Source: Phycisphaerae bacterium (GTDB taxonomy: Bacteria; Planctomycetota; Phycisphaerae; Sedimentisphaerales; Anaerohalosphaeraceae). From it: 64,000 bases of DNA. Position 1 is the first letter of the stretch; every line of letters begins with the position of its first letter. Below, piece by piece: positions 1 to 64,000 of the stretch. Location of the stretch: positions 1 through 64,000 of the forward strand of contig JAAYCR010000051.1 of the NCBI GenBank assembly GCA_012729675.1, in the 5' to 3' direction. The notes beneath the pieces were generated by a model. That model made no database searches and had not been told where the DNA came from. It saw nothing but the letters and a program-made list of their open reading frames with translations. The translations under genes were made by a program, and so were the position numbers.

Positions 1-51
1 CTTTCTGATCAAATGGCCGAAATCGTACAGGCAAATTCAAATCGTTTGTAG
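1..51 (+). CDS. Possible 3' end of a truncated gene
   Basis: Frame 1 is open from the window edge to a TAG at 49-51 and reads as a plausible helical C-terminus (LSDQMAEIVQANSNRL). The AT-rich spacer after it fits a gene end, and the next gene converges on it. Seventeen codons are too few to assign a family, and chance cannot be excluded. Confidence 0.3.
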   Translation, partial: LSDQMAEIVQANSNRL

Positions 52-186
52 TTGTTTTTTTGTTCAACATATTGTAAATTATGAAGTTACAAGAAAATCA
101 AAATTCAATAACCGGACAGTAGTGGAAATTACTATCATTTTTTCTTCATGAGCTTCCTGTGCTCCATGGTTAATTATAGTACCGTC

Positions 187-1470
187 CTATTTTGCAGGAA
201 AGTATTTTCCGACATTGAAAATCGTTTGCTCACAGGCAATATCGCTTCGCAGGCTGTCGGGAACCGGCAGGTTCTGCGATTGCAGCAACTCTATCGCCCG
301 GTCTTTGCCGCCGAGCATCTTGACGATCATACTCGGCCCGGCCCAGTTGTAGCCGGTCGTCATCACGCGGTCAATGCCGCCGATGCCGTATTCTTCGTCC
401 GTTACCTGTCCGATGAGCATATACGAATAAGCGATATAGGTCGCCAGAATTTCTTTGACGATTTCGGCTTCGCTTCCAACCGCGGCCAAAATCACCTCGA
501 ACGCCTGCCGATACTTGCCGATACGAATCAACCCTTTGGCCTGCTCGACAAACTGCACATGCGGCTCAAAGGCACCGACGTAGTCCAGCGTCGCCGGATC
601 GACAAACACATTTTTCCCGCTTTCCAAGCGTTTATAAAAACCGCCCTTGTCGCGGGATTTCCGGCCCAAATGCCCGGCCTGAATCATCGCCTCCACATAC
701 GCCGGCAAGGTGATTCTGTCGTGCATCGCGTCGGAGACATTCCGCTGCAGGCTGCGAATAATGGCCGCGTGAATATCCAGCCCGACCAAATCCAGCGTCG
801 CCAGCGGCGGCATAATCCGCCCGGTATAAGGGCCGATCAGATAATCCATCATCTCTACGCCGTGCATGACGGCCAGTTCGGTGATGCGGGCAAACAGCAG
901 GAAGGCGATCCGGTTGCCGGCAAACCCGGCCGTGGGCTTGACCGGAATAACCGCCCGCCGCAGCCGTTTGTCGAGAAACTCGGCCATAAACGCGACGACC
1001 TCAGGATCGGTTCGGCTCTGCCCGCAGATCTCACAGGCGAGCATCTTAGCCGGCGGGTTGTAAAAGTGCGTCGAGAGAAAATGCCGGCAAAAGTCCTCGC
1101 TGCGGCCTTTGGGCAGCTCTTCCAGCACCAGGCTGGACGTCACCGAGCTGACAATCGACCCCGGACGGCGATAGCGATCGACCTGTTCGTACAGCGACCG
1201 CTTGACCGCCACATCCTCGGCCACGCATTCGAGAATCCAGTCCGCCTGGCCGCAGGCCTCTTGCAGCAGCGTGTCATAGTCGCCGCAGATGATATTATCA
1301 GCAATCACCTCCGATCGCGCCTGTGCCATCGCCTTGTCAAGCCCCTTTTGCGAGCGAGCCATACTCCGGCTGAGAAAATACACCTTCAACCCGTTTTGCG
1401 CCAGCACACCGCCGGTCAAACTGCCGACCGTCCCGCTGGCCCCCAGAACTGCAACGGTTTCAATCTTCAC
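187..1470 (-). CDS. 3-hydroxyacyl-CoA dehydrogenase family protein
   Basis: A 427-aa NAD-dependent dehydrogenase expected to oxidise 3-hydroxyacyl-CoA in fatty-acid beta-oxidation or a related acyl-CoA pathway in the cytoplasm. The N-terminus is a Rossmann fold (VLGASGTVGSLTGG). A family-typical ECVAED segment, the catalytic-loop THFYNPP containing the conserved His, and GFAGNRIAF at the start of the C-terminal helical domain follow. About 140 residues extend past the usual 280-300-aa core, reminiscent of the two-domain arrangement in multifunctional beta-oxidation proteins, but no enoyl-CoA hydratase domain is visible. The gene stands alone, convergent with whatever ends at position 51. Family assignment is firm; the substrate is not known. 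Confidence 0.85.
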   Translation of the reverse strand: MKIETVAVLGASGTVGSLTGGVLAQNGLKVYFLSRSMARSQKGLDKAMAQARSEVIADNIICGDYDTLLQEACGQADWILECVAEDVAVKRSLYEQVDRYRRPGSIVSSVTSSLVLEELPKGRSEDFCRHFLSTHFYNPPAKMLACEICGQSRTDPEVVAFMAEFLDKRLRRAVIPVKPTAGFAGNRIAFLLFARITELAVMHGVEMMDYLIGPYTGRIMPPLATLDLVGLDIHAAIIRSLQRNVSDAMHDRITLPAYVEAMIQAGHLGRKSRDKGGFYKRLESGKNVFVDPATLDYVGAFEPHVQFVEQAKGLIRIGKYRQAFEVILAAVGSEAEIVKEILATYIAYSYMLIGQVTDEEYGIGGIDRVMTTGYNWAGPSMIVKMLGGKDRAIELLQSQNLPVPDSLRSDIACEQTIFNVGKYFPAK

Positions 1471-1535
1471 TGTTCAAATTCCTTAACATTCGTAATAAAC
1501 AAGGTCATCGTTTTACGCGTTATTAGTTCGTAGTC

Positions 1536-1570
1536 AACCTCTAACCTCTATCATCTATCTTCTGACTCCT
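1536..1570. repeat. 7-bp-period tandem array (CTAACCT/CTATCAT type)
   Basis: Immediately 3' of the propeller gene's stop the spacer reads as successive 7-mers ACCTCTA, ACCTCTA, TCATCTA, TCTTCTG. It belongs to the class of heptamer-period spacers seen at many other sites in this window. Confidence 0.7.
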
Positions 1571-1582
1571 GCTATCCCCCCA

Positions 1583-2962
1583 CTACCACGTCGGGTCGTA
1601 GGGATTTCCGCTGGTCAGCCACTGTGCCGCCATAACCGCAAAGTCGGCAATATCAACCCGGCAGTCGCCTGTCAGGTCCGCCGTCAGGGCCGGATCGCAC
1701 TGAAAGACAGTGAACGCCCCGCTCATCGCGCTGGCCGACGACCCGGGCGCCGTGTCGCTGATCCGAACCCGGAAAGTCTGCGAATCGACATCCGCAATCG
1801 GCTCCCACAGATAATATTCATCAGCAAACGGAACGCTTTCAGCCCCCTGCACCGGCTGCCAACTGACGCCGCCATCCGTCGAATAGTCAATCTTCACCGT
1901 CACCGGCGCATTGCCTTCGACCAGGTACCACATGATCTCCATCGCCTTGCCCGCCAAAAACGTCTCACCCGCCGCCGGCGCATCCACCTCCAGCGTCGTT
2001 GGCGTGGGAAGCTCAGCCAGATACACGCCCGTCTGGTTGGCTGACCTTTCCCAGACAATCCTGCGGCCGGAAATGGATGGGAATCGGTCTTTAAAAGCAC
2101 TGTTAACGGCAATCGCATACTCGGCGCCGCTGTCGATATCGACAGCGCGAATGTCAGAATTCGAATAACCTGTCGGTGTTTCCTGATACACGACGATAGA
2201 ACCGCTAATTGCTACTCGGTTTTGATCGCCCGGCCCGCCGACAACCACGGAGACAGCATCCTCGGCAATATTGTAGCCATAGACATCCCAGCCGTCTCCG
2301 GCCTCAATCCACAGGATCCATCCGCCGCCTACCGCAGGGAAAAGCTGCGATTGGCCGCTATTGCTGACCGGGGCAGCGGGGTTGGATGTATTAAGATCCC
2401 GCCAGTAGATGCGGCTACCTTCTGCCCACACGACAATCGTTCCATCGATCGCTGAATTACCCTGATTAACGGCAGAGGCAGAAACACGTTCCGTAATACC
2501 AGTGGTCATGTCATAAACAAAAACATTGAAGACACTGCTGCCCATATCCTGTTCGTAAAGGATTAAATCGCCGCTGATCTTGGGATACCGCTGGTTGATG
2601 TTGTCCTTGTTCGGCATCCCCGGCAACGCCAACGGCTCTCGCTCCAGCAGATCGAAGGCGTAAATATCCATCTGCCCGTCCCGCTCGTCCTGCCAGACGA
2701 CCACATTCCCGCTGACGGACGGATACCGCTGGTTGCCGCCGACATCGCAGATCACAACCTCGTTCGGCTCGCTCAGGATATACCCAAAAATATTGTTGTT
2801 GCTCGAGCCTTCGCGTGCGTCATGCCAAACGATCCAGTCCCCGTCAATCGCAGGCAATTGAGCGCCGCTGGCCGTACAAATCGGTACCGGCGTAATATCC
2901 GCCCGCGCCATCCCAGACACCGCCATCACCACCACTGCACCAAACACTGTCACCTGTTTCAT
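1583..2962 (-). CDS. Secreted TolB-like beta-propeller protein with dockerin-like C-terminus
   Basis: About 459 aa. A Sec signal peptide (MKQVTVFGAVVVMAVSGMARA) is followed by roughly 45-residue repeats of the type DGDWIVWHDAR / SGNVVVWQDERDG / SGDLILYEQD. These are characteristic of TolB/DPP-IV-like propeller blades found in surface proteins. A beta-sandwich region (DAPAAGETFLAGKAM...) comes next, then a C-terminal DLTGDCRVDIADFAVMAAQW segment resembling half of a type I dockerin. I start at the ATG at 2962, which has GGAGGT just upstream; the in-frame TTG at 2974 overlaps that ribosome-binding site. The dockerin-like tail recurs in the LamG protein at 17131. Probably cell-surface or periplasmic; ligand unknown. 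Confidence 0.8.
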   Translation of the reverse strand: MKQVTVFGAVVVMAVSGMARADITPVPICTASGAQLPAIDGDWIVWHDAREGSSNNNIFGYILSEPNEVVICDVGGNQRYPSVSGNVVVWQDERDGQMDIYAFDLLEREPLALPGMPNKDNINQRYPKISGDLILYEQDMGSSVFNVFVYDMTTGITERVSASAVNQGNSAIDGTIVVWAEGSRIYWRDLNTSNPAAPVSNSGQSQLFPAVGGGWILWIEAGDGWDVYGYNIAEDAVSVVVGGPGDQNRVAISGSIVVYQETPTGYSNSDIRAVDIDSGAEYAIAVNSAFKDRFPSISGRRIVWERSANQTGVYLAELPTPTTLEVDAPAAGETFLAGKAMEIMWYLVEGNAPVTVKIDYSTDGGVSWQPVQGAESVPFADEYYLWEPIADVDSQTFRVRISDTAPGSSASAMSGAFTVFQCDPALTADLTGDCRVDIADFAVMAAQWLTSGNPYDPTW

Positions 2963-3087
2963 TGTTACCTCCAAATCATTAAAAACGTTAGCGTTAAACG
3001 ATGACCTTCCGACGTTTCCAATGGCAGCCCTTTTTTTGTCATCACCCCGCCCCAGGGCGCCCCATCACTTGCTCACAAAGACATGTA

Positions 3088-3116
3088 AGTTTACCTCATT
3101 TGACTTAAATTGTCAA
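3088..3116 (-). promoter_or_regulatory. Sigma-70-type promoter for the beta-propeller gene
   Basis: On the minus strand a perfect TTGACA (3111-3116) lies 17 bp from TAAACT (3088-3093). This points at the gene starting at 2962 and leaves a 5' leader of roughly 115 nt. Confidence 0.65.
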
Positions 3117-3394
3117 CCCCAATACCCTGTAAAATTCCACCCAAATAATCAATCGTCAATAATCAATTGATGCCGCCCCGACAGGGGCGAAAGAAACTCC
3201 ACCCTTCGCCAACCACCTCTGAAATCTCAAATCTCGAATTCGAAATGAACCGTCTAAGCCATATCCGTCCGTATATGTCCGCGTCCGTCCACCTCGTCAG
3301 ACACGTCAGGTCCATATCCACATAAATGCCGGGGCTTGTGCTCAATGAATGACGCACTCGGAACGGAACAATGGCGTCTTTGGGCGGACGCCCG
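3117..3394. other. Non-coding spacer with two short heptamer arrays
   Basis: No credible gene. It contains TCAATCG/TCAATAA/TCAATTG (3149-3170) and GAAATCT/CAAATCT/CGAATTC (3221-3247), both with a 7-bp period. No clear terminator was seen. Confidence 0.5.
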
Positions 3395-3640
3395 TCATTG
3401 CACGGCGATGCACAGGGCCAGATACGGCACAAGGTTGAACATCAGAACGATGATTTTCATCGCACCGATGAAGCAGTAAAGGGCTGTGTTGAAAGCCTCC
3501 CGGGACAGGGGAAAGAATTTGCTGTGCATCCCGTACACCCACTCTTTGGCACAGGCACAGACCACCAACGAAAAAATCAGCAGTCCCGTATTGAAGAGAG
3601 TACACCACAGAAAAACCGTCGTGACCTCGTATATACTCAT
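3395..3640 (-). CDS. Small two-helix membrane protein (DUF6868-like)
   Basis: 81 aa with two hydrophobic segments: residues about 7-28 (TVFLWCTLFNTGLLIFSLVV) and 53-78 (FIGAMKIIVLMFNLVPYLAL). They are separated by a polar loop containing KEWVYGMHSKFFPLSREAF. The pattern, ending in FNLVPYLAL, matches small bacterial inner-membrane proteins of the DUF6868 type as I recall them; function is unknown. I choose the ATG at 3640 because GAAAGGAAAA precedes it and the protein then begins near the first helix. The longer version adds an unlikely N-terminus. The gene is isolated, with spacers on both sides. Confidence 0.65.
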   Translation of the reverse strand: MSIYEVTTVFLWCTLFNTGLLIFSLVVCACAKEWVYGMHSKFFPLSREAFNTALYCFIGAMKIIVLMFNLVPYLALCIAVQ

Positions 3641-3763
3641 CGCCGTTTTCCTTTCAAAAAATGACTGTATCAAGCATTCTGATTAGAGCAACTCGGGACA
3701 GCCATCGTTTAATTTCCGCTTTTGCAACTTAAATAGGTGGCCGTGTCCGGTTATCCACACACC

Positions 3764-3840
3764 TTTTACATTTAACATTTAACCTTTAACATATTACCGC
3801 CACGAAGTTTCTTTATTCTTCACTCTTCATTCTTCATTCC
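3764..3840. repeat. Two adjacent 7-bp-period tandem arrays
   Basis: The first array (3764-3791) is TTTTACA, TTTAACA, TTTAACC, TTTAACA. The second (about 3809-3840) is TTCTTTA, TTCTTCA, CTCTTCA, TTCTTCA. They have different sequences but the same period, in a spacer without genes. Confidence 0.75.
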
Positions 3841-3923
3841 AGAGCCGGAACTCGACCCACCCTTACAGGCACCCCCTGTAAGCCAACGTTAATCGATAAA
3901 GACTCTTCAATTTCAAAATCCCG

Positions 3924-4247
3924 TCATGGCCGCGTAAAAACCACTTCGCCGTCACGGGCATAATTGACTATCATCGAATCGCCGTCCTGCCACTCCTGCG
4001 GCGTCATCGCAACCGCCTCAATGGGCTTAAAAACCTGATAAATCGCCCCCGCCAAGATGTCAATTCGCTGCCAGTAGTCCATCCCCTCAAAGTCATCGGA
4101 AATCACGACAAGGTCGATATCGCTGTCGGGACGCTGCGTTCCGGCGGCATAAGAACCAAACAGAATGATCTTAAGCGGAGTAACACCGGCCGCTTGAACA
4201 GCATCTCGAAAATCCGAGACGATGGCTAATACTGTTGTTTTATCCAT
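3924..4247 (-). CDS. MNT-type nucleotidyltransferase (antitoxin of a HEPN/MNT pair)
   Basis: 107 aa, a minimal nucleotidyltransferase. The polymerase-beta-like signature is intact: LFGSYAAGTQRPDSDIDLVV (residues about 29-48), i.e. GS-x10-D-x-D with the catalytic aspartates. In characterised HEPN/MNT modules such proteins inactivate the HEPN RNase by AMPylation. Its start lies inside the end of the HEPN gene (22-bp overlap) without a strong ribosome-binding site of its own, so translational coupling is likely. Both genes are on the same strand and directly downstream of the sugar-nucleotide operon. Confidence 0.85.
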   Translation of the reverse strand: MDKTTVLAIVSDFRDAVQAAGVTPLKIILFGSYAAGTQRPDSDIDLVVISDDFEGMDYWQRIDILAGAIYQVFKPIEAVAMTPQEWQDGDSMIVNYARDGEVVFTRP

Positions 4248-4606
4248 TCGAGAAATTCTCTGGTTTGATTAAGAATTTGCAACGCAATTTCCTGCGTATA
4301 AATACTTTGCACTTTTTCAATGGTTTCCGGATAGCGAGCAGCAATATTCGCTTCATTTAACCGGGCAACAAATCGACCATTTTTTTCATCCAGTTGAACA
4401 GCGATTTCTGTCAGCAAATAGATTAGATTGTGTGTCTTGGGAGGTACTTTCTGTTTCGTCTTTTGATATAGCCCCTTCAATGCTTTCTCGACCGAAAGAT
4501 GACACATAAAAACAGTATAGAAAAACCGTTTTCCACTGTACATAAATGCCGCAGTATCAACATCATAATCCGCTTGCTTAAGCCATTCAAGATAGTTGGG
4601 CTTCAT
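4226..4606 (-). CDS. HEPN domain protein (toxin of a HEPN/MNT pair)
   Basis: 126 aa, all-helical HEPN family. It shows a typical N-terminus (WLKQADYDVDTAAFM), the helix CHLSVEKALKGLY and the conserved PPKTHNLIYLL segment. The His of the R-x4-6-H RNase motif is present. The Arg position appears to be Lys (KTKQKVPPKTH), so catalysis may be altered or use a different basic residue. Start supported by GGGAG upstream. It lies only 20 nt after the wbpA-like gene and may be transcribed from the polysaccharide operon. Together with the MNT gene it is a type VII-like toxin-antitoxin candidate. Confidence 0.82.
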   Translation of the reverse strand: MKPNYLEWLKQADYDVDTAAFMYSGKRFFYTVFMCHLSVEKALKGLYQKTKQKVPPKTHNLIYLLTEIAVQLDEKNGRFVARLNEANIAARYPETIEKVQSIYTQEIALQILNQTREFLEWIKQQY

Positions 4607-4626
4607 TCTTTACTCCCGGACAATAC

Positions 4627-5952
4627 TCACGCCTTGACGATTTTACTGCGGCCGGTCTTGACGGCGGCACAGGCGTTGCGGGTATCGACGACCAGCTTGG
4701 CGTTCTTGACGATCCACTTGTAGTCGTAATCGGTGTGGTTGGTCGAGATGAGGATACAGTCATAACTCTTGACCTTGGCCGCCGTGAGCTTAACGCTCTT
4801 CATCTTGAGGTCATACTCGCGCATCTTATGCGTCTGCGGCAGGTACGGATCGTTGTAGTCCACCTTCGCCCCGCGTGCCTTGAGCAGTTCGATCAGTTCC
4901 AGCGACGGCGACTCGCGGACATCGTCGATATCCGGCTTGTACGCCAGCCCCAGCACCAGCACTTTGGCGCCGTTGAGGCTCTTCTTGCGGCCGTTGAGCG
5001 CCTCCATCACCTTATGAATCACATAATGCGGCATATCCGTGTTGATCTCGCCGGCCAGTTCGATAAACCGCGTCGGCATCCCGTACTGCCGCGCCTTCCA
5101 CGTCAGATAAAACGGATCAATCGGAATGCAGTGCCCGCCCAGGCCGGGGCCGGGATAGAACGGCTGAAACCCGAACGGCTTGGTGCTGGCGGCACGAATG
5201 ACCTCCCACACGTCAATCCCCATCCGGTCGAACACCATCTTGAGTTCGTTGACCATCGCGATATTGATGCAGCGATAGACATTCTCGACGATCTTGGCCG
5301 CCTCGGCCGCCTCCACCGACGAAACCGGCACCATCGTCTTGATCGCCAAGGCATACAGCTTGTGCGCCAGCCTGGCGCAGGTCGGGCAGATGCCGCCGAC
5401 GACCTTCGGAATCGTGCGGGTCGTGAAATGCTTGTTGCCCGGATCTTCCCGCTCCGGCGAGTAGGCCAGATAAAAGTCTTTACCCGCCTTCAGCCCGGAC
5501 GCCTCCAGGATCGGCTGCATCAGTTCCCGCGTCGTGCCCGGATACGTCGTGCTTTCCAGCGAGATGAGTTGCCCCTTTTGCAGGTATTTGGCAATCGTGC
5601 GGCAACTGATCTCAACATATTGCATATCCGGCTCGCGGTTGGCCGTCAGCGGCGTCGGTACACAGATCAGCACGGCATCGACCTTGCGAATCTCGGCCAT
5701 ATCCGCCGTCGCCCGAAACTTTTTGCTCTGGACCATCGCCCGCACCTCGGCATCCGGCACGGTCTTGAGGATGCTCTTGCCGGAATTGAGTTTTTTGACC
5801 TTCGACGCATCGATGTCAAACCCGACCACCTGCACCCCGGCCATCACAAATTCCCGCGCCAGCGGCAGCCCGACATACCCCAACCCCAGAATCCCCACCA
5901 CCACGCTTTTATTGTCGATCCTCTGCTCCAGACTCATCACTTTCTTCTTCAT
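4627..5952 (-). CDS. wbpA: UDP-N-acetylglucosamine 6-dehydrogenase (WbpA/TviB-like)
   Basis: About 441 aa, a nucleotide-sugar 6-dehydrogenase. The N-terminal NAD fold has GILGLGYVGLPLA. The central segment carries AYSPEREDPG, the EAAKIVENVYRCINIAMVNE helix and the active-site GPGLGGHCIPIDP with the catalytic Cys. The C-terminal UDP-binding domain contains GLAYKPDIDDVRESPS. The motif set fits the UDP-GlcNAc/UDP-ManNAc branch rather than the UDP-glucose branch represented by the separate ugd at 9798. With the neighbouring wbpE-, wbpD- and wbpB-like genes it should supply UDP-GlcNAcA as first step of a diacetamido-uronic acid pathway. ATG at 5952 preferred (GGAG upstream) over TTG at 5964. Confidence 0.85.
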   Translation of the reverse strand: MKKKVMSLEQRIDNKSVVVGILGLGYVGLPLAREFVMAGVQVVGFDIDASKVKKLNSGKSILKTVPDAEVRAMVQSKKFRATADMAEIRKVDAVLICVPTPLTANREPDMQYVEISCRTIAKYLQKGQLISLESTTYPGTTRELMQPILEASGLKAGKDFYLAYSPEREDPGNKHFTTRTIPKVVGGICPTCARLAHKLYALAIKTMVPVSSVEAAEAAKIVENVYRCINIAMVNELKMVFDRMGIDVWEVIRAASTKPFGFQPFYPGPGLGGHCIPIDPFYLTWKARQYGMPTRFIELAGEINTDMPHYVIHKVMEALNGRKKSLNGAKVLVLGLAYKPDIDDVRESPSLELIELLKARGAKVDYNDPYLPQTHKMREYDLKMKSVKLTAAKVKSYDCILISTNHTDYDYKWIVKNAKLVVDTRNACAAVKTGRSKIVKA

Positions 5953-5969
5953 ATAGTTCTCCAAAACAG

Positions 5970-6000
5970 TTCGTAGTTCGTAGTTCTTAGTTCGTAGTCA
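5970..6000. repeat. 7-bp-period tandem array (TTCGTAG)
   Basis: Four consecutive 7-mers, TTCGTAG, TTCGTAG, TTCTTAG, TTCGTAG, fill the short spacer between the wbpE-like stop and the wbpA-like start inside an operon. Confidence 0.8.
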
Positions 6001-6004
6001 AATC

Positions 6005-7105
6005 TCAAGCGACAAAGTCCAGTATCGTCTTGACAACATAATCTTTCATCGCGTCCGTCAGTTCCGGATAGATCGGCAAAGCCATCACTTCACGGGCGGC
6101 CTTTTCAGATTCCGGAAAACTGCCCGGCCCTTTGCCCAGACAGGCAAAGCATTCCTGCAGGTGCATCGGCACGGGATAATACACTTCGCAGCCGATGTTG
6201 TTTTGCTGCAGGTGCTTGACCAGCTCATCCCGCCGCGGCACACGAATCACATATTGGTTAAAGATGGACACGCAATCAGTGTTGATCGTCGGCGTCACCA
6301 CCGGCGAGCCTTTGAATTTTTCGGTGTAATAGGCCGCGTTTTTCCGCCGCCCCTCCGACCACTTGTCCAACAGCGGCAGTTTGACCAGCAGCGCCGCCGC
6401 CTGAATCGGATCGAGCCGGAAGTTGCCGCCGATGCACTTATGATAATACTTCGGCTCCATCCCGTGATTACGCATAATAAACAGCCGATGATGCAGCGTC
6501 TCGTCGTTGGTCACGACCATCCCGCCGTCGCCGATGCCGCCCAGATTCTTGCTCGGGAAAAAGCTGAAGCATCCGCACGTGCCGATGCTCCCGGCCTTCT
6601 TGCCCTTGTACGTCGCTGAGATCGCCTGTGCAGCGTCCTCAATCACCGCCAGCGAATGCGTTTGAGCAATCGCCATAATCGCATCCATCTCGGCCACCTG
6701 CCCGAACAGATGGACCGGCATAATCACCTTGGTTTTGGCCGTCACGGCGGCTTCTATCTTCGACGGGTCGATATTGTACGTCTTCGGATCGATATCGACA
6801 AACACCGGCGTCGCCCCCACGCGGGCAATCGACCCGGCCGTGGCGAAAAACGTAAACGGCGTGGTAATCACCTCGTCGCCTGCCCCGATGTCCAGACTCA
6901 TCAGCGCCGCCAGCAGCGCATCGGTCCCGCTGGACACGCCAACCGCATATCGACAGCCGCAAACGTCGGCAATGTCGCGTTCTAGCTGCTCGACCTTCGG
7001 CCCGCCGATGCAGCGCTGGGTGTCCAGCACCTCGCCGATCTGCTTTAAGACATCCTCTTTGATCGTTTTATACTGTGACACCAAATCCAATAAGGGAACC
7101 TGCAT
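6005..7105 (-). CDS. wbpE: DegT/DnrJ-family sugar aminotransferase (WbpE-like)
   Basis: 366 aa, PLP-dependent aspartate-aminotransferase fold. Visible are the GVSSGTDALLAAL phosphate-binding segment, TTPFTFFATAGSI, the DAAQAI aspartate that contacts the PLP ring nitrogen, and FFPSKNLGG with the Schiff-base lysine. In the WbpB/WbpE pair the 3-keto UDP-GlcNAcA made by the dehydrogenase is aminated here with glutamate as donor. A WbpB-like dehydrogenase and a WbpD-like acetyltransferase directly upstream support that assignment over other sugar aminotransferases. The ATG at 7105 has GGAGTGAG upstream. Confidence 0.85.
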   Translation of the reverse strand: MQVPLLDLVSQYKTIKEDVLKQIGEVLDTQRCIGGPKVEQLERDIADVCGCRYAVGVSSGTDALLAALMSLDIGAGDEVITTPFTFFATAGSIARVGATPVFVDIDPKTYNIDPSKIEAAVTAKTKVIMPVHLFGQVAEMDAIMAIAQTHSLAVIEDAAQAISATYKGKKAGSIGTCGCFSFFPSKNLGGIGDGGMVVTNDETLHHRLFIMRNHGMEPKYYHKCIGGNFRLDPIQAAALLVKLPLLDKWSEGRRKNAAYYTEKFKGSPVVTPTINTDCVSIFNQYVIRVPRRDELVKHLQQNNIGCEVYYPVPMHLQECFACLGKGPGSFPESEKAAREVMALPIYPELTDAMKDYVVKTILDFVA

Positions 7106-7124
7106 ATCTCACTCCATTGAACGT

Positions 7125-7781
7125 TTATGTAGATGTGAATTCACGATACGATTTTTTTCCCGTCGCCAACTCCGGCGGCAAGGGCGCCTCTTCATCCAAA
7201 TCCAGACACCGCAAGACGTCCGGCGCTGCCAGCCGATAACGAAACCCCGTCTCCGGACAGGTCATCACCCCCTCGGCGTCGGGCTGTCCCAGCGGATGCC
7301 CGTGCCGGCTGACCCAACCCCGCTGCCGTGCGGGCACGCCCAGCATAAAGGCATAATCCGGCACATCGCCGGTCACCACTGCCCCGGCCGCGATCAAGGC
7401 GTAACGCCCAATCGTCCGGCCGCAGACAATGGTCGCATTGGCCCCGACCGTCGCCCCGCGACAGATCCGCGTTGTTTCGTATAACCCATGCCGCACGACC
7501 TGGCTGCGCGGGTTGGAGACATTGGTCAGCACACAACTCGGCCCCAAGAACACATCATCCTCCAGCGTGACGCCGTCATAGACCGAGACATTGTTTTGAA
7601 TCTTGACGTTGTCGCCGATGACTGCCCTCCCGGCGACAAACACATTCTGCCCCAAGATACACCGCCGCCCCAACACCGCCCCGGCGCAAATGTGCGAAAA
7701 ATGCCAAATCTTCGTCCCTTCCCCTATACGGCACGGCTCGTCCACACACGCCGTCTCATGTACAAAATATTCGGTCGTCAT
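7125..7781 (-). CDS. wbpD: Left-handed beta-helix N-acetyltransferase (WbpD-like)
   Basis: 218 aa with hexapeptide repeats throughout (IGEGTKIWHFSHICAGAVLG, VGANATIVCGRTIGRYALIA). These form a trimeric left-handed beta-helix that uses acetyl-CoA. The opening HETACVDEPCRIGEGTKIWHF is typical of WbpD/WlbB enzymes, which acetylate the 3-amino group of UDP-GlcNAc3NA. About 40 residues beyond the helix (from RQRGWVSRHG) form a C-terminal extension. The ATG directly follows the TGA of the wbpB-like gene with AGAGGA upstream, so the two are translationally coupled. Confidence 0.83.
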   Translation of the reverse strand: MTTEYFVHETACVDEPCRIGEGTKIWHFSHICAGAVLGRRCILGQNVFVAGRAVIGDNVKIQNNVSVYDGVTLEDDVFLGPSCVLTNVSNPRSQVVRHGLYETTRICRGATVGANATIVCGRTIGRYALIAAGAVVTGDVPDYAFMLGVPARQRGWVSRHGHPLGQPDAEGVMTCPETGFRYRLAAPDVLRCLDLDEEAPLPPELATGKKSYREFTST

Positions 7782-8750
7782 TCATTCCTCTTTCAATCGT
7801 ACCAGCATCGGGTGATAGTCGCCGCGGCAGCCGGTCGGGCGGCTGTGGCGAATGTCGTGAACGATTTGCAGCGACGGCAGCGCCTCCTGCCAGCGAAACC
7901 CGCCGCCGGCCAGAATCCGCCGATAGCTTTCGGTGTGCAAGTCGGTAAATCCCTCCGAAAACTCCACCGGTTCGCCATCGACGGCAATCGCGCGATACGT
8001 CGCCGCCATGCCCGGCTCAAACGGCATCGGCAAGTCCTCCCGATCCACCGACAAAAACCACCGCACGCGTGCCTTGTCCAGTTCCAGATACCCCGCCGCC
8101 TTGGTCGGCTCATACAGATGCACCACATTGTGCTGCACCGCTCCGAAAATCCAACTGAGCATATCGAAAAAATGCACGCCGATATTGGTCACGATGCCGC
8201 CGGATTTGCTCTCGTCGCCTTTCCACGACGCCTGATACCACCGCCCGCGCGACGTGATATAGGTCAGATCCACATCGAACACCTTGTCCGGCTCTGACCG
8301 CTCAACCCGCCCCCTGAGCGCGACGATCGCCGTGTGCAGCCGCAGTTGCAGAATCGTATTGATTCGCCGCCCGGTCTCCTGCTCGATCTCGCCCAGCGCC
8401 ACCGCATTCCACGGATTAACCACCAGCGGCTTTTCACAGATCGCGTCGGCCCCGATCCGCAGCGCAAATCGGATGTGTGCATCGTGCAGATAATTCGGCG
8501 AACAGATCGACACAAAATCGACGCACTCGCCCTTGCGGCGAAGCTTTTCCAGATGCCGGTCAAACCGCTCAAACTCCGTAAAAAAGTGTGCATCGGGAAA
8601 ATACGCATCCATCACTCCGGCACTGTCGTTTTTATCCAGCGCCGCAACCACGCGATGCCCCGTATCCCGAATCGCCCGCAGATGCCGCGGCGCAATATAC
8701 CCGCACGCCCCGGTCAGCGCAAACGATTTTTCATGGTGCGATTCGCTCAT
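7782..8750 (-). CDS. wbpB: Gfo/Idh/MocA oxidoreductase (WbpB-like sugar dehydrogenase)
   Basis: 322 aa. The N-terminal Rossmann segment (LTGACGYIAPRHLRAI) and the SPNYLHDAHIRFAL and AICEKPLVVNPWNA motifs identify the Gfo/Idh/MocA family, with the conserved EKP lysine. In this context it should oxidise UDP-GlcNAcA at C3, as WbpB/WlbA does. The C-terminal sheet contains IVTNIGVHFFDMLSWIFG, with the family's active-site His. The start overlaps the preceding epimerase by ATGA and the stop abuts the wbpD-like start. Confidence 0.85.
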   Translation of the reverse strand: MSESHHEKSFALTGACGYIAPRHLRAIRDTGHRVVAALDKNDSAGVMDAYFPDAHFFTEFERFDRHLEKLRRKGECVDFVSICSPNYLHDAHIRFALRIGADAICEKPLVVNPWNAVALGEIEQETGRRINTILQLRLHTAIVALRGRVERSEPDKVFDVDLTYITSRGRWYQASWKGDESKSGGIVTNIGVHFFDMLSWIFGAVQHNVVHLYEPTKAAGYLELDKARVRWFLSVDREDLPMPFEPGMAATYRAIAVDGEPVEFSEGFTDLHTESYRRILAGGGFRWQEALPSLQIVHDIRHSRPTGCRGDYHPMLVRLKEE

Positions 8751-9715
8751 AAATTGTCTTTCTGTTTTTGCTCGTTTCGTAACCAGTGGACAAACCGCCT
8801 CAAGCCGTCCGTCAGTTCGGTCTTGGGCCGATACCCCAGCCGTCTGACCGCCTTATCGACATCGGCATACGTCTGCCGCACATCGCCGGGCTGGTCGGGC
8901 AGCCGGTCCAGCACAGCCTTTTTGCCCAGCGCCGTTTCAATCGCCGCGATCAGGTCGTCCAGCCGCACGGGACGCGACTCGCCGAGATTGTAAATCGCAT
9001 AGCCGCCGCACGACTCCATCGCCGCGACCACCCCGTCGATGATGTCGTCGATATACGTAAAGTCCCGCCGCATCGACCCATCGCCAAACACCGGAATCGG
9101 CGCACCCGCCTCAATCAGCCGGGCGAATTTATGGATCGCCAAATCCGGCCGCTGCCGCGGGCCATACACCGTAAAAAATCGCAGACACGTCATCCCGATG
9201 CCGTACAGATGGCTGTAGGTATGACAGATCAACTCGCCCGCTTTCTTGGTCGCTGCATACGGCGAGATGGGGAAATCGACGTTGTCCGTCTCGGCAAACG
9301 GCACCTTCTCATTGTTGCCATACACACTCGAACTGGAGGCGAAGACAAACGTCTTGACGCCGTATTGCCGCGCCGCATCCAGCAGCACCGCCGTACCGTT
9401 GATGTTGACATCCATATACCCGACCGGGTCTTCAATCGACGGCCTGACCCCCGCCTTGGCCGCCAGATGCACCACGCAGTCAAATCGGTGTTTATCAAAG
9501 ACGGCCGATGCCAACTCCGCATCGCGGATATCCCCCTCGACCAGCTCAAACAACTCCGACGCCGACAGTGTGTCCAGATTGCGCCGCTTGATCGCCGGAT
9601 CATAGAACGGATCGAAATTATCCAGCCCGACCACCCGCCGACCGGAATGCACCAGCCGCTCACACAAATGCGACCCAATAAACCCCGCCGCCCCTGTCAC
9701 CAATATCTTATTCAG
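8747..9715 (-). CDS. NAD-dependent epimerase, UDP-glucuronate 4-epimerase-like
   Basis: About 322 aa, extended short-chain dehydrogenase. It has VTGAAGFIGSHL, the DNFDPFYD loop typical of UDP-glucuronate epimerases, ASSSSVYG, the YAATK active-site Tyr-Lys and RFFTVYGPRQRPD. It probably converts the UDP-GlcA made by the adjacent Ugd into UDP-GalA. No ATG/GTG start gives a complete Rossmann beta-strand. A CTG at 9713-9715 with GAGG eight bases upstream yields NKILVTGAAGF, the family-typical N-terminus, so I annotate CTG. The alternative is TTG at 9703. The stop overlaps the wbpB-like start by 4 bp. Confidence 0.82.
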   Translation of the reverse strand: MNKILVTGAAGFIGSHLCERLVHSGRRVVGLDNFDPFYDPAIKRRNLDTLSASELFELVEGDIRDAELASAVFDKHRFDCVVHLAAKAGVRPSIEDPVGYMDVNINGTAVLLDAARQYGVKTFVFASSSSVYGNNEKVPFAETDNVDFPISPYAATKKAGELICHTYSHLYGIGMTCLRFFTVYGPRQRPDLAIHKFARLIEAGAPIPVFGDGSMRRDFTYIDDIIDGVVAAMESCGGYAIYNLGESRPVRLDDLIAAIETALGKKAVLDRLPDQPGDVRQTYADVDKAVRRLGYRPKTELTDGLRRFVHWLRNEQKQKDNL

Positions 9716-9760
9716 TATTCAATCCTCACATTAAACACTCATGCCAAAGGCATTCCACAC

Positions 9761-9795
9761 ATTTTACATTTAACATCTGACATTAAACATAAACA
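9761..9795. repeat. 7-bp-period tandem array (ATTTAAC type)
   Basis: ATTTTAC, ATTTAAC, ATCTGAC, ATTAAAC, ATAAACA lie in the 82-bp spacer between ugd and the epimerase gene. The words resemble those at 3764 and 12255. Confidence 0.75.
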
Positions 9796-9797
9796 TC

Positions 9798-11087
9798 CTA
9801 CGGGCGTCCGATACTGTGATACTCAATCCCCTGCTTGCGCACAAACGCCGGGCTGTACAGGTTGCGTCCGTCAAAGACCACCGGCTGCTTGAGCTGTTTG
9901 GCAATCGCGTCAAAGTCCGGCGTGCGAAACTCCTGCCAGTCCGTCAAAATCACCAGCGCGTCGGCCCCGTCCAGCACATCGTAGGCGTTCTCGACCCGCC
10001 GAATCTTGCCCTCCAGTTCCGGGCACACCGCCTCCGGGTCAAACGCCGTGACCGCAATCCCCGCCTCCAGAAACCGCTTGATGCAGAAGACCGCCGCCGA
10101 TTCGCGCGTGTCATCCGTCCGCGCCTTAAACGCCAGCCCCCACACCCCCAGCCGAACGTCCGTGCGATCCTTGAAATACGCCAGCACTCTGTCGGCAAAC
10201 CGCTGCTGCTGCGTCAGATTGGCCTGCTGGGCGGCCTCGGCAATCCGCATCGGCACGTCCATCTGCCGGCCTTTATAGATCAGCGCCCGCACGTCTTTGG
10301 GAAAACAACTGCCCCCGAACCCCACGCCCGCAAACAAAAAGGCGTTGCCGATCCGCCCATCGCTGCCGATCCCCGCACGCACGCTCTCAATATCTGCCCC
10401 GCAGCTTTCACACAGGGCGCTCAGTTCATTCATAAACGAAATCCGCGTCGCCAGCATCACATTGGCCGCATACTTGGCCATCTCGGCGCTGGCAGGGTCC
10501 ATAAACAAAATCCGGCTGCTCTTGCGCATATACGGCGCATACAGCACCTTCATCAATTCCATCACCGCCGGATTGGTCGTGCCGATAATGACCCGGTCGG
10601 GCTTCATAAAATCCTCCACCGCCGAGCCTTCCTTCAAAAACTCCGGATTGCTGACATAATCAAACGGCACTTCCGTCTTGGACGCAATCAGCTCGCTGAC
10701 CACCTTATGCGTTCCCACCGGCACGGTGCTTTTGGTCACAATAATCCGGTACTCGGTCATCAGCCCGGCGATCTGCTCGGCCGCGCTCAACACCGCCGAG
10801 ATATCCGCCGAGCCGTCCGGGGCACTGGGCGTGCCCACCCCCAAAAATATCAGCAAAGAACTGTCCACCCCTTGCTTCAGATCGGTCGTGAACACAAGAC
10901 GCCCGGCATCCTTATTTCGCTTGACAATCTCGGCCAGCTCCGGCTCATAAATCGGAATAATCCCCTTATTCAGGTCGTCAATCTTCTTCTTGTCCGTATC
11001 CACACAGACGACGTGATTGCCCCCGTCGGCAAAACACGCCGCCGCCACAAGTCCCACATAGCCAACCCCCACCGCCGCTACTTTCAT
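9798..11087 (-). CDS. ugd: UDP-glucose 6-dehydrogenase
   Basis: 429 aa, converts UDP-glucose to UDP-glucuronate with two NAD. The NAD domain has VGVGYVGLVAAACFADGG, then IYEPELAEIVKRN, STVPVGTH and SNPEFLKEGSAVEDF. The catalytic segment GVGFGGSCFPKDVRALI contains the active-site Cys, and the C-terminal domain has GLAFKARTDDTRESAA. All are typical of the UDP-glucose branch (TuaD/AglM type). It is the first gene of the sugar-nucleotide operon. The ATG at 11087 is preceded by AAGGAATT. The long leader holds a perfect palindrome and a stable hairpin, suggesting control at this point. Confidence 0.9.
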   Translation of the reverse strand: MKVAAVGVGYVGLVAAACFADGGNHVVCVDTDKKKIDDLNKGIIPIYEPELAEIVKRNKDAGRLVFTTDLKQGVDSSLLIFLGVGTPSAPDGSADISAVLSAAEQIAGLMTEYRIIVTKSTVPVGTHKVVSELIASKTEVPFDYVSNPEFLKEGSAVEDFMKPDRVIIGTTNPAVMELMKVLYAPYMRKSSRILFMDPASAEMAKYAANVMLATRISFMNELSALCESCGADIESVRAGIGSDGRIGNAFLFAGVGFGGSCFPKDVRALIYKGRQMDVPMRIAEAAQQANLTQQQRFADRVLAYFKDRTDVRLGVWGLAFKARTDDTRESAAVFCIKRFLEAGIAVTAFDPEAVCPELEGKIRRVENAYDVLDGADALVILTDWQEFRTPDFDAIAKQLKQPVVFDGRNLYSPAFVRKQGIEYHSIGRP

Positions 11088-11096
11088 CTTAATTCC

Positions 11097-11120
11097 TTAA
11101 TATAAATCGATTTATATTAA
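11097..11120. promoter_or_regulatory. Perfect 24-bp palindrome just upstream of ugd
   Basis: The half-site TTAATATAAATC is followed directly by its exact reverse complement, with no spacer. On the minus strand it ends within the ugd ribosome-binding region, about 9 nt before the ATG. Candidate operator for a dimeric regulator, or an RNA hairpin masking the ribosome-binding site. Confidence 0.6.
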
Positions 11121-11402
11121 ACTTCAAAACGCTCTCAACGCCCCCATAATCGATTGGGTGGCATCGGCTCTGCGCAGCAGACCGATGGAAAATCGCCCCA
11201 ACTATTACTGAAGCGATTTAGGCCGCATTAATTGCGACTTGTTATATCTTATAAAAATTTACACTCCGTCCCCGTCGGTTGCGCCCAAAAGGCCCAGCCG
11301 TTCCCCCTAAAACGCTAACATTAATATCGGTAAAGAGTTAGCGGAGTATTAGCAGGACTTGTAAAAAACCGACTCGTCATATTCATATTAAACAAATTCT
11401 CG
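11121..11402. other. Structured leader/spacer upstream of ugd
   Basis: No gene. A hairpin at 11162-11187 pairs CATCGG with CCGATG and, after one bulged base, TCTGC with GCAGA around a GCA loop. Further GC-rich stretches lie around 11262-11310. A promoter could not be placed with confidence. The spacer separates ugd from the end of the queD gene, which is transcribed in the same direction. Confidence 0.45.
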
Positions 11403-12233
11403 CTATTCGCTGTACGCACAGTACGTTCTGTCGTTCTCCCAGACCGTCACCTTGACCAATCGACAATCCTCAAATCGCCCGGCCAGCTTCGACCAGGCAA
11501 ACGACGCCAAGTTCTCCACTGTCGGATTCAGCGATTCAAACCCCGGCACATCCACATTCAAGTTCTTATGGTCAACCATCGCCAAAAAGGACTCCTCCAC
11601 CACCCGCTCGAAACGGGCGAGCCAATCCGCCGGCTCCGGCACGGCCTGCTTTGCCACCGTGACCTCGATCACATAATTATGCCCGTGCCCGGCCGGGTTG
11701 GCACACTTGCCGAACATCTCTGTATTCGCCGTCGCATCAAAATCCGCATTCCACAGCCGATGCATCGCCGCAAACTCAAATTTTTCGCTGAAATAGTACA
11801 TATCGCTGTCCTCCGCATTGACGCAAAGCGTCCGATAAGGATTCAATTCAAGCCCCAGCCGCTCCAGCCGCAACTCCGCAAACGCCTGATGAACCGCCCC
11901 CCATGCCGACCGAAGCAACTCGCACAATTCCTCCAGACACAACCCCCGCCCCTGCCCGGCCGCCCGCCGAATCGCCGCATCAAACACCGGAATCGCCCGA
12001 TCCCGCACGGCCTGATCGATTCGCGAGACATTGACCACAAACCCCGTATCCGCATCCAATTCCCCGGCCAGTTCCACCCACAGCGCCAAAAAGAAACTCA
12101 ATCCGCTGCCGCACGGCTTGGACGCATACGAATTATACCCCGTCTGACTCTCCTCAAACGGATTAACCGAAAACCGCACTTGTCGATTCAGCCGGTGCAT
12201 TACACCCACGTCAAACAAAATCACAAAAGTCAT
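11403..12233 (-). CDS. queD: Two-domain 6-carboxytetrahydropterin synthase (QueD/PTPS family)
   Basis: 276 aa, roughly twice the usual QueD length. The C-terminal half (from about residue 145) is a canonical T-fold: FEFAAMHRL, the catalytic-Cys segment FGKCANPAGHGHNYVIEV with the zinc His pair, DHKNLN and PTVENLA. The N-terminal half looks like a degenerate T-fold repeat (RQVRFSVNPF ... VVNVSRIDQAV) without the catalytic Cys or zinc histidines. QueD turns 7,8-dihydroneopterin triphosphate into 6-carboxytetrahydropterin for queuosine and other 7-deazapurines. folE immediately upstream makes its substrate. Start is uncertain: 12233 or the ATG at 12200. Confidence 0.82.
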   Translation of the reverse strand: MTFVILFDVGVMHRLNRQVRFSVNPFEESQTGYNSYASKPCGSGLSFFLALWVELAGELDADTGFVVNVSRIDQAVRDRAIPVFDAAIRRAAGQGRGLCLEELCELLRSAWGAVHQAFAELRLERLGLELNPYRTLCVNAEDSDMYYFSEKFEFAAMHRLWNADFDATANTEMFGKCANPAGHGHNYVIEVTVAKQAVPEPADWLARFERVVEESFLAMVDHKNLNVDVPGFESLNPTVENLASFAWSKLAGRFEDCRLVKVTVWENDRTYCAYSE

Positions 12234-12254
12234 CCGCCCGCGGCGGATACCGCC

Positions 12255-12280
12255 ATTTAACCTTTTACATTTTACATTTC
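12255..12280. repeat. 7-bp-period tandem array
   Basis: ATTTAAC, CTTTTAC, ATTTTAC, ATTTCC fill the short gap between folE and queD. Confidence 0.65.
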
Positions 12281-12281
12281 C

Positions 12282-12869
12282 TTACGTTCTATCCACATGC
12301 ATCAGCGTCAGCACCTCGGCCCGGCTGCGGGGGTCTTTCTTAAAAATCCCGCGCAGAGCACTGGTCACCATCACCGCTCCGGGCTTGCGAATCCCGCGGA
12401 TCGTCATACAACTATGCGACGCCTCCAGCACCACGCTGACCCCCTGCGGGCAAAGCTGCTGCATCAGAAAATCGGCGATCTGGTCAGTCAGCCGCTCCTG
12501 AAGCTGAAGCCGCCGGGCAAACGTATCCACCACCCGCGCCAGCTTGCTGATCCCCAGCACCTTGCCCGCCGGCAGATACGCCACATGCGCCTTGCCGATA
12601 AACGGCATCAAATGATGCTCGCAGATGCTGTAAAACGGAATATCCCGCAGCAGCACAATCTCGTCGTATTTCTCGTTAAAGATGCTCGTCAGGTGTTCTT
12701 TCGGATCGTGATGCGCCCCCGCCAGCAGCTCGGCATACATCCGCGCCACCCGCTGCGGCGTCTCCTTTAGCCCTTCCCGCTGGCCATCCTCGCCCACCGC
12801 CGCCAAAATCTCCCGTACCGCCTTTTCGATCCGTTCAAGGTCCACATGAGGACTCTGTTCATTCCGCAT
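12282..12869 (-). CDS. folE: GTP cyclohydrolase I
   Basis: 195 aa, standard length. It hydrolyses GTP to 7,8-dihydroneopterin triphosphate, first step of folate, pterin and 7-deazaguanine synthesis. Signatures: [16 protein letters not shown] (zinc Cys and catalytic His), [23 protein letters not shown] and [12 protein letters not shown] with the second zinc Cys. AAGG precedes the ATG. It heads a two-gene unit with queD, so this copy probably serves deazapurine synthesis at least in part. Confidence 0.92.
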
Positions 12870-12951
12870 ACTTACCGCCTTAATAAAGTCTCTTTGAAAC
12901 GCAACAATTCAATCTAACAGACAAAATACGTCTTTTTCCAGAAAACATTCT

Positions 12952-12981
12952 ATTATACTTGCACCTCGCTCAAAAGTGAAA
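12952..12981 (-). promoter_or_regulatory. Candidate promoter for folE-queD
   Basis: Minus-strand perfect -10 TATAAT (12952-12957) with a weak -35 TTTCAC (12976-12981) at 18 bp. The resulting leader would be about 75 nt. Confidence 0.5.
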
Positions 12982-13058
12982 ACGCTTTTTCGCCATTTTC
13001 AAGGGATGTGCGAGTATTTTGGCCCACACCCGCCCCACGGCCGACAGACACATAGTAA

Positions 13059-13181
13059 TACTGGAACAGCAAGATCACGGCCAAGCTGGCCGACTTTGAA
13101 CACATCACCAAAGACGACTATCGCGAACTCCTCCGCAAATACGGCTTCCACACCCAACACACCCAACGCCATTTATTTTGA
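13059..13181 (+). pseudogene. Possible short gene remnant, 40 codons
   Basis: Between a TAA at 13056 and a TGA at 13179 one frame reads as a compositionally normal protein C-terminus (NSKITAKLADFEHITKDDY...). It has no start or upstream continuation. This may be the 3' scrap of a lost gene in the folE-uvrA spacer. I do not recognise the family. The rest of 12982-13425 shows nothing further. Confidence 0.25.
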
Positions 13182-13425
13182 ACAACCGGCTTTTGAAGTT
13201 TTTACTTTGGGTAAATGAGAGCAGGTCAGACGCTTTTTTCGACGAGCAAAGAGATTGAAAATGGTGGACACAACTGAAAAAACAAGAAATACAATGGCGA
13301 CATTCCTTCCTTGTTTAAGCAGGAAATCGTATTTTCCCCGCTCCAAAAAAACAGGCATTCATCACCATTAACCCCGACTTCTGACTTCCTTCGCTGCCAC
13401 ATTGCCCATTCCGGCAAAAGGGCGC

Positions 13426-13454
13426 TTGTATCGGACGGGCGAGGATGGTACAAT
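13426..13454 (+). promoter_or_regulatory. uvrA: Candidate uvrA promoter
   Basis: TTGTAT (13426-13431), 17-bp spacer, TACAAT (13449-13454). It implies transcription from about 13461 and a leader of about 68 nt. This argues against the far-upstream in-frame start at 13445. No SOS (LexA) box was recognised nearby. Confidence 0.5.
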
Positions 13455-13486
13455 GGCCTATTTGCGGAATTGTCAAAAGTCGGGGT

Positions 13487-13507
13487 AGGGGTATTGCCCC
13501 TTTTTTT
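13487..13507 (+). terminator. Terminator-like hairpin in the uvrA leader
   Basis: AGGGG (13487-13491), loop TATTG, CCCCT (13497-13501), running into a T7 tract. The stem is short, but its position between promoter and start codon suggests a possible attenuator. Confidence 0.35.
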
Positions 13508-13528
13508 AACACGAAAAACAGGACAGAC

Positions 13529-16396
13529 GTGGCGGAATCCAAAGTCATTCAAATAACCGGCGCCAGCGAGCACAACCTCAAGCACATCGATGTTGTCGTG
13601 CCGCGGGACAAAATGGTCGTCATCACCGGCATCAGCGGCTCCGGCAAGAGCAGCCTGGCGTTCGATACGATCTACGCCGAGGGCCAGCGTAAGTACGTCG
13701 AGTCGCTCAGCGCCTACGCCCGCCAGTTCCTCGAGCAGATGCAAAAGCCGCAGGTCGAACACATCGAAGGCCTGCCGCCGACCATCGCCATTGAGCAGCG
13801 GAGCGCATCGAGCAACCCCCGCTCGACCGTCGCCACCACGACCGAGGTTTACGACTATTGTCGTCTTTTATACGCCCGCGTGGGCACGCCCCATTGCTGG
13901 GTCTGCGGCCGCGAGATCACCAGCCAGCACACCACCCAGATCGTCAACGCCGTCCTGACCCGCCCCGAAGGCACGAAGCTGCAGGTCTGCGCCCCGCTTG
14001 TCCGCGGGCAAAAGGGCGAACACCGCGACATCCTTGTCCGCGTTCAGCGCGAGGGCTTTGTCCGCGTGCGGATCGACGGGCTGGTCTATGACATCAAAAA
14101 CATCCCGCATCTGGACAAAAACAAAAAGCACGACATTGCCGCGGTGGTGGATCGGCTCATCCTCAAGGATGGTGTGCGGATTCGGCTGGCCGACTCGATT
14201 GAAACTGCCCTCAAGGTCGGCGACGGCGTGGTCATTCTGATGCTGCAAGACCCTGGCGACGAAAAGAGCAGCGGCGGCAACGGCCAATGGCACGACGTGG
14301 TCTTCAGCGAAAAATATGCCTGCCCCGATCACCCCGAAGCGTCGCTGGCGGAGTTAAGCCCGCGGCTGTTCAGCTTCAACAGCCCCTACGGCGCGTGCCG
14401 CTCGTGCGACGGGCTGGGGACGATTCTGGAGTTTGACCCCGACCTGATCGTCTCGGACAAGACCGTCTCGCTGGAAACCGGCGCCATCGACGCCTGGCGC
14501 AAAGGCGGCAAGCGAATGAATATCTTCTACAACCGGCTCATCAAGCGGTTCTGCCGCAACTTCGGCATCAGCAAGAGCGGCCCCTACAAGGATATCCCCG
14601 CCGAGGTGCGGCGGATTCTGCTGTATGGCACGACCGACACCGACGAGCAAACCTACGGCGCCTCGTTTGAAGGCGTCATCCCGAACCTTCAGCGGCGGTG
14701 GGAGACGACCACCAGCGAGTACGTCAAGGCGCGTCTGCACGGGTATCTGTCCGAGCAGCCCTGCAAGACCTGCGGCGGCGCGCGGCTGCGTCCGGAGACC
14801 ATTGCCGTCACCGTTGGTGATAAAAGCATCTGCGATGTCGCTAAGATGAGCATCGAAGAGGCCGTGCGGTTTTTTGACGGCCTGTCGCTGAACGAAGAGC
14901 AGACGCTCATCGCCGCCCAGCCGCTCAAGGAAATCCGCGCCCGCCTGAAATTTATGATGGACGTGGGGCTGGGCTACCTGACGCTCGACCGCACCAGCCG
15001 CACGCTGTCCGGCGGCGAAGCCCAGCGGATTCGGCTGGCCACACAGGTCGGCAGCGGTCTGGTCGGTTGCTGCTATGTCCTCGACGAGCCGACTATCGGC
15101 CTGCATCGGCGGGACAACGATCGTCTGCTGACGATCCTGCGAAAGCTCTGCGAAATCGGCAACACCGTCATTGTGGTCGAGCACGACGACGACATCATTC
15201 GCGACGCCGACTACATCATCGACATCGGCCCGGCCGCCGGCAAACACGGCGGCGAGGTCGTCGCCGTCGGCACGCTGGACGATATCTGCCGCGTCGAACG
15301 CTCGCTGACCGGCCAGTATATGAGCAGCGCCAAACGCATCGAACTGCCTGAAACCCGCCGCAAGGTCGTGATGAGCAACTGCATCGAGGTCCGCGGCGCC
15401 CAGGAAAACAACCTCAAGAACATCAACGTCAAGTTTCCACTGGGGGTCTTGACCTGTGTAACGGGCGTGTCCGGTTCCGGCAAAAGCACGCTGGTTACTG
15501 AAATCCTGCTCAAGGGGCTGATGCGTCGCCTCTACAGCTCGCGTCCCAAGCCCGGCAAGCACAAAAACATCCTCGGCCTTTCCCGCATCGACAAGGTCAT
15601 TGAGATCGACCAGTCGCCCATCGGCCGCACGCCGCGGAGCAACCCGGCCACCTACACCGGCGTCTTTGACCTGATCCGCGCCCTGTTTGCGATGACCCGC
15701 GAGGCCAAGATTCGCGGCTATAAACCCGGGCGATTCAGCTTCAACGTCAAGGGCGGACGCTGCGAGCATTGTCAGGGACAAGGCACCAAAAAAATCGAAA
15801 TGCACTTTTTGCCCGACGTGTTCGTGGTCTGTCAGGAGTGCCGCGGCAGCCGCTACAACCCCGAAACGCTGCAAATCACCTACAAGGGCAAGAACATCGC
15901 CGACGTGCTGGATATGCAGATCGAAGAATCAAAGACGTTTTTCGCCAATTTTCCCAAGATCGTCCGCCTGATCAAGGCCCTTTGCGACGTCGGCTTAGGT
16001 TATATGACCCTCGGCCAGTCCAGCACGACCCTCTCCGGCGGCGAGGCCCAGCGCGTCAAGTTGGCCTCCGAGTTGGGCAAGCCCGGCACCGGCCACACCC
16101 TCTATGTCCTCGACGAGCCGACCACCGGCCTGCACTTTGCCGACATACACAATCTGATGAACGTCCTGCGCCGCCTGACCGATCTGGGTAACACCATTAT
16201 CGTCATCGAACACAACCTCGACGTGATCAAGATGGCAGACTACATCATCGACCTCGGCCCCGAAGGCGGCCTGCACGGCGGCGAAGTCATTGCCGCCGGC
16301 ACCCCCGAAAAAATCATCAACAACCCCAAAAGCTACACCGCCCGCTACCTCAAAGAAAAACTCGACCACGAAAATCGCCTCAAATCACGCAGTTAG
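13529..16396 (+). CDS. uvrA: Excinuclease ABC subunit A
   Basis: 955 aa, damage-recognition ATPase of nucleotide excision repair. It is a tandem ABC ATPase: Walker [15 protein letters not shown] near residue 35 and [13 protein letters not shown] in the second half. There are two LSGGEAQR signatures with LDEPTIGLH and LDEPTTGLH. The hallmark [16 protein letters not shown] is present. The second zinc module (CEHCQGQG ... CQECRG) has four Cys. In the first module (residues about 264-290) the usual CxxC is CPDH, so one ligand appears to be His. GTG at 13529 is preferred: AGGA upstream, within the predicted transcript, and giving the family N-terminus. Confidence 0.93.
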
Positions 16397-16583
16397 CCCG
16401 CAAAGAAGGCTACGAATTTTTGCTTTATGCCGGCATCCTTATTCCCCCTATATCACACCTTTTTAATCCCATTCGCCATCTAAGTGATTGCCAATAAATA
16501 AGATAAATAGACATTGATTGATCAAAATAGAAGTCTGGGCAAGGGGCTTGGGCACATTTTTCTTACGCAACACGATTTTTTGA

Positions 16584-16612
16584 TTGACATGTAACGGTCA
16601 ATGTGATATGCT
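16584..16612 (+). promoter_or_regulatory. Sigma-70-type promoter with embedded inverted repeat
   Basis: TTGACA (16584-16589), 17-bp spacer, TATGCT (16607-16612). The -35 overlaps an inverted repeat TTGAC-n8-GTCAA (16585-16602 region), a possible operator. It drives the small gene at 16729 and perhaps the LamG gene. The rest of the 16397-16728 spacer shows no gene or clear uvrA terminator. Confidence 0.6.
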
Positions 16613-16728
16613 TACGTGTGCAACCGTGGAGTATGATCAACTTTGCATGTAAGGAATCAGACATTAATACGTGGGTATCGCGAAATTGATGGGGGATTGC
16701 TTTGGTGAGTTGAAATAGGAGGTCTGTG

Positions 16729-17055
16729 GTGGCAGAGTGTAATAACCGAGCGGCAGCACTTTTCAAAGGTGTGGTTGTTCATAAGCCGCTGAAAATGAGT
16801 ATACAGGAAGGTCCAAGGAGAGAACGGGATTTCAAAGTCACCGGTTTGGAATCAGAATCCATTTTTGATCGGCAAATTCCTGATATCACCCCAACAGTCG
16901 ATTCATCGTGTGACGCTCTTTGGGACTTCTTTGACGATATTTCCATTTCTACACTTCTCAACGAAAATATAGCTTTTTCAGAATCGGCCGCTCGGTGCGA
17001 CGGTTCTGTGGGTCTTTTATCGCTCGAACCAGAAGAGCAACATAGGGAGTTATAG
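16729..17055 (+). CDS. Hypothetical protein, 108 aa
   Basis: Family not recognised. The frame is supported by AGGAGG at 16717-16722, six bases before a GTG at 16729, and by a good promoter 120 bp upstream. The product is hydrophilic and acidic in its second half (DSSCDALWDFFDDISIS), with no signal peptide or membrane segment, so it is probably cytoplasmic. It ends 75 bp before the LamG protein gene and may share its transcript. Base composition is lower in GC than uvrA, unlike the core genes. A regulatory partner of the surface protein is possible but only a guess from position. Confidence 0.5.
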   Translation: MAECNNRAAALFKGVVVHKPLKMSIQEGPRRERDFKVTGLESESIFDRQIPDITPTVDSSCDALWDFFDDISISTLLNENIAFSESAARCDGSVGLLSLEPEEQHREL

Positions 17056-17130
17056 GCGACAATTATAGGATCAGGCGTACTGATCTTGGGAAATGTTTCT
17101 ATATTTATTGCTATTTTAGGGAGAACAAAA

Positions 17131-19356
17131 ATGAGAAAGCTACTGTTAGTTCTAATGTGTTTGTGTTTGGCATCGCCGCTGTTAGCACAAAATCTGATTG
17201 TCAACCCGGACCTGGAAACCGGAAACACAACCGGATGGGGCGCTCGCTTCAATGCCGGTGCGATCCAGGTCATCACCGATAATCCTCACAGCGGCATCTA
17301 CTGTCTCCGCGACTACAACAGAACGGAGACCTGGCACGGCGTCTGGCAGTCGCAGGATATGCGGGACGTTACGGAGTTAGGAGTCACCTACTCTGTCTCC
17401 GCCTGGGTCCGAACTAACCGGGAAACCCCGGTCCAAGTCTCGATCACGATGCAGTACGGTAATCCCGACCCCACCGACGGAACTCAGTATCATAACATTC
17501 TCAGCGCCGATATCGGCACTGAATGGACATTGGTCGAAGCCGAATATACAATGGTTGACAATGGGTCCGCAGATGCGACATTTTACCTTGAAGTTCCGGG
17601 AGATGCGAACGCCGAACTCTTTGTTGACGATGTCTTTTTTGGCGTGAACGATTTAAAAGCCGGCAAACCCTATGACCCTGCGTATGACCCTGTATCGGTG
17701 GACGGGTTCGTCGGAACGCCGTTTGAAGTCAGCGCGGGAGTGTACGATATTAGAGATCTTAAGCTTAAATTCAAGGCAGGTATCGATCTCACTAATGAGG
17801 AGAACATAGTGAATCCTGCGATTGACTCTCACTATGTCTATCTGCAGACCGGTGCTCCGGACGATCCGAATTTGTATTTGATTGATTACCCCCTTCCTCA
17901 GGAGTCGCTGGATGATCCTAATCAGTCATTGACTCTGGCCGATGCGGGTATTGTCCTCAAAGTGGGTACGACCTATCAGTGGCAGGTTGAAATGGTCATG
18001 AAGGATCCCAATGGCATTCCTTATCCTGTGAACAGTCCCAATAACATTTTGGGGTCTTTCTGGTCGTTTACGACCGCCAAAGCGGAGCCTGAAATACTGT
18101 CCATTACGGATCACATGCTGCTTGTCGATGGCGGGACGGAGTTTACCATCACCACCACCCCTGTGGCAAACAACTATCGCTGGTACAAGGTTTTCGGGGA
18201 TCAGGATGTTGATGAAGAGGGAAATTTCGCACTCGATGACGATGTGGATCTGACGGTAAATCCCGGCAGCATTTATTCCGAAACAACGACCAAAACGCTG
18301 AAGATTAACGGCGCCGCGCCGGACGGTTCAGATGATGCGCGGGTTTATGCGGTTGCCTACAATGGCGTCCCGGGCGAGCTCAGTACGATGGTTTCAAAGC
18401 CTTCGGCGGTACGCTGGTTCTGGGCGCCGCGATTGGTGAACCTCTATGCTTTCGATGAGGCTTATGAGAAGACCTATGAAGTTGAAGTTGAGGTTGAAGA
18501 AGGCGTCTTCGAGACCCAAGAGCGCACCAGCATGGCGACTCCGGATTCGATCAGCGGCTATGATATGGTGCTGCTGAGCAATGATACCGGTGACGATGTG
18601 CCGACGCTGGTCGAGGATCTCCCGCCGGCTCCGGGCATTGATGGCAACGCGTCCTCATTGAAGTTCAACAATCCGCGCGCCAATCCGGCGGACCCGAACA
18701 ACGGCGATACGCAGTATGGAGAGGTTCTCGAGAAATGGGCCGGCGCCTATAAGGACGTTACCATTTCCACATGGGTGTACAACAACGGCAGTTCCAACTG
18801 GAACAGAATCCTCGACTATGGCAATGACACCAACAACTATATGATGCTGTGCATGAATTCCGCCGGCAACCCCATCAATAATAATGCTCGTTTCTCTTTG
18901 AAGGTCGGTGGCACCGAGCGAAACTTGGATGCAGGTAACCAAACGCTTCCGGTGGGTGAGTGGACCCATGTCGCCGCAACCCTGACGGGCAGCACGGCGC
19001 GTATCTACATTAACGGTGAATTGCGCAATACGGCTACGAACTATAACAGCGGCGATCCGATTAGTTATGGCCCGGCCACGCAAAAATGGATCGGGCGCAG
19101 CCAATGGGGTTCCGGTGACGGATACTTGAATGGCCAGATCGACCAACTGAAGATTTACAACTACGCCCTTACGACCGTCGAAGTAGGTCAGGATTACCTT
19201 GAACAATCGCAGAAAGAATATGTCTGCAACCTGGAGATCTACGATTTCGAAGACTATGACACCAACGGCAACTGCCTGCTGGATTTGGGTGACTTTGCAA
19301 GTATGGCGGCAAGGTGGCTGGAAGATGATCGCATCTACCCGACTGAGGCTGAGTAG
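17131..19356 (+). CDS. Secreted LamG-domain surface protein with dockerin-like C-terminus
   Basis: 741 aa. A signal peptide (MRKLLLVLMCLCLASPLLA) precedes a carbohydrate-binding-module-like jelly roll (residues about 20-170, opening NLIVNPDLETGNTTGWG). An Ig-like middle region with a PKD/receptor-like PEILSITDHMLLVDGG segment follows. A LamG/concanavalin-type domain occupies about residues 500-690 (ISTWVYNNGSSNW ... GEWTHVAATLTG ... ARIYINGELR). The tail DTNGNCLLDLGDFASMAARW resembles half a dockerin, as in the 1583 gene. I start at the ATG at 17131 (GGGAGA upstream). Probably binds polysaccharide at the cell surface; no catalytic domain seen. Confidence 0.85.
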   Translation: MRKLLLVLMCLCLASPLLAQNLIVNPDLETGNTTGWGARFNAGAIQVITDNPHSGIYCLRDYNRTETWHGVWQSQDMRDVTELGVTYSVSAWVRTNRETPVQVSITMQYGNPDPTDGTQYHNILSADIGTEWTLVEAEYTMVDNGSADATFYLEVPGDANAELFVDDVFFGVNDLKAGKPYDPAYDPVSVDGFVGTPFEVSAGVYDIRDLKLKFKAGIDLTNEENIVNPAIDSHYVYLQTGAPDDPNLYLIDYPLPQESLDDPNQSLTLADAGIVLKVGTTYQWQVEMVMKDPNGIPYPVNSPNNILGSFWSFTTAKAEPEILSITDHMLLVDGGTEFTITTTPVANNYRWYKVFGDQDVDEEGNFALDDDVDLTVNPGSIYSETTTKTLKINGAAPDGSDDARVYAVAYNGVPGELSTMVSKPSAVRWFWAPRLVNLYAFDEAYEKTYEVEVEVEEGVFETQERTSMATPDSISGYDMVLLSNDTGDDVPTLVEDLPPAPGIDGNASSLKFNNPRANPADPNNGDTQYGEVLEKWAGAYKDVTISTWVYNNGSSNWNRILDYGNDTNNYMMLCMNSAGNPINNNARFSLKVGGTERNLDAGNQTLPVGEWTHVAATLTGSTARIYINGELRNTATNYNSGDPISYGPATQKWIGRSQWGSGDGYLNGQIDQLKIYNYALTTVEVGQDYLEQSQKEYVCNLEIYDFEDYDTNGNCLLDLGDFASMAARWLEDDRIYPTEAE

Positions 19357-19389
19357 GATTTCAGACAGGTTAGTTCATTAAAGTGAAAT

Positions 19390-19430
19390 GGATTCCGGGT
19401 GCCCGCGGGGTGCCCGGAATCCAAATTTTT
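19390..19430 (+). terminator. Intrinsic terminator after the LamG gene
   Basis: A perfect 10-bp stem GGATTCCGGG / CCCGGAATCC (19390-19399 with 19413-19422) is followed by AAATTTTT. It also separates this transcript from the converging minus-strand gene. Confidence 0.8.
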
Positions 19431-19571
19431 GCGTACATTACCAATGCGATCATTCGCTGCGACTCGGCCCATCTGTCCGTGATGAATACGCGGGAGAGAC
19501 GATTATGACGACCCCGATATCCGAAGCGGTTGTCGTTGGCAACCTGGATTTTTCTATCAGGGATTGATTCC

Positions 19572-20441
19572 TCAATCCAGCCGGATGCCGCGGCGGTGAA
19601 GCCAGGTCTTCAGTTCGCTCAGTTCGGTGTCAAAGATCTCGTTGTCATAGCTTTCTTCGAGCTTTTCGACCCGCTCGGCCAGGTCCGGCTGCTGGCCGAC
19701 CAGTTCGGTGACGCGATTCTCGTACTCTTCCCCCAGCGCCCGCAGTTCGTCGCACACCAGATGCAGCCCCAGAATGCTCGACACGCACCGCACCATCGTC
19801 TCAATGCACTTGGGGTTGTATCCCTGCAAATAGACCGGCGTCTCGGCGATCAGCCCGATCATATCGATCTGCTGCTCTACCGCCCGCTGCATCAGATGTG
19901 TGACAAAACTGCCCGGCCCTTCATACTGGCTAAGATGAAATCCCATTTTGTCCGCCAACTCCTTTAATTCGCCGCGCGACAGCGTACACAAAACCCGCGG
20001 GTCGCGACTGTGCGGCGCAAGCCCGTCCATGCTGCCGACATACAAAATCCGCTCCACCGAAAACCGACGGCAGACAGAGAGGATCGCCTCGGCGAAGCGA
20101 TCCCAATCCAGATTCGGCTCTTTGCCGGCAAACAACAATAAATTGCAGTCGGCCTGGACAAAAAATCGGTTCGTCGGATAGTCGTACTGCTGAATCTGAC
20201 CGTCTTTGTACCGGACATTGGGCCGAAAAACCGCCGCCAGCTCCGTCGGCCCGGGGACGTTCAGGACGTAGAAGCCGTCCGTCTCGATTTGGCCGAACGG
20301 CAGCGCCCCCAGTTTGATCCGCAGGTAGTCCACCGTGCCCGACGAAACATTTCCGCCATCCATCCAACTGTCAAAACCCACTACCAAAGACGGTTTGTCC
20401 ACAATCGGTTCGTCAAACAATCGCAACGTTTTGTCTTTCAT
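19572..20441 (-). CDS. PAC2 family protein
   Basis: About 289 aa, PAC2 (proteasome-assembly-chaperone-like) superfamily. Support comes from SLVVGFDSWMDGGNVSSGTV at the N-terminus, the central LLLFAGKEPNLDWDRFA, ILYVGSMDGLAPHSRDPRV and GPGSFVTHLM. A C-terminal helical extension (residues about 235-275, EEYENRVTELV ... RVEKLEES) is probably a coiled coil. Bacterial members lack an assigned reaction. AGGA lies seven bases before the ATG at 20441. It sits 62 bp after the AmmeMemoRadiSam gene on the same strand, so the pair may be co-transcribed. Confidence 0.8.
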   Translation of the reverse strand: MKDKTLRLFDEPIVDKPSLVVGFDSWMDGGNVSSGTVDYLRIKLGALPFGQIETDGFYVLNVPGPTELAAVFRPNVRYKDGQIQQYDYPTNRFFVQADCNLLLFAGKEPNLDWDRFAEAILSVCRRFSVERILYVGSMDGLAPHSRDPRVLCTLSRGELKELADKMGFHLSQYEGPGSFVTHLMQRAVEQQIDMIGLIAETPVYLQGYNPKCIETMVRCVSSILGLHLVCDELRALGEEYENRVTELVGQQPDLAERVEKLEESYDNEIFDTELSELKTWLHRRGIRLD

Positions 20442-20476
20442 CATTGTATCCTGTTGTCAACCTCATTTACACATCA

Positions 20477-21511
20477 TCATGAACTCAATCCAACTCCTGC
20501 AATCTCAGCATTGCACAGCGAACAGTGAGCGTCTTTGACAGAGTTTTGCCGCACCCGATACCCAACCCGCTCGATGAGCAGCGCCCCACAGCGATAGCAC
20601 CATGTGGATTCGGCGCGGTTGCCCGGCAGATTGCCGACATACACATACCGCAATCCCGCCGCCTTGCCGATCTCATACGCCTGCTCAAGTTCGGCCTGCG
20701 CCGTCGGCGCAACATCCGTCAGGTGGTATTGCGGAAAAAACCGGCTGATATGCCACGGCACATCCGGCGAGAGCTTTTGGGCGATATACTCGGCAATCTG
20801 CCGCAATTCCTCCGGGCCGTCGTTCTGCCCCGGCACTAACAGCGTCGTAATTTCCAGCCAGATATCCGTCTTGTGGGCCAAGTATTCCAGCGTTTCCAAC
20901 ACCGGTTTGAGGCGTGCTTTGCAGAGATCGCGATAAAATTTGTCAGTGAATGCCTTCAAGTCCACATTGATTCCGTCGAGCCACCCTCGCGCAAAGTCAA
21001 TCGCTTCCGGCGTCATATAGCCATTGCAGACAAAGACATTCGACAACCCCTTCTTCTTGGCCGCCGTAGCTGTCTCTGCACACAGTTCCATAAACACCGT
21101 CGGCTCGGTATAGGTATAAGCGATACTCGTGCAGTTGGTTTTGATCGCCGCCTGAACGATTGCGTCCGGTGGATACGCCTGGCCGTTGATAACGCCATCG
21201 CCGGGGGACTGGCTGATTTGCCAATTCTGGCAAAAAACACACTGGAAATTGCACCCCGGCGCGGCGATGGAAAAACTTTGAGATGCGGGCTGGAAATGAA
21301 ATAAGGGTTTTTTTTCAATCGGATCGGGGTTGGCCGCACAGATTTTGACGTAATTGAGGGAAAACAGCGTTCCGTTGATGTTTTTCCGCACCCGACAACG
21401 TCCCAGTTGGCCGGGGTTAATCAGACACCGCCACTGACAAAGAATGCAGCGAACCTTTTGCCCATCCCGTGCCTCCCACAAAACCGCCTCTTTATACGGC
21501 TGTTTTTCCAT
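20477..21511 (-). CDS. amrS: AmmeMemoRadiSam system radical SAM enzyme (AmrS-like)
   Basis: 344 aa. The radical-SAM cluster motif is CNFQCVFCQNW (C-x3-C-x2-C). The N-terminal ribbon CILCQWRCLINPGQLGRCRVR and segments such as PLFHFQPASQSFSIAAPGC, AYTYTEPTVFMELC and GINVDLKAF are hallmarks of the family. Two further CxxC pairs near the C-terminus (WCYRCG, CSLCN) may bind a second metal. The AmmeMemoRadiSam trio has no settled substrate; its AMMECR1 and Memo partners are not in this window. ATG at 21511 chosen: the 53-residue upstream extension is not family-like. This start sits 7 nt after a TATAAT, suggesting a leaderless mRNA. Confidence 0.88.
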   Translation of the reverse strand: MEKQPYKEAVLWEARDGQKVRCILCQWRCLINPGQLGRCRVRKNINGTLFSLNYVKICAANPDPIEKKPLFHFQPASQSFSIAAPGCNFQCVFCQNWQISQSPGDGVINGQAYPPDAIVQAAIKTNCTSIAYTYTEPTVFMELCAETATAAKKKGLSNVFVCNGYMTPEAIDFARGWLDGINVDLKAFTDKFYRDLCKARLKPVLETLEYLAHKTDIWLEITTLLVPGQNDGPEELRQIAEYIAQKLSPDVPWHISRFFPQYHLTDVAPTAQAELEQAYEIGKAAGLRYVYVGNLPGNRAESTWCYRCGALLIERVGYRVRQNSVKDAHCSLCNAEIAGVGLSS

Positions 21512-21518
21512 ATAGACT

Positions 21519-21546
21519 ATTATAAAAGATGTTGCATCAGAGGCAA
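21519..21546 (-). promoter_or_regulatory. amrS: Promoter for a probably leaderless amrS mRNA
   Basis: Minus-strand TTGCCT (21541-21546), 16-bp spacer, perfect TATAAT (21519-21524). Transcription would begin at or within a base or two of the ATG. No ribosome-binding site precedes the ATG, consistent with leaderless translation. Confidence 0.55.
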
Positions 21547-22374
21547 GCCTCAATTCCGTTGTGATTGGATTTAGAAATGGAAGGCGGGCGGAAGCAGTTC
21601 TGTACTCTCGGCGGTGGAATCGGCAAAAAAAGCGCACAGAAAAAGGGAGACGGGCGCAATTTATACCCAACGAGTTGTGGGCCGCGTCTCCCCGCTGCCG
21701 TTGTGCCGAAAAGTACCTTACCGCGGATGGTACATGGCATTAATTCGCCGTCTTTGCACCGGCAACTCGTGTACTATAGCAAAATCCGCGTCCCAAGTCA
21801 AGTCAAATCTGCATGCGGTGTGGGATGGAGTCCTCATGACCAAATATTTATTATTTTTGTTTGCCCATTCCCCCCTTCAGGATTAACATTGCCTCTAATG
21901 TGGTCAATGACATTTTTAATAAGAAGTTTGTTATGACTGCATCCATTGTCGTTTCCCCTACAAAGTCGCCAGTCACCTTTCACAATATTCAATATTTCAG
22001 CTTTGAAGAACTGGATGCGGAAACGCTCTCGGATGACATTATTTTTCCGGATCAGCTTCAATTCGGCGTAAGTTCCCAACCGGCGATAATCCCGCTGGCG
22101 GAAGGCAATATTTTTGCAGTCCGAGCCGTTCTGCATCGCGGTATGTTCAGTCCGTCCGATTTTGACGAGGGTCTCCCCCAGTACATGGAAATCCTCATGC
22201 ACGTGCGCTCCATAACCACCGGGAAATGACAGGGACGATCGACAATGAGATTCATCTCATAGCATTGGACGCGTTCGTCTGAGTCGGGACGCCGCGCCGA
22301 GAGTGTTTGCCGTTGATTGACGGTCAAGCGGATCGCGCGGCACACTGCACATCCCCTGCGTGTTTGGGGAGGTG
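21547..22374. other. Long spacer without a convincing gene
   Basis: About 830 bp. Overlapping open frames on both strands (around 21834-22345) have no good ribosome-binding site, no recognisable motif and conflicting frames. The sequence may be a decayed gene or a non-coding RNA region. A direct call is not possible from the sequence alone. Confidence 0.4.
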
Positions 22375-23058
22375 TCAGGGCGTCAGGTAACGGCGTCGGT
22401 ATTCGATGGTTTGGACAGGGGCGTTATGGGGCAGATCCGGCAGTGTTCGGGCGACTTCCCAGGCGACGAATCGCTCGAACGCCCGCGGGCTGGTCACCAA
22501 TATCTGCCAGTCCATCGGCTCATAGCCGCTGCGCATCTGTTCCTTGAAAAAACTCTGCATCCGCCGTTCGACGGCTTTGTCGGTGCTGTCCCAGACATCC
22601 TCAAACGCCCAGAGGAGCTGGCCGCTGCGAAGGTCAATCAGTTTCAAAGTCAAGCCGGTCTGCAAATGCGGAAAAGACACGTACCGCTGGATCGTTCCGT
22701 ACAGCACTGCATCGGCGCCAAAGGTCTGACGTATCGCGGCCAGATCTTCCAAGCTGTGCGATTTGACCGCATCCAGATTCATCGTCTGCCAGATCGGCTC
22801 GGATCGCATCACCTTCTGGACGCTGAACAGATGCCGTTTGCTCAGCTCGTCGGCCAGCGTTTGCGTCAGGGACTCGGACAAGTCCTGACGCGCCGAAAGA
22901 TTGTCCAGCTCAAGCAGCACCACCCGGCCCACCGACGGAAAATTGGCACGCGGGTTCAGGTAGTAGTGCCCCGCGCGGGGCGACTCGGTATAAATAATCT
23001 GACGACAGCCTGAACACAAAACCAGCGTCAGCGCCGCCGCCGTTGCCAGTGTTTTCAT
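22375..23058 (-). CDS. Lipoprotein, CsgG/FlgO-like fold
   Basis: 227 aa, last gene of the motility operon. A lipobox (VLCSGC) follows the N-terminal hydrophobic stretch, so the mature protein is lipid-anchored. The body (GRVVLLELDNLSARQDLSESLTQT ... LADELSKRHLF ... FGADAVLYGTIQRY) has the layout of CsgG-, GNA1162- and FlgO-type outer-membrane lipoproteins: an opening strand, an ADEL helix and a DAVLYG strand. FlgO-like proteins stabilise the flagellar outer-membrane ring in some Gram-negatives; given the operon this is an attractive but unproven role. ATG at 23058 preferred because the signal peptide then starts directly. Confidence 0.6.
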   Translation of the reverse strand: MKTLATAAALTLVLCSGCRQIIYTESPRAGHYYLNPRANFPSVGRVVLLELDNLSARQDLSESLTQTLADELSKRHLFSVQKVMRSEPIWQTMNLDAVKSHSLEDLAAIRQTFGADAVLYGTIQRYVSFPHLQTGLTLKLIDLRSGQLLWAFEDVWDSTDKAVERRMQSFFKEQMRSGYEPMDWQILVTSPRAFERFVAWEVARTLPDLPHNAPVQTIEYRRRYLTP

Positions 23059-23098
23059 GATGCGTTTCTCTTTCATCGTATCGTTACACGCTTTCCTT

Positions 23099-23614
23099 TC
23101 AGGGTTGGGGAGTGCGAACGGGTTCTGCGCCCAACACTTGCAGAATCCGGCTCAGCGCCTCAAGCTGAGCTTTTTGCGCCAGCCGCATCTCTTCGCGAAA
23201 GCCCAGCACGTCGGCCTTCGACTTGTTCAGCTCGGCGTGCATTTCCTGAATAAACACATTGGCCTCGGCCAGTTCCTTCCGGGTGCGTTCCAGTTCGGCG
23301 TTGACCGCCTCCAGCCGGAGAGACATCTCGTTGTTCTGAAGCGCAAGCAGGTTCTGCTGTTCACGCAGCGCGGCGTTCTGTTCGACCGCCTCTTCGTATT
23401 TATTGGCCCACGCGACGGCGCTTTGCACGGCGTCCGACTGCGTGTCGGGGCTGACAAACCGCCGCTCAATGATCTCGGCGTTGGGCTGAACCGCGGCCGA
23501 CGGCGGCGGCGGTTCGGGCGGCGATTCATAAATAATCCGCTCTTCGATGAGGCGGCAGCTTGTCGCCAGCATCGCCACACACAAGGCAATCGCAGGTATC
23601 GTCCATTTCTTCAT
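23099..23614 (-). CDS. Coiled-coil lipoprotein of the motility operon
   Basis: 171 aa. Signal peptide with lipobox (VAMLATSC), a proline-rich linker (ESPPEPPPPS), then a long predicted coiled coil over residues about 65-155 (EEAVEQNAALREQQNLLALQ, LEAVNAELERTRKELAEA). No family recognised. GGGAG upstream of the ATG at 23614. It lies between a small zinc-ribbon-like gene and the CsgG-like lipoprotein gene. By position the two lipoproteins could form a periplasmic or outer-membrane flagellar component; this is inference. Confidence 0.6.
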   Translation of the reverse strand: MKKWTIPAIALCVAMLATSCRLIEERIIYESPPEPPPPSAAVQPNAEIIERRFVSPDTQSDAVQSAVAWANKYEEAVEQNAALREQQNLLALQNNEMSLRLEAVNAELERTRKELAEANVFIQEMHAELNKSKADVLGFREEMRLAQKAQLEALSRILQVLGAEPVRTPQP

Positions 23615-23628
23615 TTTATATCTCCCAA

Positions 23629-23886
23629 TCAATCGGTTTTGTCAACATTGGCATAGTTACACTGAATATGGCTTTTTTTGCCGCAGGCACAGATAATTTC
23701 GATGATGGCATATTCGGCGTTGCATTCGATAATCCGCGCCTGTTCGGCAACGGCGGCGGTCGGGGGACATGCCCGCGAAGCTGAATACGTCCTGACAGGG
23801 GCGAGGCCGATTTCCGGCCCAATGCGAACACTCCCGCCGACCTTAACGCCGTCTTTCTTCATTACTTTAACACTTCGTCCAATCAT
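23629..23886 (-). CDS. Small hypothetical protein with Cys-rich C-terminus
   Basis: 85 aa. The N-terminus is basic with a beta-rich segment (VKVGGSVRIGPEIGL). The C-terminus ends in EIICACGKKSHIQC, a possible partial metal-binding ribbon (C-x-C-x6-C). The frame is supported by tight packing, 24 nt after the preceding gene and 14 nt before the next. No family is recognised. A regulatory or structural role in motility can only be inferred from position. Confidence 0.5.
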   Translation of the reverse strand: MIGRSVKVMKKDGVKVGGSVRIGPEIGLAPVRTYSASRACPPTAAVAEQARIIECNAEYAIIEIICACGKKSHIQCNYANVDKTD

Positions 23887-23910
23887 TTCGGTTTGCTCTC
23901 TGTTGCGTTC

Positions 23911-24132
23911 TTAAGCGTGATAATCAATATGTGACCAATGCTCATCGGGGTCTCCCACGCGCAAAGGCTGTTCCTCGTCGAGGGTTTCTTCAATCTTATG
24001 CCGCTCGGGACGGCGACGCCGCTGTTTACGCGTATCGTCATTTTCACGTTCCGCCGGCCGCGGCCCGATGGAAACCGGCTGCGTGACGACCTCCGGGGCC
24101 TGAATGCGTTCGAGTGATTGATCAGGCGTCAT
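23911..24132 (-). CDS. Small charged hypothetical protein of the motility operon
   Basis: 73 aa, hydrophilic and probably disordered, with a basic patch RKQRRRRPERHK and an acidic C-terminus. Its ATG shares a base with the TGA of the sigma factor gene (TGATG) and has GGAG upstream, so translation is coupled and the frame is credible. Close coupling to a sigma-28-like factor raises the possibility of an accessory or anti-sigma role, but the sequence does not resemble FlgM and shows no known motif. Confidence 0.5.
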   Translation of the reverse strand: MTPDQSLERIQAPEVVTQPVSIGPRPAERENDDTRKQRRRRPERHKIEETLDEEQPLRVGDPDEHWSHIDYHA

Positions 24133-25025
24133 CAGAAACTCCTTATCGCTTCTTCGGGTTCCTGTTCTCTGTCGGCAGAGTCGTCCTGCCGCCAGTGCCG
24201 CATCCGCACTGACAGTTTGAAAAGCGCCGCGGCGTGAAGCTGGCTGATCCGCGATTCGGTCAGTTCCATCACCTCGGAGATCTGTTTCATCGTCAGTTCG
24301 CGGTGGTAATACAACAGAATAATCTGCTGCTGTTTTTCCGGAAGTTCCAAAATCGCCTCGGCCAGCGTCTGCTTGATCTCATGCCGTCGGAGCCGACTGT
24401 CGGGGGCGCTGTCCTGCGGCGCGGCCAGCATATCGCCCAGCGCCGGGGCGTCCTCGTCGGCGCCGCTGATGGACAGAAAATGCCGCGCCCGGGCGGTTTC
24501 ATAGACCTGATAGAGCTTATCGAGCGGCAGATCCATCGCCTCGGCGATCTGCTCATCCGAGGGTGCTGTGCCGCGTTCCTGAAGAAATCGCTCGGCGATC
24601 TCCTGTGCCCGATCAAACATTTTTTTGACCGTCGGCGGGGCAAACGACCAGCCTCGCAGCTCGTCGATGACCGCCCCGCGAATGCGGATATAGGCGTAGG
24701 TCTTGAACTCGGCGTCGCGTGTCGGATCAAAGTCGCGGGCCGCCTTGACCAACCCGATGGACCCGGCCGAGATCAGATCGTCGCGGCTCAGCGGCGGATG
24801 AAGATACGCCGCCACCTGTTGAACAATCCGATGCACCAGCGGCAGATACTGAATGATCATCTCATCTTCCCGCTGCCGGCGCGTGTGGTCGCCGTAGGCA
24901 CGCAGGGCAACCCCGGTCATCGGCGTTATCGCGTCAAACTCGCCGGCCGATTGCACTGCCGCATCGGCGTTCGGCACCGTCCGCGTGTCCAGATTGTCGT
25001 TAACTACCTCCATTGATTGTCCCAT
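24132..25025 (-). CDS. fliA: FliA-family (sigma-28-like) RNA polymerase sigma factor
   Basis: 297 aa. Region 2 (MIIQYLPLVHRIVQQVA ... DLISAGSIGLVKAARDFD ... FKTYAYIRIRGAVIDELR) has the FliA/WhiG-type IRGAxIDELR signature. Region 3 (PSDEQIAEAMDLP) and region 4 (ELPEKQQQIILLYYHRELT ... VMELTESRISQLHAAAL) follow. It should direct late flagellar promoters. The N-terminus is about 50 residues longer than usual. The ATG at 25025 lies 2 nt after the preceding gene's stop; a second ATG at 25013 is possible. Encoded behind a sigma-54 promoter, consistent with a motility cascade. Confidence 0.88.
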   Translation of the reverse strand: MGQSMEVVNDNLDTRTVPNADAAVQSAGEFDAITPMTGVALRAYGDHTRRQREDEMIIQYLPLVHRIVQQVAAYLHPPLSRDDLISAGSIGLVKAARDFDPTRDAEFKTYAYIRIRGAVIDELRGWSFAPPTVKKMFDRAQEIAERFLQERGTAPSDEQIAEAMDLPLDKLYQVYETARARHFLSISGADEDAPALGDMLAAPQDSAPDSRLRRHEIKQTLAEAILELPEKQQQIILLYYHRELTMKQISEVMELTESRISQLHAAALFKLSVRMRHWRQDDSADREQEPEEAIRSF

Positions 25026-25027
25026 AC

Positions 25028-25258
25028 TTATCCGTGTTTGCTGTGTCGGCGCGCCTGATCCTGTGCCATCGCATCCAGCAGGATGCGTACCGCCAAATTG
25101 CCGGCGATCCGCACCACCCCATACAGCACGATCGCACCGATAGAAGCCCGGTAGGCACACACTGCCGGGTCGTGGCCGTTGAACCAGCCGACCATCGCCA
25201 TCACAAAAAACAGCACCGCCGACAGGCGAATCGAAAGTGCACGTAGTGTTTTATCCAT
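25028..25258 (-). CDS. Small two-helix membrane protein in the flagellar operon
   Basis: 76 aa with two hydrophobic helices (LSAVLFFVMAMVGWF near residues 12-26; IGAIVLYGVVRIAGNLAV near 40-57) and a basic C-terminus. Family not recognised. It sits 16 nt after flhA and 2 nt before fliA, so it is certainly within the transcript. In other bacteria flhF/flhG usually fill this position; this protein resembles neither. Confidence 0.6.
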   Translation of the reverse strand: MDKTLRALSIRLSAVLFFVMAMVGWFNGHDPAVCAYRASIGAIVLYGVVRIAGNLAVRILLDAMAQDQARRHSKHG

Positions 25259-25274
25259 GTTTCATCACGTCGTC

Positions 25275-27410
25275 TTAAACCATAGCAAACTGTTCGGCCG
25301 CAGAGTCGCTGAGCAGCCCGTCGGGCAGAGTGATCATATCGCACGGCTCCAGTGGACTGCCCGGAACGATTTCATCGTAGGCCGCCACCGGCAGCCGATG
25401 AATCGTTCGCCCCAGCAGCGTTCGCAAACCCGGCCGCAGGCGCGCATCGCACAGCACAATCGCGTGGTCGATACCCTTTTCCATTACGCTCTTCCAGGCC
25501 TGCGCGGCGGCCTTGCTCAAATGCGATGACAGTTCCGGCTCAACCGACAGCCCGATGGCCTCGGCGGTCTGGGTCACCTGGCCGAGCAGCGTATGTTCCA
25601 GCGAAGGCTCCAGCGTAATGGCATAAATCCTGCCATCGCTGGCCTTGTGCTGATCGGTGATCGCACGGGCCAGTCCCTTTCGCACAAACTCGGTCAGCAG
25701 GGCCGCGCTCTTGGTGCGTCCGCCGTGCTCGCCCAGCGCTTCGAGGATCAGCGGCAGATCGCGAATCGAGATTTCCTCCCGCAGCAGATTTTGAAGCACC
25801 CGCTGGAGAAGACCGACCGACACCACTTCGGGCACAACCTCGCCGACCAGCGACGGCTGTACCTTGCGGAGTCGTTCCAGAAGAAGCTGCACGTCTTCGC
25901 GCGTCAGCAGTTCATCTGCGTGGCGGCTGAGCGTCTCGGACAGATGCGTCATCAGCACCGATTCTGGATCGATTACCGTATAGCCGGCGATTTCGGCGTT
26001 TTCCCTGTCGGCTTCGCTGATCCACAACGCCGGCAGCCCATAGACCGGCTCCTTGGTCTGAATGCCCTTGATCGGACGCTGTACCGTGCCCGGATCCATC
26101 GCCAGATACCGCCCCGGTTCCAGCGTGCCGGAGGCGATGACATGGTCATAGAGCCGGATTTCGTAAGCGGTCGGCTCCAACGTGATATTGTCGCGCAGCC
26201 GCACCAAGGGGATGATAAAGCCGTATTTCTGGGCAAATTTTTTGCGTAAAGCGCCGATTCGCTCAAAGATGCTGCTTTTTTTGCGGGGATCGACCAGACT
26301 GATCAGCCGCACACCGACCAGAATCGACAGGATATCGGCGACAAGCAGTTCTTCGACCGAGGCGTGTTCGTCTTTGGCGTCAGCTTTCCCGGCGTCTTCA
26401 GCCGAGGCGACGTCCGGGGTCTGCGTCTGCCTGCGCATCAGCCAGGCCGCCGTGCCGCAGCCGCCGGACAGAAGAAGGAACGGAATCTTCGGAAATCCCG
26501 GCACCAGCGTAAACGCCCCGATCACACAGGCGGCGATCAGCAACGGCTGACTGTGCCGAAACATCTGCCGGGTCATATCAGCGCTGACGGTGTTTTCGGA
26601 GCGAATTTTGCTGACCAGAAAACCGCTGCTGATGGCGATGATGATCGAGGGAATCTGGCTGACCAGACCGTCGCCAATAGTCAGGACGGCATACCGCTGG
26701 AGGGCGTCGCCGATGGACATCCCGTGCGTGTAGCCCAGCAGGACGCCGCCGATGAGGTTGACGGCGGTGATAATCAGCCCGGCCTTGGCGTCGCCGGAGA
26801 TGAATTTGCTGGCACCGTCCATCGCGCCGTAAAATTCGCTTTCCTTGACAATCGCGTCGCGGCGGGTCTTGGCGTCTGTTTCGGTGATGGCCCCGGCGTT
26901 GAGATCCGCGTCAATGGCCATCTGCTTGCCGGGCATCGCGTCGAGCACAAACCGCGCCGCCACTTCACTGATACGCCCGGCGCCTTTGGTAATCACGACG
27001 AACTGAATGACCACCAGGATCACAAACATCACCAGCCCGACGATGAGATTGCCGCCGGCGACAAAATTGCCGAAGGTGTCGATGATCGTGCCCGCGTCGC
27101 CGCGCATCAGGATCAAGCGCGTCGAGGCGACGTTCAGCGACAGGCGAAACAGCGTCGTCACCAGCAGTAGCGACGGAAACGTGGACAACTCCAGCGGCTC
27201 ATTGGAGCCGAGGACGATAATCAATACCGCCACCGCCAGCGAGATGCTGCACGCCAGCCCGATATCCAGCAGATATGACGGCAGCGGAATCAGCAGGGTC
27301 GCCAGAATCGCCACCAGTCCGGCGGCGAAGATATAATTCGTATTGGCGCCAAACCGCTGCAGTGCGGCTTCAGACGGCTGTTTTTGAGATGGACCCGTAG
27401 GTTGACTCAT
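25275..27410 (-). CDS. flhA: Flagellar export gate protein FlhA
   Basis: About 711 aa. An N-terminal membrane domain of roughly eight helices (residues ~25-330) carries the family signature region TLFRLSLNVASTRLIL and GNLIVGLVMFVILVVIQFVVITKGAGRISEVAARF. The conserved FHIPEP-type loop DAMPGKQMAIDADLNAGAI with its export-gate residues is also present. The cytoplasmic domain (EPAYEIRL-like, DPESVLMTHLSE ... REEISIRDLPLILEALGEH) follows. It forms the nonameric export gate of the flagellar type III system. ATG at 27410 preferred over TTG at 27428. fliN precedes it directly; flhB, fliP, fliQ and fliR are not in this window. Confidence 0.95.
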   Translation of the reverse strand: MSQPTGPSQKQPSEAALQRFGANTNYIFAAGLVAILATLLIPLPSYLLDIGLACSISLAVAVLIIVLGSNEPLELSTFPSLLLVTTLFRLSLNVASTRLILMRGDAGTIIDTFGNFVAGGNLIVGLVMFVILVVIQFVVITKGAGRISEVAARFVLDAMPGKQMAIDADLNAGAITETDAKTRRDAIVKESEFYGAMDGASKFISGDAKAGLIITAVNLIGGVLLGYTHGMSIGDALQRYAVLTIGDGLVSQIPSIIIAISSGFLVSKIRSENTVSADMTRQMFRHSQPLLIAACVIGAFTLVPGFPKIPFLLLSGGCGTAAWLMRRQTQTPDVASAEDAGKADAKDEHASVEELLVADILSILVGVRLISLVDPRKKSSIFERIGALRKKFAQKYGFIIPLVRLRDNITLEPTAYEIRLYDHVIASGTLEPGRYLAMDPGTVQRPIKGIQTKEPVYGLPALWISEADRENAEIAGYTVIDPESVLMTHLSETLSRHADELLTREDVQLLLERLRKVQPSLVGEVVPEVVSVGLLQRVLQNLLREEISIRDLPLILEALGEHGGRTKSAALLTEFVRKGLARAITDQHKASDGRIYAITLEPSLEHTLLGQVTQTAEAIGLSVEPELSSHLSKAAAQAWKSVMEKGIDHAIVLCDARLRPGLRTLLGRTIHRLPVAAYDEIVPGSPLEPCDMITLPDGLLSDSAAEQFAMV

Positions 27411-27428
27411 CGATCTCTGTTCTGACAA

Positions 27429-27845
27429 TTATGCCTTTTTATTCTTCTCGATCTGCGCCGAAGCCAGCGGCTTGATTTCCGCCCCCGTGACTTCACGAAT
27501 CCGCAGGCCGTAATGTTCGTTCACCACGACAATATCGCCGGTGGCCAGATGAATGCCCTGCACATATAACTGGGCCGGTTGCCCGACCGCCTGATCCAAC
27601 TCCAGCACCGATCCCGGCCCAAGCTGCAAAAGCCGGCGAAACGGCACCTCGGTTGTACCGACCACCGCCGTAATCGGCATCTGAATATCCAGCAGCACCG
27701 ACAGGTTTTCCTGACCGGCCGGCCCTGCGTCGGCCGCCTCCTGAAACTCCGCCGTCTGGACGTTGCTTGTTGCCGCATTCGTCACCGGCTCGGCCTGTTC
27801 GGTCAGTTGCGTCTTTTCGTCTGTCAGTGTTTCTGTCTGGGCCAT
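27429..27845 (-). CDS. fliN: Flagellar motor switch protein FliN
   Basis: 138 aa. A flexible, Gln/Thr-rich N-terminus of about 45 residues precedes a SpoA/FliN core (VLLDIQMPITAVVGTTEVPF, LLQLGPGSVLELDQAVGQP, GDIVVVNEHYGLRIREV). This is the C-ring beta-fold. AAGGA upstream of the ATG. It lies between fliM (36 nt) and flhA. Confidence 0.93.
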   Translation of the reverse strand: MAQTETLTDEKTQLTEQAEPVTNAATSNVQTAEFQEAADAGPAGQENLSVLLDIQMPITAVVGTTEVPFRRLLQLGPGSVLELDQAVGQPAQLYVQGIHLATGDIVVVNEHYGLRIREVTGAEIKPLASAQIEKNKKA

Positions 27846-27881
27846 CGATCTATCCTTTAAGGTTTCGTATGTTCAACGTCA

Positions 27882-28856
27882 TCAATGCTGCCGCCACTGC
27901 TCATCGGCGATCAGCATCGCGCAGCGTCCGTCGTGCGCCGCCGGCCAGGCCCGCAAACACGGCTGCCCATTGACCAGAACGTCTATCGGCTCGGTGATTT
28001 TGCGATCCAATATGACCACGTCGCCGGTTTCCAGTGTTAACATCGTATTCAGCGCCATCAGCCCCGAACTCAACAGGGCGGCGACCGCCATCGGCGCATC
28101 GTGCATCCGCTTGACAATGCGGTCGGATTGTTCGTTTTTTTCTTCCGCCCGACCGAACGGGCCTTTAAGCTGTGCGATCTCGGCAATCACCTCATCCATC
28201 ACCGTCAGCGTGACATTCAGCGTCACCTGCTCGCAGACCGCCTTGAATTCAAACTCGCAGAGATCTTCCAGATCGCGGAAGCGCACCGGCCAGTCGAGAT
28301 AAACCAGCCGCTCGGCCTTATCGATTGTCCCCACGCCGTACTCGTCAAACCCTTTGGCCACCGCGTCGGCCAGCCCCGCGGCCGCATCCGTCAGAATCGA
28401 CTCGGCCAGCGACGACATTTGCCCGTCTTTGCCGATCTCGGCGTCCGGATCGCGCAGCATACACCCGACCAATATCGCCGCCGTCTCAAACGGCAGACGG
28501 ATAAATCCGATGTGCCCTTTGCCCGCTTGCGTCAGCGGTAAATAATACATCGGCGGCTGCTGTTGGCTGACGTGCAGATACAATTGTTCGGCGTAACGCT
28601 CGTGGATGCCTTCGACGGTCATTTCAAACGGCTGGCCCGACAGGTTATCCAGGCACTTTTCCAGATGCCCGGCCAGCTTGGCCGCCAGCGACTTCAGCGA
28701 TATGGCCGATTCCTGACTAAATCGGTGCGGGATCCGCCAATCCACCGTTTCGACCTCCGGCGCAGGGCCTTCCGGCTCTACCAAGGCGCGCATCGCCTGC
28801 ATGGCCTTAATCAGCGTGTCTTGCGTCATCGGGTTTTCCCTGAGCAGTCGGCTCAT
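27882..28856 (-). CDS. fliM: Flagellar motor switch protein FliM
   Basis: 324 aa. Central CheC-like domain (residues about 50-235; e.g. LPLTQAGKGHIGFIRLPF, ILTDAAAGLADAVAKGF, YLDWPVRFRDLEDL) and a C-terminal SpoA domain (MALNTMLTLETGDVVIL ... ITEPIDVLVNGQP). The short N-terminus does not show an obvious CheY-binding LSQxEID motif, so switch control may differ from the E. coli model. ATG at 28856 overlaps the fliL stop by 4 bp and has GGGAG upstream; the longer frame upstream of it is unlikely. Confidence 0.88.
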   Translation of the reverse strand: MSRLLRENPMTQDTLIKAMQAMRALVEPEGPAPEVETVDWRIPHRFSQESAISLKSLAAKLAGHLEKCLDNLSGQPFEMTVEGIHERYAEQLYLHVSQQQPPMYYLPLTQAGKGHIGFIRLPFETAAILVGCMLRDPDAEIGKDGQMSSLAESILTDAAAGLADAVAKGFDEYGVGTIDKAERLVYLDWPVRFRDLEDLCEFEFKAVCEQVTLNVTLTVMDEVIAEIAQLKGPFGRAEEKNEQSDRIVKRMHDAPMAVAALLSSGLMALNTMLTLETGDVVILDRKITEPIDVLVNGQPCLRAWPAAHDGRCAMLIADEQWRQH

Positions 28857-29437
28857 TGGACCGCAAACTCCCGGAATAGAACTTGCCGAATGAGCGGTTG
28901 GGTGCCGGGAAACAGCAACTCGTTGAACTGATCCTGCACATCGCGTTTGATACGATTGAGATTTCGGCTGCCGCGAACGTCTTCCAGGCTCAGCCCCGCA
29001 AAATACGTCGTCAGCCAATCCCGCAGCACCATCGACCGCTGATCGAGAAACGCTTTTCCCTTTTCCTTATCCATCTCCGGGCTGACCTCCAGCGAAATCG
29101 TCACGCGCACATAGCGGGTCACGCCCGGCTCATCCAGATTGGCAAGCACCGGCTCCATCTCATCGTAAGTCCACGGCGTTGCGCCGACGTTCTGTTGGGA
29201 CAGCAATTCTTCAAACGCCTTTCGGGAATCCTCTTCGGCGGGTTTGGCTGTCGCGCCGGCGGGGTCGTCTTGTCCGCCCATTAACTGCGACAACGCAAAA
29301 CCGCCCGTCGCCCCGGCTACGACAACAGCGCCCAAAAGAATCCATGTGAACATTCCCAATCCGCCGGACGAGGCGCCGGACGTTTTATCCGCGTCAGTTT
29401 TTATGTCATCTTTGTTTGTTTCTTTATCCTTGGCCAT
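28853..29437 (-). CDS. fliL: Flagellar basal-body protein FliL
   Basis: 194 aa. Charged cytoplasmic N-terminus, one transmembrane helix at about residues 30-50 (MFTWILLGAVVVAGATGGFA), and a periplasmic FliL domain (VTRYVRVTISLEV ... MVLRDWLTTYFAGLSLEDV ... IKRDVQDQFNELLF ... VLFREFAVQ) that associates with the stator. AAGGA precedes the ATG. Overlaps fliM by ATGA. Confidence 0.88.
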   Translation of the reverse strand: MAKDKETNKDDIKTDADKTSGASSGGLGMFTWILLGAVVVAGATGGFALSQLMGGQDDPAGATAKPAEEDSRKAFEELLSQQNVGATPWTYDEMEPVLANLDEPGVTRYVRVTISLEVSPEMDKEKGKAFLDQRSMVLRDWLTTYFAGLSLEDVRGSRNLNRIKRDVQDQFNELLFPGTQPLIRQVLFREFAVQ

Positions 29438-29462
29438 TTAGAATCCTTTTAGGGTTGTCCGT

Positions 29463-30875
29463 CTAATCAGCGCCAATCGCAATCGGCGACTCGGCGCAGT
29501 TGTATTTTTTGACTTTATCGCGCAGTGTGCGGTCGCTGATGCCCAGCACCCGCGCCGCGCGTGTGCGGTTGCCTTCCTCGCGATGCAGCGTGGCCACAAT
29601 CGCCTGCCGCTCCAGTTCGGCCAGCGGACGCCCCGCCAGATCAAACGTCGCCTGCGGCGCGTCGGCAACGCCGATATCCGTCTGCAGTTCCCGCAGCAGC
29701 CAGGGCGTGTGCAGAATCGACAGCGTCGAACCGCTGCCCAGGATCATCGCGGTGCGCACCACGTTGCGAAGCTGGCGGATATTGCCCGGCCAGACGTACG
29801 CCTCAAAGATATCCAGTGTTCGGCTGTCGATTTCGGTGATGATGCGTCCCGCTTCGCCGGCAAACTCGTTGACAAACCACCAGATCAGTTCCGGCAGGTC
29901 TTCTTTGCGCTCGGCCAGCGCGGGCATATCGACCCGCACGCCGCAAAGCCGGTAATACAGATCGGCACGAAACGCCCCCGTGTGTACCAGCCGAAGCATA
30001 TCCTGATTGGTCGTGCTGACCACACGCACGTTGACGCGAATGTTCTCGCGGCCGCCGACCCGCTCAAACTGCATCTGTTCCAGTGCCCGCAGCAGTTTGG
30101 CCTGAAAGCCCGGCGGCGTTTCGGTAATCTCATCCAAAAACAGTGTCCCGCCGTGAGCGCGTTCCAGCCGCCCCTTGTGGCACACCAGCGCGCCGGTGAA
30201 CGCCCCTTTTTCGTGCCCGAACAACTCGCTTTCCAGCAGCGATTCATTGAGTGCGGCACAATTGACCTGCACCAGCGGCCCGTCGGCGCGTTTGCTGCGG
30301 GCGTGAATCAGCCCGGCCAGCAATTCCTTTCCGGTTCCGCTGGGGCCGGTAATCAAAATCGGCGCCGCCGTCGGCGCAACCGTCTCGGCCATCCGCACCG
30401 CACGAAGCAGCGCGTCACTGTGCCCGATGATCGGGCAGTGTCTTCCGTCCTGCCCCTGCACCGTGGCCGCCACATGTGCCTTGTGATTGGGCAGCCAGCG
30501 ATCCAGCACCGCCTCCACCGCCGCCGGCACAAGCGGTTTATCGAGTACATCGGCACATCCCGCCCGCAGACCGGCCACCGCCGCCCGCGAAGCGTCCGCC
30601 GCACACAGCATCACCACCGGCAGTTCCGGATGCTCGCTTCGAAGCAGAGACAAAAGATTGCTCGCCTGACCGGCGTCTGTACCCAGCGGAAAATCACCGC
30701 TGACAAACACAAGATGCCATCGGCTCTGCTCAAGGAACGTCCGCGCCGCCCGTGCGGTCGTCGCCACGGCGCCGCGCAGGTTCCGCCGCGCCAGCACCGC
30801 CAGAATCTCGCGCACCTGACGCGAGTCGGACTCCAGAATCAGAACCTGATAAAAGACGTCACTATTCATTTGCAT
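29463..30875 (-). CDS. Sigma-54-dependent activator (FleQ/FlrC-like)
   Basis: 470 aa. A receiver-like N-terminal domain (residues ~8-125) has Ser where the phospho-acceptor Asp is expected (LVFVSGDFPLG), though DKP is kept. The AAA+ domain (~150-385) has Walker A GPSGTGKELLAG, the sigma-54 contact loop GAFTGA, Walker B GTLFLDEI and the arginine-finger region. A Fis-type HTH ends it (ATLHREEGNRTRAARVLGIS). It should activate sigma-54 flagellar promoters without conventional phosphorylation, as FleQ does. It overlaps the upstream TPR gene by 14 bp and lies behind the sigma-54 promoter at 34111, suggesting autoregulation. Confidence 0.88.
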   Translation of the reverse strand: MQMNSDVFYQVLILESDSRQVREILAVLARRNLRGAVATTARAARTFLEQSRWHLVFVSGDFPLGTDAGQASNLLSLLRSEHPELPVVMLCAADASRAAVAGLRAGCADVLDKPLVPAAVEAVLDRWLPNHKAHVAATVQGQDGRHCPIIGHSDALLRAVRMAETVAPTAAPILITGPSGTGKELLAGLIHARSKRADGPLVQVNCAALNESLLESELFGHEKGAFTGALVCHKGRLERAHGGTLFLDEITETPPGFQAKLLRALEQMQFERVGGRENIRVNVRVVSTTNQDMLRLVHTGAFRADLYYRLCGVRVDMPALAERKEDLPELIWWFVNEFAGEAGRIITEIDSRTLDIFEAYVWPGNIRQLRNVVRTAMILGSGSTLSILHTPWLLRELQTDIGVADAPQATFDLAGRPLAELERQAIVATLHREEGNRTRAARVLGISDRTLRDKVKKYNCAESPIAIGAD

Positions 30876-31581
30876 CTCGTTTGGTCAATTGCGTCTGTAG
30901 TTCCTCTTGGCGTGTTTCTTTCCAGGTCACGATCCGGCTGCGTGCCTGCGCCGCGGCGGCCCAGACGGAGTTCGGATACAGCCGAATCAATTCCTCATAC
31001 AGCTTCACGGCCCGCGTGCTGTCTGTCTGACGAAGACAATTGGCCGTCTGAAACAGCAGCCATTGATGGGCAGCGACATCTTCGGCTTCCACCGCCGCCA
31101 GCGCCATCTCGTAGTACCGAGCCGCTTCGTCGGGTTTTCCCGCTCGATACAAAATATTCGCCAACTCCGCCGGATACAATACCGCATCCGGCCGATCCGT
31201 CGCACGCAGCACATCAAACCCCGAAAGGGGTTGTTGTGGACCGGCGGCAGGTGTTTCGTGTTGGGGTGTTTCCGATGTCGCCTTTACGGTACCGATTCCT
31301 TCGGCCGCAGTATTTTCGGACGGCGTCATCGTGTTCGCTTCGCTCTGCGCCGGCGTCCCGAGCGACATCACCTGCTCGATCAACTGCATCAGCGAGACAT
31401 CCTCTTCCTGAGGCGTTTGGACACTCACCGCCGAGGCCGTTTGCGTCATATATCGGTGACGCAATGCGCGGGACTCTGCCAACAGATCATTGGGATCGTC
31501 CGCCGTCAGTTCCGCCGCAGTGGCCGACGCCAGAAGCATCGCCGTGCCGCATATTCCGATGTAATATCGCATCTGTCTCAT
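30862..31581 (-). CDS. Exported TPR-containing protein
   Basis: 239 aa. N-terminal signal (MRYYIGICGTAMLLASATAAE), a low-complexity Thr/Pro/Glu-rich stretch (residues ~60-115), then two tetratricopeptide-like repeats (AELANILYRAGKPDEAARYYEMAL, NCLRQTDSTRAVKLYEELI). Family unknown, probably periplasmic. It overlaps the upstream large TPR gene by ATGA and the activator downstream by 14 bp, so it belongs to the motility operon. Confidence 0.7.
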   Translation of the reverse strand: MRQMRYYIGICGTAMLLASATAAELTADDPNDLLAESRALRHRYMTQTASAVSVQTPQEEDVSLMQLIEQVMSLGTPAQSEANTMTPSENTAAEGIGTVKATSETPQHETPAAGPQQPLSGFDVLRATDRPDAVLYPAELANILYRAGKPDEAARYYEMALAAVEAEDVAAHQWLLFQTANCLRQTDSTRAVKLYEELIRLYPNSVWAAAAQARSRIVTWKETRQEELQTQLTKRDANE

Positions 31582-34049
31582 GGTCTGTTCGATTGCTCCA
31601 GCAACCCTGCATACGCCAGCGCCGCCCGGTCAAACGCTTTCTCTTGGGTATAAATCTCACCCAGAAGGTCATAGACTTCGCGACGAAGCGTCTCAACCTG
31701 AATATTCAGGTTGAGCACGTCCAAGCAAATCGCCTCGGCCTGTTTTTTGTTCCCGTTCAGCCAGGCAATCCGCGCCAGCAAAAAGGCCGCCCGCTGACTG
31801 TCGCGTCCCGCCGGCAAGGCGCCAATCGCCTCGTTCAGTTCGTTCCGCGCCGGCGTCAGTTCATCGTTATGCACATAACATTCGGCCAGTTCCAGCGAAA
31901 GCTGCGCACGCAGCCGCGACTCGGCGACAAACGGAACCCTTCGCCGCAGCATCGAGATCGCCGTCGAAGGCAGATCGATTTGCCGGTACAGCCGCGATTT
32001 GGCCAGCATCAGTTCGACCGAATCGTCCTGACTGAGCCGCGCTTCAGGAATTCCCTCAAGGATATTCAGCGCCGCCACATAGTGGGACTGTTTCATTTCC
32101 GCGTTGGCCAGTTCAAGGATGATGCGAACATAGTCCCGATTGCTCAGTTTGGCCCCCAGCGCCATTCGCAGCGTCTCGGCCGCTTCGACAAAGCGCCCCG
32201 TCTCGATATACGCCTGCCCCAGCATATAACACGTCTCCGGCAGCCGACTGTCATTCAGATCGGTCATCAGTTCCAGCGTTTGGGTCAGCCACGTGACGGC
32301 CTTGTCGGCCTGCCCCTGTCGAAAAACACACGTCCCCAGCCCGAATGCTGAGCGCCGCCGCGCCGCCTGACTGACATTCAGATAATAGACCCGCTGAAAC
32401 ATCTCGGCGGCCTCGCTATAGCCGCCGTTGTTCATCGTCGCCTCGGCCAGCGCAAGCAGCGCCTCATCCAAAATTTTAGCGTTCGGATAACGAATCAGCA
32501 GTTCGTTCAAATCGGCCTGTGCGCCAGTGTAATCGCGAAGCTCCGTCTTGATGCGGCTGGAGCCGAGCAGCGCATACGGCGCCAGCGGATTGTTGGCATA
32601 TTGTGTCGCCAGCAGCTTATACTCGCCCATCGCCGTCGGCGCTTGTTCGGAGAGTGTGTAGAGTCGTCCCAGGCAATAATGAGCATTCGGTGTCCGGTGG
32701 TCGCCGCGATACCGCAGCATAAAACGCTGCCACACTGCAATCGCCTCCTGCGTCATCATCGCATTCAGCGAGTCGGAATCCGCAAATTCGGCCGGGTCGT
32801 ACAACTGTGCCGTCGCCCCGTCAAACCGCCAGAACAGCCCCGCCGCACCGGCGGCGACCTCGGCCAGATAGTTGCGTTCTACCTGCGGCAAAAACAGCGT
32901 CGTTCGCTGCTGCCGAACGGACGCAGGCAGGTCGCTCAATATCAGATTGATCTCGGCTTGGGCGGCGTATTGCTGAAACAACTGCTCCAGCGGGGCATCC
33001 ATCGCGTATGCCGACCATCGCAATCCGATGGAGCGGCTTGGATCAAACTCGATTTTCGGTGAAACGACTGACTGCGATAGAGGCTCAATGCCCGCTGTCA
33101 AAATAGCGATTAACTGGGCCTGATCCGTCACCGCAAACGTATGCACCGGCTGGGAATCCGACCAGAGTACCCCCGGCAGGTCGGCGTCCAGATTATTCGC
33201 CCGAAGCAGATCGCGCGTCAGTGCCTCGGCGGCCAGAAAATAACAATCCGCCTCGACAATCAACGGCAGTTGATCCTCGATGGTTTTCAGCAACGCCATC
33301 GCCGTGAAGGCGTGCCGACGCGCCTCGGCAAAACTGCAGTTATGAGCCTGAATATACGCCAGATTGTAATGGGTCAACGCACGCACCGCCGGCCAGCGGC
33401 TGTTCAGCGCACGGTCGAACAACTCCGCAATCACAGCCTGTTCCTGAGACTTCTGAAGGCTCAACGCCATTTGCAGCGTCAGCCAGTCGGCCAACGCCTC
33501 ATTCTCCGGCGTGCGTGTGGTCAGATTCCGCCGCAGCCGCTCATAGACGTAGGCCGCTTTGTGATAGTCCTTTGCGGCATAAAACGCCTCGGCAGTCTGC
33601 AGCGAAACCGCCTCGTCCAACGCCTCGGCCGTATGCCGCCCCAAGTCGATTCTGTGCAGCAGCGTCGCCGGGTCCGCCGCGTCCTCGACTTGCGGCAAAA
33701 CGGGAGGGGCGGGTTCTGACGACTGGGTTTGAGTTAGTGTCCCGGCTGAAACTCCGGTAATACCCGCCGGCCGAAAGACAAGATAAACAAGAATGCCGGT
33801 TAATACAACCAGATTCACAATCAGGACAAACTGCGTCAGGGTAAATGATCCGCTGCCCTTGCGGTACGCCGCAGCGGGCACAAGGTCCGACACTTCAGAG
33901 CGGTAACGTTCTTCTTGTCGAATTTCAGACAAATCCCCGCCGAAAACATCGAGAGTCGTTACGTCCAGTTTTACGGCGTCACCGAATAACTCGGACAAGT
34001 TCGGAATAGCGGCCTTAGACCCCGAATTGTGCTCTTTTTTCTGGCTCAT
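31578..34049 (-). CDS. Membrane-anchored TPR protein with STN-like domain, first gene of motility operon
   Basis: 823 aa. A cytoplasmic N-terminus of about 70 residues precedes one transmembrane helix at ~71-92 (LTQFVLIVNLVVLTGILVYL). Helical repeats come next, and residues ~340-420 resemble a secretin/TonB short N-terminal domain (MDAPLEQLFQQYAAQAEINL). From ~430 onward lie many TPRs (ALLALAEATMNNGGYSEAAEMF, ETCYMLGQAYIETGRFVEAAE). It probably scaffolds periplasmic assembly. I start at the ATG at 34049 with AGGAAAA upstream. No standard flagellar homologue is recognised. The sigma-54 promoter lies about 50 nt upstream. Confidence 0.75.
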   Translation of the reverse strand: MSQKKEHNSGSKAAIPNLSELFGDAVKLDVTTLDVFGGDLSEIRQEERYRSEVSDLVPAAAYRKGSGSFTLTQFVLIVNLVVLTGILVYLVFRPAGITGVSAGTLTQTQSSEPAPPVLPQVEDAADPATLLHRIDLGRHTAEALDEAVSLQTAEAFYAAKDYHKAAYVYERLRRNLTTRTPENEALADWLTLQMALSLQKSQEQAVIAELFDRALNSRWPAVRALTHYNLAYIQAHNCSFAEARRHAFTAMALLKTIEDQLPLIVEADCYFLAAEALTRDLLRANNLDADLPGVLWSDSQPVHTFAVTDQAQLIAILTAGIEPLSQSVVSPKIEFDPSRSIGLRWSAYAMDAPLEQLFQQYAAQAEINLILSDLPASVRQQRTTLFLPQVERNYLAEVAAGAAGLFWRFDGATAQLYDPAEFADSDSLNAMMTQEAIAVWQRFMLRYRGDHRTPNAHYCLGRLYTLSEQAPTAMGEYKLLATQYANNPLAPYALLGSSRIKTELRDYTGAQADLNELLIRYPNAKILDEALLALAEATMNNGGYSEAAEMFQRVYYLNVSQAARRRSAFGLGTCVFRQGQADKAVTWLTQTLELMTDLNDSRLPETCYMLGQAYIETGRFVEAAETLRMALGAKLSNRDYVRIILELANAEMKQSHYVAALNILEGIPEARLSQDDSVELMLAKSRLYRQIDLPSTAISMLRRRVPFVAESRLRAQLSLELAECYVHNDELTPARNELNEAIGALPAGRDSQRAAFLLARIAWLNGNKKQAEAICLDVLNLNIQVETLRREVYDLLGEIYTQEKAFDRAALAYAGLLEQSNRP

Positions 34050-34110
34050 TTTTCCTGTCAGGTTCGTCGCATCGAGCAATTTAAGCGCAATATGCGTTCA
34101 ATGACCATCG

Positions 34111-34127
34111 GAGCAAAAAATGTGCCA
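34111..34127 (-). promoter_or_regulatory. Sigma-54 promoter of the motility operon
   Basis: Minus strand reads TGGCACATTTTTTGCTC: GG (-24) and GC (-12) separated exactly as required, close to consensus TGGCAC-n5-TTGCW. The predicted start near 34101 lies ~50 nt before the first gene. Adjacent sequence 34128-34255 is AT-rich with no gene. Confidence 0.8.
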
Positions 34128-34255
34128 TTAATAAAAAAACAATACTACACGACAACAAATGCCGATTGATCGCTCAATAATGAGGATATATGGATCCCGC
34201 TGAATTGCATCCGCTGCCATCTGTCTGGCTTTTATACACAGGAGTTGCGAACGCT

Positions 34256-35197
34256 TTACATCAGGTTTTCGCGGTACCAGTGGATGGCTTTTTCGAGGCC
34301 GTGCCGGAAGGGGACGACGGGGGTGTAGCCGATGAGGGCCTTGGCTTTGGCGATGTCGGCCAAGGAGTGTTTGACGTCGCCGGGGCGCGAGGGTGCGTAG
34401 CATGGGGCGACGGTGTTGCCGGTCATGTGGTTAATCAACTGAATGATGGCATTGACGGTGATTTTGTCGCCGCAGGCGATGTTGACCACTTCGCCGCCGG
34501 TTTTCGGGGCGCGGGCGGCCAGCAGGTTGGCGTGGACGACGTTGTCGATGTAGGTAAAGTCGCGGCTTTGCTCGCCGTCGCCATAGACGGTCGGGGACTG
34601 GCCGCGGAGGATGGCCGTGACAAAGGCGGGGATCGCGGCGGCGTACTGGCTGGTCGGGTCCTGATAGGGGCCAAAGACGTTGAAGTACCGCAGCGAGATC
34701 GTGTCCAGCCCATAGACCTGCGAAAAGACGCTGCAATAGTATTCGCCGAACAGCTTGGCGGCGGCGTAGGGGGACTTGGGGTTGGTGATCATCGTCTCGA
34801 CCTTGGGCATCACGGGGCTGTCGCCGTAAGCCGAGGAACTGGCGGCATAGACAAAGCGTTTGATCTTGCTGTCGCGTGCGGCCAGCAGCAGCGTGAACGT
34901 GGCGTTGACGCAGTGCTGGTGGGTCACGTCGGGTTCGTCCACGCTGCGGGGCACGGACGGGACGGCGCCTTGATGCAGGACAATGTCGATATCCTTCATC
35001 GCACTGCGGGCGGCGTCGGGGTCGCCCATATCGGCTTCGATAAAATCAATCTTGTCGAGGATGCCGTTCAGGTTGCTCTTTTTGCCGGTCAGCAAGTTGT
35101 CGATGACGCGGACCGCGGCGCCCTCGGCGACGAGGCGGCGGCAGAGGTTGGAGCCGATAAAGCCCGCTCCGCCGGTTACGAGAACGTTTTCAGCCAT
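34256..35197 (-). CDS. NAD-dependent sugar-nucleotide 4-epimerase (WbpP-like)
   Basis: About 313 aa, extended SDR. It has VTGGAGFIGSNLCRRL, the VIDNLLTGKKSNL loop, ASSSAYG, YAAAK (catalytic Tyr/Lys), RYFNVFGPYQDP and PGDVKHSLADI. The segment QGAVPSVPRSVDEP is typical of the WbpP/Gne group acting on UDP-GlcNAc/GalNAc or the uronic forms. It is the last gene of the exosortase/polysaccharide operon, 24 nt after the tyrosine kinase. AGGA lies seven bases before the second ATG (35197), which I choose. Confidence 0.87.
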   Translation of the reverse strand: MAENVLVTGGAGFIGSNLCRRLVAEGAAVRVIDNLLTGKKSNLNGILDKIDFIEADMGDPDAARSAMKDIDIVLHQGAVPSVPRSVDEPDVTHQHCVNATFTLLLAARDSKIKRFVYAASSSAYGDSPVMPKVETMITNPKSPYAAAKLFGEYYCSVFSQVYGLDTISLRYFNVFGPYQDPTSQYAAAIPAFVTAILRGQSPTVYGDGEQSRDFTYIDNVVHANLLAARAPKTGGEVVNIACGDKITVNAIIQLINHMTGNTVAPCYAPSRPGDVKHSLADIAKAKALIGYTPVVPFRHGLEKAIHWYRENLM

Positions 35198-35221
35198 TGT
35201 CATATCCTGTCAATGTTGCAA

Positions 35222-37522
35222 TTAAACGGTTTGCCCCATCGGGACGCGTTGGTATTCCTGATACGCCCGGTTGACCTCGCGGAAGTAGCCGCCCTTGCGT
35301 GTACGGACGCCCATCAGGACGGTGCCAAGGGTGTTGGCATTAATGTCGCGAAGCTCGCGGAGGATACGCATTGCTGCGCCGCGGTGCGTCGTGGCGGCGT
35401 TAAAGACCACGATGGTTCCGTCGGCGTTGGCGGCCAGCACTTTGGCGTCGCTGACGAGCATGGCCGGACCGTCGATCAGGACATAGTCGAACTGATCCTT
35501 GCAGCGGGCCAGCAGGGTCTTCATCCGGTCACCGTTGAGCAACTCGGCGGGGTTGGCCGGAAGCGGGCCGCCGTCAATGAGGAACAGGCCTTCGATGCCG
35601 CTGGGGCGGATGATCTGTTGTTCGTCGGTACACTGGCCCATCAGGAAGTTGCTCAGGCCGTAGTCGGCCTGCTTCGCGGACGAACCGTCGGTTTCGGCAC
35701 GCGGGAACAGGCGACCGGTCATCGGACGGCGGAAATTGGCGTCGACGATCAGGACGCGCTTGTCTTCGCTCAGCAAGGTGCTGGCCAGGTTGACGACGAC
35801 AGTGGTCTTGCCGTCGCCGGCCGAACTGCTGGTGACCAGGAAGGTCTGATGCGGCTGGCCGCCGGGGCCGGAAAGTTTGAGGTTGGTGCGCAACTGACGG
35901 TAGCACTCGCTGGTGATCGAATACGGGGCCTGCCGAACGACGTGATAGAGATCGACGTCTTCAACGTCCTCATCATCGTCGGTGTGGCAGACCATCCCCA
36001 TCAGCGGGACCCTGATATGGCGCATCACGTCGCTGGGGGTGCGCAGCAGGTCGTTGAGCAGCTCAATGGCGAAAGCCAAACCGAGGCCGGCCAGCAAACC
36101 GAGCACAAAGCCGCCGGGGAAAAAGATCTGCCATCGCGGGAAGCTGACTTCGGTCGGTTCGAAGGCGAGGCCGCCGGAACGCAGCTTGTGAATGACCGGA
36201 TCGCTGTACAACGCATTGAGCTTTTCGATCAGCAGGTTCATTTCTTCCAGCAGCTGCTGCTGTTCCTCACGCTGGGTGTCGTAGCGGGCAAAATCAGCAC
36301 GCACCCTGTCAAGCTCCCGGTATTCTTCCTGTGCGTTCTGGATCTGCCGCGTGATTGTATCAAGCTGCTGGGTCAGTGCGGTCATGCTGTCCTGTGCGTT
36401 GCGGTAGTCGGAAAGACGGTAAATTTCCGCGATCTCGCGTTGGCGATAGGCCAGATCCGCCTGCATCTGCTCAAGTGCGGCGCGGGTTTGTTTGACCGTG
36501 CGGTGTTCTTCGCCGAATCGAGCCAACTGACGCTCCAGTACCGGTTCCGTGGACGCGATGTTGGCTCGCATCTGTCGGGCGATTGGATCGCGCTCGATCT
36601 GCTCGCGCACGACATCGTCATATTCGACCGCCGTGGCGCGTTCGCGCAGCGTGGCGATAACGCTTTCGAACCGAATTTTTTCAGCTTCCAACTGATTGAA
36701 GCGTTTTTCGACGTCGGCCAGTTTTTCATCCATATAGTCGCGAAAGCTGCCGCGGTCGCCGACGTTCAGACGCGCAAACCGCGTGCCGGCGCGAATGCTG
36801 TCAAGGCTTGATTCAACCTGCCGTAAGTTTCGCTGAATCGCGTCGCGCTGGCGGATGCGTTCGGCCAGTTCATCACTGATGCCGCTTCGGGCCAGCTCGC
36901 GCTGATTACTCAGAAACAGCCGGACGGCGGTATCGACAATATCCTTGGCCTCTTTGGCGCTGGCGCATCGCATCGAGACCACGATAAAGTTGTAGTCGCG
37001 CGGCGCCGAGACGCGGAAGTTACTTTCCAGATCGCTCATCGCCTTTCGCACGGCGTCGGCCTCGGACGCGACAGCGCCGGCAGCATCCACTTGGGCATAC
37101 TGCCTAAACCATCCCGTCTGGCGAATCGCATCTTGACGCAGCATTTCCTGCAGCATATTCCGCTGGGTCATCTGGGCAGCTTTCGTCGCGCGGAATTGAT
37201 AGTAGATGTCCCGTTGCGGCTGCGCGGCGTTGATCTGGGTCGGGTCCTGCTGGATGGGAGACAGGACTTCAATCTGCGTCATGGCCGTATAACGCGGCAT
37301 ATACCGGCGGAACAAAAACCATGAGCCGCCGCCGATGAGCGTGCCGAGAATAGTCAGCGACACAATCAGGAGTATGTGCCGCCGCAGGATGCCCAGAATC
37401 TCTTTAGGCGTAATGGCTGAGGCGGGCGCGGTTCTGACCATGGCGCCGACCGGCGGCGCGGCGATAGGACGCTGTCCGAGCAGTGCGTGTGCTGGATTGA
37501 CACGTTGTATTGGATTATCCAT
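35222..37522 (-). CDS. Wzz/Wzc-type chain-length regulator fused to tyrosine kinase
   Basis: 766 aa. N-terminal Wzz domain with TM1 near residues 48-70 (ILLIVSLTILGTLIGGGSWF), a long periplasmic coiled coil (~200-450), and TM2 near 465-490 (FFPGGFVLGLLAGLGLAFAI). The cytoplasmic BY-kinase has Walker A SSSAGDGKTTVVVNL, Walker A' (VLIVDANFRRP) and Walker B (FDYVLIDGPAML). The C-terminus has few tyrosines (YFREVNRAYQEYQ) rather than a rich cluster. It controls polymer length and export with the Wza-like protein at 44181. Close relative of EpsB/GumC-type kinases found in exosortase loci. Confidence 0.9.
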   Translation of the reverse strand: MDNPIQRVNPAHALLGQRPIAAPPVGAMVRTAPASAITPKEILGILRRHILLIVSLTILGTLIGGGSWFLFRRYMPRYTAMTQIEVLSPIQQDPTQINAAQPQRDIYYQFRATKAAQMTQRNMLQEMLRQDAIRQTGWFRQYAQVDAAGAVASEADAVRKAMSDLESNFRVSAPRDYNFIVVSMRCASAKEAKDIVDTAVRLFLSNQRELARSGISDELAERIRQRDAIQRNLRQVESSLDSIRAGTRFARLNVGDRGSFRDYMDEKLADVEKRFNQLEAEKIRFESVIATLRERATAVEYDDVVREQIERDPIARQMRANIASTEPVLERQLARFGEEHRTVKQTRAALEQMQADLAYRQREIAEIYRLSDYRNAQDSMTALTQQLDTITRQIQNAQEEYRELDRVRADFARYDTQREEQQQLLEEMNLLIEKLNALYSDPVIHKLRSGGLAFEPTEVSFPRWQIFFPGGFVLGLLAGLGLAFAIELLNDLLRTPSDVMRHIRVPLMGMVCHTDDDEDVEDVDLYHVVRQAPYSITSECYRQLRTNLKLSGPGGQPHQTFLVTSSSAGDGKTTVVVNLASTLLSEDKRVLIVDANFRRPMTGRLFPRAETDGSSAKQADYGLSNFLMGQCTDEQQIIRPSGIEGLFLIDGGPLPANPAELLNGDRMKTLLARCKDQFDYVLIDGPAMLVSDAKVLAANADGTIVVFNAATTHRGAAMRILRELRDINANTLGTVLMGVRTRKGGYFREVNRAYQEYQRVPMGQTV

Positions 37523-37563
37523 AAATCTGTTCTCCGGAACGGGATTCTTGATTTTCTCTGAAT

Positions 37564-40500
37564 TTACATATTCGTCTGCTGCTGCAACGAAGCAATACGT
37601 TCTTCTATATTTTTACGATCGGTTTCGGAAACTTGAGCGGGCGTCTGCAACGCTTTTTGAAAATTCTCCAGAGCCGCTTGCGTCTCGCCAAGCGATGCGT
37701 GGACAAGCCCAAGGTGATTGAAGACCTCCCACGGAACCGCCTGTCCATGAACATCATAAAGATGAAGCGCCCGCAGAAGATTTTGTTTGGCCTGCTCATA
37801 CTGTCCGGTTTTGAACTGGGCAAAGGCGTACGTATCCAGATACGTCGGATTGCCCGGATCGGACTGGTGGGTACGGCGGGCATACTGGACGGCCTGGTCG
37901 AGACGTTCATCGTTAATGATCATCAAATACGCCAGATTGTTAAGGATTGAGGCATTGTTCGGAACGTGTTCCAATATCTGCTCAAACAAGTCCATCGCCT
38001 GCGTCATATACGCCCGGTCGGCGGTCTTGAGAAAGGCCTGCACGAGGAGATTGGCTTTTTTAAGCGCCAAATTGTTCCAATCGGAACTTCCGGCATCGGT
38101 GAGCGCAAGGCTCTTGTCAATCCATTCCAGCCCTCGGTTGAATTGCTCGTTGTGCAGCGCCAGACGGTAGTTTAGCAGCATACCCGGCAGCGTGTCCCGA
38201 TTGCTCTGTATCCACTGCATCGCCACGTCCTGCCCGACGGTTTTGAGCATCATCGATAGCGCCGAATCCTGAAATATATCATAGGCGCCCGATTTGTCCA
38301 GAGCGGTCAGGAAAAGCGTCTCGGCCCTGTCCCTTTGCCCCTGCTTGAACTGCACCTGGGCCATGTGGGCATAGGCAACTGCCGCGATGGGCGTATCAAT
38401 CATCTCGGACGCAACGGAAATCGCTTCATTGTATTGCCGATTTTCCGTCAACGCGATCAGATAAATATCCAGCAGGGTCGGGTCGATGTCGCCCTGCTGA
38501 CGGAGCATGTCCCATGCCTGTTTGAGGTACTGTACCGCTTTGGCGGGCTGATTTTGGGAAAGATAAAACCGTCCGGCCCGCATCGGCCAGAAGGACGCAT
38601 TGGGATACAACTGAAGGGTCTGGGTGTAAAACCGCTCCAGATCGTTCACCCGGTTGTTCGTGATATAGAGCGATTCGAGCATCTGCCGCATTTGCAGGGG
38701 CGCCTGTGCACCCTGCAGGCCGGAGACCAATTCGCCGATAGCGGCGTCAATCTGTCGCAGTTCGCTATAGAGGGTTGCCAGGTCCATGCTGACGACGGGA
38801 TTGGGCGTCAGACCTTTGCTGCGCTGCAGGTCTTCGATTGCCCGGCTGGGCTGATTCATCAGCCGGTAAATACGGCCGCGCAGACGCCACGCGCCCGCGT
38901 TGTTCATATCCGATTCAAGATACCGGTTGGTCAGCGTCAGGGCGTCATTCAGGAGGCCATCGGTCATTTTCGACCAGGCTTCCAGCAGCAAGACAAGCTT
39001 TTCGTCCGGATGCCGTTCCTTGAAACTGGCCAGCTTATTGCGTGATTCTTCGGCGTAACCGCTGTCCAGATACTTTTGAATCAGCCATAATTCGTCGTCT
39101 TTTTCAAGGTCGCGTTGCGACAGCAAGTCGAGAAAGTCTTTCAATTCCGAACGGTCGCCCGTGCCTTCGGCGGTCAAGACCAATCCGCGCAACACGTTGA
39201 TATTTGTCGGGTCGGCCTGATGCCTCGTTTTAAGAATCTCTTCGGCCTTGTCATACTGGGCATTTTGCAGATAGTAACGCCACAGCAGATTGTCATCGTC
39301 GCGAAGAAGTTCTTCGGCTCTATCGCTCTGCTGCGTCTGGCGCAGGAAGTCGGCGTAGGCGGCCTTTGCGGCTTCATTGTCCGGATCCATCGTAATGGCC
39401 TGCATATACGCTCTGTCGGACAGTTCGATCAAGCCGCTTCGTTTGGCGACGTCACTTTCGGCTTTGGCTATCCGCAAAGCCATATTGCCGAGCATGACCG
39501 CATTCGCCGTGGTGGGTTGGGTGCGCAACAACTGCTGACGGATCATCAGAGCGCGATCGGGGGCCTGTTCACTGATGATTTCGGCATACACGCTCTGGAG
39601 CTGCCAGTCGTTGGGGTTCAGGACGATGGCCGTGGTGATCGCTCCCAGCAGCTCGTTTTGCTGTTCGGAGGTCAGACGCGTGCCAAGCGCGCTGTTTCGG
39701 TGAAACAGAAGGGACGCATGATTTTTGCTGTAAAGGCTGTTGATGGGATCCATCTGGATCGCCCGTCGGCTGTTTTCAACCGCGGTGTCGAGATTGTCCA
39801 ACTCCTGATAGATGTGGCTTTTGAGATAATACCCGAAGCTGAGCAGAGGCCTGATGGCCAGTGCGTCATCGACCCGCCGCAGAGCAAGGGAATAATTTTC
39901 TTTGAGTAGTTCCACCTGAGCAGCGGCGAGATTACCTTCGCAGCCGTCCAGGTTACGGCTGCGATAAATACGCCATAGGGCCTCGGCGGCGTCGCCATCT
40001 CTGCGTTCCAACGCAAGGCTGAACTGTTCGGCGATTACGTCGGCGTCATTGGTTTTGTCGGCGGCGGCGGCTTGATTGAGCATTTCAAGAGATTTGTCAA
40101 ACTCTCCCTGTGACCGGTAGAAAGCGGCTTTGGCAAGCGCCCGTTGTTTGGGATTTTGGATGTTCTCGGCGGCTTGAAGCTGAAGTTCGGCATTGCGCGC
40201 GACCGGAATGGCCAATGGATCCGGCTCATCGGCACACAGACGAAGCAGGTAAATAGGCTGTGTGCCCGGACGCTGCGACAGGTACGCGTCCAGCAATGCG
40301 ACCGCGTCGTCTTTTTTGTTCTGCTGTAGATAATGAATGCAGGCCGAGCGTAAAAGCGACTCGTCGATCCGATCCGGCGCCGCGGAAATAACCTCAAACA
40401 ATAACTGCTGTTGCCGATCGCGAAGGGTATTAAGGCTGTCGAGCATTGCTTGTTCGGGATCCTGCTCCTCCGCTTCAAGCTGTGCCAGCTGCCGCGTAGT

Positions 40501-42273
40501 TTGTACGATCCGGGCCGAGACCCATCTTAGCTCCAGAACGTTTCTTTCGGTGCTTCCCTCGGGAAGGGCCTCAAGGGCAGTCGTGATTCGGTCGGCGTCA
40601 TGAAGGGCCAGGGCGGCGTCAAGGATGAGGTTTTGGCTGCGCGCCGAGACGCCATAACGCTGCTGGTGCATCTGAGAAAAGTTCATCACCCTATCCCATG
40701 CCTGAAAGCGGGCCATAATGTCGGCATAGTCAAGGATAAGCGAAGGCTTGTCCAGTATGGCGCGCGTACGGCTGAACAACTTTTCAAGGAACTCGCGCTG
40801 CAGACCGAATTGATTGTCGTCTTGAGCGATGCGAGCCAGCACTATACACAGGACCGGATCGATGGACGAAGCCTGTTCGGGGACATCCAACGCCTGGGCC
40901 TGTTCGTAGGCGCGATACAGCAGACGTGCGGCTCGGTCCTGTTCGCCTTTGGCCAGCGCCAGAATCCCCTCCCATTGCTGCACGGTCATGTGCTCGCTGC
41001 TGCCGAAATACTGGCCGATCTGTTCGACCAGCGGCTCGGCTTTTGCAATCCATCGCCGCGCGTCGGCGGAACGGTCCAATGCATGTTCGAGATAACAGCG
41101 GGACAAAAAGACATTCAAGGCGTTTCGATAAGCCATGGTGCGGCCCTGTTGCGGACCGGGAATAACCCGTACACACGGCTGGGTCGCTATGTCTTCAGCC
41201 AGAGCAATTGCGTCTTCCATCGCCGCCGTATCGTCGAAGGCCGAGCCTTTGCGATACAACAGCGAAGCCAGACGGAAACCGGGTTCAAATTTGCCAGGCG
41301 CCAGCCGTGCGGCCTGTCGGGCGGCTTCAATCGCCCGATTCAGCTCCGCCTCGGCCGAGGAGCTGCCCGGCAGTTCGTAGGCCTGCGACAAGACCGTCAG
41401 CAAGTCGGCGTTCGGCGCAGTGGCTTGGATGTGTTGCTCCAGTTCAGCGCGGAGGGCTTCGACCTTTTCGGGGTCGTTTCCGACCATCAGAATCTCATGG
41501 CGGTATCGAACGGCCAGTGCCGCAGCCTTGTTGTCGGCATTTTGGACGGCCTGGTCCAGTTTTTCCAATGACTCCTGTCGCGCTCTGTCGCGGGCATTCA
41601 GCAAGCCGGCTTGAGCGTCCAATTCGCCACGCAGGAGGATCGCCTCGGCCATATACCCGTAGTGTGAGGATACGGTGGGTTCCCGTTCGATGAGCGTTTC
41701 AAATCTTTCAATCGCCTGTGTCAGGAATTCCCGACGCTCGGCTGTTCCGCCGCGCTGAGCGATGGCCAAAGCGGCCCGCCCGTGCGCCAGCAGCATCTCG
41801 GTGTCCACGTCAACGCCTTTTTCACGGCATATTTTGATCAGTTCCGAGGCGTTGTCATGCACATTTTTCCAAGCCTGCCAGGAACCGCTGTCGGCCATTT
41901 CATAGAAATAGCGTTGTATTTCGCGGCGCGCGGGAATATTCTGGGTATCGATATTGATGACGGTGTTCCAGCAGCTCATCGCTTTGGGCCAGTTGGCCTC
42001 GTGGTTTTCGTTATGAATCAGATGGAAATCGGACATTTCAAAAAGTCGTTCGATCTTCCAGGCGTCGGTTTTGCCGTAGGCGAAGGCCCTGCCGAAATAC
42101 CGCTCGGCGGCCTCGTAGTCTTCTGCGGCCAGCGCTTGACGGGCTTTTTCAAGGTTGGTTTCGGGGTTGCGGCCGGACAAATACCGAATCCCCAGCGCAC
42201 CGACGCCGATGGTACACACCGCCAGAAAAGCAACTGCGATGATAACGACTTTTTTATTCAGCTTTTTTGCCAT
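37564..42273 (-). CDS. Very large TPR protein of the exosortase locus
   Basis: 1569 aa. A signal-anchor helix (residues ~8-28, KVVIIAVAFLAVCTIGVGAL) is followed by an almost continuous array of tetratricopeptide repeats (EKARQALAAEDYEAAERYF; AGRFYLSQNQPAKAVQYLKQAW; LGLVHASLGETQAALENFQKA). Comparable large TPR lipoproteins or anchored proteins (PrsT/EpsT type) sit in exosortase/PEP-CTERM polysaccharide loci, where they are thought to scaffold synthesis or export. No catalytic domain was seen. Between the EpsI-like and Wzc-like genes in the same operon. Confidence 0.82.
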   Translation of the reverse strand: MAKKLNKKVVIIAVAFLAVCTIGVGALGIRYLSGRNPETNLEKARQALAAEDYEAAERYFGRAFAYGKTDAWKIERLFEMSDFHLIHNENHEANWPKAMSCWNTVINIDTQNIPARREIQRYFYEMADSGSWQAWKNVHDNASELIKICREKGVDVDTEMLLAHGRAALAIAQRGGTAERREFLTQAIERFETLIEREPTVSSHYGYMAEAILLRGELDAQAGLLNARDRARQESLEKLDQAVQNADNKAAALAVRYRHEILMVGNDPEKVEALRAELEQHIQATAPNADLLTVLSQAYELPGSSSAEAELNRAIEAARQAARLAPGKFEPGFRLASLLYRKGSAFDDTAAMEDAIALAEDIATQPCVRVIPGPQQGRTMAYRNALNVFLSRCYLEHALDRSADARRWIAKAEPLVEQIGQYFGSSEHMTVQQWEGILALAKGEQDRAARLLYRAYEQAQALDVPEQASSIDPVLCIVLARIAQDDNQFGLQREFLEKLFSRTRAILDKPSLILDYADIMARFQAWDRVMNFSQMHQQRYGVSARSQNLILDAALALHDADRITTALEALPEGSTERNVLELRWVSARIVQTTRQLAQLEAEEQDPEQAMLDSLNTLRDRQQQLLFEVISAAPDRIDESLLRSACIHYLQQNKKDDAVALLDAYLSQRPGTQPIYLLRLCADEPDPLAIPVARNAELQLQAAENIQNPKQRALAKAAFYRSQGEFDKSLEMLNQAAAADKTNDADVIAEQFSLALERRDGDAAEALWRIYRSRNLDGCEGNLAAAQVELLKENYSLALRRVDDALAIRPLLSFGYYLKSHIYQELDNLDTAVENSRRAIQMDPINSLYSKNHASLLFHRNSALGTRLTSEQQNELLGAITTAIVLNPNDWQLQSVYAEIISEQAPDRALMIRQQLLRTQPTTANAVMLGNMALRIAKAESDVAKRSGLIELSDRAYMQAITMDPDNEAAKAAYADFLRQTQQSDRAEELLRDDDNLLWRYYLQNAQYDKAEEILKTRHQADPTNINVLRGLVLTAEGTGDRSELKDFLDLLSQRDLEKDDELWLIQKYLDSGYAEESRNKLASFKERHPDEKLVLLLEAWSKMTDGLLNDALTLTNRYLESDMNNAGAWRLRGRIYRLMNQPSRAIEDLQRSKGLTPNPVVSMDLATLYSELRQIDAAIGELVSGLQGAQAPLQMRQMLESLYITNNRVNDLERFYTQTLQLYPNASFWPMRAGRFYLSQNQPAKAVQYLKQAWDMLRQQGDIDPTLLDIYLIALTENRQYNEAISVASEMIDTPIAAVAYAHMAQVQFKQGQRDRAETLFLTALDKSGAYDIFQDSALSMMLKTVGQDVAMQWIQSNRDTLPGMLLNYRLALHNEQFNRGLEWIDKSLALTDAGSSDWNNLALKKANLLVQAFLKTADRAYMTQAMDLFEQILEHVPNNASILNNLAYLMIINDERLDQAVQYARRTHQSDPGNPTYLDTYAFAQFKTGQYEQAKQNLLRALHLYDVHGQAVPWEVFNHLGLVHASLGETQAALENFQKALQTPAQVSETDRKNIEERIASLQQQTNM

Positions 42274-42355
42274 AACTTAAATCTCTCCAAAGGATTTCAA
42301 AACGCCCCGACAAAGACATATCGCCAGCTCTATTGACCAAACGTTCCCAATCCTT

Positions 42356-43159
42356 TTAATGTTCTGAGGGTTCGATTGTTTCGTGTTCCTCTCGGTTGGC
42401 GGAGTCCCAGTCGGGCCAGTGGCCCTCTTCCAGCGCCGGCAGGAGCACCGGAAGGAGTTCTTCGGACGCCTTGACCATTTGTTCGCGATTGGGATAGACG
42501 CGACCGAAGGCATCCACCCCGTAAAACTGCCACTCGACTTTTGAAAAGTACGAGTACTTGCTCAAAAAGTTTTGCGATAGATACATGCGTGTTTCGGTGC
42601 GGCTGCCGCTGTATTGTCCGTTGACGTGGAACAGATAAGCGACATGGAATTCTACGGTCGTCGCCAGCGCCGAGCCGCCCGTGCCGGTGAACAGGATGTT
42701 CTGGTATCGAAGCGTCTGGGGCTGTCCCCCACCTCGTACCAGTGTCGCGGTATCGACATAGCCGGCCTTGCGCCGGTTGCCCCCGCCCACATAGCACTCA
42801 TCCGGCACGTGCGGAACCATATCCGGGTCGCCGGTATAGTAGGTTACAAAGATCGAACAATACCGCAGCGGGCTGGTCGGCTCGGCGTCGGGGTCCTCAA
42901 TGATCCATTGCAGGTAGTCCTCGGTTCCGAGCGTGGCCAGAATGTCGGCGTTGTCGATACGAGTCTTGTTTCGCACGACAAACGGCAGCAGCGCCGCTTC
43001 GTCCATCTCGTGCAGGCTCTGCTTTAGCGGCAGAGGGTACTTGGTCAGATGCCAACCCAGCGCCTGAATCACCAACGACTTGGTCGTCGCCGCAGTCAAG
43101 AGCAGCACCGTACAGACCAGAAAGGCCGGGTGGAGATAGGCTTTGAGCAGTGTTTTCAT
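42356..43159 (-). CDS. EpsI-like exosortase-associated protein
   Basis: 267 aa. One N-terminal transmembrane helix (residues ~12-30), then an extracytoplasmic domain with PHVPDECYVGGGNRR. This resembles the conserved PEP-H/CxPGGGW-type segment of EpsI proteins that accompany exosortases. EpsI is sometimes fused to the exosortase. Here it is encoded separately, its ATG overlapping the exosortase stop by 4 bp with GGAGG upstream. Role: polymer assembly/export partner; mechanism unknown. Confidence 0.75.
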   Translation of the reverse strand: MKTLLKAYLHPAFLVCTVLLLTAATTKSLVIQALGWHLTKYPLPLKQSLHEMDEAALLPFVVRNKTRIDNADILATLGTEDYLQWIIEDPDAEPTSPLRYCSIFVTYYTGDPDMVPHVPDECYVGGGNRRKAGYVDTATLVRGGGQPQTLRYQNILFTGTGGSALATTVEFHVAYLFHVNGQYSGSRTETRMYLSQNFLSKYSYFSKVEWQFYGVDAFGRVYPNREQMVKASEELLPVLLPALEEGHWPDWDSANREEHETIEPSEH

Positions 43160-44154
43160 CTGCGAGCCTCCATACCGGGACCTTGTCCGCGTCGGACAAC
43201 AATAACGTCTTCGGTTATTTCCCCTGCCTCTTCATCGACAAAGAGGTTGCCCATCAGCCAGGCGATGCCGCCGTAAAAGAGAAATGCCAGCGGCAGCATC
43301 AGCATCCCGAGCAAGTCGTGATAGACGCCCTGTGCGTATTGCGGATCCCAGAAGATATAAATCAGGGCGGTGATCAGCACGCGAATAACATTACAAAGCA
43401 CCGCAATCGGGATGGTGGTGATCAGCAGAACCAGCCGCTGCCAGAGCGGACGGTCGTGCAGATACGCCATCGCCACACCCAGCGCGACAAACGCCATCAG
43501 CAGCCGCATCCCGCTGCACGCCTCGGCCACCTGCAGGCTCGGCTCCAGCGGAACGCCGCGGTACAAGACATCAATCACCACGCCGCGCAGCGAAGCTTCA
43601 AGATCGGGAATAACGTTCAGCACGACCGCGGCAGTCTGGGCGGCCAGCCCCTGCATCGGCTGTGTGATCTGTGTATAAAGCCGTCCCGGCAGGGGAACCG
43701 CAAAAAACAGGTAAGCAATCGGCAGCCAGGTCTGTTTGAGCATTGCCCAGCCCCCCACGAACAGGGTCGTTGCCCCGATGGCGGCGATGAATATCAGCGG
43801 GTCGCCATAGGAAAACTTGAACTGAATCGTATTGAGCCAGTACACCATCAACAGGAGAATCAGCGACCCCAAGCCGAAAAACCAACTGGTTCGCGGAGTA
43901 ATGTCGAGTATTTTGTGCCGATTCTGGTGCAGAAAATACAGACTGAACAGCGGAATCAAAAAACCGTGCGACCAGCTCGGATCGGACATCCAGCGGCTGA
44001 CGGTCTTGCTGATTTCAATGTGGAAGAACCAGCCCAGCAGACCGGCAAGGATCGCCAGCTTGACATAGACAGACAGATCAAGCTGCCCCCATCCCGCTAT
44101 TCGCGGCTCGGCGGCTTGTACCGTCGTGTTTGAGGTTTCTTCGATATAGGTCAT
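43156..44154 (-). CDS. Exosortase
   Basis: 332 aa, polytopic inner-membrane cysteine transpeptidase/protease that recognises PEP-CTERM tails. All three catalytic positions are visible: Cys in AEACSGMRLLMAFVAL, Arg in AVLCNVIRVLITAL, and His in YHDLLGMLMLPLAFLF. About eight hydrophobic helices. The N-terminus has the SWSHGFLIPLFSLYFL motif common to the family. A candidate substrate with a PEP-CTERM tail lies at 60519. Which exosortase subfamily it belongs to needs a profile search. Confidence 0.9.
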   Translation of the reverse strand: MTYIEETSNTTVQAAEPRIAGWGQLDLSVYVKLAILAGLLGWFFHIEISKTVSRWMSDPSWSHGFLIPLFSLYFLHQNRHKILDITPRTSWFFGLGSLILLLMVYWLNTIQFKFSYGDPLIFIAAIGATTLFVGGWAMLKQTWLPIAYLFFAVPLPGRLYTQITQPMQGLAAQTAAVVLNVIPDLEASLRGVVIDVLYRGVPLEPSLQVAEACSGMRLLMAFVALGVAMAYLHDRPLWQRLVLLITTIPIAVLCNVIRVLITALIYIFWDPQYAQGVYHDLLGMLMLPLAFLFYGGIAWLMGNLFVDEEAGEITEDVIVVRRGQGPGMEARR

Positions 44155-44180
44155 GACTGTGACGCGCTAAAAACGATTAA

Positions 44181-45761
44181 TCAAAAAAATGTATCACTGA
44201 ATGTGCGTCCGAAGTGCCGGTCCGCAAAGTTGCGGTCATAGATAAAACCAAAGCCGTAGGTGGCGCGGAAGGCGTTTCGCAGGACTGCCTGCCAGCGGCT
44301 CGTGCCGTGCGTACCGACGTTGATCAGGTCGTTGGGCTTGATGAAGAAGTCAGGCTGCTGGCCGCGGGCGATCTTCTGCAAATCCACCAGGACGGTTTCT
44401 TCCTGCATCAGTCCGGCGTCGTTGCGCCCGATGCGGCGGACGACCTCAACCTTTTTCGGCCAGGCAATGGCGTTCAGACCGCCAGCGGTGGCAATCGCCT
44501 GTTTCAGCGTGATGGGCCGTCCGGTAATCGGGATCGCGCCTTGGGCGTTGACATTGCCCATCACCCAAAACTCGCCGATCAAATCCACCGGCACGGTAAT
44601 CCGGTCGCCGGGACGAATGACAACGTTGTAACTCGGATCGCCGGCCAAAAGTCTATCCACGGGGATTTTGATCACCCGGGTGTTCGTTGCTGTGCGTCCG
44701 AGGTCGTCCCGACCAAAGTCGCGGGATATCGGCTGCGGCTGGATATCGTCCCGCCGAATGACCGGCGGCGCCTCGTCCTGAACAGAGTCGATGCCGTCCA
44801 GGGACTTGGGTATCCATTGGCCGTCTTCAAAAACCCATTCAACTTGCGCGGGGTTCTGCGCCAGCGACACCCGCGGCTGTGCGGCATTCGCCGGTTTAAC
44901 GACATCAAGCGTGCCGAGACCATCGGGAATCGCCAAGGCCTCGAGTTCCCGACGTCTGGACGGTTCGGACGAGGAAATGGTCAGCCCCTGCGGCGAAAGA
45001 ACAACGGACGGGGCGATCATATCGAGCAGTTCTTCTTCAGGCGATACGGTCGGGGCTTCCGGTTCGTAAGGTCTCAGGTCAAATACCTCTCTCTGGGGAT
45101 GCTCCGTCACGTCAGGCGTTCTGCCGAGCAAGGCGGGAGCGGCACGATCGACTACATCCCGTGAGACATAGATATAGCTGACATTGAATTCCGAGACGCC
45201 GCCGGCCTGCGCGATCGCGTCGGTCAGACGGAACGTATAGCGGGGAAACCCGAAGCGTGCCGATTGGCCAATGCCCTGACCGACGATGGAATACACGCGC
45301 GATTGCGATTGGACCAGTGTTACGGTAACCGCGGGTTCTTTGAGAATCGTCGGCGATAGGATATTGCCCAACTCCTGCTCTAATTGCAGTTCGGTCAGGC
45401 CGGCGGCCTGCACCATGCCCACATCCGGGATCGAGACGCGCCCGGTCTCCGTGACAACATAATCGTTGACAAAGGCCTGCCCGTCCTGAAACAGCTCAAA
45501 AATATTGATGCGGATCACGTCCCCCGGCCCAAATACATAATCCGTTTCGTAAACGATTAAATCCTCCGGACGCGGCTCCTCGGCGCCGTCATAGGTCGGG
45601 GAGGGCTCATCGGCAACGCCCAGCGTATCCAGAATCACATTGATGGCCGGTGTGGGTTCAAACCGACCCAGCTGGGTCGGATCCAATGGGTCGTTGTAGC
45701 AGCCGGAGAGACCGAGGATTAATATCGCCGCAACTGCAGTCCTTAAAATTATGTTCATCAT
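44181..45761 (-). CDS. Outer-membrane polysaccharide export lipoprotein (Wza/GumB-like)
   Basis: 526 aa from the ATG at 45761. Lipobox ILGLSGC; Poly_export domain at about residues 60-200 (VFGPGDVIRINIFELFQDG ... VTETGRVSIPDVGMVQAAG) then SLBB-like segments (IPVDRLLAGDPSYNVVIRPG, FWVMGNVNAQGAIPITGRP). A ~170-residue, Pro/Glu-rich insertion (residues ~210-370) separates the first SLBB-like region from the rest, longer than in Wza. First gene of the exosortase operon. AGGGA lies ~11 nt upstream of the chosen start. Confidence 0.87.
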   Translation of the reverse strand: MMNIILRTAVAAILILGLSGCYNDPLDPTQLGRFEPTPAINVILDTLGVADEPSPTYDGAEEPRPEDLIVYETDYVFGPGDVIRINIFELFQDGQAFVNDYVVTETGRVSIPDVGMVQAAGLTELQLEQELGNILSPTILKEPAVTVTLVQSQSRVYSIVGQGIGQSARFGFPRYTFRLTDAIAQAGGVSEFNVSYIYVSRDVVDRAAPALLGRTPDVTEHPQREVFDLRPYEPEAPTVSPEEELLDMIAPSVVLSPQGLTISSSEPSRRRELEALAIPDGLGTLDVVKPANAAQPRVSLAQNPAQVEWVFEDGQWIPKSLDGIDSVQDEAPPVIRRDDIQPQPISRDFGRDDLGRTATNTRVIKIPVDRLLAGDPSYNVVIRPGDRITVPVDLIGEFWVMGNVNAQGAIPITGRPITLKQAIATAGGLNAIAWPKKVEVVRRIGRNDAGLMQEETVLVDLQKIARGQQPDFFIKPNDLINVGTHGTSRWQAVLRNAFRATYGFGFIYDRNFADRHFGRTFSDTFF

Positions 45762-46110
45762 AGTCCATTTATCCCTAAGGGTCCTGTCGTTGTTTTCTAT
45801 GTGCCGTTTGTCGAACACACTAAAAGTCTGTCCATCATAGAGTTAGAGGTCTCTTTATGCAACCTTCAAACACAAAAAAAAACACACAGATTATATCGGC
45901 GTTTAACGCGGCGCAGTTAATCTTCTTTTTTCGGCAATTATCGATAAAAGACCCCAAAAATAAAGACGAACTTCCCTGCTCAAAACAAATTACACATTTC
46001 TCTATACCCAAAAAACAGAAAGAGAGTTCGAATAAGCCGACGAAAACCACGCGGTTTCGATAATAAGTGGTTTTATGTACAGGGCATGTCTGGGCTATAT
46101 TTGTCTCCTT
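45762..46110. other. Spacer between the GH13-GT5 gene and the exosortase operon
   Basis: AT-rich, about 350 bp, no supported gene. Contains the promoter region of the export lipoprotein operon, but I could not place a -35/-10 pair confidently. No clear terminator. Confidence 0.4.
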
Positions 46111-49100
46111 TTAGTCCGCTTTTGGTAAATCTTGAACAGAAGTTGCCTTGATCGCTTCGAAATCCGTATTTTCGAGACGCTTTTTGCACCGTGCGGCTTG
46201 GTTTCTCAGGATGCGATCATCCGCGGCCTGTGCCTCAGAAAGGCGTTTTTCAAGGTTGAAATCGGGATTATTGCCAAGCACCCCATATAGACGACACAAA
46301 ATAACCTCAATTTTATTCCGAACCGAGGCGACCCGGCACCCCAGTGCCTGAACAAGGAATTGCGCCGCTTCGGGAATGGTGATGCCGGTTTGCAGAATGA
46401 CGTCCGGAAGCTCATGGTCGGGGGTATAGGCCATGCCCACCGCCAGCCGAATGGCGTCGATATGGTCGGGCAACTCGACCCCGGCCATAATCCGGTAGGT
46501 CTGAATATAGTCCCTCAGTAGCCGCAGCCAGCGATGGTCGGTCGTGAAGGCGTTATACGACAATTCGCTGTAGCGTTGTCGCCGCGGGCGGCCGTTTTTA
46601 TCGAAATACCGCAGGCGACGACCGTGGTAATAGATTTCCACCGCGTCCAGCAGCGCGTCCAGCAGGGCTTCGCCCGAAAAACCGCTGAATTTGACCCCGT
46701 TGGGCGGGGTTTCCTTGTCGCCGAAGTCGCGATCGCAGACGGTGCGGATCAGGCCGTCCTGATGGTGGGCGACGACGGGCGTGCCGCCGGCATGGGCCTC
46801 CTGCTGGCTGATGCCGCACGGCTCGCCGACTTCCCCGCCGGAGGGCATCACGAAATACTGGCTGCCGACGTACAGATTGCGATACAGCGACGGCGACAGC
46901 GACCCTTCGGGATAGTAGGCAAATCGCCCCTGAAATTCGGGCATAGCGGCGATGCGGCGAAAGTGCATATCATAGCGGCGCCCATCAAAGCTGTCCTCGA
47001 CGCGCCCGCAGATAACGTATTGAATGCGTTCATCCCGTGACAAGAAATATTCCAGCACAGTCGGCCCCATCATTTTCCACGGTTCGTATGTCACATAACG
47101 GTGGCCGCGGTCTTCATACACTTTCCAGTCCACCAACAGCTCAAAGCCCTTCTGTTTGCAGACACGATGCAGCATCGAAAAGATGATGTGGTGCGTCTTG
47201 TCATCGTCGGGTTTGAGCCGGATATTCGGGTCGCCCTGCAGGGCGGGTTTGGCCAGCCGTTTGGCGTAGGCGTATTTGGCAAACAGACGCTTGCGGGCGG
47301 CCTTGTCATAGACTTCGAGAATGCTTTTTTTCGAGCGAAACCAGAACCGCTGGCGGGCGGCCATGTGAAACCCGTTGCGCCGTCCAAAGAAGCGACCCTG
47401 GGCTTCAAGCTTGTCAAAGAGCCAAGCGTGCTGAAAAACATTCGGCTCGGCCAGAATGCGGCGTTTCATCGCGCGGCTGACCGTGCTGATGTAGTCGGAG
47501 GTCTTGAGCATAATTGACATCAGATCGATCCGCGGGCCGCACGGGCCGAACGGGTCCAGACACACATCCGAATGCCCGACGGCGTCCAGCCCGATAATCA
47601 GGCTGTAATAGTACCGCTTGAACGGGTTGGCCTCATCCATCACGATACAATAGGACGGGTGCGGGTTGTGCATCATGCTCCCGACGCGCGTCCGGGCAAA
47701 GTGCGGGTCTCCGTGAAAGTCCGGCCAGCGCTTCAGATAAGCCGGCAGCAGCCAGGTTGGCCATTCGTTGGTCTGGATGATCGACGGATAATAATTGTAC
47801 GCACGCAGCGCCTCCAGCGCCCCCTGCGACAGAATGCGGGTGCGGCGCAGTTTGTCCTCGCAGGTGAAACCGCCGTAAGGGGCATCCATATACTTGGCAT
47901 TCTCCAGATACAGCACCTCCACGCGGGAGCGTTTGCCATGCTTGATACGCAGGAGGTTGCTGCGCAGGATATTGACCACGTCCGGCGTGGTGTTGCGATG
48001 AATGCTCTGCGTGCTGTCGTCAAATTCGGGAAACTGCACGGTAAAACTGTGGCCGTCGTAACGCGGCGCGTAATTTTTGTGGATCCGCTCGCGGCTGGAT
48101 TCATACAGCGGCGTAATGACAACCACGTGAAAGCCCATTTCACTGAGCACGTCGGCGATATCGGTGGTGTAGATGCCGACGCCGCCGGAATGGCCGCTGA
48201 ATTGCGATTCGGGCGAGACCAGAGCGATGGTTCCCAGACTCATTCCGTGAAGAATATCCGCCGCCGAGCGGCAGACAAACGCTTCAAACTGATCTTTTTC
48301 GTTGACGGCGATGCGCATCAGGTGTTCGATGATGGCCTGCCGCCGCGGCGCATCGTTTTCGCTGATCTCTGCCAGCAGACACGCTAACGCGGTGTGGCCG
48401 GTTTGATTTTTCTTGTATATCCACGTCGCCAGCGTCACGAACAGTTCGCTGAACTGCGCAAAACTGTCCTCGCCCGAATCGGCCGCGGCCAGAAACATCC
48501 GCGCCGCATACGCATAACGAATGCGGTCCTCTTTGCCGTAACGCTGATAGCGCAGGAAGGAGTCCAGCAATAGCTGCCGGCGCGTCGCCGCGTTGCTTTT
48601 ATCCACAAATTCATAGACATGCGACGAAACCGGTTCCAGTACGCCGCCCAGTCCCAGATGAATCAGCTCCAGACCCGACCAGCATTCACGGTAGCCGCGT
48701 CGGGTCTTTCCCTCGGCGTTGTTGTACCGTTCGACCATCTCATAGACGCCGTCCGGCTTGAAGACCGAATGGTCCAGCAGCAGATTGAAGTCGCGGGCAA
48801 CGGCCTGCTGACCTTCTTGGTAGGCGTTCGGAAAATTAAAGACACACAGAAAGATTTGTTTCTTGTAGATGCGCAAGAATGCGGCAATACGCCCGTTTCC
48901 GGTGCTTAACGGAATCAGCCGGCCGCGTGTAAAGACCGGGTGCTCGTCGGCAAACTGCCACAGCCCACGCAGGTATTTGCCGAACCCCTGAAGAATCGGG
49001 TAATGGGCCAGAATATGGTTTCGCGTGCGGGCCTCTTCGTGCCACGGATGGCGAAAGCGATTGTTGACCCAGTGTTTCCAGCACTCAGTATAGGCGATGT

Positions 49101-51654
49101 CGAAGCGATGGGACATCGAGCCGGCCTCCGGTCCGGGCAGACGGCTGATGTGATACATCATCGGGCCGTAACTGCTGAACGTCAGGAAAGCGGCCGTCGG
49201 CCAGATCATATTCTGATAATTGCTGGCCGGCGATTCCTCGTCGTGGCTGTTAAAGAAGGTCAGCGTCTGGCCGCCGGCGGTTTGATAGATGGTTGACAAA
49301 TACTTCAGGTTGTCGTTCAACCCCAGCGGCGCATCCGGCGTCTGTCCGCTGCGAATCGATTCCATATTCTTAATCAAAGAGTTATATGGAATCGTCCCCG
49401 CCTTGAGCATGCGCGCCTCGTTGCCGTGCCATTGTTCCGAATAGGCCAGCAGCGCGTTGGGTACGGTCTTCTGAATCTTGTAGCACATATACAGCAACGG
49501 GATATTCGGCTCGTCGGACCCGCGCAGATCGACGGGATCAAAGCCGCCGACGGTCACTTCGCCGAACAGGCGTGCGGCCCCGTGCTGACGCGGATCGACC
49601 GGAAAGACCGTGTCAAACCCGTGCCCGACGTCCACACGCAGACCGAAGCCCAGCCGCGTCAGTTCGATGCCGATCTCGGCCAGCCGCTCGACGTTGTCAA
49701 AGTCGCGCATATTGACCATAAAGCTGTCCAGCCACTCGCTCCATTCGCCGTCCCACCCGGCCCGGCGGGTCAGCACACCCTTGCTGTTGAGAATATACGC
49801 CGGAAAATGGTAGTCGTATTCGGTATTGGCGCGGGAAAAATGCGACAGCATACAGAGCAGGATTTTCATCCCGAGCGCATCGGCCTTTTTGCGCAGCCGC
49901 AGCAGCGCGTCGAGGCCGCCCAGGTCGCGGCGGACGGTCTTGCCGTCAAATACGGAAAACACCGACGGATCCGGCCCGGCCTCACCCGCCCAGCCCAGTT
50001 CCAGCGCCCCCAGCGGATACAGACGGGTATAGCCTTCTTTGCGGATATCTTCCAGTTGCGCGGCGATGTCGTCGAACGTCCCATAGACGAACAGGCCGTT
50101 CTCGTCTTTGACCGGCGACAGAGTGCTGTCGAGCTTAAGATTGAGCGTGTCGGCGTAAAAGCTCAACACCCGCTGACCGCGTTCGTCGGCGCTGGATTTA
50201 ATCAGGCCGCAGGCCTGCTCGTGAAACTCTTCCCATTGCCAGGTCTTGCCGTCGTTGAGCGAAAACTGCACCGCGTAATGACACCAGCCGTTGCGGATCG
50301 GCAGCGCGGCGGTAAACCGCACCGCACCGGCGATAGCTCTGGATTGCGACTGGGCCATTTCGACCGGTTTTTTGCGATAGCCGTTCAGCGACCACAGCAC
50401 CCGCGCGCGGATGTGGTCTTTGCGCACGGTGCGGGGCTTGGGCACATCGACCGTGATAACACGCGGCTCCGAACGCAAAATCGTCCGATTGACGCGGGAC
50501 GGCGGAAAGTTGAACGGCCGGTCGGTCAGAATATCTTCCAGCAGCGAGCTTATCTCCAGCGTTATCCCCCGGCACACGCTCTTATCGGGATGGTTCCAGT
50601 AATACAGCGCCGAATATAGAAGGCGTCGGGCTTCTTTGACGTGCTTTTTGCGACGGATATGCTGCTGGAGCTGCTTGACGGCACTGCGTACGTCATCCGG
50701 CTCATCGGACAGCAGCATCTGTTCCATCGCAGCAAAGTCGGGCTCTTTGGCAAAAAAACTCAGGCGGTCGATCCATTTATGAATCCATCGGCCATGATCG
50801 TGAAACAGGTCGGTGCGGAGATTGCGGAAGCGGATGGACTGGCAGGCCGAGTGCGCCGACATCGCATCGATGGTCTCAGGGGTGCAGATGCGCACGGCCT
50901 TGAGCAGATTGCCGGGCAGATGATAGACGATGACAAGCCCGTTTTCATCTTGAAAGAGCGACTTAAAGCCCATCAACAGCCGTTCAGCCGATCCCGTCTG
51001 GAAAGACTTGTCAGGGCTAAGCCGCCCCACCGCATCGGTCAGCACCGCCTTGATCTTGGGGCGAAGGCGGGTTTTGGCGCCTTTGGCCGCCAGAAACAGC
51101 GCGACCACCGCGTCGGTTTTGGCCAGCCACCGCCAGAACTCGTCCAGCAGAATGATATTATCGGCCTGTTTGAGCGTTTCCGCCCAGTCCGGCTCATCAA
51201 ACGCGCCGCCGGCGGCCTTCAGTTCCGACAGCGTCCCGGCCAGAATATCCTTGTGCGACTGCAGAAAACGCAGACTGTTCAGGCGGACTTCAGTGACGTG
51301 CATCGCCGGGCGGCACACGTGAAACAGCACTCGCTCCAACACCCCGACCAGCAGACAATGCCGCTGCATCAGACGTCGTTTTTCCGGCCGCAACAGTGCC
51401 CTATTGAGAATGATTTCATGCGGCATCAGCTTGGCCGTGCCCTGCTCAAAAGGACAGACGCGAAGCTGTATCCTCTTTTGAATAATAAGCTTATAGTAGG
51501 AGGGGGAAAATTTCTTAAACCGCCCAAGCGTATCCAGCAAGGCCGTTTCGAGCACTATTTTCTGGTCGTTGTCCAGCGACTCCACAACCGCCAACGGGCT
51601 GGTGAAATGAACCCTGCACGACGCATCAACATGGAACACCAGAACCGTGTCCAT
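46111..51654 (-). CDS. GH13-like domain fused to GT5 glycogen-synthase-like domain
   Basis: 1847 aa. Residues 1-430: unassigned, mostly helical. ~430-525: beta-sandwich (ARVLWSLNGYRKKPVE ... FSLNDGKTWQWEEFH). ~530-960: alpha-amylase-like barrel with GLRVDVGHGFD (nucleophile Asp candidate, ~671), LLAYSEQWHGNEARM (acid Glu, ~738) and FFNSHDEESPASN (~803). ~960-1130: linker. ~1146-1660: GT5-type glycosyltransferase with a modified KxGGL-like SGHSGGVGIYTTDIADVL and PSGGEVGEPCGISQQEAHAG near 1601-1620. ~1660-1847: helical. Fungal alpha-1,3-glucan synthases combine the same two families. It may make a storage or surface alpha-glucan. No strong ribosome-binding site; start tentative. Confidence 0.82.
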   Translation of the reverse strand: MDTVLVFHVDASCRVHFTSPLAVVESLDNDQKIVLETALLDTLGRFKKFSPSYYKLIIQKRIQLRVCPFEQGTAKLMPHEIILNRALLRPEKRRLMQRHCLLVGVLERVLFHVCRPAMHVTEVRLNSLRFLQSHKDILAGTLSELKAAGGAFDEPDWAETLKQADNIILLDEFWRWLAKTDAVVALFLAAKGAKTRLRPKIKAVLTDAVGRLSPDKSFQTGSAERLLMGFKSLFQDENGLVIVYHLPGNLLKAVRICTPETIDAMSAHSACQSIRFRNLRTDLFHDHGRWIHKWIDRLSFFAKEPDFAAMEQMLLSDEPDDVRSAVKQLQQHIRRKKHVKEARRLLYSALYYWNHPDKSVCRGITLEISSLLEDILTDRPFNFPPSRVNRTILRSEPRVITVDVPKPRTVRKDHIRARVLWSLNGYRKKPVEMAQSQSRAIAGAVRFTAALPIRNGWCHYAVQFSLNDGKTWQWEEFHEQACGLIKSSADERGQRVLSFYADTLNLKLDSTLSPVKDENGLFVYGTFDDIAAQLEDIRKEGYTRLYPLGALELGWAGEAGPDPSVFSVFDGKTVRRDLGGLDALLRLRKKADALGMKILLCMLSHFSRANTEYDYHFPAYILNSKGVLTRRAGWDGEWSEWLDSFMVNMRDFDNVERLAEIGIELTRLGFGLRVDVGHGFDTVFPVDPRQHGAARLFGEVTVGGFDPVDLRGSDEPNIPLLYMCYKIQKTVPNALLAYSEQWHGNEARMLKAGTIPYNSLIKNMESIRSGQTPDAPLGLNDNLKYLSTIYQTAGGQTLTFFNSHDEESPASNYQNMIWPTAAFLTFSSYGPMMYHISRLPGPEAGSMSHRFDIAYTECWKHWVNNRFRHPWHEEARTRNHILAHYPILQGFGKYLRGLWQFADEHPVFTRGRLIPLSTGNGRIAAFLRIYKKQIFLCVFNFPNAYQEGQQAVARDFNLLLDHSVFKPDGVYEMVERYNNAEGKTRRGYRECWSGLELIHLGLGGVLEPVSSHVYEFVDKSNAATRRQLLLDSFLRYQRYGKEDRIRYAYAARMFLAAADSGEDSFAQFSELFVTLATWIYKKNQTGHTALACLLAEISENDAPRRQAIIEHLMRIAVNEKDQFEAFVCRSAADILHGMSLGTIALVSPESQFSGHSGGVGIYTTDIADVLSEMGFHVVVITPLYESSRERIHKNYAPRYDGHSFTVQFPEFDDSTQSIHRNTTPDVVNILRSNLLRIKHGKRSRVEVLYLENAKYMDAPYGGFTCEDKLRRTRILSQGALEALRAYNYYPSIIQTNEWPTWLLPAYLKRWPDFHGDPHFARTRVGSMMHNPHPSYCIVMDEANPFKRYYYSLIIGLDAVGHSDVCLDPFGPCGPRIDLMSIMLKTSDYISTVSRAMKRRILAEPNVFQHAWLFDKLEAQGRFFGRRNGFHMAARQRFWFRSKKSILEVYDKAARKRLFAKYAYAKRLAKPALQGDPNIRLKPDDDKTHHIIFSMLHRVCKQKGFELLVDWKVYEDRGHRYVTYEPWKMMGPTVLEYFLSRDERIQYVICGRVEDSFDGRRYDMHFRRIAAMPEFQGRFAYYPEGSLSPSLYRNLYVGSQYFVMPSGGEVGEPCGISQQEAHAGGTPVVAHHQDGLIRTVCDRDFGDKETPPNGVKFSGFSGEALLDALLDAVEIYYHGRRLRYFDKNGRPRRQRYSELSYNAFTTDHRWLRLLRDYIQTYRIMAGVELPDHIDAIRLAVGMAYTPDHELPDVILQTGITIPEAAQFLVQALGCRVASVRNKIEVILCRLYGVLGNNPDFNLEKRLSEAQAADDRILRNQAARCKKRLENTDFEAIKATSVQDLPKAD

Positions 51655-52039
51655 CCATTCCCAACGTATCTAAATCCCTTGTTTGCCGACTTGCAGTCCG
51701 TTACTGCCGTTAACCTGCCCGCCAGTGTAAGCCGAAAAGCGCTCCTTTGCAAGGCTTTTTCAGGAGTACCGCCTCAGACCCGCATCAAGCCAGAACATAT
51801 CCCTCACCTCCGCACTGAAGGGCCGAAAGATCGTCAGCCGAATGCGTAAGCCTCCGGTATCAGTCCGGCTCCAATCAGGCACCACCTTTCTCAAATCTGC
51901 AACCGTAAATCTATCTTCCCCTATCCTCAACTGAGAACTGAGAACCTAACAAACAAGTCAATACGAAGCCCATCTCCTCCCTAAAAGAACAAGCCAACAC
52001 GTAAACGACAAACGCTTAACAGTTGAATGTCGCGGTGTT
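51655..52039. other. Spacer with a short heptamer array
   Basis: About 385 bp, no gene. Contains CTGAGAA, CTGAGAA, CCTAACA at about 51929-51950 (7-bp period). No promoter could be placed confidently. Confidence 0.45.
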
Positions 52040-52375
52040 TCAGGCCTGCAAGGCGTCCAGCGCCTCGATGACTTCGGGCAGATGGGTGTAGGCAGGGCCG
52101 CCGCCCATCATCACGGCCACACCGGCCGCTTCGAGAATCTGTTCGCGGCTCGCCCCGGCCGCCAGACACTTTTGCACATGCAGCCGAATGCAGGGCATAC
52201 ACTGAACGCCGATTGCGATGCCCAAGGCGATCAGTTCCTTCTGCAGAATGCTCAACGCCCCCTCGCCCATCGTCTTGCCAAACAATCCGCCAAACCCGGT
52301 GACCACCGGCCCGGCCTGTGCTTTCATTTTTTCAAAATCTTTGGCAAATTTATCCAGAAAAGCCTTTGTGTCCAT
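52040..52375 (-). CDS. Carboxymuconolactone decarboxylase / AhpD-like protein
   Basis: About 111 aa, all-helical CMD fold. The AhpD-type redox motif is present as IGVQCMPCIRLHVQKCLAAGAS (CxxC with a following His), then EQILEAAGVAVMMGGGPAY. AhpD-like proteins pass electrons to peroxiredoxins. It lies 83 bp downstream of rnfB and may share its transcript. GGAG is placed best for the ATG at 52375; alternatives are ATG 52378 and GTG 52387. Confidence 0.85.
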   Translation of the reverse strand: MDTKAFLDKFAKDFEKMKAQAGPVVTGFGGLFGKTMGEGALSILQKELIALGIAIGVQCMPCIRLHVQKCLAAGASREQILEAAGVAVMMGGGPAYTHLPEVIEALDALQA

Positions 52376-52470
52376 CATTTTCTCCACTTACAAGATAACA
52401 TCGTTTAAATACAATTTTATCGAACGCGAGTTCCGGTTTTGCAACCGTAAATCAGCGGCGTAATGCCGGC

Positions 52471-53352
52471 CTATGCGGTGGCCGCGGCGGCTTTTTGGCC
52501 GGGCTGACGGTCGGCGGGGGCGGTCTGCCCGCGAGAGACTATCACGCCGGTCGGGCATTTGTCCATCGCCGTCTGCGTTGCCTCGGACGGCGCGTAGCTT
52601 TCGTAGTTCATCTTCGCCAGATTGTCGGCGACGGTGAACAGATCGGATTGCTTGGCGCAAATGCCGCATCCGATACATCCGACCTTACAGAATGTCCGCG
52701 TCGTCTTGCCGCTTTCGCGGCTGCTGCAGGCCACCGTCATCATATTGTCCTGCGTAAACGGAACCATCTGAATCAGGTTGCGCGGACACGCCTTGGCGCA
52801 CGCCCCGCATCCGGTGCATTTGTCATAATCCACCGTCGAAAGCCCATCGACAATATGCAGCGCGTCAAATTTGCACGCCCGTGTGCAGTCGCCGAACCCC
52901 AGACAGCCGAAATGGCACGCCTGGACATCCGGCTGGGCATTGGCGCTGGTACAGCTTTCGATGCCGTCATACGCGGCGTGAAATAATTTATCCTCCCGAT
53001 GAGCCCGGCAATGCACAATGGGTCTGCTCGGGGCGCCGCCGCCGGAAATCTGAAGGTTCAGCGCACGCCCGATGGCGACGCTGGTCTCCGCCCCCCCGGG
53101 AGAGCACCGGCCGATCAATTCCGGGTTGGCCACAACCGCCTTGGCATAAGATGCACACCCGGCAAAGCCGCACGCCCCGCAATCGATATGCGGCAGGACA
53201 TTATACACTTCCTCTACCTTCGGATCGGTCTCTACCCGCAGCTTAATGCTGGCAATCAGCAGCACCACGGCAAACAGTGTCGCCAGCCCCAGCGCCAGCA
53301 CCGCCGCCGGCAAAGCGTTGTGAATCATCTCCATTGCGGACGCAAGTATCAT
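52471..53352 (-). CDS. rnfB: Electron transport complex subunit RnfB
   Basis: 293 aa. One N-terminal membrane helix (ALPAAVLALGLATLFAVVLL), then the 4Fe-4S domain (LPHIDCGACGFAGCASYA), and ferredoxin-type clusters (CHFGCLGFGDCTRACKF; CTGCGACAKACPRN; CKVGCIGCGICAKQ). RnfB takes electrons from ferredoxin and delivers them toward RnfC. AGGAAA upstream. Last of the six rnf genes here. Confidence 0.93.
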   Translation of the reverse strand: MILASAMEMIHNALPAAVLALGLATLFAVVLLIASIKLRVETDPKVEEVYNVLPHIDCGACGFAGCASYAKAVVANPELIGRCSPGGAETSVAIGRALNLQISGGGAPSRPIVHCRAHREDKLFHAAYDGIESCTSANAQPDVQACHFGCLGFGDCTRACKFDALHIVDGLSTVDYDKCTGCGACAKACPRNLIQMVPFTQDNMMTVACSSRESGKTTRTFCKVGCIGCGICAKQSDLFTVADNLAKMNYESYAPSEATQTAMDKCPTGVIVSRGQTAPADRQPGQKAAAATA

Positions 53353-53393
53353 ATTAATTTCCTGTTTTCGATTTCATTGACGGATAACGGATA

Positions 53394-53981
53394 TCATATC
53401 ATTCCCGCAAAACCCATAAACGCCAGCGTCAAAAGCCCGGCGGTAATCAGCGTAATCGGCGCTCCCCGCATCGGCCCGGGCACGTCCGCCAGTTCCATGT
53501 TCTCGCGGATCCCGGCCATAATGCAGATCGCCAGCGTAAACCCGATCCCCGCCCCCGCGCTGAGCACCACCGCTTCGTCGAGCCTCTTGATTTCCCACAG
53601 GTTCAAAAACAGGCACAACCCGAGAATCGCACAGTTGGTCGTAATCAGCGGCAGAAAAATGCCGAAACTCTCGTACAGCGACGGGAAAAACTTGCGCAAA
53701 TACATCTCCACAAGCTGCACCGCCCCGGCAATCACCAAAATAAAACACAGATACCGCATCACCTCCAGCGGCGTACCGATCAGAAACGTATGGTCAATGA
53801 TCCACGTCAGCGTCCCCGCCAGCGTGACGACGAACGTCACCGCGCAGCCCATGCCGAAGGCCATGTCGATGCGTCCCGACACCCCCAGGTACGGGCAGAT
53901 TCCCAAAAATTTGGTCAGCACCAGGTTATTGACGACAACGATGCCGATAAAGGCCAGCAGCAGCGTATGTAATGTATCCAT
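53394..53981 (-). CDS. rnfA: Electron transport complex subunit RnfA
   Basis: 195 aa with six predicted transmembrane helices. Conserved RnfA features: NLVLTKFLGICPYLGVSGR near the N-terminus with the cluster-binding Cys, and LITTNCAILGLCLFL with a second. RnfA and RnfE together hold a membrane [2Fe-2S] centre. 41 nt upstream of rnfB. Confidence 0.93.
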   Translation of the reverse strand: MDTLHTLLLAFIGIVVVNNLVLTKFLGICPYLGVSGRIDMAFGMGCAVTFVVTLAGTLTWIIDHTFLIGTPLEVMRYLCFILVIAGAVQLVEMYLRKFFPSLYESFGIFLPLITTNCAILGLCLFLNLWEIKRLDEAVVLSAGAGIGFTLAICIMAGIRENMELADVPGPMRGAPITLITAGLLTLAFMGFAGMI

Positions 53982-54005
53982 AATCTCTGTCCGCTCAGTG
54001 TGTTA

Positions 54006-54611
54006 TTATGATTTCGATTTATTGGTAATCACGCTGACCAGCGCCAAAATCAGGCCCAGCGTTACGAACGCCCCGACCGGCATCCCCATCCCGGCCCACG
54101 GCGTAAACCACGACGGCATCACCGGCGTCTCAAACAGCTTGCCCGTCGCCAGCAGTTCACGAATCGTCGCCAGCAGGCACAGGGCCAGTGTAAAACCCGC
54201 CCCCATCCCCAGCGCATCGACAATGCTGACCAGCACGCCGCTCTTGCTGGCGCACGCTTCGGCCCGCCCGATGATGATGCAGTTGACGATAATCAGCGGG
54301 ATATACGGCCCCAGCGCCGCGCTCATATCCGGCAAAAACGCCTTGAGGTACAAATCCGCGATGGTCACGAACGTCGCAATCGTCAGCGTAAACATCAGAA
54401 TCCGAAGATGCGGCTTGAGGAGATTTCGCATCAGGCTGACAACGATATTCGAGCAGACCAGCACAAAAATAACGCTCAGACCCATCGTCAGTGCCGGCTT
54501 CATCGCCGCCGTCACCGCCAGCGTCGGACACATCCCCAACAGCAGCCGCAGCACCGGGTTGCTGTCCCACAGCCCGGCGGTAAACGTTTTTCCTAAACTT
54601 TGACTGGACAT
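54006..54611 (-). CDS. rnfE: Electron transport complex subunit RnfE
   Basis: 201 aa, six helices, RnfE/NqrD family, paralogous to RnfA. Key segments NPVLRLLLGMCPTLAVTAAM and PLIIVNCIIIGRAEACASK carry the conserved cysteines. Start preceded by GGA-containing sequence; 24 nt before rnfA. Confidence 0.92.
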   Translation of the reverse strand: MSSQSLGKTFTAGLWDSNPVLRLLLGMCPTLAVTAAMKPALTMGLSVIFVLVCSNIVVSLMRNLLKPHLRILMFTLTIATFVTIADLYLKAFLPDMSAALGPYIPLIIVNCIIIGRAEACASKSGVLVSIVDALGMGAGFTLALCLLATIRELLATGKLFETPVMPSWFTPWAGMGMPVGAFVTLGLILALVSVITNKSKS

Positions 54612-54661
54612 TCCAAAAGTCCTTAATCCACAAATAATTTCATATCAAGTTCTATAAAAAA

Positions 54662-55291
54662 CTACTTCAGCAAGCCTTCCGCTTTCAGCTTTTCCTTGAT
54701 CGGCACCATCCACGCATTCAGCGTCGTCACCACGGCCTGACTGGATACTGTCGCCCCGCTGATGGCCACGATCTCGGCGTCTATCACTGCCGCATCGCCA
54801 GACTTCGTCAGGGTCAGCGTCCCTACAGGAGCGCCGATAAACTGCGGCTGATAAAACCCCCCCGCCGCAGGCGTGATATTGATCTTGTCGCCGAAACCTG
54901 GAGTCTCATTGCTGAACAGCACACCGAACCCGGCCATTTTTTCAAATGCGGCGTCCACCGCCACCACCAGCCGTATCTTGTCGGCAAAACCCGACCCTTC
55001 ACACACAAACGCCCATCCGGCCGTCTGACCGGAACCATCCAGCCCGCGTTTGACATCCACCGGAATTTCCTTGCCCCCGATCTCTATCGCCAACGGCTCA
55101 GCCGCCACCGATTCAAACCGCTCCGCCTCGGTCAGCAGGCCGCCGGCCAGCCTGTTGAAGCGGTCGATGGTGTTCTGCTCGATGCGCGGTTTCCAGGCCG
55201 CATCGGTAATGGCCAGCAACAGCCCGAACACAACCGAGCTGACCATCAGCAGCCAGCTTTCCTGAAAAAAGAACTTGATCTTATTTGACAT
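54662..55291 (-). CDS. rnfG: Electron transport complex subunit RnfG
   Basis: 209 aa. One N-terminal helix (LLMVSSVVFGLLLAITDAA) anchors a periplasmic FMN domain. The covalent FMN-binding motif is VAISGATVSSQAVV, fitting S/DGATxS/T. Overlaps the end of rnfD by 11 bp; GGAGG lies 8 nt before the ATG. Confidence 0.9.
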   Translation of the reverse strand: MSNKIKFFFQESWLLMVSSVVFGLLLAITDAAWKPRIEQNTIDRFNRLAGGLLTEAERFESVAAEPLAIEIGGKEIPVDVKRGLDGSGQTAGWAFVCEGSGFADKIRLVVAVDAAFEKMAGFGVLFSNETPGFGDKINITPAAGGFYQPQFIGAPVGTLTLTKSGDAAVIDAEIVAISGATVSSQAVVTTLNAWMVPIKEKLKAEGLLK

Positions 55292-56291
55292 GGGGAGTGC
55301 CTCCTGCGGGAGTCAGTTTGCAGAACCGGTCAATCAGCGGGCTAAGCGAATTCATAATCAGCACCGCGTACATCACGCCCTCTGGATATTCGCCGACGAT
55401 GCGGATCAGCATAATCAGCGACCCGACGCCGATTCCGAAAATCCACATCCCCTTGGTCGTCAGCGGAGCCGTCACCGGGTCGGTGGCGATAAAGAACGCA
55501 CAAATCAGCATGCCGCCCCCCAACAGGTGCAGCAGCGGATTGATAAAACCCTCCGGCTTGATCAGCCACGCTGTCAGAGCAATCACACCCGCCGACAGCA
55601 GCACCGCCGCCGGGATGTGCCACGTAATTGTCCGCCGGATAAGAAGGTACGCCCCCCCGATCAAAAACGCCAGCCCGCTGGTCTCGCCCAGACACCCCCC
55701 GACCTTGCCCCAGAACGCACCCGACGTTTGCTCATTTATATAATGCGCTTCAACCTGTCCCTTCTGTACGGCTTTGCTCCAGGCCAGCGGCGTTGCCTGC
55801 GTTGTGGCGCTGGTGTTGGCTGCCGAGATCGTCGGCATCAACGCATCCACTGTCGACGGAACCGTCCACGTCGTCATCAGCGTCCCGAATGACGCCGCCA
55901 GAAACGCCCGCGCGGCCATCGCCGGATTGAAAATGTTTGACCCCAGCCCGCCGAAAGCCATCTTGGCAATGACAATGGCAAATACGCTGCCGATAACGGC
56001 TATTGAGAATGGGATCGCAGGCGGCAGCGACATCGCCAAAATCACGCCCGTCACCACCGCGCTTAAGTCGCCGATGGACGTCGGACGTCTGCGAATCCTG
56101 TTGCACACCCACTCGCTGACCACGCACGACACGACGCACACGCCGATCACCGCCAGTGCACGCACGCGGAAAAACACACCCGCCGCAATCACCGCCGGCA
56201 AAAGCCCGATCAGAACATCGCCCATCACGACCCGCGTGGACAGCTTCGAGCTGACATGCGGCGCCGGAGAAACGGTTATCTTACTTAACAT
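55281..56291 (-). CDS. rnfD: Electron transport complex subunit RnfD
   Basis: 336 aa, about ten membrane helices, RnfD/NqrB family. The covalent FMN site region is FFIATDPVTAPLTTKGMWIF, with Thr in the expected place. N-terminus typical (SPAPHVSSKLSTRVVMGDVLIGLLPA-like, conserved PH). AAGGATT precedes the ATG. Followed by rnfG with an 11-bp overlap. Confidence 0.92.
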   Translation of the reverse strand: MLSKITVSPAPHVSSKLSTRVVMGDVLIGLLPAVIAAGVFFRVRALAVIGVCVVSCVVSEWVCNRIRRRPTSIGDLSAVVTGVILAMSLPPAIPFSIAVIGSVFAIVIAKMAFGGLGSNIFNPAMAARAFLAASFGTLMTTWTVPSTVDALMPTISAANTSATTQATPLAWSKAVQKGQVEAHYINEQTSGAFWGKVGGCLGETSGLAFLIGGAYLLIRRTITWHIPAAVLLSAGVIALTAWLIKPEGFINPLLHLLGGGMLICAFFIATDPVTAPLTTKGMWIFGIGVGSLIMLIRIVGEYPEGVMYAVLIMNSLSPLIDRFCKLTPAGGTPHVK

Positions 56292-56326
56292 TGAACAATC
56301 CTTTTGTCTATGAATTCTGTGTCATT

Positions 56327-56408
56327 GAAAATTGTAAATTGTAAATTGTATAATGAAAGTGCGAGATAGTAATTCAATCTACAATTTACAATTTCCAATT
56401 TACAATTC
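56327..56408. repeat. Inverted pair of 7-bp-period arrays between rnfC and rnfD
   Basis: AAATTGT repeated about three times (~56327-56350) and CAATTTA/CAATTTC repeats (~56374-56408) are reverse complements, separated by ~24 bp. They could form a long AT-rich hairpin in the rnf transcript, between the rnfC stop and rnfD start. Confidence 0.8.
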
Positions 56409-56409
56409 T

Positions 56410-57795
56410 TCACGCCTGCATCCTCTTCTTCGCCCGCGCCACCAGAATTTTGCCCGTCTTGATATAACCCGTCAGTTCGATATTGGCTGGACATACAAAA
56501 CTGCAGCAGCCGCATTCGATGCACGCGCTCATGTAATACTGCTCGGCCAGGTCCATCCGGTTGAACTTGACCGCATGCGCAATCTTCGTGGGATTGAGCC
56601 CCTCCGGACACGCCGTCAGACACCGCCCGCAACGGATGCACGGCGTCTGCTGCTTTTCATACTTGGCCTTCGTTACATCGTCCTGCGTCAGTACCGTAAT
56701 CGCCCCGCTCGTTTTGGTCAGCGGCGTCGTCAAATCGGCGATGGCAAAACCCATCATCGGCCCGCCCATCAGCACCTTGGCCACCTGCGCCGTCAATCCG
56801 CCGCAATGATCCAGCAAGTCCGCAACCGACATTCCCATCGCAACGTAATAATTACCCGGTTTGGCGATCGCATGCCCCGTAACAGTCGTCACACGGTGCG
56901 TCAGCGGACGGCTCAGCACGACCGCATCGGCAATGGCCGCACACGTGGCGATATTCAGCACACACACCCCGATCGTCGGTGGAATCTGACCCGTTGGAAC
57001 GGTCTTGCCCAGCACCGATCGAATGAGCTGACGCTCCCCGCCCTGCGGGTACTTCGTCTTGACCGGCACAACAGCAATATCAATATCCTTAACCGTCGCA
57101 GCCGCCTCGGTCATCGCCCCGATGGCCAGCGGCTTATTGTCTTCGATGCCGATGCGAATCTTCTCCACGCCCGCCGCCTTGGCCGCCAGCCGAATCCCCG
57201 CCAGCACCTGCCACGTCCCCTCAATCATCAGCCGATAGTCGCACGTTATAAACGGCTCGCACTCGCAGCCATTGATGACCAGCACCTCTTTGATCATCGC
57301 CGGGTTCGGCTCGATCTTGACCCGCGTGGGAAACCCCGCCCCGCCCATACCGACCAACCCGCCGTCATTGACCGCCCCGCAAATCGTCTCCACCGCAAAC
57401 GGCTCAGGACTGAAGGTATGGTCAAACCGGTTAAACACCGGTGTCTGCGGCGTATTGCCCTCTGCGTCAGCCTCAATCAGTATCGCCGTTACCCGCCCAA
57501 TGACCGGATGCGATTGCAGGGCGATATCCTTGACCGTCCCATTGACCGGCGAATGCACTGGCGCCGAGACGAACGACTCGCTCTTGCCGATCATCTGCCC
57601 GGCCTGCACCTTGTCACGCTTGGCCACCAGCGGCTGACACGGCGCGCCCAGATGCTGACTGAGCAAAATCGCAACCTGTTTTGGCGGCGGCACGGCCTCT
57701 ACCGCACGCGATTCGCTGATTGCCTTGCCCTCGGCCGGATGCACCCCGCCGGGAAACGTCCCTTTGCCGCGACCTGTCGCCATACAAATGCTCAT
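56410..57795 (-). CDS. rnfC: Electron transport complex subunit RnfC
   Basis: 461 aa. Opening GTFPGGVHPAEGKAIS is family-typical. The FMN/NADH domain has VGMGGAGFPTRVKIEP. An SLBB-like region follows, then two 4Fe-4S motifs (CIRCGRCLTACPEGLNP; CIECGCCSFVCPANIEL). RnfC docks NAD(H). First of the six rnf genes in the order C-D-G-E-A-B. No clear ribosome-binding site at either of the first two ATGs (57795, 57783). Confidence 0.93.
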   Translation of the reverse strand: MSICMATGRGKGTFPGGVHPAEGKAISESRAVEAVPPPKQVAILLSQHLGAPCQPLVAKRDKVQAGQMIGKSESFVSAPVHSPVNGTVKDIALQSHPVIGRVTAILIEADAEGNTPQTPVFNRFDHTFSPEPFAVETICGAVNDGGLVGMGGAGFPTRVKIEPNPAMIKEVLVINGCECEPFITCDYRLMIEGTWQVLAGIRLAAKAAGVEKIRIGIEDNKPLAIGAMTEAAATVKDIDIAVVPVKTKYPQGGERQLIRSVLGKTVPTGQIPPTIGVCVLNIATCAAIADAVVLSRPLTHRVTTVTGHAIAKPGNYYVAMGMSVADLLDHCGGLTAQVAKVLMGGPMMGFAIADLTTPLTKTSGAITVLTQDDVTKAKYEKQQTPCIRCGRCLTACPEGLNPTKIAHAVKFNRMDLAEQYYMSACIECGCCSFVCPANIELTGYIKTGKILVARAKKRMQA

Positions 57796-57842
57796 TTCTA
57801 AATTATGACCTTGAATTTTATAATTTGTTTTGGATTTTGTGC
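57796..57842. repeat. AT-rich spacer with loose 7-bp period
   Basis: Words such as GTGCTTA/GTGCTTC and TTTTATA/ATTTGTT/TTGGATT recur every 7 bp between the RseC-like gene and rnfC. More degenerate than the other arrays. Confidence 0.45.
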
Positions 57843-58127
57843 TTAGTGCTTCGAATTTCGGCTCTTAATCACCCACACCACCGCCAGCGTCGGCACCACA
57901 CTAAGCCCAAACACCGCCAGCGTTCGCCACTTTTCAACCTCAAATCCCGGCAGCACGGCGTCAAAGACCACCAATAGCCCCACAAACAACGCTATCGGCA
58001 GCAAAAACGCCAAAAACACCTTGCCCACCACATTGGGCGCATCACTTGCGCCCAGCCGCTCATACACCTCTTTGCAGCCGCCCTTTTGCGGACACCGCGA
58101 ACAATAATCACCGTTTTTTGTACTCAT
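57843..58127 (-). CDS. RseC-like small membrane protein upstream of rnf
   Basis: 94 aa. Cys-rich N-terminus YCSRCPQKGGCKEVY (C-x2-C-x5-C) followed by two membrane helices (VFLAFLLPIALFVGLLVVFD; LAVFGLSVVPTLAVVWVI). RseC proteins, which work with Rnf in SoxR reduction in Gammaproteobacteria, share this arrangement but have a longer N-terminal beta domain that is missing here. The position directly upstream of rnfC supports a link to Rnf assembly or cluster handling. Confidence 0.65.
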   Translation of the reverse strand: MSTKNGDYCSRCPQKGGCKEVYERLGASDAPNVVGKVFLAFLLPIALFVGLLVVFDAVLPGFEVEKWRTLAVFGLSVVPTLAVVWVIKSRNSKH

Positions 58128-58220
58128 TCGGCCAATATAAAGACTCTATATAACCGCCCCCCCCCTCCAATTCAAGCAAAAATAAACGATAAAAGCCCCC
58201 TTCTCCCCTCCCGCCAACAG

Positions 58221-58248
58221 TCAATAGTAAATAGCCAATAGGAAATCT
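58221..58248. repeat. 7-bp-period tandem array
   Basis: TCAATAG, TAAATAG, CCAATAG, GAAATCT. A similar short one (AATTGAC/TATTGAT) lies at about 58409-58423. Surrounding 58128-58450 has no gene. Confidence 0.6.
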
Positions 58249-58369
58249 CTCAATCAGCCCGGCACTCTGAAAGAACAACATACTCTTTTTTGCCCTTTCA
58301 GGGCGACATGCTTAACCTGCTTTCACAGTAGATCGCCCCTTCGTCGCATATCGAATTATGCTTGCTTTA

Positions 58370-58394
58370 TGCACCCAAAAGCTGCGCTTGAAGG
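58370..58394. repeat. 25-bp repeat, copy A (copy B at 62630)
   Basis: Matches 62630-62654 at 24 of 25 positions in the same orientation. A weaker match follows both (TTGCAGA(A/G)GCCACC near 58427 and 62703). Looks like shared debris of one mobile sequence. Confidence 0.65.
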
Positions 58395-58450
58395 GGCCAC
58401 ACTTAGTAATTGACTATTGATCACGCTTGCAGAAGCCACCTGCCGCCGCC

Positions 58451-58579
58451 ATGCCCGAAGCTGTCGCCGTCTACAATGCATTGGCCGCCCCCGGCGATGT
58501 CGTCCTCATGAGCCCCGACTGCGCCAGCTACGATATGTTCTCCAACTACCTCCAGCACGCCCGCGCCTTCATCACCACC
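58451..58579 (+). pseudogene. Fragment of murD (C-terminal part)
   Basis: About 43 codons from ATG 58451 read AVAVYNALAAPGDVVLMSPD...CASYDMFSNY, closely matching the C-terminal domain signature of UDP-MurNAc-L-Ala:D-Glu ligase (GDVVLLSPACASFD-x-F-x-N). The rest of the gene is absent, and after about 58579 the frame loses any MurD character. A functional murD must be elsewhere if the cell makes peptidoglycan by the usual route. Confidence 0.6.
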
Positions 58580-58857
58580 GACAAACGCCGCCCCAAACCG
58601 TATCCGCTGATGACTAAACCGAGAGGCAGGAAAAAGCATAGAACCCAACGTATGCGAGAAAGGACGGACGCTTCATCGAGTCACCCCATCGAAGCCCTGA
58701 CGATCAGCGCGCCATGCAGAATGGACACGCCTCCGGTGCGCGCCGAGATTGGCCCGGCCAGAATGTCAGACCGCCACAGCCCCTCAATACACCGCCATCG
58801 ACGCCGAGCTTACGTTACTGACGCAATAGCAACAACTTACGAACGGCAGTGCCATTC

Positions 58858-58971
58858 GGTTCAGACACCCTTTATGTCCATTCGCCATCAATTTCTTGTC
58901 TCTATTTCGCATTGCCTTATTATCCCTTTTATCATTTCTTCTTAAAAAGTATCTGACCCCGTCTCATTTTC
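58858..58971. mobile_element. MITE-like unit, copy 1
   Basis: ~113-bp unit almost identical to 62454-62566, bounded by imperfect inverted repeats built on GGTCAGACACC / GGTATCTGACC. No coding capacity. End sequences of this kind (GTCTGACCCC) commonly accompany RAYT/REP-type elements, but no transposase for it was seen. Confidence 0.75.
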
Positions 58972-59109
58972 TTAAGGCACTCAATGAAAATAATATACCG
59001 ATGTATTATGTATAACGTATTTATCTTCCATAACTTAAATATAGGACAAGGAATATCCCGTATTATCTCAATATTATTTCTATTGACAATATTGGCTTTC
59101 AATACATAT

Positions 59110-60416
59110 GGGTTCCTCTAAAAATTAGCTAAAAATCTGCCGATTTTTCGTGTATTTCGATACACATTGATTATAATAAGCTCATTGACAATTAAATCAC
59201 AGTATTTCATTCGACGGAGATGGTTGCAATGATGCAGACAGGTCTTTTTGATTGGCAGACACGATTCGAACAACTCAACAATGGCGGCGACCCGCTGGTC
59301 AAGCTCAACGAGGTCGTCAACTGGGAACTGTTCCGCAACGACCTTCAGCAGGTGCGTGAAAAAGCCCGTAAATCCAACGCCGGCCGAAAGCCCTTTGATG
59401 TGGTGTTGATGTTCAAAATCCTGATCCTGCAATCGCTGTACAACCTGTCGGACGATGCCATCGAGTTTCAAATCCGCGACCGCCTGTCGTTTATGCGGTT
59501 TTTGAACCTGACGCTCGGCGATGTCGTCCCGGATGCCAAGACCGTCTGGCTGTTTCGGGAGCAGTTGACCGAGGCTGAAATGATCAAGCCGCTGTTTGAT
59601 CGGTTTGATGACTTTCTGCGTAAAAACGGATTTTCGGCTCGAAAAGGCCAAATCGTAGATGCCAGCATTGTCCCGGCCCCGCGTCAGCGAAACAGCCGCG
59701 ACGAGAACAAACAGATTAAAGACGGCCAGATTCCCGACGACTGGAGCGACAACAAACGGCGTCAAAAAGATACCGATGCCCGCTGGACGAAGAAGAACGG
59801 CAAGAACACCTTCGGCTACAAAAATCATATTCAAGTGGATGCCAAGAACAAGCTGATTCGCGAGTATGCCGTCACGGAAGCGTCTAAGCATGACAGCCAG
59901 GTGTTCGAGGAACTTCTGGATGAAGACAACTCCAGCCGCGATGTCTGGGCGGATTCGGCGTATCGATCGCAGCAGACGCTGGATACGTTGGGACAGGAAG
60001 GTTTTCGGGAGCATCTTCAGTGAAAGGGCTGTCGTCATAAGAAATTGACTGAGCGTGAAAAACGCGGCAACCACACCCGCTCGAAGGTACGCAGTCGGGT
60101 CGAACATATCTTCGGAGTGCAGGCACAACGAGCCGGCAGCCTGATCCTGCGGGCTATCGGCCTGACGCGGGCGACGGCCAAGATTGGATTGCGGAATCTG
60201 GCGTATAACATAGACCGATTCTGCCTGCTGGCAACGGCATAGGCGCCACCGGTACGCCGATGGGACGAAAACGCCCGCCCTTGCCGCTGAAGAGCATGGG
60301 ATGCGTCCAATATTTTGTGCTGAAAGACCGAAATTTTGGAATACTGTGTTCAAAAAGTTACTCAAAAAACGTGAACTTAAATTTTGAACCTCAAAATCAA
60401 ATTGTTAGAGGTTCCC
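59110..60416. mobile_element. IS5-family insertion sequence (inactivated)
   Basis: ~1307 bp. Left end GGGTTCCTCTAAAAATT (59110-59126) and right end (60400-60416) are imperfect inverted repeats. ATAT flanks both ends (59106-59109, 60417-60420) and may be the target duplication. It contains one transposase frame broken by a stop codon. Confidence 0.8.
59229..60242 (+). pseudogene. IS5-family transposase split by an in-frame TGA
   Basis: DDE transposase. N-terminal part: FDVVLMFKILILQSLYNLSD, FLNLTLGDVVPDAKTVWLFR and a catalytic-Asp region RKGQIVDASIV. C-terminal part: KKLTEREKRGN, RSKVRSRVEHIFG and LRNLAYNIDRFCLLA, with the Y-x2-R-x3-E-type signature. Both lie in the same frame, interrupted only by TGA at 60021-60023 between HLQ and KGCRHKK. 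A single C-to-T change from CGA would explain it. Without readthrough the first product lacks the catalytic Glu, so this copy should be inactive. Confidence 0.85.
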
Positions 60417-60518
60417 ATATAATATGGCTCGTGTGGGTGTGAAGTGTTGTGAAGTTGTAGTAGTTTGCAGTCTGTGTGTAGTTAAAGTGGTTTATTAACT
60501 GTTTTGGAGGATGGAAAG

Positions 60519-61193
60519 ATGAAAAAGATTTTGTGTGTATTAATGTGTGTATGTTTGGTATCGGTGGCATCAGCGGAATTCATCACGGTGACTGATTCAG
60601 TAGCCAACACGTATGGCAACACCCAGGGTATGGCGATTGATTTTGACACAACCACCGCAGATCTCAACGCGGCCATTACCGCCGGCTGGGCTCCGGCTTT
60701 GGTTGATGGTCAGCAATATAGCCTGGACTCCATCAGTCTCAGATCTGGCGCTGAGGCCCTTGCGGGAACAGGCAATGTTTACCTTGGAGTCTATCAGGGT
60801 CTTGCTGAAGGCGGGGCATTGAGCGGCTTTTTGGGCACGTCGGTTAACGCTATCGACTGGCCCGCGGTTACTGCCGGCGAATGGGCACAATATACGTTCT
60901 CCGGGATCAACGTTACCGCGGATTCGACGGTCGGATCGGGGACGGGCATGCTCTATTTCGTATTTCAGCAAACCACCGATGCTAAAACCACCAGTTACGG
61001 TGACGAAATCAGACTCCAGCGGATTAACGTTGACACAACCATTAACCAGGCTCTTTCGAGTGTAATCGCTTATGGCGGCCTTAGCCCGCAGCGGGCAGCG
61101 GAATACCAGGCAGTGGTTACCGCGGTTCCGGAACCTGCAACAATGGTGATTCTGGGGCTTGGTTCGCTGTTGGCACTGAAACGCCGCAAATAA
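60519..61193 (+). CDS. PEP-CTERM secreted protein
   Basis: 224 aa. Signal peptide MKKILCVLMCVCLVSVASA; a beta-rich body of ~180 residues with no recognised domain (SLDSISLRSGAEAL ... NVYLGVYQGLAEGGAL ... EWAQYTFSGINVTAD); C-terminal sorting tail VPEPATMVILGLGSLLALKRRK (PEP motif, hydrophobic helix, basic end). The exosortase at 43156 is the likely processing enzyme. GGAGG precedes the ATG at 60519. Starts only ~100 bp after the IS5 element, so insertion may have altered its promoter; a TATAAT spans the IS end (60418-60423). Followed by a strong terminator. Confidence 0.88.
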   Translation: MKKILCVLMCVCLVSVASAEFITVTDSVANTYGNTQGMAIDFDTTTADLNAAITAGWAPALVDGQQYSLDSISLRSGAEALAGTGNVYLGVYQGLAEGGALSGFLGTSVNAIDWPAVTAGEWAQYTFSGINVTADSTVGSGTGMLYFVFQQTTDAKTTSYGDEIRLQRINVDTTINQALSSVIAYGGLSPQRAAEYQAVVTAVPEPATMVILGLGSLLALKRRK

Positions 61194-61225
61194 TTAGTTT
61201 TGATCTTTCGTTAAAGCTTTACAAA

Positions 61226-61253
61226 GGGCTGCTTTTTAGCAGCCCTTTTTTTT
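61226..61253 (+). terminator. Intrinsic terminator of the PEP-CTERM gene
   Basis: GGGCTGCT (61226-61233), TTTT loop, AGCAGCCC (61238-61245), then T8. Textbook form. Confidence 0.93.
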
Positions 61254-61319
61254 GTGTGAAGAACGACGTCTGCTCTGATTTAATGATATTGGAAAACTAG
61301 TGGGAAAACTGGGGACAGA

Positions 61320-61655
61320 GGGGCTGTTGAAAAAGTCCCTTCCATTCCGTATAATACCATCATACATTAACCCAGTGGTTATTTCAAGCATGGAGGTTTG
61401 ATTGTGATTGGTAAACAGGATCGCTGGCAGGAAGATTTGTTCGTTGCCGGGCCGTTATCTTCTCTTATTCCGGAAGATCATATTCTCAAGCGGGTGGATG
61501 CCATTCTGGACTTTTCCCGACATTTTGCGGCAAAACGATTGTTGGGAAGGCACAGTGACCCCGGAAAAGAAAAAATAAGAAAAACAGAGAAAATTCTATG
61601 GAAACAGGCGGCATGAAAAATAATCGCTTAATCAATCGACTTTTTCAACAGCCCC
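61320..61655. mobile_element. Internally deleted IS1182-like remnant
   Basis: 336 bp bounded by an 18-bp perfect inverted repeat (GGGGCTGTTGAAAAAGTC at 61320-61337; its complement at 61638-61655). It keeps only the transposase N-terminus. Ends of this type are common in IS1182-like elements. Confidence 0.78.
61404..61616 (+). pseudogene. Truncated IS1182-like transposase
   Basis: GTG at 61404 with GGAGG upstream. The first ~37 codons (GKQDRWQEDLFVAGPLSSLI, HILKRVDAILDFS) match the N-terminus of IS1182-type transposases; the frame then runs through unrelated sequence to a stop at 61616. Most of the gene (catalytic domain) is deleted. Confidence 0.75.
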
Positions 61656-62405
61656 ACTGTCACCGGTTTCGCCCCTTTTTATGAGCATCTCAACTATTTG
61701 TGCAAAATGTCGATTCTGTGCAATTTCAAGAGCATTTGAACCGTAAAACTCTGGGCTGGTTCTACCTGTTCCGATATAACTATCGTGACTCATTATATAT
61801 GAATAGCCATCTGGATTATCATAATCAATATCAGCGCCATAGTCCATAAGGAGTTGAACCATTTGAATACGACTCGCAATGTCGGAGTAATTATTCGATT
61901 GCAGGCAAATACAAAGAGGAGTCCAACCTGATTCAAGTTTGATATCAGGATTAAACCCATTTCCTAATAGGGTCCTTGCAAGGAAAAGGTCTCCGTTAAG
62001 AGCCGCAAGTGACAGCAAATTCTGTCCTCGTTTATCTTTAACATGTATATCTGCACCAGCATCCAAAAACTTGTGGACAATTTCAAAACGCGATTTTTGA
62101 GCAGCGATAAGAATCGCAGTTCTTCCGTAATTATCGCGCATATCTAAATCTGCCCCATATCGAAGTAAGTCGTTAATCACCTCTTCGCTGGCAAAATAGG
62201 ACGCTACCATTAACACAGTGTTTCCATAATTGTCCATCAGGTTAATATCGGCGCCTGATTTAATTAATCTCAATACTTCGTCCCATTTATCAGCATGGGC
62301 ATAATACAATAATCCAACACGTCGCCCTTTTAAGTAGCAAATCGACAACGTCAATAACACTATGGCGGTCAATATTGTCGATGCAAGGATTAATTTCTTA
62401 TGCAT
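61632..62405 (-). CDS. Membrane-anchored ankyrin-repeat protein, 3' end replaced by an IS remnant
   Basis: 257 aa. An N-terminal helix (LILASTILTAIVLLTLSICYL) acts as a signal anchor, followed by about six ankyrin repeats (SGADINLMDNYGNTVLMVAS, YGADLDMRDNYGRTAILIAA, AGADIHVKDKRGQNLLSLAA). The final residues (GAVEKVD) and stop are encoded by the right inverted repeat of the 61320-61655 remnant, so the original C-terminus is lost. Low GC, unlike the core genes, indicating transfer. Near an RHS-type gene on the same strand; ankyrin proteins sometimes accompany toxin systems as immunity or effector partners, but that is inference. Confidence 0.8.
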   Translation of the reverse strand: MHKKLILASTILTAIVLLTLSICYLKGRRVGLLYYAHADKWDEVLRLIKSGADINLMDNYGNTVLMVASYFASEEVINDLLRYGADLDMRDNYGRTAILIAAQKSRFEIVHKFLDAGADIHVKDKRGQNLLSLAALNGDLFLARTLLGNGFNPDIKLESGWTPLCICLQSNNYSDIASRIQMVQLLMDYGADIDYDNPDGYSYIMSHDSYIGTGRTSPEFYGSNALEIAQNRHFAQIVEMLIKRGETGDSGAVEKVD

Positions 62406-62453
62406 GGCACTTTCCAGACATCAGAATCTTTACTAATGGCAAAAGAACTGAAA

Positions 62454-62566
62454 GGGTCAGAGACCTTTTATGTCCACTCGCCATCAATTTCTTGTCTTTA
62501 TTTCGCATTGCCTTATTATCTCTTTAATCATTTCTTCTTAAAGGTGTCTGACCCCGTCTCATTTTC
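62454..62566. mobile_element. MITE-like unit, copy 2
   Basis: Second copy of the unit at 58858-58971, same orientation, about 90% or more identical by eye. Terminal inverted repeat GGGTCAGAGACCTTTTA against GGGTCAGACACCTTTAA. Located between the ankyrin and lipoprotein genes. Confidence 0.78.
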
Positions 62567-62629
62567 CCCAATCCTTCGGCCTTCAGTTGTTTCTTTCGTG
62601 TTAAACATCGTAAACATTGCCGTATCTTC

Positions 62630-62654
62630 TGCACCCACAAGCTGCGCTTGAAGG
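62630..62654. repeat. 25-bp repeat, copy B
   Basis: One mismatch to 58370-58394. In a non-coding stretch 62567-62720 that may be the degraded 3' part of a mobile gene (minus-strand codons resembling FKRSLWVQKIRQCL). Confidence 0.6.
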
Positions 62655-62720
62655 TACCACCCATGTTATGCCCTTTCATTTTACGCTGTCTTGCTTTTTC
62701 GTTGCAGAGGCCACCCGCCG

Positions 62721-63410
62721 TTATCGCATCAACTGCCTGAACCACTCTTTCAATCCTTTTTGTTCCCTGTAACGCTGTTCTTCAAGAAAAGGACGCGGGA
62801 TACGGACATATGGCCTAAATAAAACACGATTGCTTCTGTTTCCGTTTCTATCATATATCTCAATTTCAACCTCAATCTCATTTTCTTTAGGAAGGGATAC
62901 GAATGCTTCAGGCCACATATCCTCGAAGGAACCATTTGCAACATAGTCTTTCCACGCCTCTTCATCCTTTCTTTGCGATGCTTCGCGTCTGTTAATAAAA
63001 ATCAATTGAACATGCCCTACTGTGTCAAACAAAAATAATGGGTATTCTTCCACAAGCGTTTCACCGGTTTCCAGACATGTTTCAAAAACGGTTATCCCTT
63101 CAATATTAAATTCTTCGTCAGACATATATAGAAATACAGCAAGCTTGCCTTTGTCTTCGGCGTATCCTGCGACCAACAATACCGGATCGGGATCAACCAC
63201 GTCATTTGCCCAATTCTCCAATGTCTGAGCCGCCAGCTTTTTTGTTGAGTCAGGATAATCGGGAGAAAGCAGTATCCCTTTACAGAAATCCTCAACCTGT
63301 AATTGCCAAATATTCGGCTCTTCTAAAGTTCGATTTTCACATCCGGTCAGTAAGCCAAGTATTGCGATGAACAAAACCCTGACAATCTTAAAAATAATTT
63401 GCATTATCAT
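62721..63410 (-). CDS. Lipoprotein downstream of an RHS gene (candidate immunity protein)
   Basis: 229 aa from the ATG at 63410. A hydrophobic N-terminus with lipobox (ILGLLTGC). The mature part is acidic (EEYPLFLFDTVGHVQL, LPKENEIEVEIEIYDRNGN). Family not recognised. Its start overlaps the end of the RHS gene by 23 bp, so the two are co-transcribed, as toxin and immunity genes usually are. AT-rich relative to the rest of the window. Confidence 0.65.
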   Translation of the reverse strand: MIMQIIFKIVRVLFIAILGLLTGCENRTLEEPNIWQLQVEDFCKGILLSPDYPDSTKKLAAQTLENWANDVVDPDPVLLVAGYAEDKGKLAVFLYMSDEEFNIEGITVFETCLETGETLVEEYPLFLFDTVGHVQLIFINRREASQRKDEEAWKDYVANGSFEDMWPEAFVSLPKENEIEVEIEIYDRNGNRSNRVLFRPYVRIPRPFLEEQRYREQKGLKEWFRQLMR

Positions 63411-64000
63411 TGATTTTCTTATCCATTTTTTTCTTATATGTATTTTCACAATCCCAAAACGAATCAAATGCATGCTTTGGCGTTTGGTAAGCCCCTAGTT
63501 CTGCAAGGCTGTTATCAAAACATTGATGTAGCTCTGTTGTGGGCTTACCCCATACCCAACGCTTTTTGCACCAAAAAAGACCATGTCTTTTTTGTACGCA
63601 TTCCTTAATCTCTACTTTTATATACGCTTCGCATCCGTATTTTCCCATTTCGTTTGAAACCTTCTTTAATGTACTTAGAATGTTTTTTACGCCCGTGTTA
63701 ACCAAATGACCATATCCCATATGGGTAAGCGTAGACGCAAGATTTGTGGCATTAATTGCGTTCATTTGAAACATGGTTACAAGTTCAATCCAATCCAGTA
63801 GGCCGATTCCAAACATTGATTCGTTTGCTGAATCGAAGAGATCATTGTATCCAGGTGGCGTGCGATAAGGCGTGATGATACGACCAATAATATCATATTC
63901 GACATCGCCTTCCGAACATTCATCGTTGCTTGATAGACCGAAGGGGTCAATATACTTAAGAGGCGAAGATTTTACATACTCATATACGTTCATCCCGTCA
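63388..64000 (-). CDS. C-terminus of an RHS-repeat protein (runs off the window)
   Basis: Frame stays open to the window edge. It begins within the RHS core end (DGMNVYEYVKSSPLKYIDPFGL), the conserved boundary after which RHS proteins carry variable, often toxic C-terminal domains. The ~180-residue variable part is Cys-containing (CVQKRHGLFWCKKRWVWG, FWDCENTYKKKM) and matches no toxin family I recognise. The lipoprotein gene directly downstream fits an immunity partner. Low GC suggests recent acquisition. Confidence 0.8.
   Translation of the reverse strand, partial: DGMNVYEYVKSSPLKYIDPFGLSSNDECSEGDVEYDIIGRIITPYRTPPGYNDLFDSANESMFGIGLLDWIELVTMFQMNAINATNLASTLTHMGYGHLVNTGVKNILSTLKKVSNEMGKYGCEAYIKVEIKECVQKRHGLFWCKKRWVWGKPTTELHQCFDNSLAELGAYQTPKHAFDSFWDCENTYKKKMDKKINDNANYF

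Follow-up and report, generated by a model that had tools for sequence, protein, structure and literature searches.

The locus raises the question of what a bacterial protein makes when it joins a GH13-like unit and a GT5-like unit on one polypeptide. The gene was analysed within a window of 64,000 nucleotides (contig JAAYCR010000051.1 of a Phycisphaerae bacterium, positions 1 to 64,000). It occupies 46111..51654 on the minus strand, with the ATG at 51654 and the stop codon at 46111, and encodes a fusion protein of 1847 aa. The original prediction had given this single open frame with the same extent and length, without naming the strand. The start methionine lies in line with the start of most homologues in the alignment.

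Pfam searches, profile comparison and a pair of AlphaFold models, one for residues 1-1135 (mean pLDDT 65.8) and one for 1136-1847 (mean pLDDT 70.8), gave the domain order. All coordinates are on the minus strand. A lineage-specific N-terminal domain of mixed helix and strand (residues ~1-390; 50485..51654), delimited by the model and by null searches, is followed by a beta-rich domain with an Asp-box-like SxxDGKTW segment (residues ~391-490; 50185..50484; model). The GH13 catalytic barrel with its C-terminal beta domain (residues ~491-1020; 48595..50184; profile and fold) is connected by a helical linker (residues ~1021-1135; 48250..48594; model) to the GT5 catalytic unit of GT-B fold (residues ~1136-1730; 46465..48249; Pfam, Foldseek, VIA and hhalign). 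The protein ends in a C-terminal helical extension (residues ~1731-1847; 46114..46464; model).

The N-terminal domain (~390 aa) had no Pfam match, no significant match among PDB sequences and no relative elsewhere in the phylum genome sample. Weak BNR matches to the beta-rich domain were obtained in 4 of the 11 full-length members. About 430 N-terminal residues had originally been described as unassigned; an unassigned lineage-specific domain does stand there, and its extent was revised to ~390 aa, with the beta-rich domain continuing to residue ~490. No 19-residue stretch of the window protein reached a hydropathy of 1.6 (maximum 1.36), which makes a signal peptide or membrane segment improbable; the fusion protein is probably cytosolic.

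GT5 enzymes are retaining glycosyltransferases that lengthen an alpha-1,4-glucan with glucose taken from a nucleotide sugar. The C-terminal half was matched by Pfam PF08323 (E=1.3e-19) and was aligned by hhalign with a GT5 profile across all of E. coli GlgA (100%, E=5.8e-39). Its fold relatives included starch synthase IV in Foldseek (E=2.8e-15) and E. coli GlgA in VIA (Z 23.9, rmsd 3.4 over 440 residues). GPCR-fusion entries among the fold matches were rejected, as their glycogen-synthase domain is a crystallisation partner. H1329, R1497, K1502 and E1611 are invariant in all 11 full-length sequences and correspond to GlgA H161, R300, K305 and E377. Arg1497 and Lys1502 are located in HRVCKQKG (residues 1496-1503; 47146..47169, minus strand), and Glu1611 sits in the EPCG motif within GEVGEPCGISQQEAHAG (residues 1607-1623; 46786..46836, minus strand). 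Lys15 of the GlgA donor loop (KTGGL) is not kept: in the corresponding loop, SGHSGGVGIYTTDIADVL (residues 1153-1170; 48145..48198, minus strand), the position is taken by His1156 and is variable in the homologues. The NCBIfam GlgA score of 93.9 bits (cut-off 328) is far under every NCBIfam GlgA cut-off, and the GT5 unit forms its own deep clade in the tree. A second GT of locus L012, placed beside the fusion GT5 clade in that tree, was set aside because of its very long branch.

Identification of the GH13 half depended on the search method. An HMM search had been proposed as a check: with Pfam alone, the Alpha-amylase model gave no match to the window protein at E<=1, while profile-profile and fold searches did find GH13. 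Read in isolation, the Pfam result would have counted as a refutation by the original prediction's own standard. A single-sequence PDB search also gave no match. The profile of the 11 family sequences matched alpha-amylase 3dhu around region I (E=1.7e-4), and sucrose isomerases and TreS in the C-terminal part of the GH13 unit. Comparison of the GH13 half with a GH13 profile in hhalign gave 98.2% (E=2.8e-13), and 96.6% (E=4.7e-10) in a second run with default settings; the controls (N-terminal domain against GH13, GT half against GH13, GH13 half against GT5) all remained below 1%. The top PDB matches in Foldseek were GH13 proteins (best E=3.9e-7), including acarbose hydrolase, MalZ, TVA II, GlgE and TreS, and GH13-fold proteins filled 50 of 50 rows in VIA. 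Model confidence is low in the barrel (pLDDT mostly 30-60), and for this reason the fold matches support the GH13 assignment and do not prove it by themselves. The half falls below all curated GH13 family cut-offs. In a tree of the GH13 proteins at hand it forms a separate deep clade on a long branch, outside every subfamily tested. On this evidence, residues ~490-1020 are a deeply divergent GH13 unit. The predicted pairing of GH13 with GT5 is borne out by hhalign, Foldseek and VIA alike; the proposed AlphaFold modelling, done in two pieces, yielded models matching the GH13 and GT-B folds, with the barrel at low confidence, and the proposed phylogeny placed each domain in a deep clade of its own.

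GH13 enzymes cleave or transfer alpha-glucosidic bonds via a covalent Asp intermediate, and the residues for this chemistry are complete in the fusion. D675, E740, D805, R673, H605 and H804 are invariant in all 11 full-length sequences. Region I is GMKILLCMLSHFSRA (residues 595-609; 49828..49872, minus strand) with the invariant His605; region II is GFGLRVDVGHGFD (residues 669-681; 49612..49650, minus strand) with Arg673 and the nucleophile Asp675. Region III is LAYSEQWHGNE (residues 736-746; 49417..49449, minus strand) with the presumed acid/base Glu740, and region IV is FFNSHDEES (residues 800-808; 49231..49257, minus strand) with His804-Asp805. In the hhalign alignment with the GH13 profile, the His of region I, the nucleophile of region II and the HD of region IV are in register; regions II and IV were placed by this alignment and region III by motif only. 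At the position of the region I Asp, which is near-universal in GH13 and usual, not catalytic, Cys is found in 10 of the 11 sequences (Cys601 in the window protein) and Asp in L012. All five motifs quoted in the original prediction were recovered across both halves, and none of the 11 full-length sequences departs from their catalytic residues. Both folds and both sets of catalytic residues, complete and invariant, are present on one chain.

The 11 full-length sequences are 54-77% identical, all come from Planctomycetota and keep the whole architecture. A short-peptide scan of ~85,000 genomes yielded 17 loci, all with Planctomycetota in their record titles and mostly Phycisphaerae/Sedimentisphaerales; the scan used six exact peptides only, and absence outside Planctomycetota does not follow from it. 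By whole-genome search, the full protein was found in 2 of 392 phylum genomes and in 16 of 397 class genomes, the latter all in two families of one order, and it was intact in most of those 16. Judged by large-frame GT5 matches, about half of the 39 genomes of the window's family carry the fusion, and it is absent from the sampled genus g2. The GH13-unit profile matched only two genomes of the phylum sample over its length (G000 and G336), and four other matches were short C-terminal matches of ordinary GH13 proteins. Neither the GH13 unit nor the N-terminal domain was found alone in the phylum genome searches. Plasmids gave stand-alone GlgA matches only, and viral contigs gave none. The fusion is permanent across this lineage. 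At three loci the N-terminal and GH13 parts lie in separate or overlapping frames, divided near residue ~500-600 (L018:7971-11554; G401:C23:15605-19155; G745:C1:6082-7878), by a natural gene split, a frameshift or an assembly error.

The original prediction had also placed the gene beside a polysaccharide export operon. This is correct: a Poly_export/exosortase/TPR/tyrosine-kinase operon starts 292 bp downstream of the stop codon on the same strand. The region 35222-45818 of the window holds an exosortase (EpsH type), a TPR protein of 1569 aa and a Wzz/tyrosine-kinase protein of this operon; it resembles XrtA/PEP-CTERM systems, with scores below the XrtA-specific cut-offs. Upstream of the fusion gene, a putative CMD-like ORF and Rnf genes were found, the latter as an Rnf/Nqr electron-transport cluster at 52471-56291. 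Towards the window end (60001-64000) the G+C content drops from ~0.57 to 0.41; an ankyrin-repeat protein is encoded there at 61632-62405, and this part is possibly acquired DNA. That the fusion might make a secreted alpha-glucan, handled by the adjacent operon, is very unlikely. The gene order is kept in the close relatives L002 and L010, but in them only; the operon is not adjacent in eight more distant loci (L004-L008, L012, L014 and L017), and neither a signal nor a membrane segment was seen in the protein. Adjacency to the export operon is specific to the genus, and the suggestion of glucan export is weakly founded.

The best contextual link to alpha-glucan metabolism is found in the sister family, where a second large GT5/phosphorylase-like gene adjoins the fusion in three genomes (G628, G745 and locus L012). 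Such second genes lie at L012:7436-12124, L087:11795-13723 and G745:C78:761-2566; the product has 643 aa in L087, and in G745 and L012 it belongs to longer frames of 1544 and 1563 aa, respectively. In L012 the frame adds glycogen-debranching (GDE_C) and GH13 domains and is a second multi-enzyme alpha-glucan protein. The window's own genome (99.9% complete) contains a GDE-GH57-GT4/5 cluster with a GT4/GT5-type synthase on contig C10, GlgB and MalQ on C90, and two phosphorylase-like genes, which rules out the fusion as sole glycogen synthase. GDE, synthase and phosphorylase-like genes are likewise present in related genomes without the fusion. Because an ordinary glycogen gene set is present in the same genome, the fusion is an additional alpha-glucan enzyme and not the only route. 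GlgC was not found above cut-off in the 10 genomes searched, the own genome included; together with the loss of GlgA Lys15, this argues for a donor other than ADP-glucose.

Since both sites are complete on one chain, synthesis coupled to remodelling is the most likely function. The fusion is thus read, with middling confidence, as a cytosolic, self-remodelling alpha-glucan synthase with two active sites. The GT5 half would extend an alpha-(1,4)-glucan by retaining transfer from nucleotide-glucose, probably UDP-glucose, and the GH13 half would reshape the same chains. With Asp675 carrying the covalent intermediate and Glu740 serving as acid/base, it would cut and re-join or trim the chains by transglycosylation, with hydrolysis less expected, or in primer making or trimming; one polypeptide would make and shape the polymer. 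The self-contained alpha-glucan factory suggested in the original prediction is plausible. The substitution of the region I Asp in nearly all members and the low-confidence barrel model speak against this synthase reading, as does the separate glycogen set in genomes with and without the fusion, which leaves the need for a second synthase unexplained. A more specific proposal, that a soluble enzyme starts, extends and re-joins its own chains from UDP-glucose via the N-terminal domain and forms a second, distinct storage or structural alpha-glucan beside glycogen, seems unlikely.

Two other readings concern the GH13 half. It might be catalytically dead and serve as a glucan-binding scaffold or regulator of the GT5 half, like the GH13-fold 4F2hc proteins, whose chains are among the VIA fold matches. 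The Cys at region I and the very long branch in the GH13 tree fit such a role, but the full triad, the Arg and both His residues are invariant across 54-77% identity and L012 has kept the Asp, and we regard a dead domain as unlikely. Alternatively, the half could be GlgE- or TreS-like and feed or extend the glucan by maltose-1-phosphate or trehalose chemistry, with the GT5 unit as its partner. TreS 4wf7 is its best VIA match (Z 14.3, rmsd 3.6 over 181 residues), the TreS model is matched weakly by all 11 members, and GlgE chains occur among the Foldseek matches. The TreC/TreS-like set is best in hhalign, which also favours the MalZ-like set, with sets unequal in size and a long-branched tree. 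Against this, the fold matches spread over GH13 in general, with MalZ, neopullulanase and branching enzyme among them, and the unit lies outside every subfamily in the tree, so that GlgE- or TreS-like chemistry appears quite unlikely. It is highly improbable that the fusion is a bacterial counterpart of fungal alpha-1,3-glucan synthase with alpha-1,3-glucan as product: the fungal Ags proteins share the pairing and the order, GH13 then GT5 (PMC5753165, PMC4309609), but the bacterial protein lacks a signal peptide and a multi-membrane domain and has an extra lineage-specific N-terminal domain.

Returning to the coupled synthase, the known systems place it as follows. With bacterial GlgA and starch synthase (GT5), the fusion shares the GT-B fold and the equivalents of E377, R300, K305 and H161, and it differs from them by insertions, the GH13 partner and the missing Lys15 of the KTGGL loop. 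The fold and catalytic triad are shared with the GH13 TreS/MalZ/MalL/sucrose isomerase group, with weak sequence matches in the C-terminal part and region I, whereas the fusion GH13 stays under the curated cut-offs and in a separate deep clade. The GlgB-MalQ and TreS-Mak fusions of Neisseria suica likewise join successive bacterial alpha-glucan enzymes, though from other families, and the parts consulted of the review describing them contain no GH13-GT5 fusion (PMC11046441). In the open-access papers searched, the GH13-GT5 fusions were fungal and no bacterial one was found, the pairing possibly being listed in CAZy; the bacterial match for GH13-GT5 was a cluster of separate genes (PMC9124407).

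Comparison with fungal alpha-glucan synthases, drawn in the original prediction, is fair: in Ags1/Mok, AgsB and AgsE, an N-side GH13-type amylase and a C-side glycogen/starch-synthase domain likewise form one polypeptide (PMC5753165, PMC4309609). As described, the fungal enzymes carry a signal peptide and a transmembrane region, their GH13 domain is extracellular and their C-terminus multi-membrane, whereas the bacterial fusion appears soluble throughout and has its own ~390-aa N-terminal domain. Without a signal or membrane segment, the fungal export layout is missing from it. The catalytic pairing is already known from fungal cell-wall synthesis; the topology differs, the N-terminal domain is new and the GH13 clade is divergent. 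Production of alpha-1,4-glucan has been connected with the synthase domain of fission yeast Ags1p, and models for Aspergillus assign the joining of chains to the GH13 domain (PMC5753165). By analogy, the bacterial fusion may do the same, chain making and joining, in the cytosol, and its presence points to a second route to alpha-glucan in uncultured Planctomycetota of sediments. The chain-joining role of the fungal GH13 domain is inferred and hard to test because the proteins are large and membrane-bound; a bacterial version that is soluble and keeps both active sites intact would be easier to purify and could directly show how the pairing acts.
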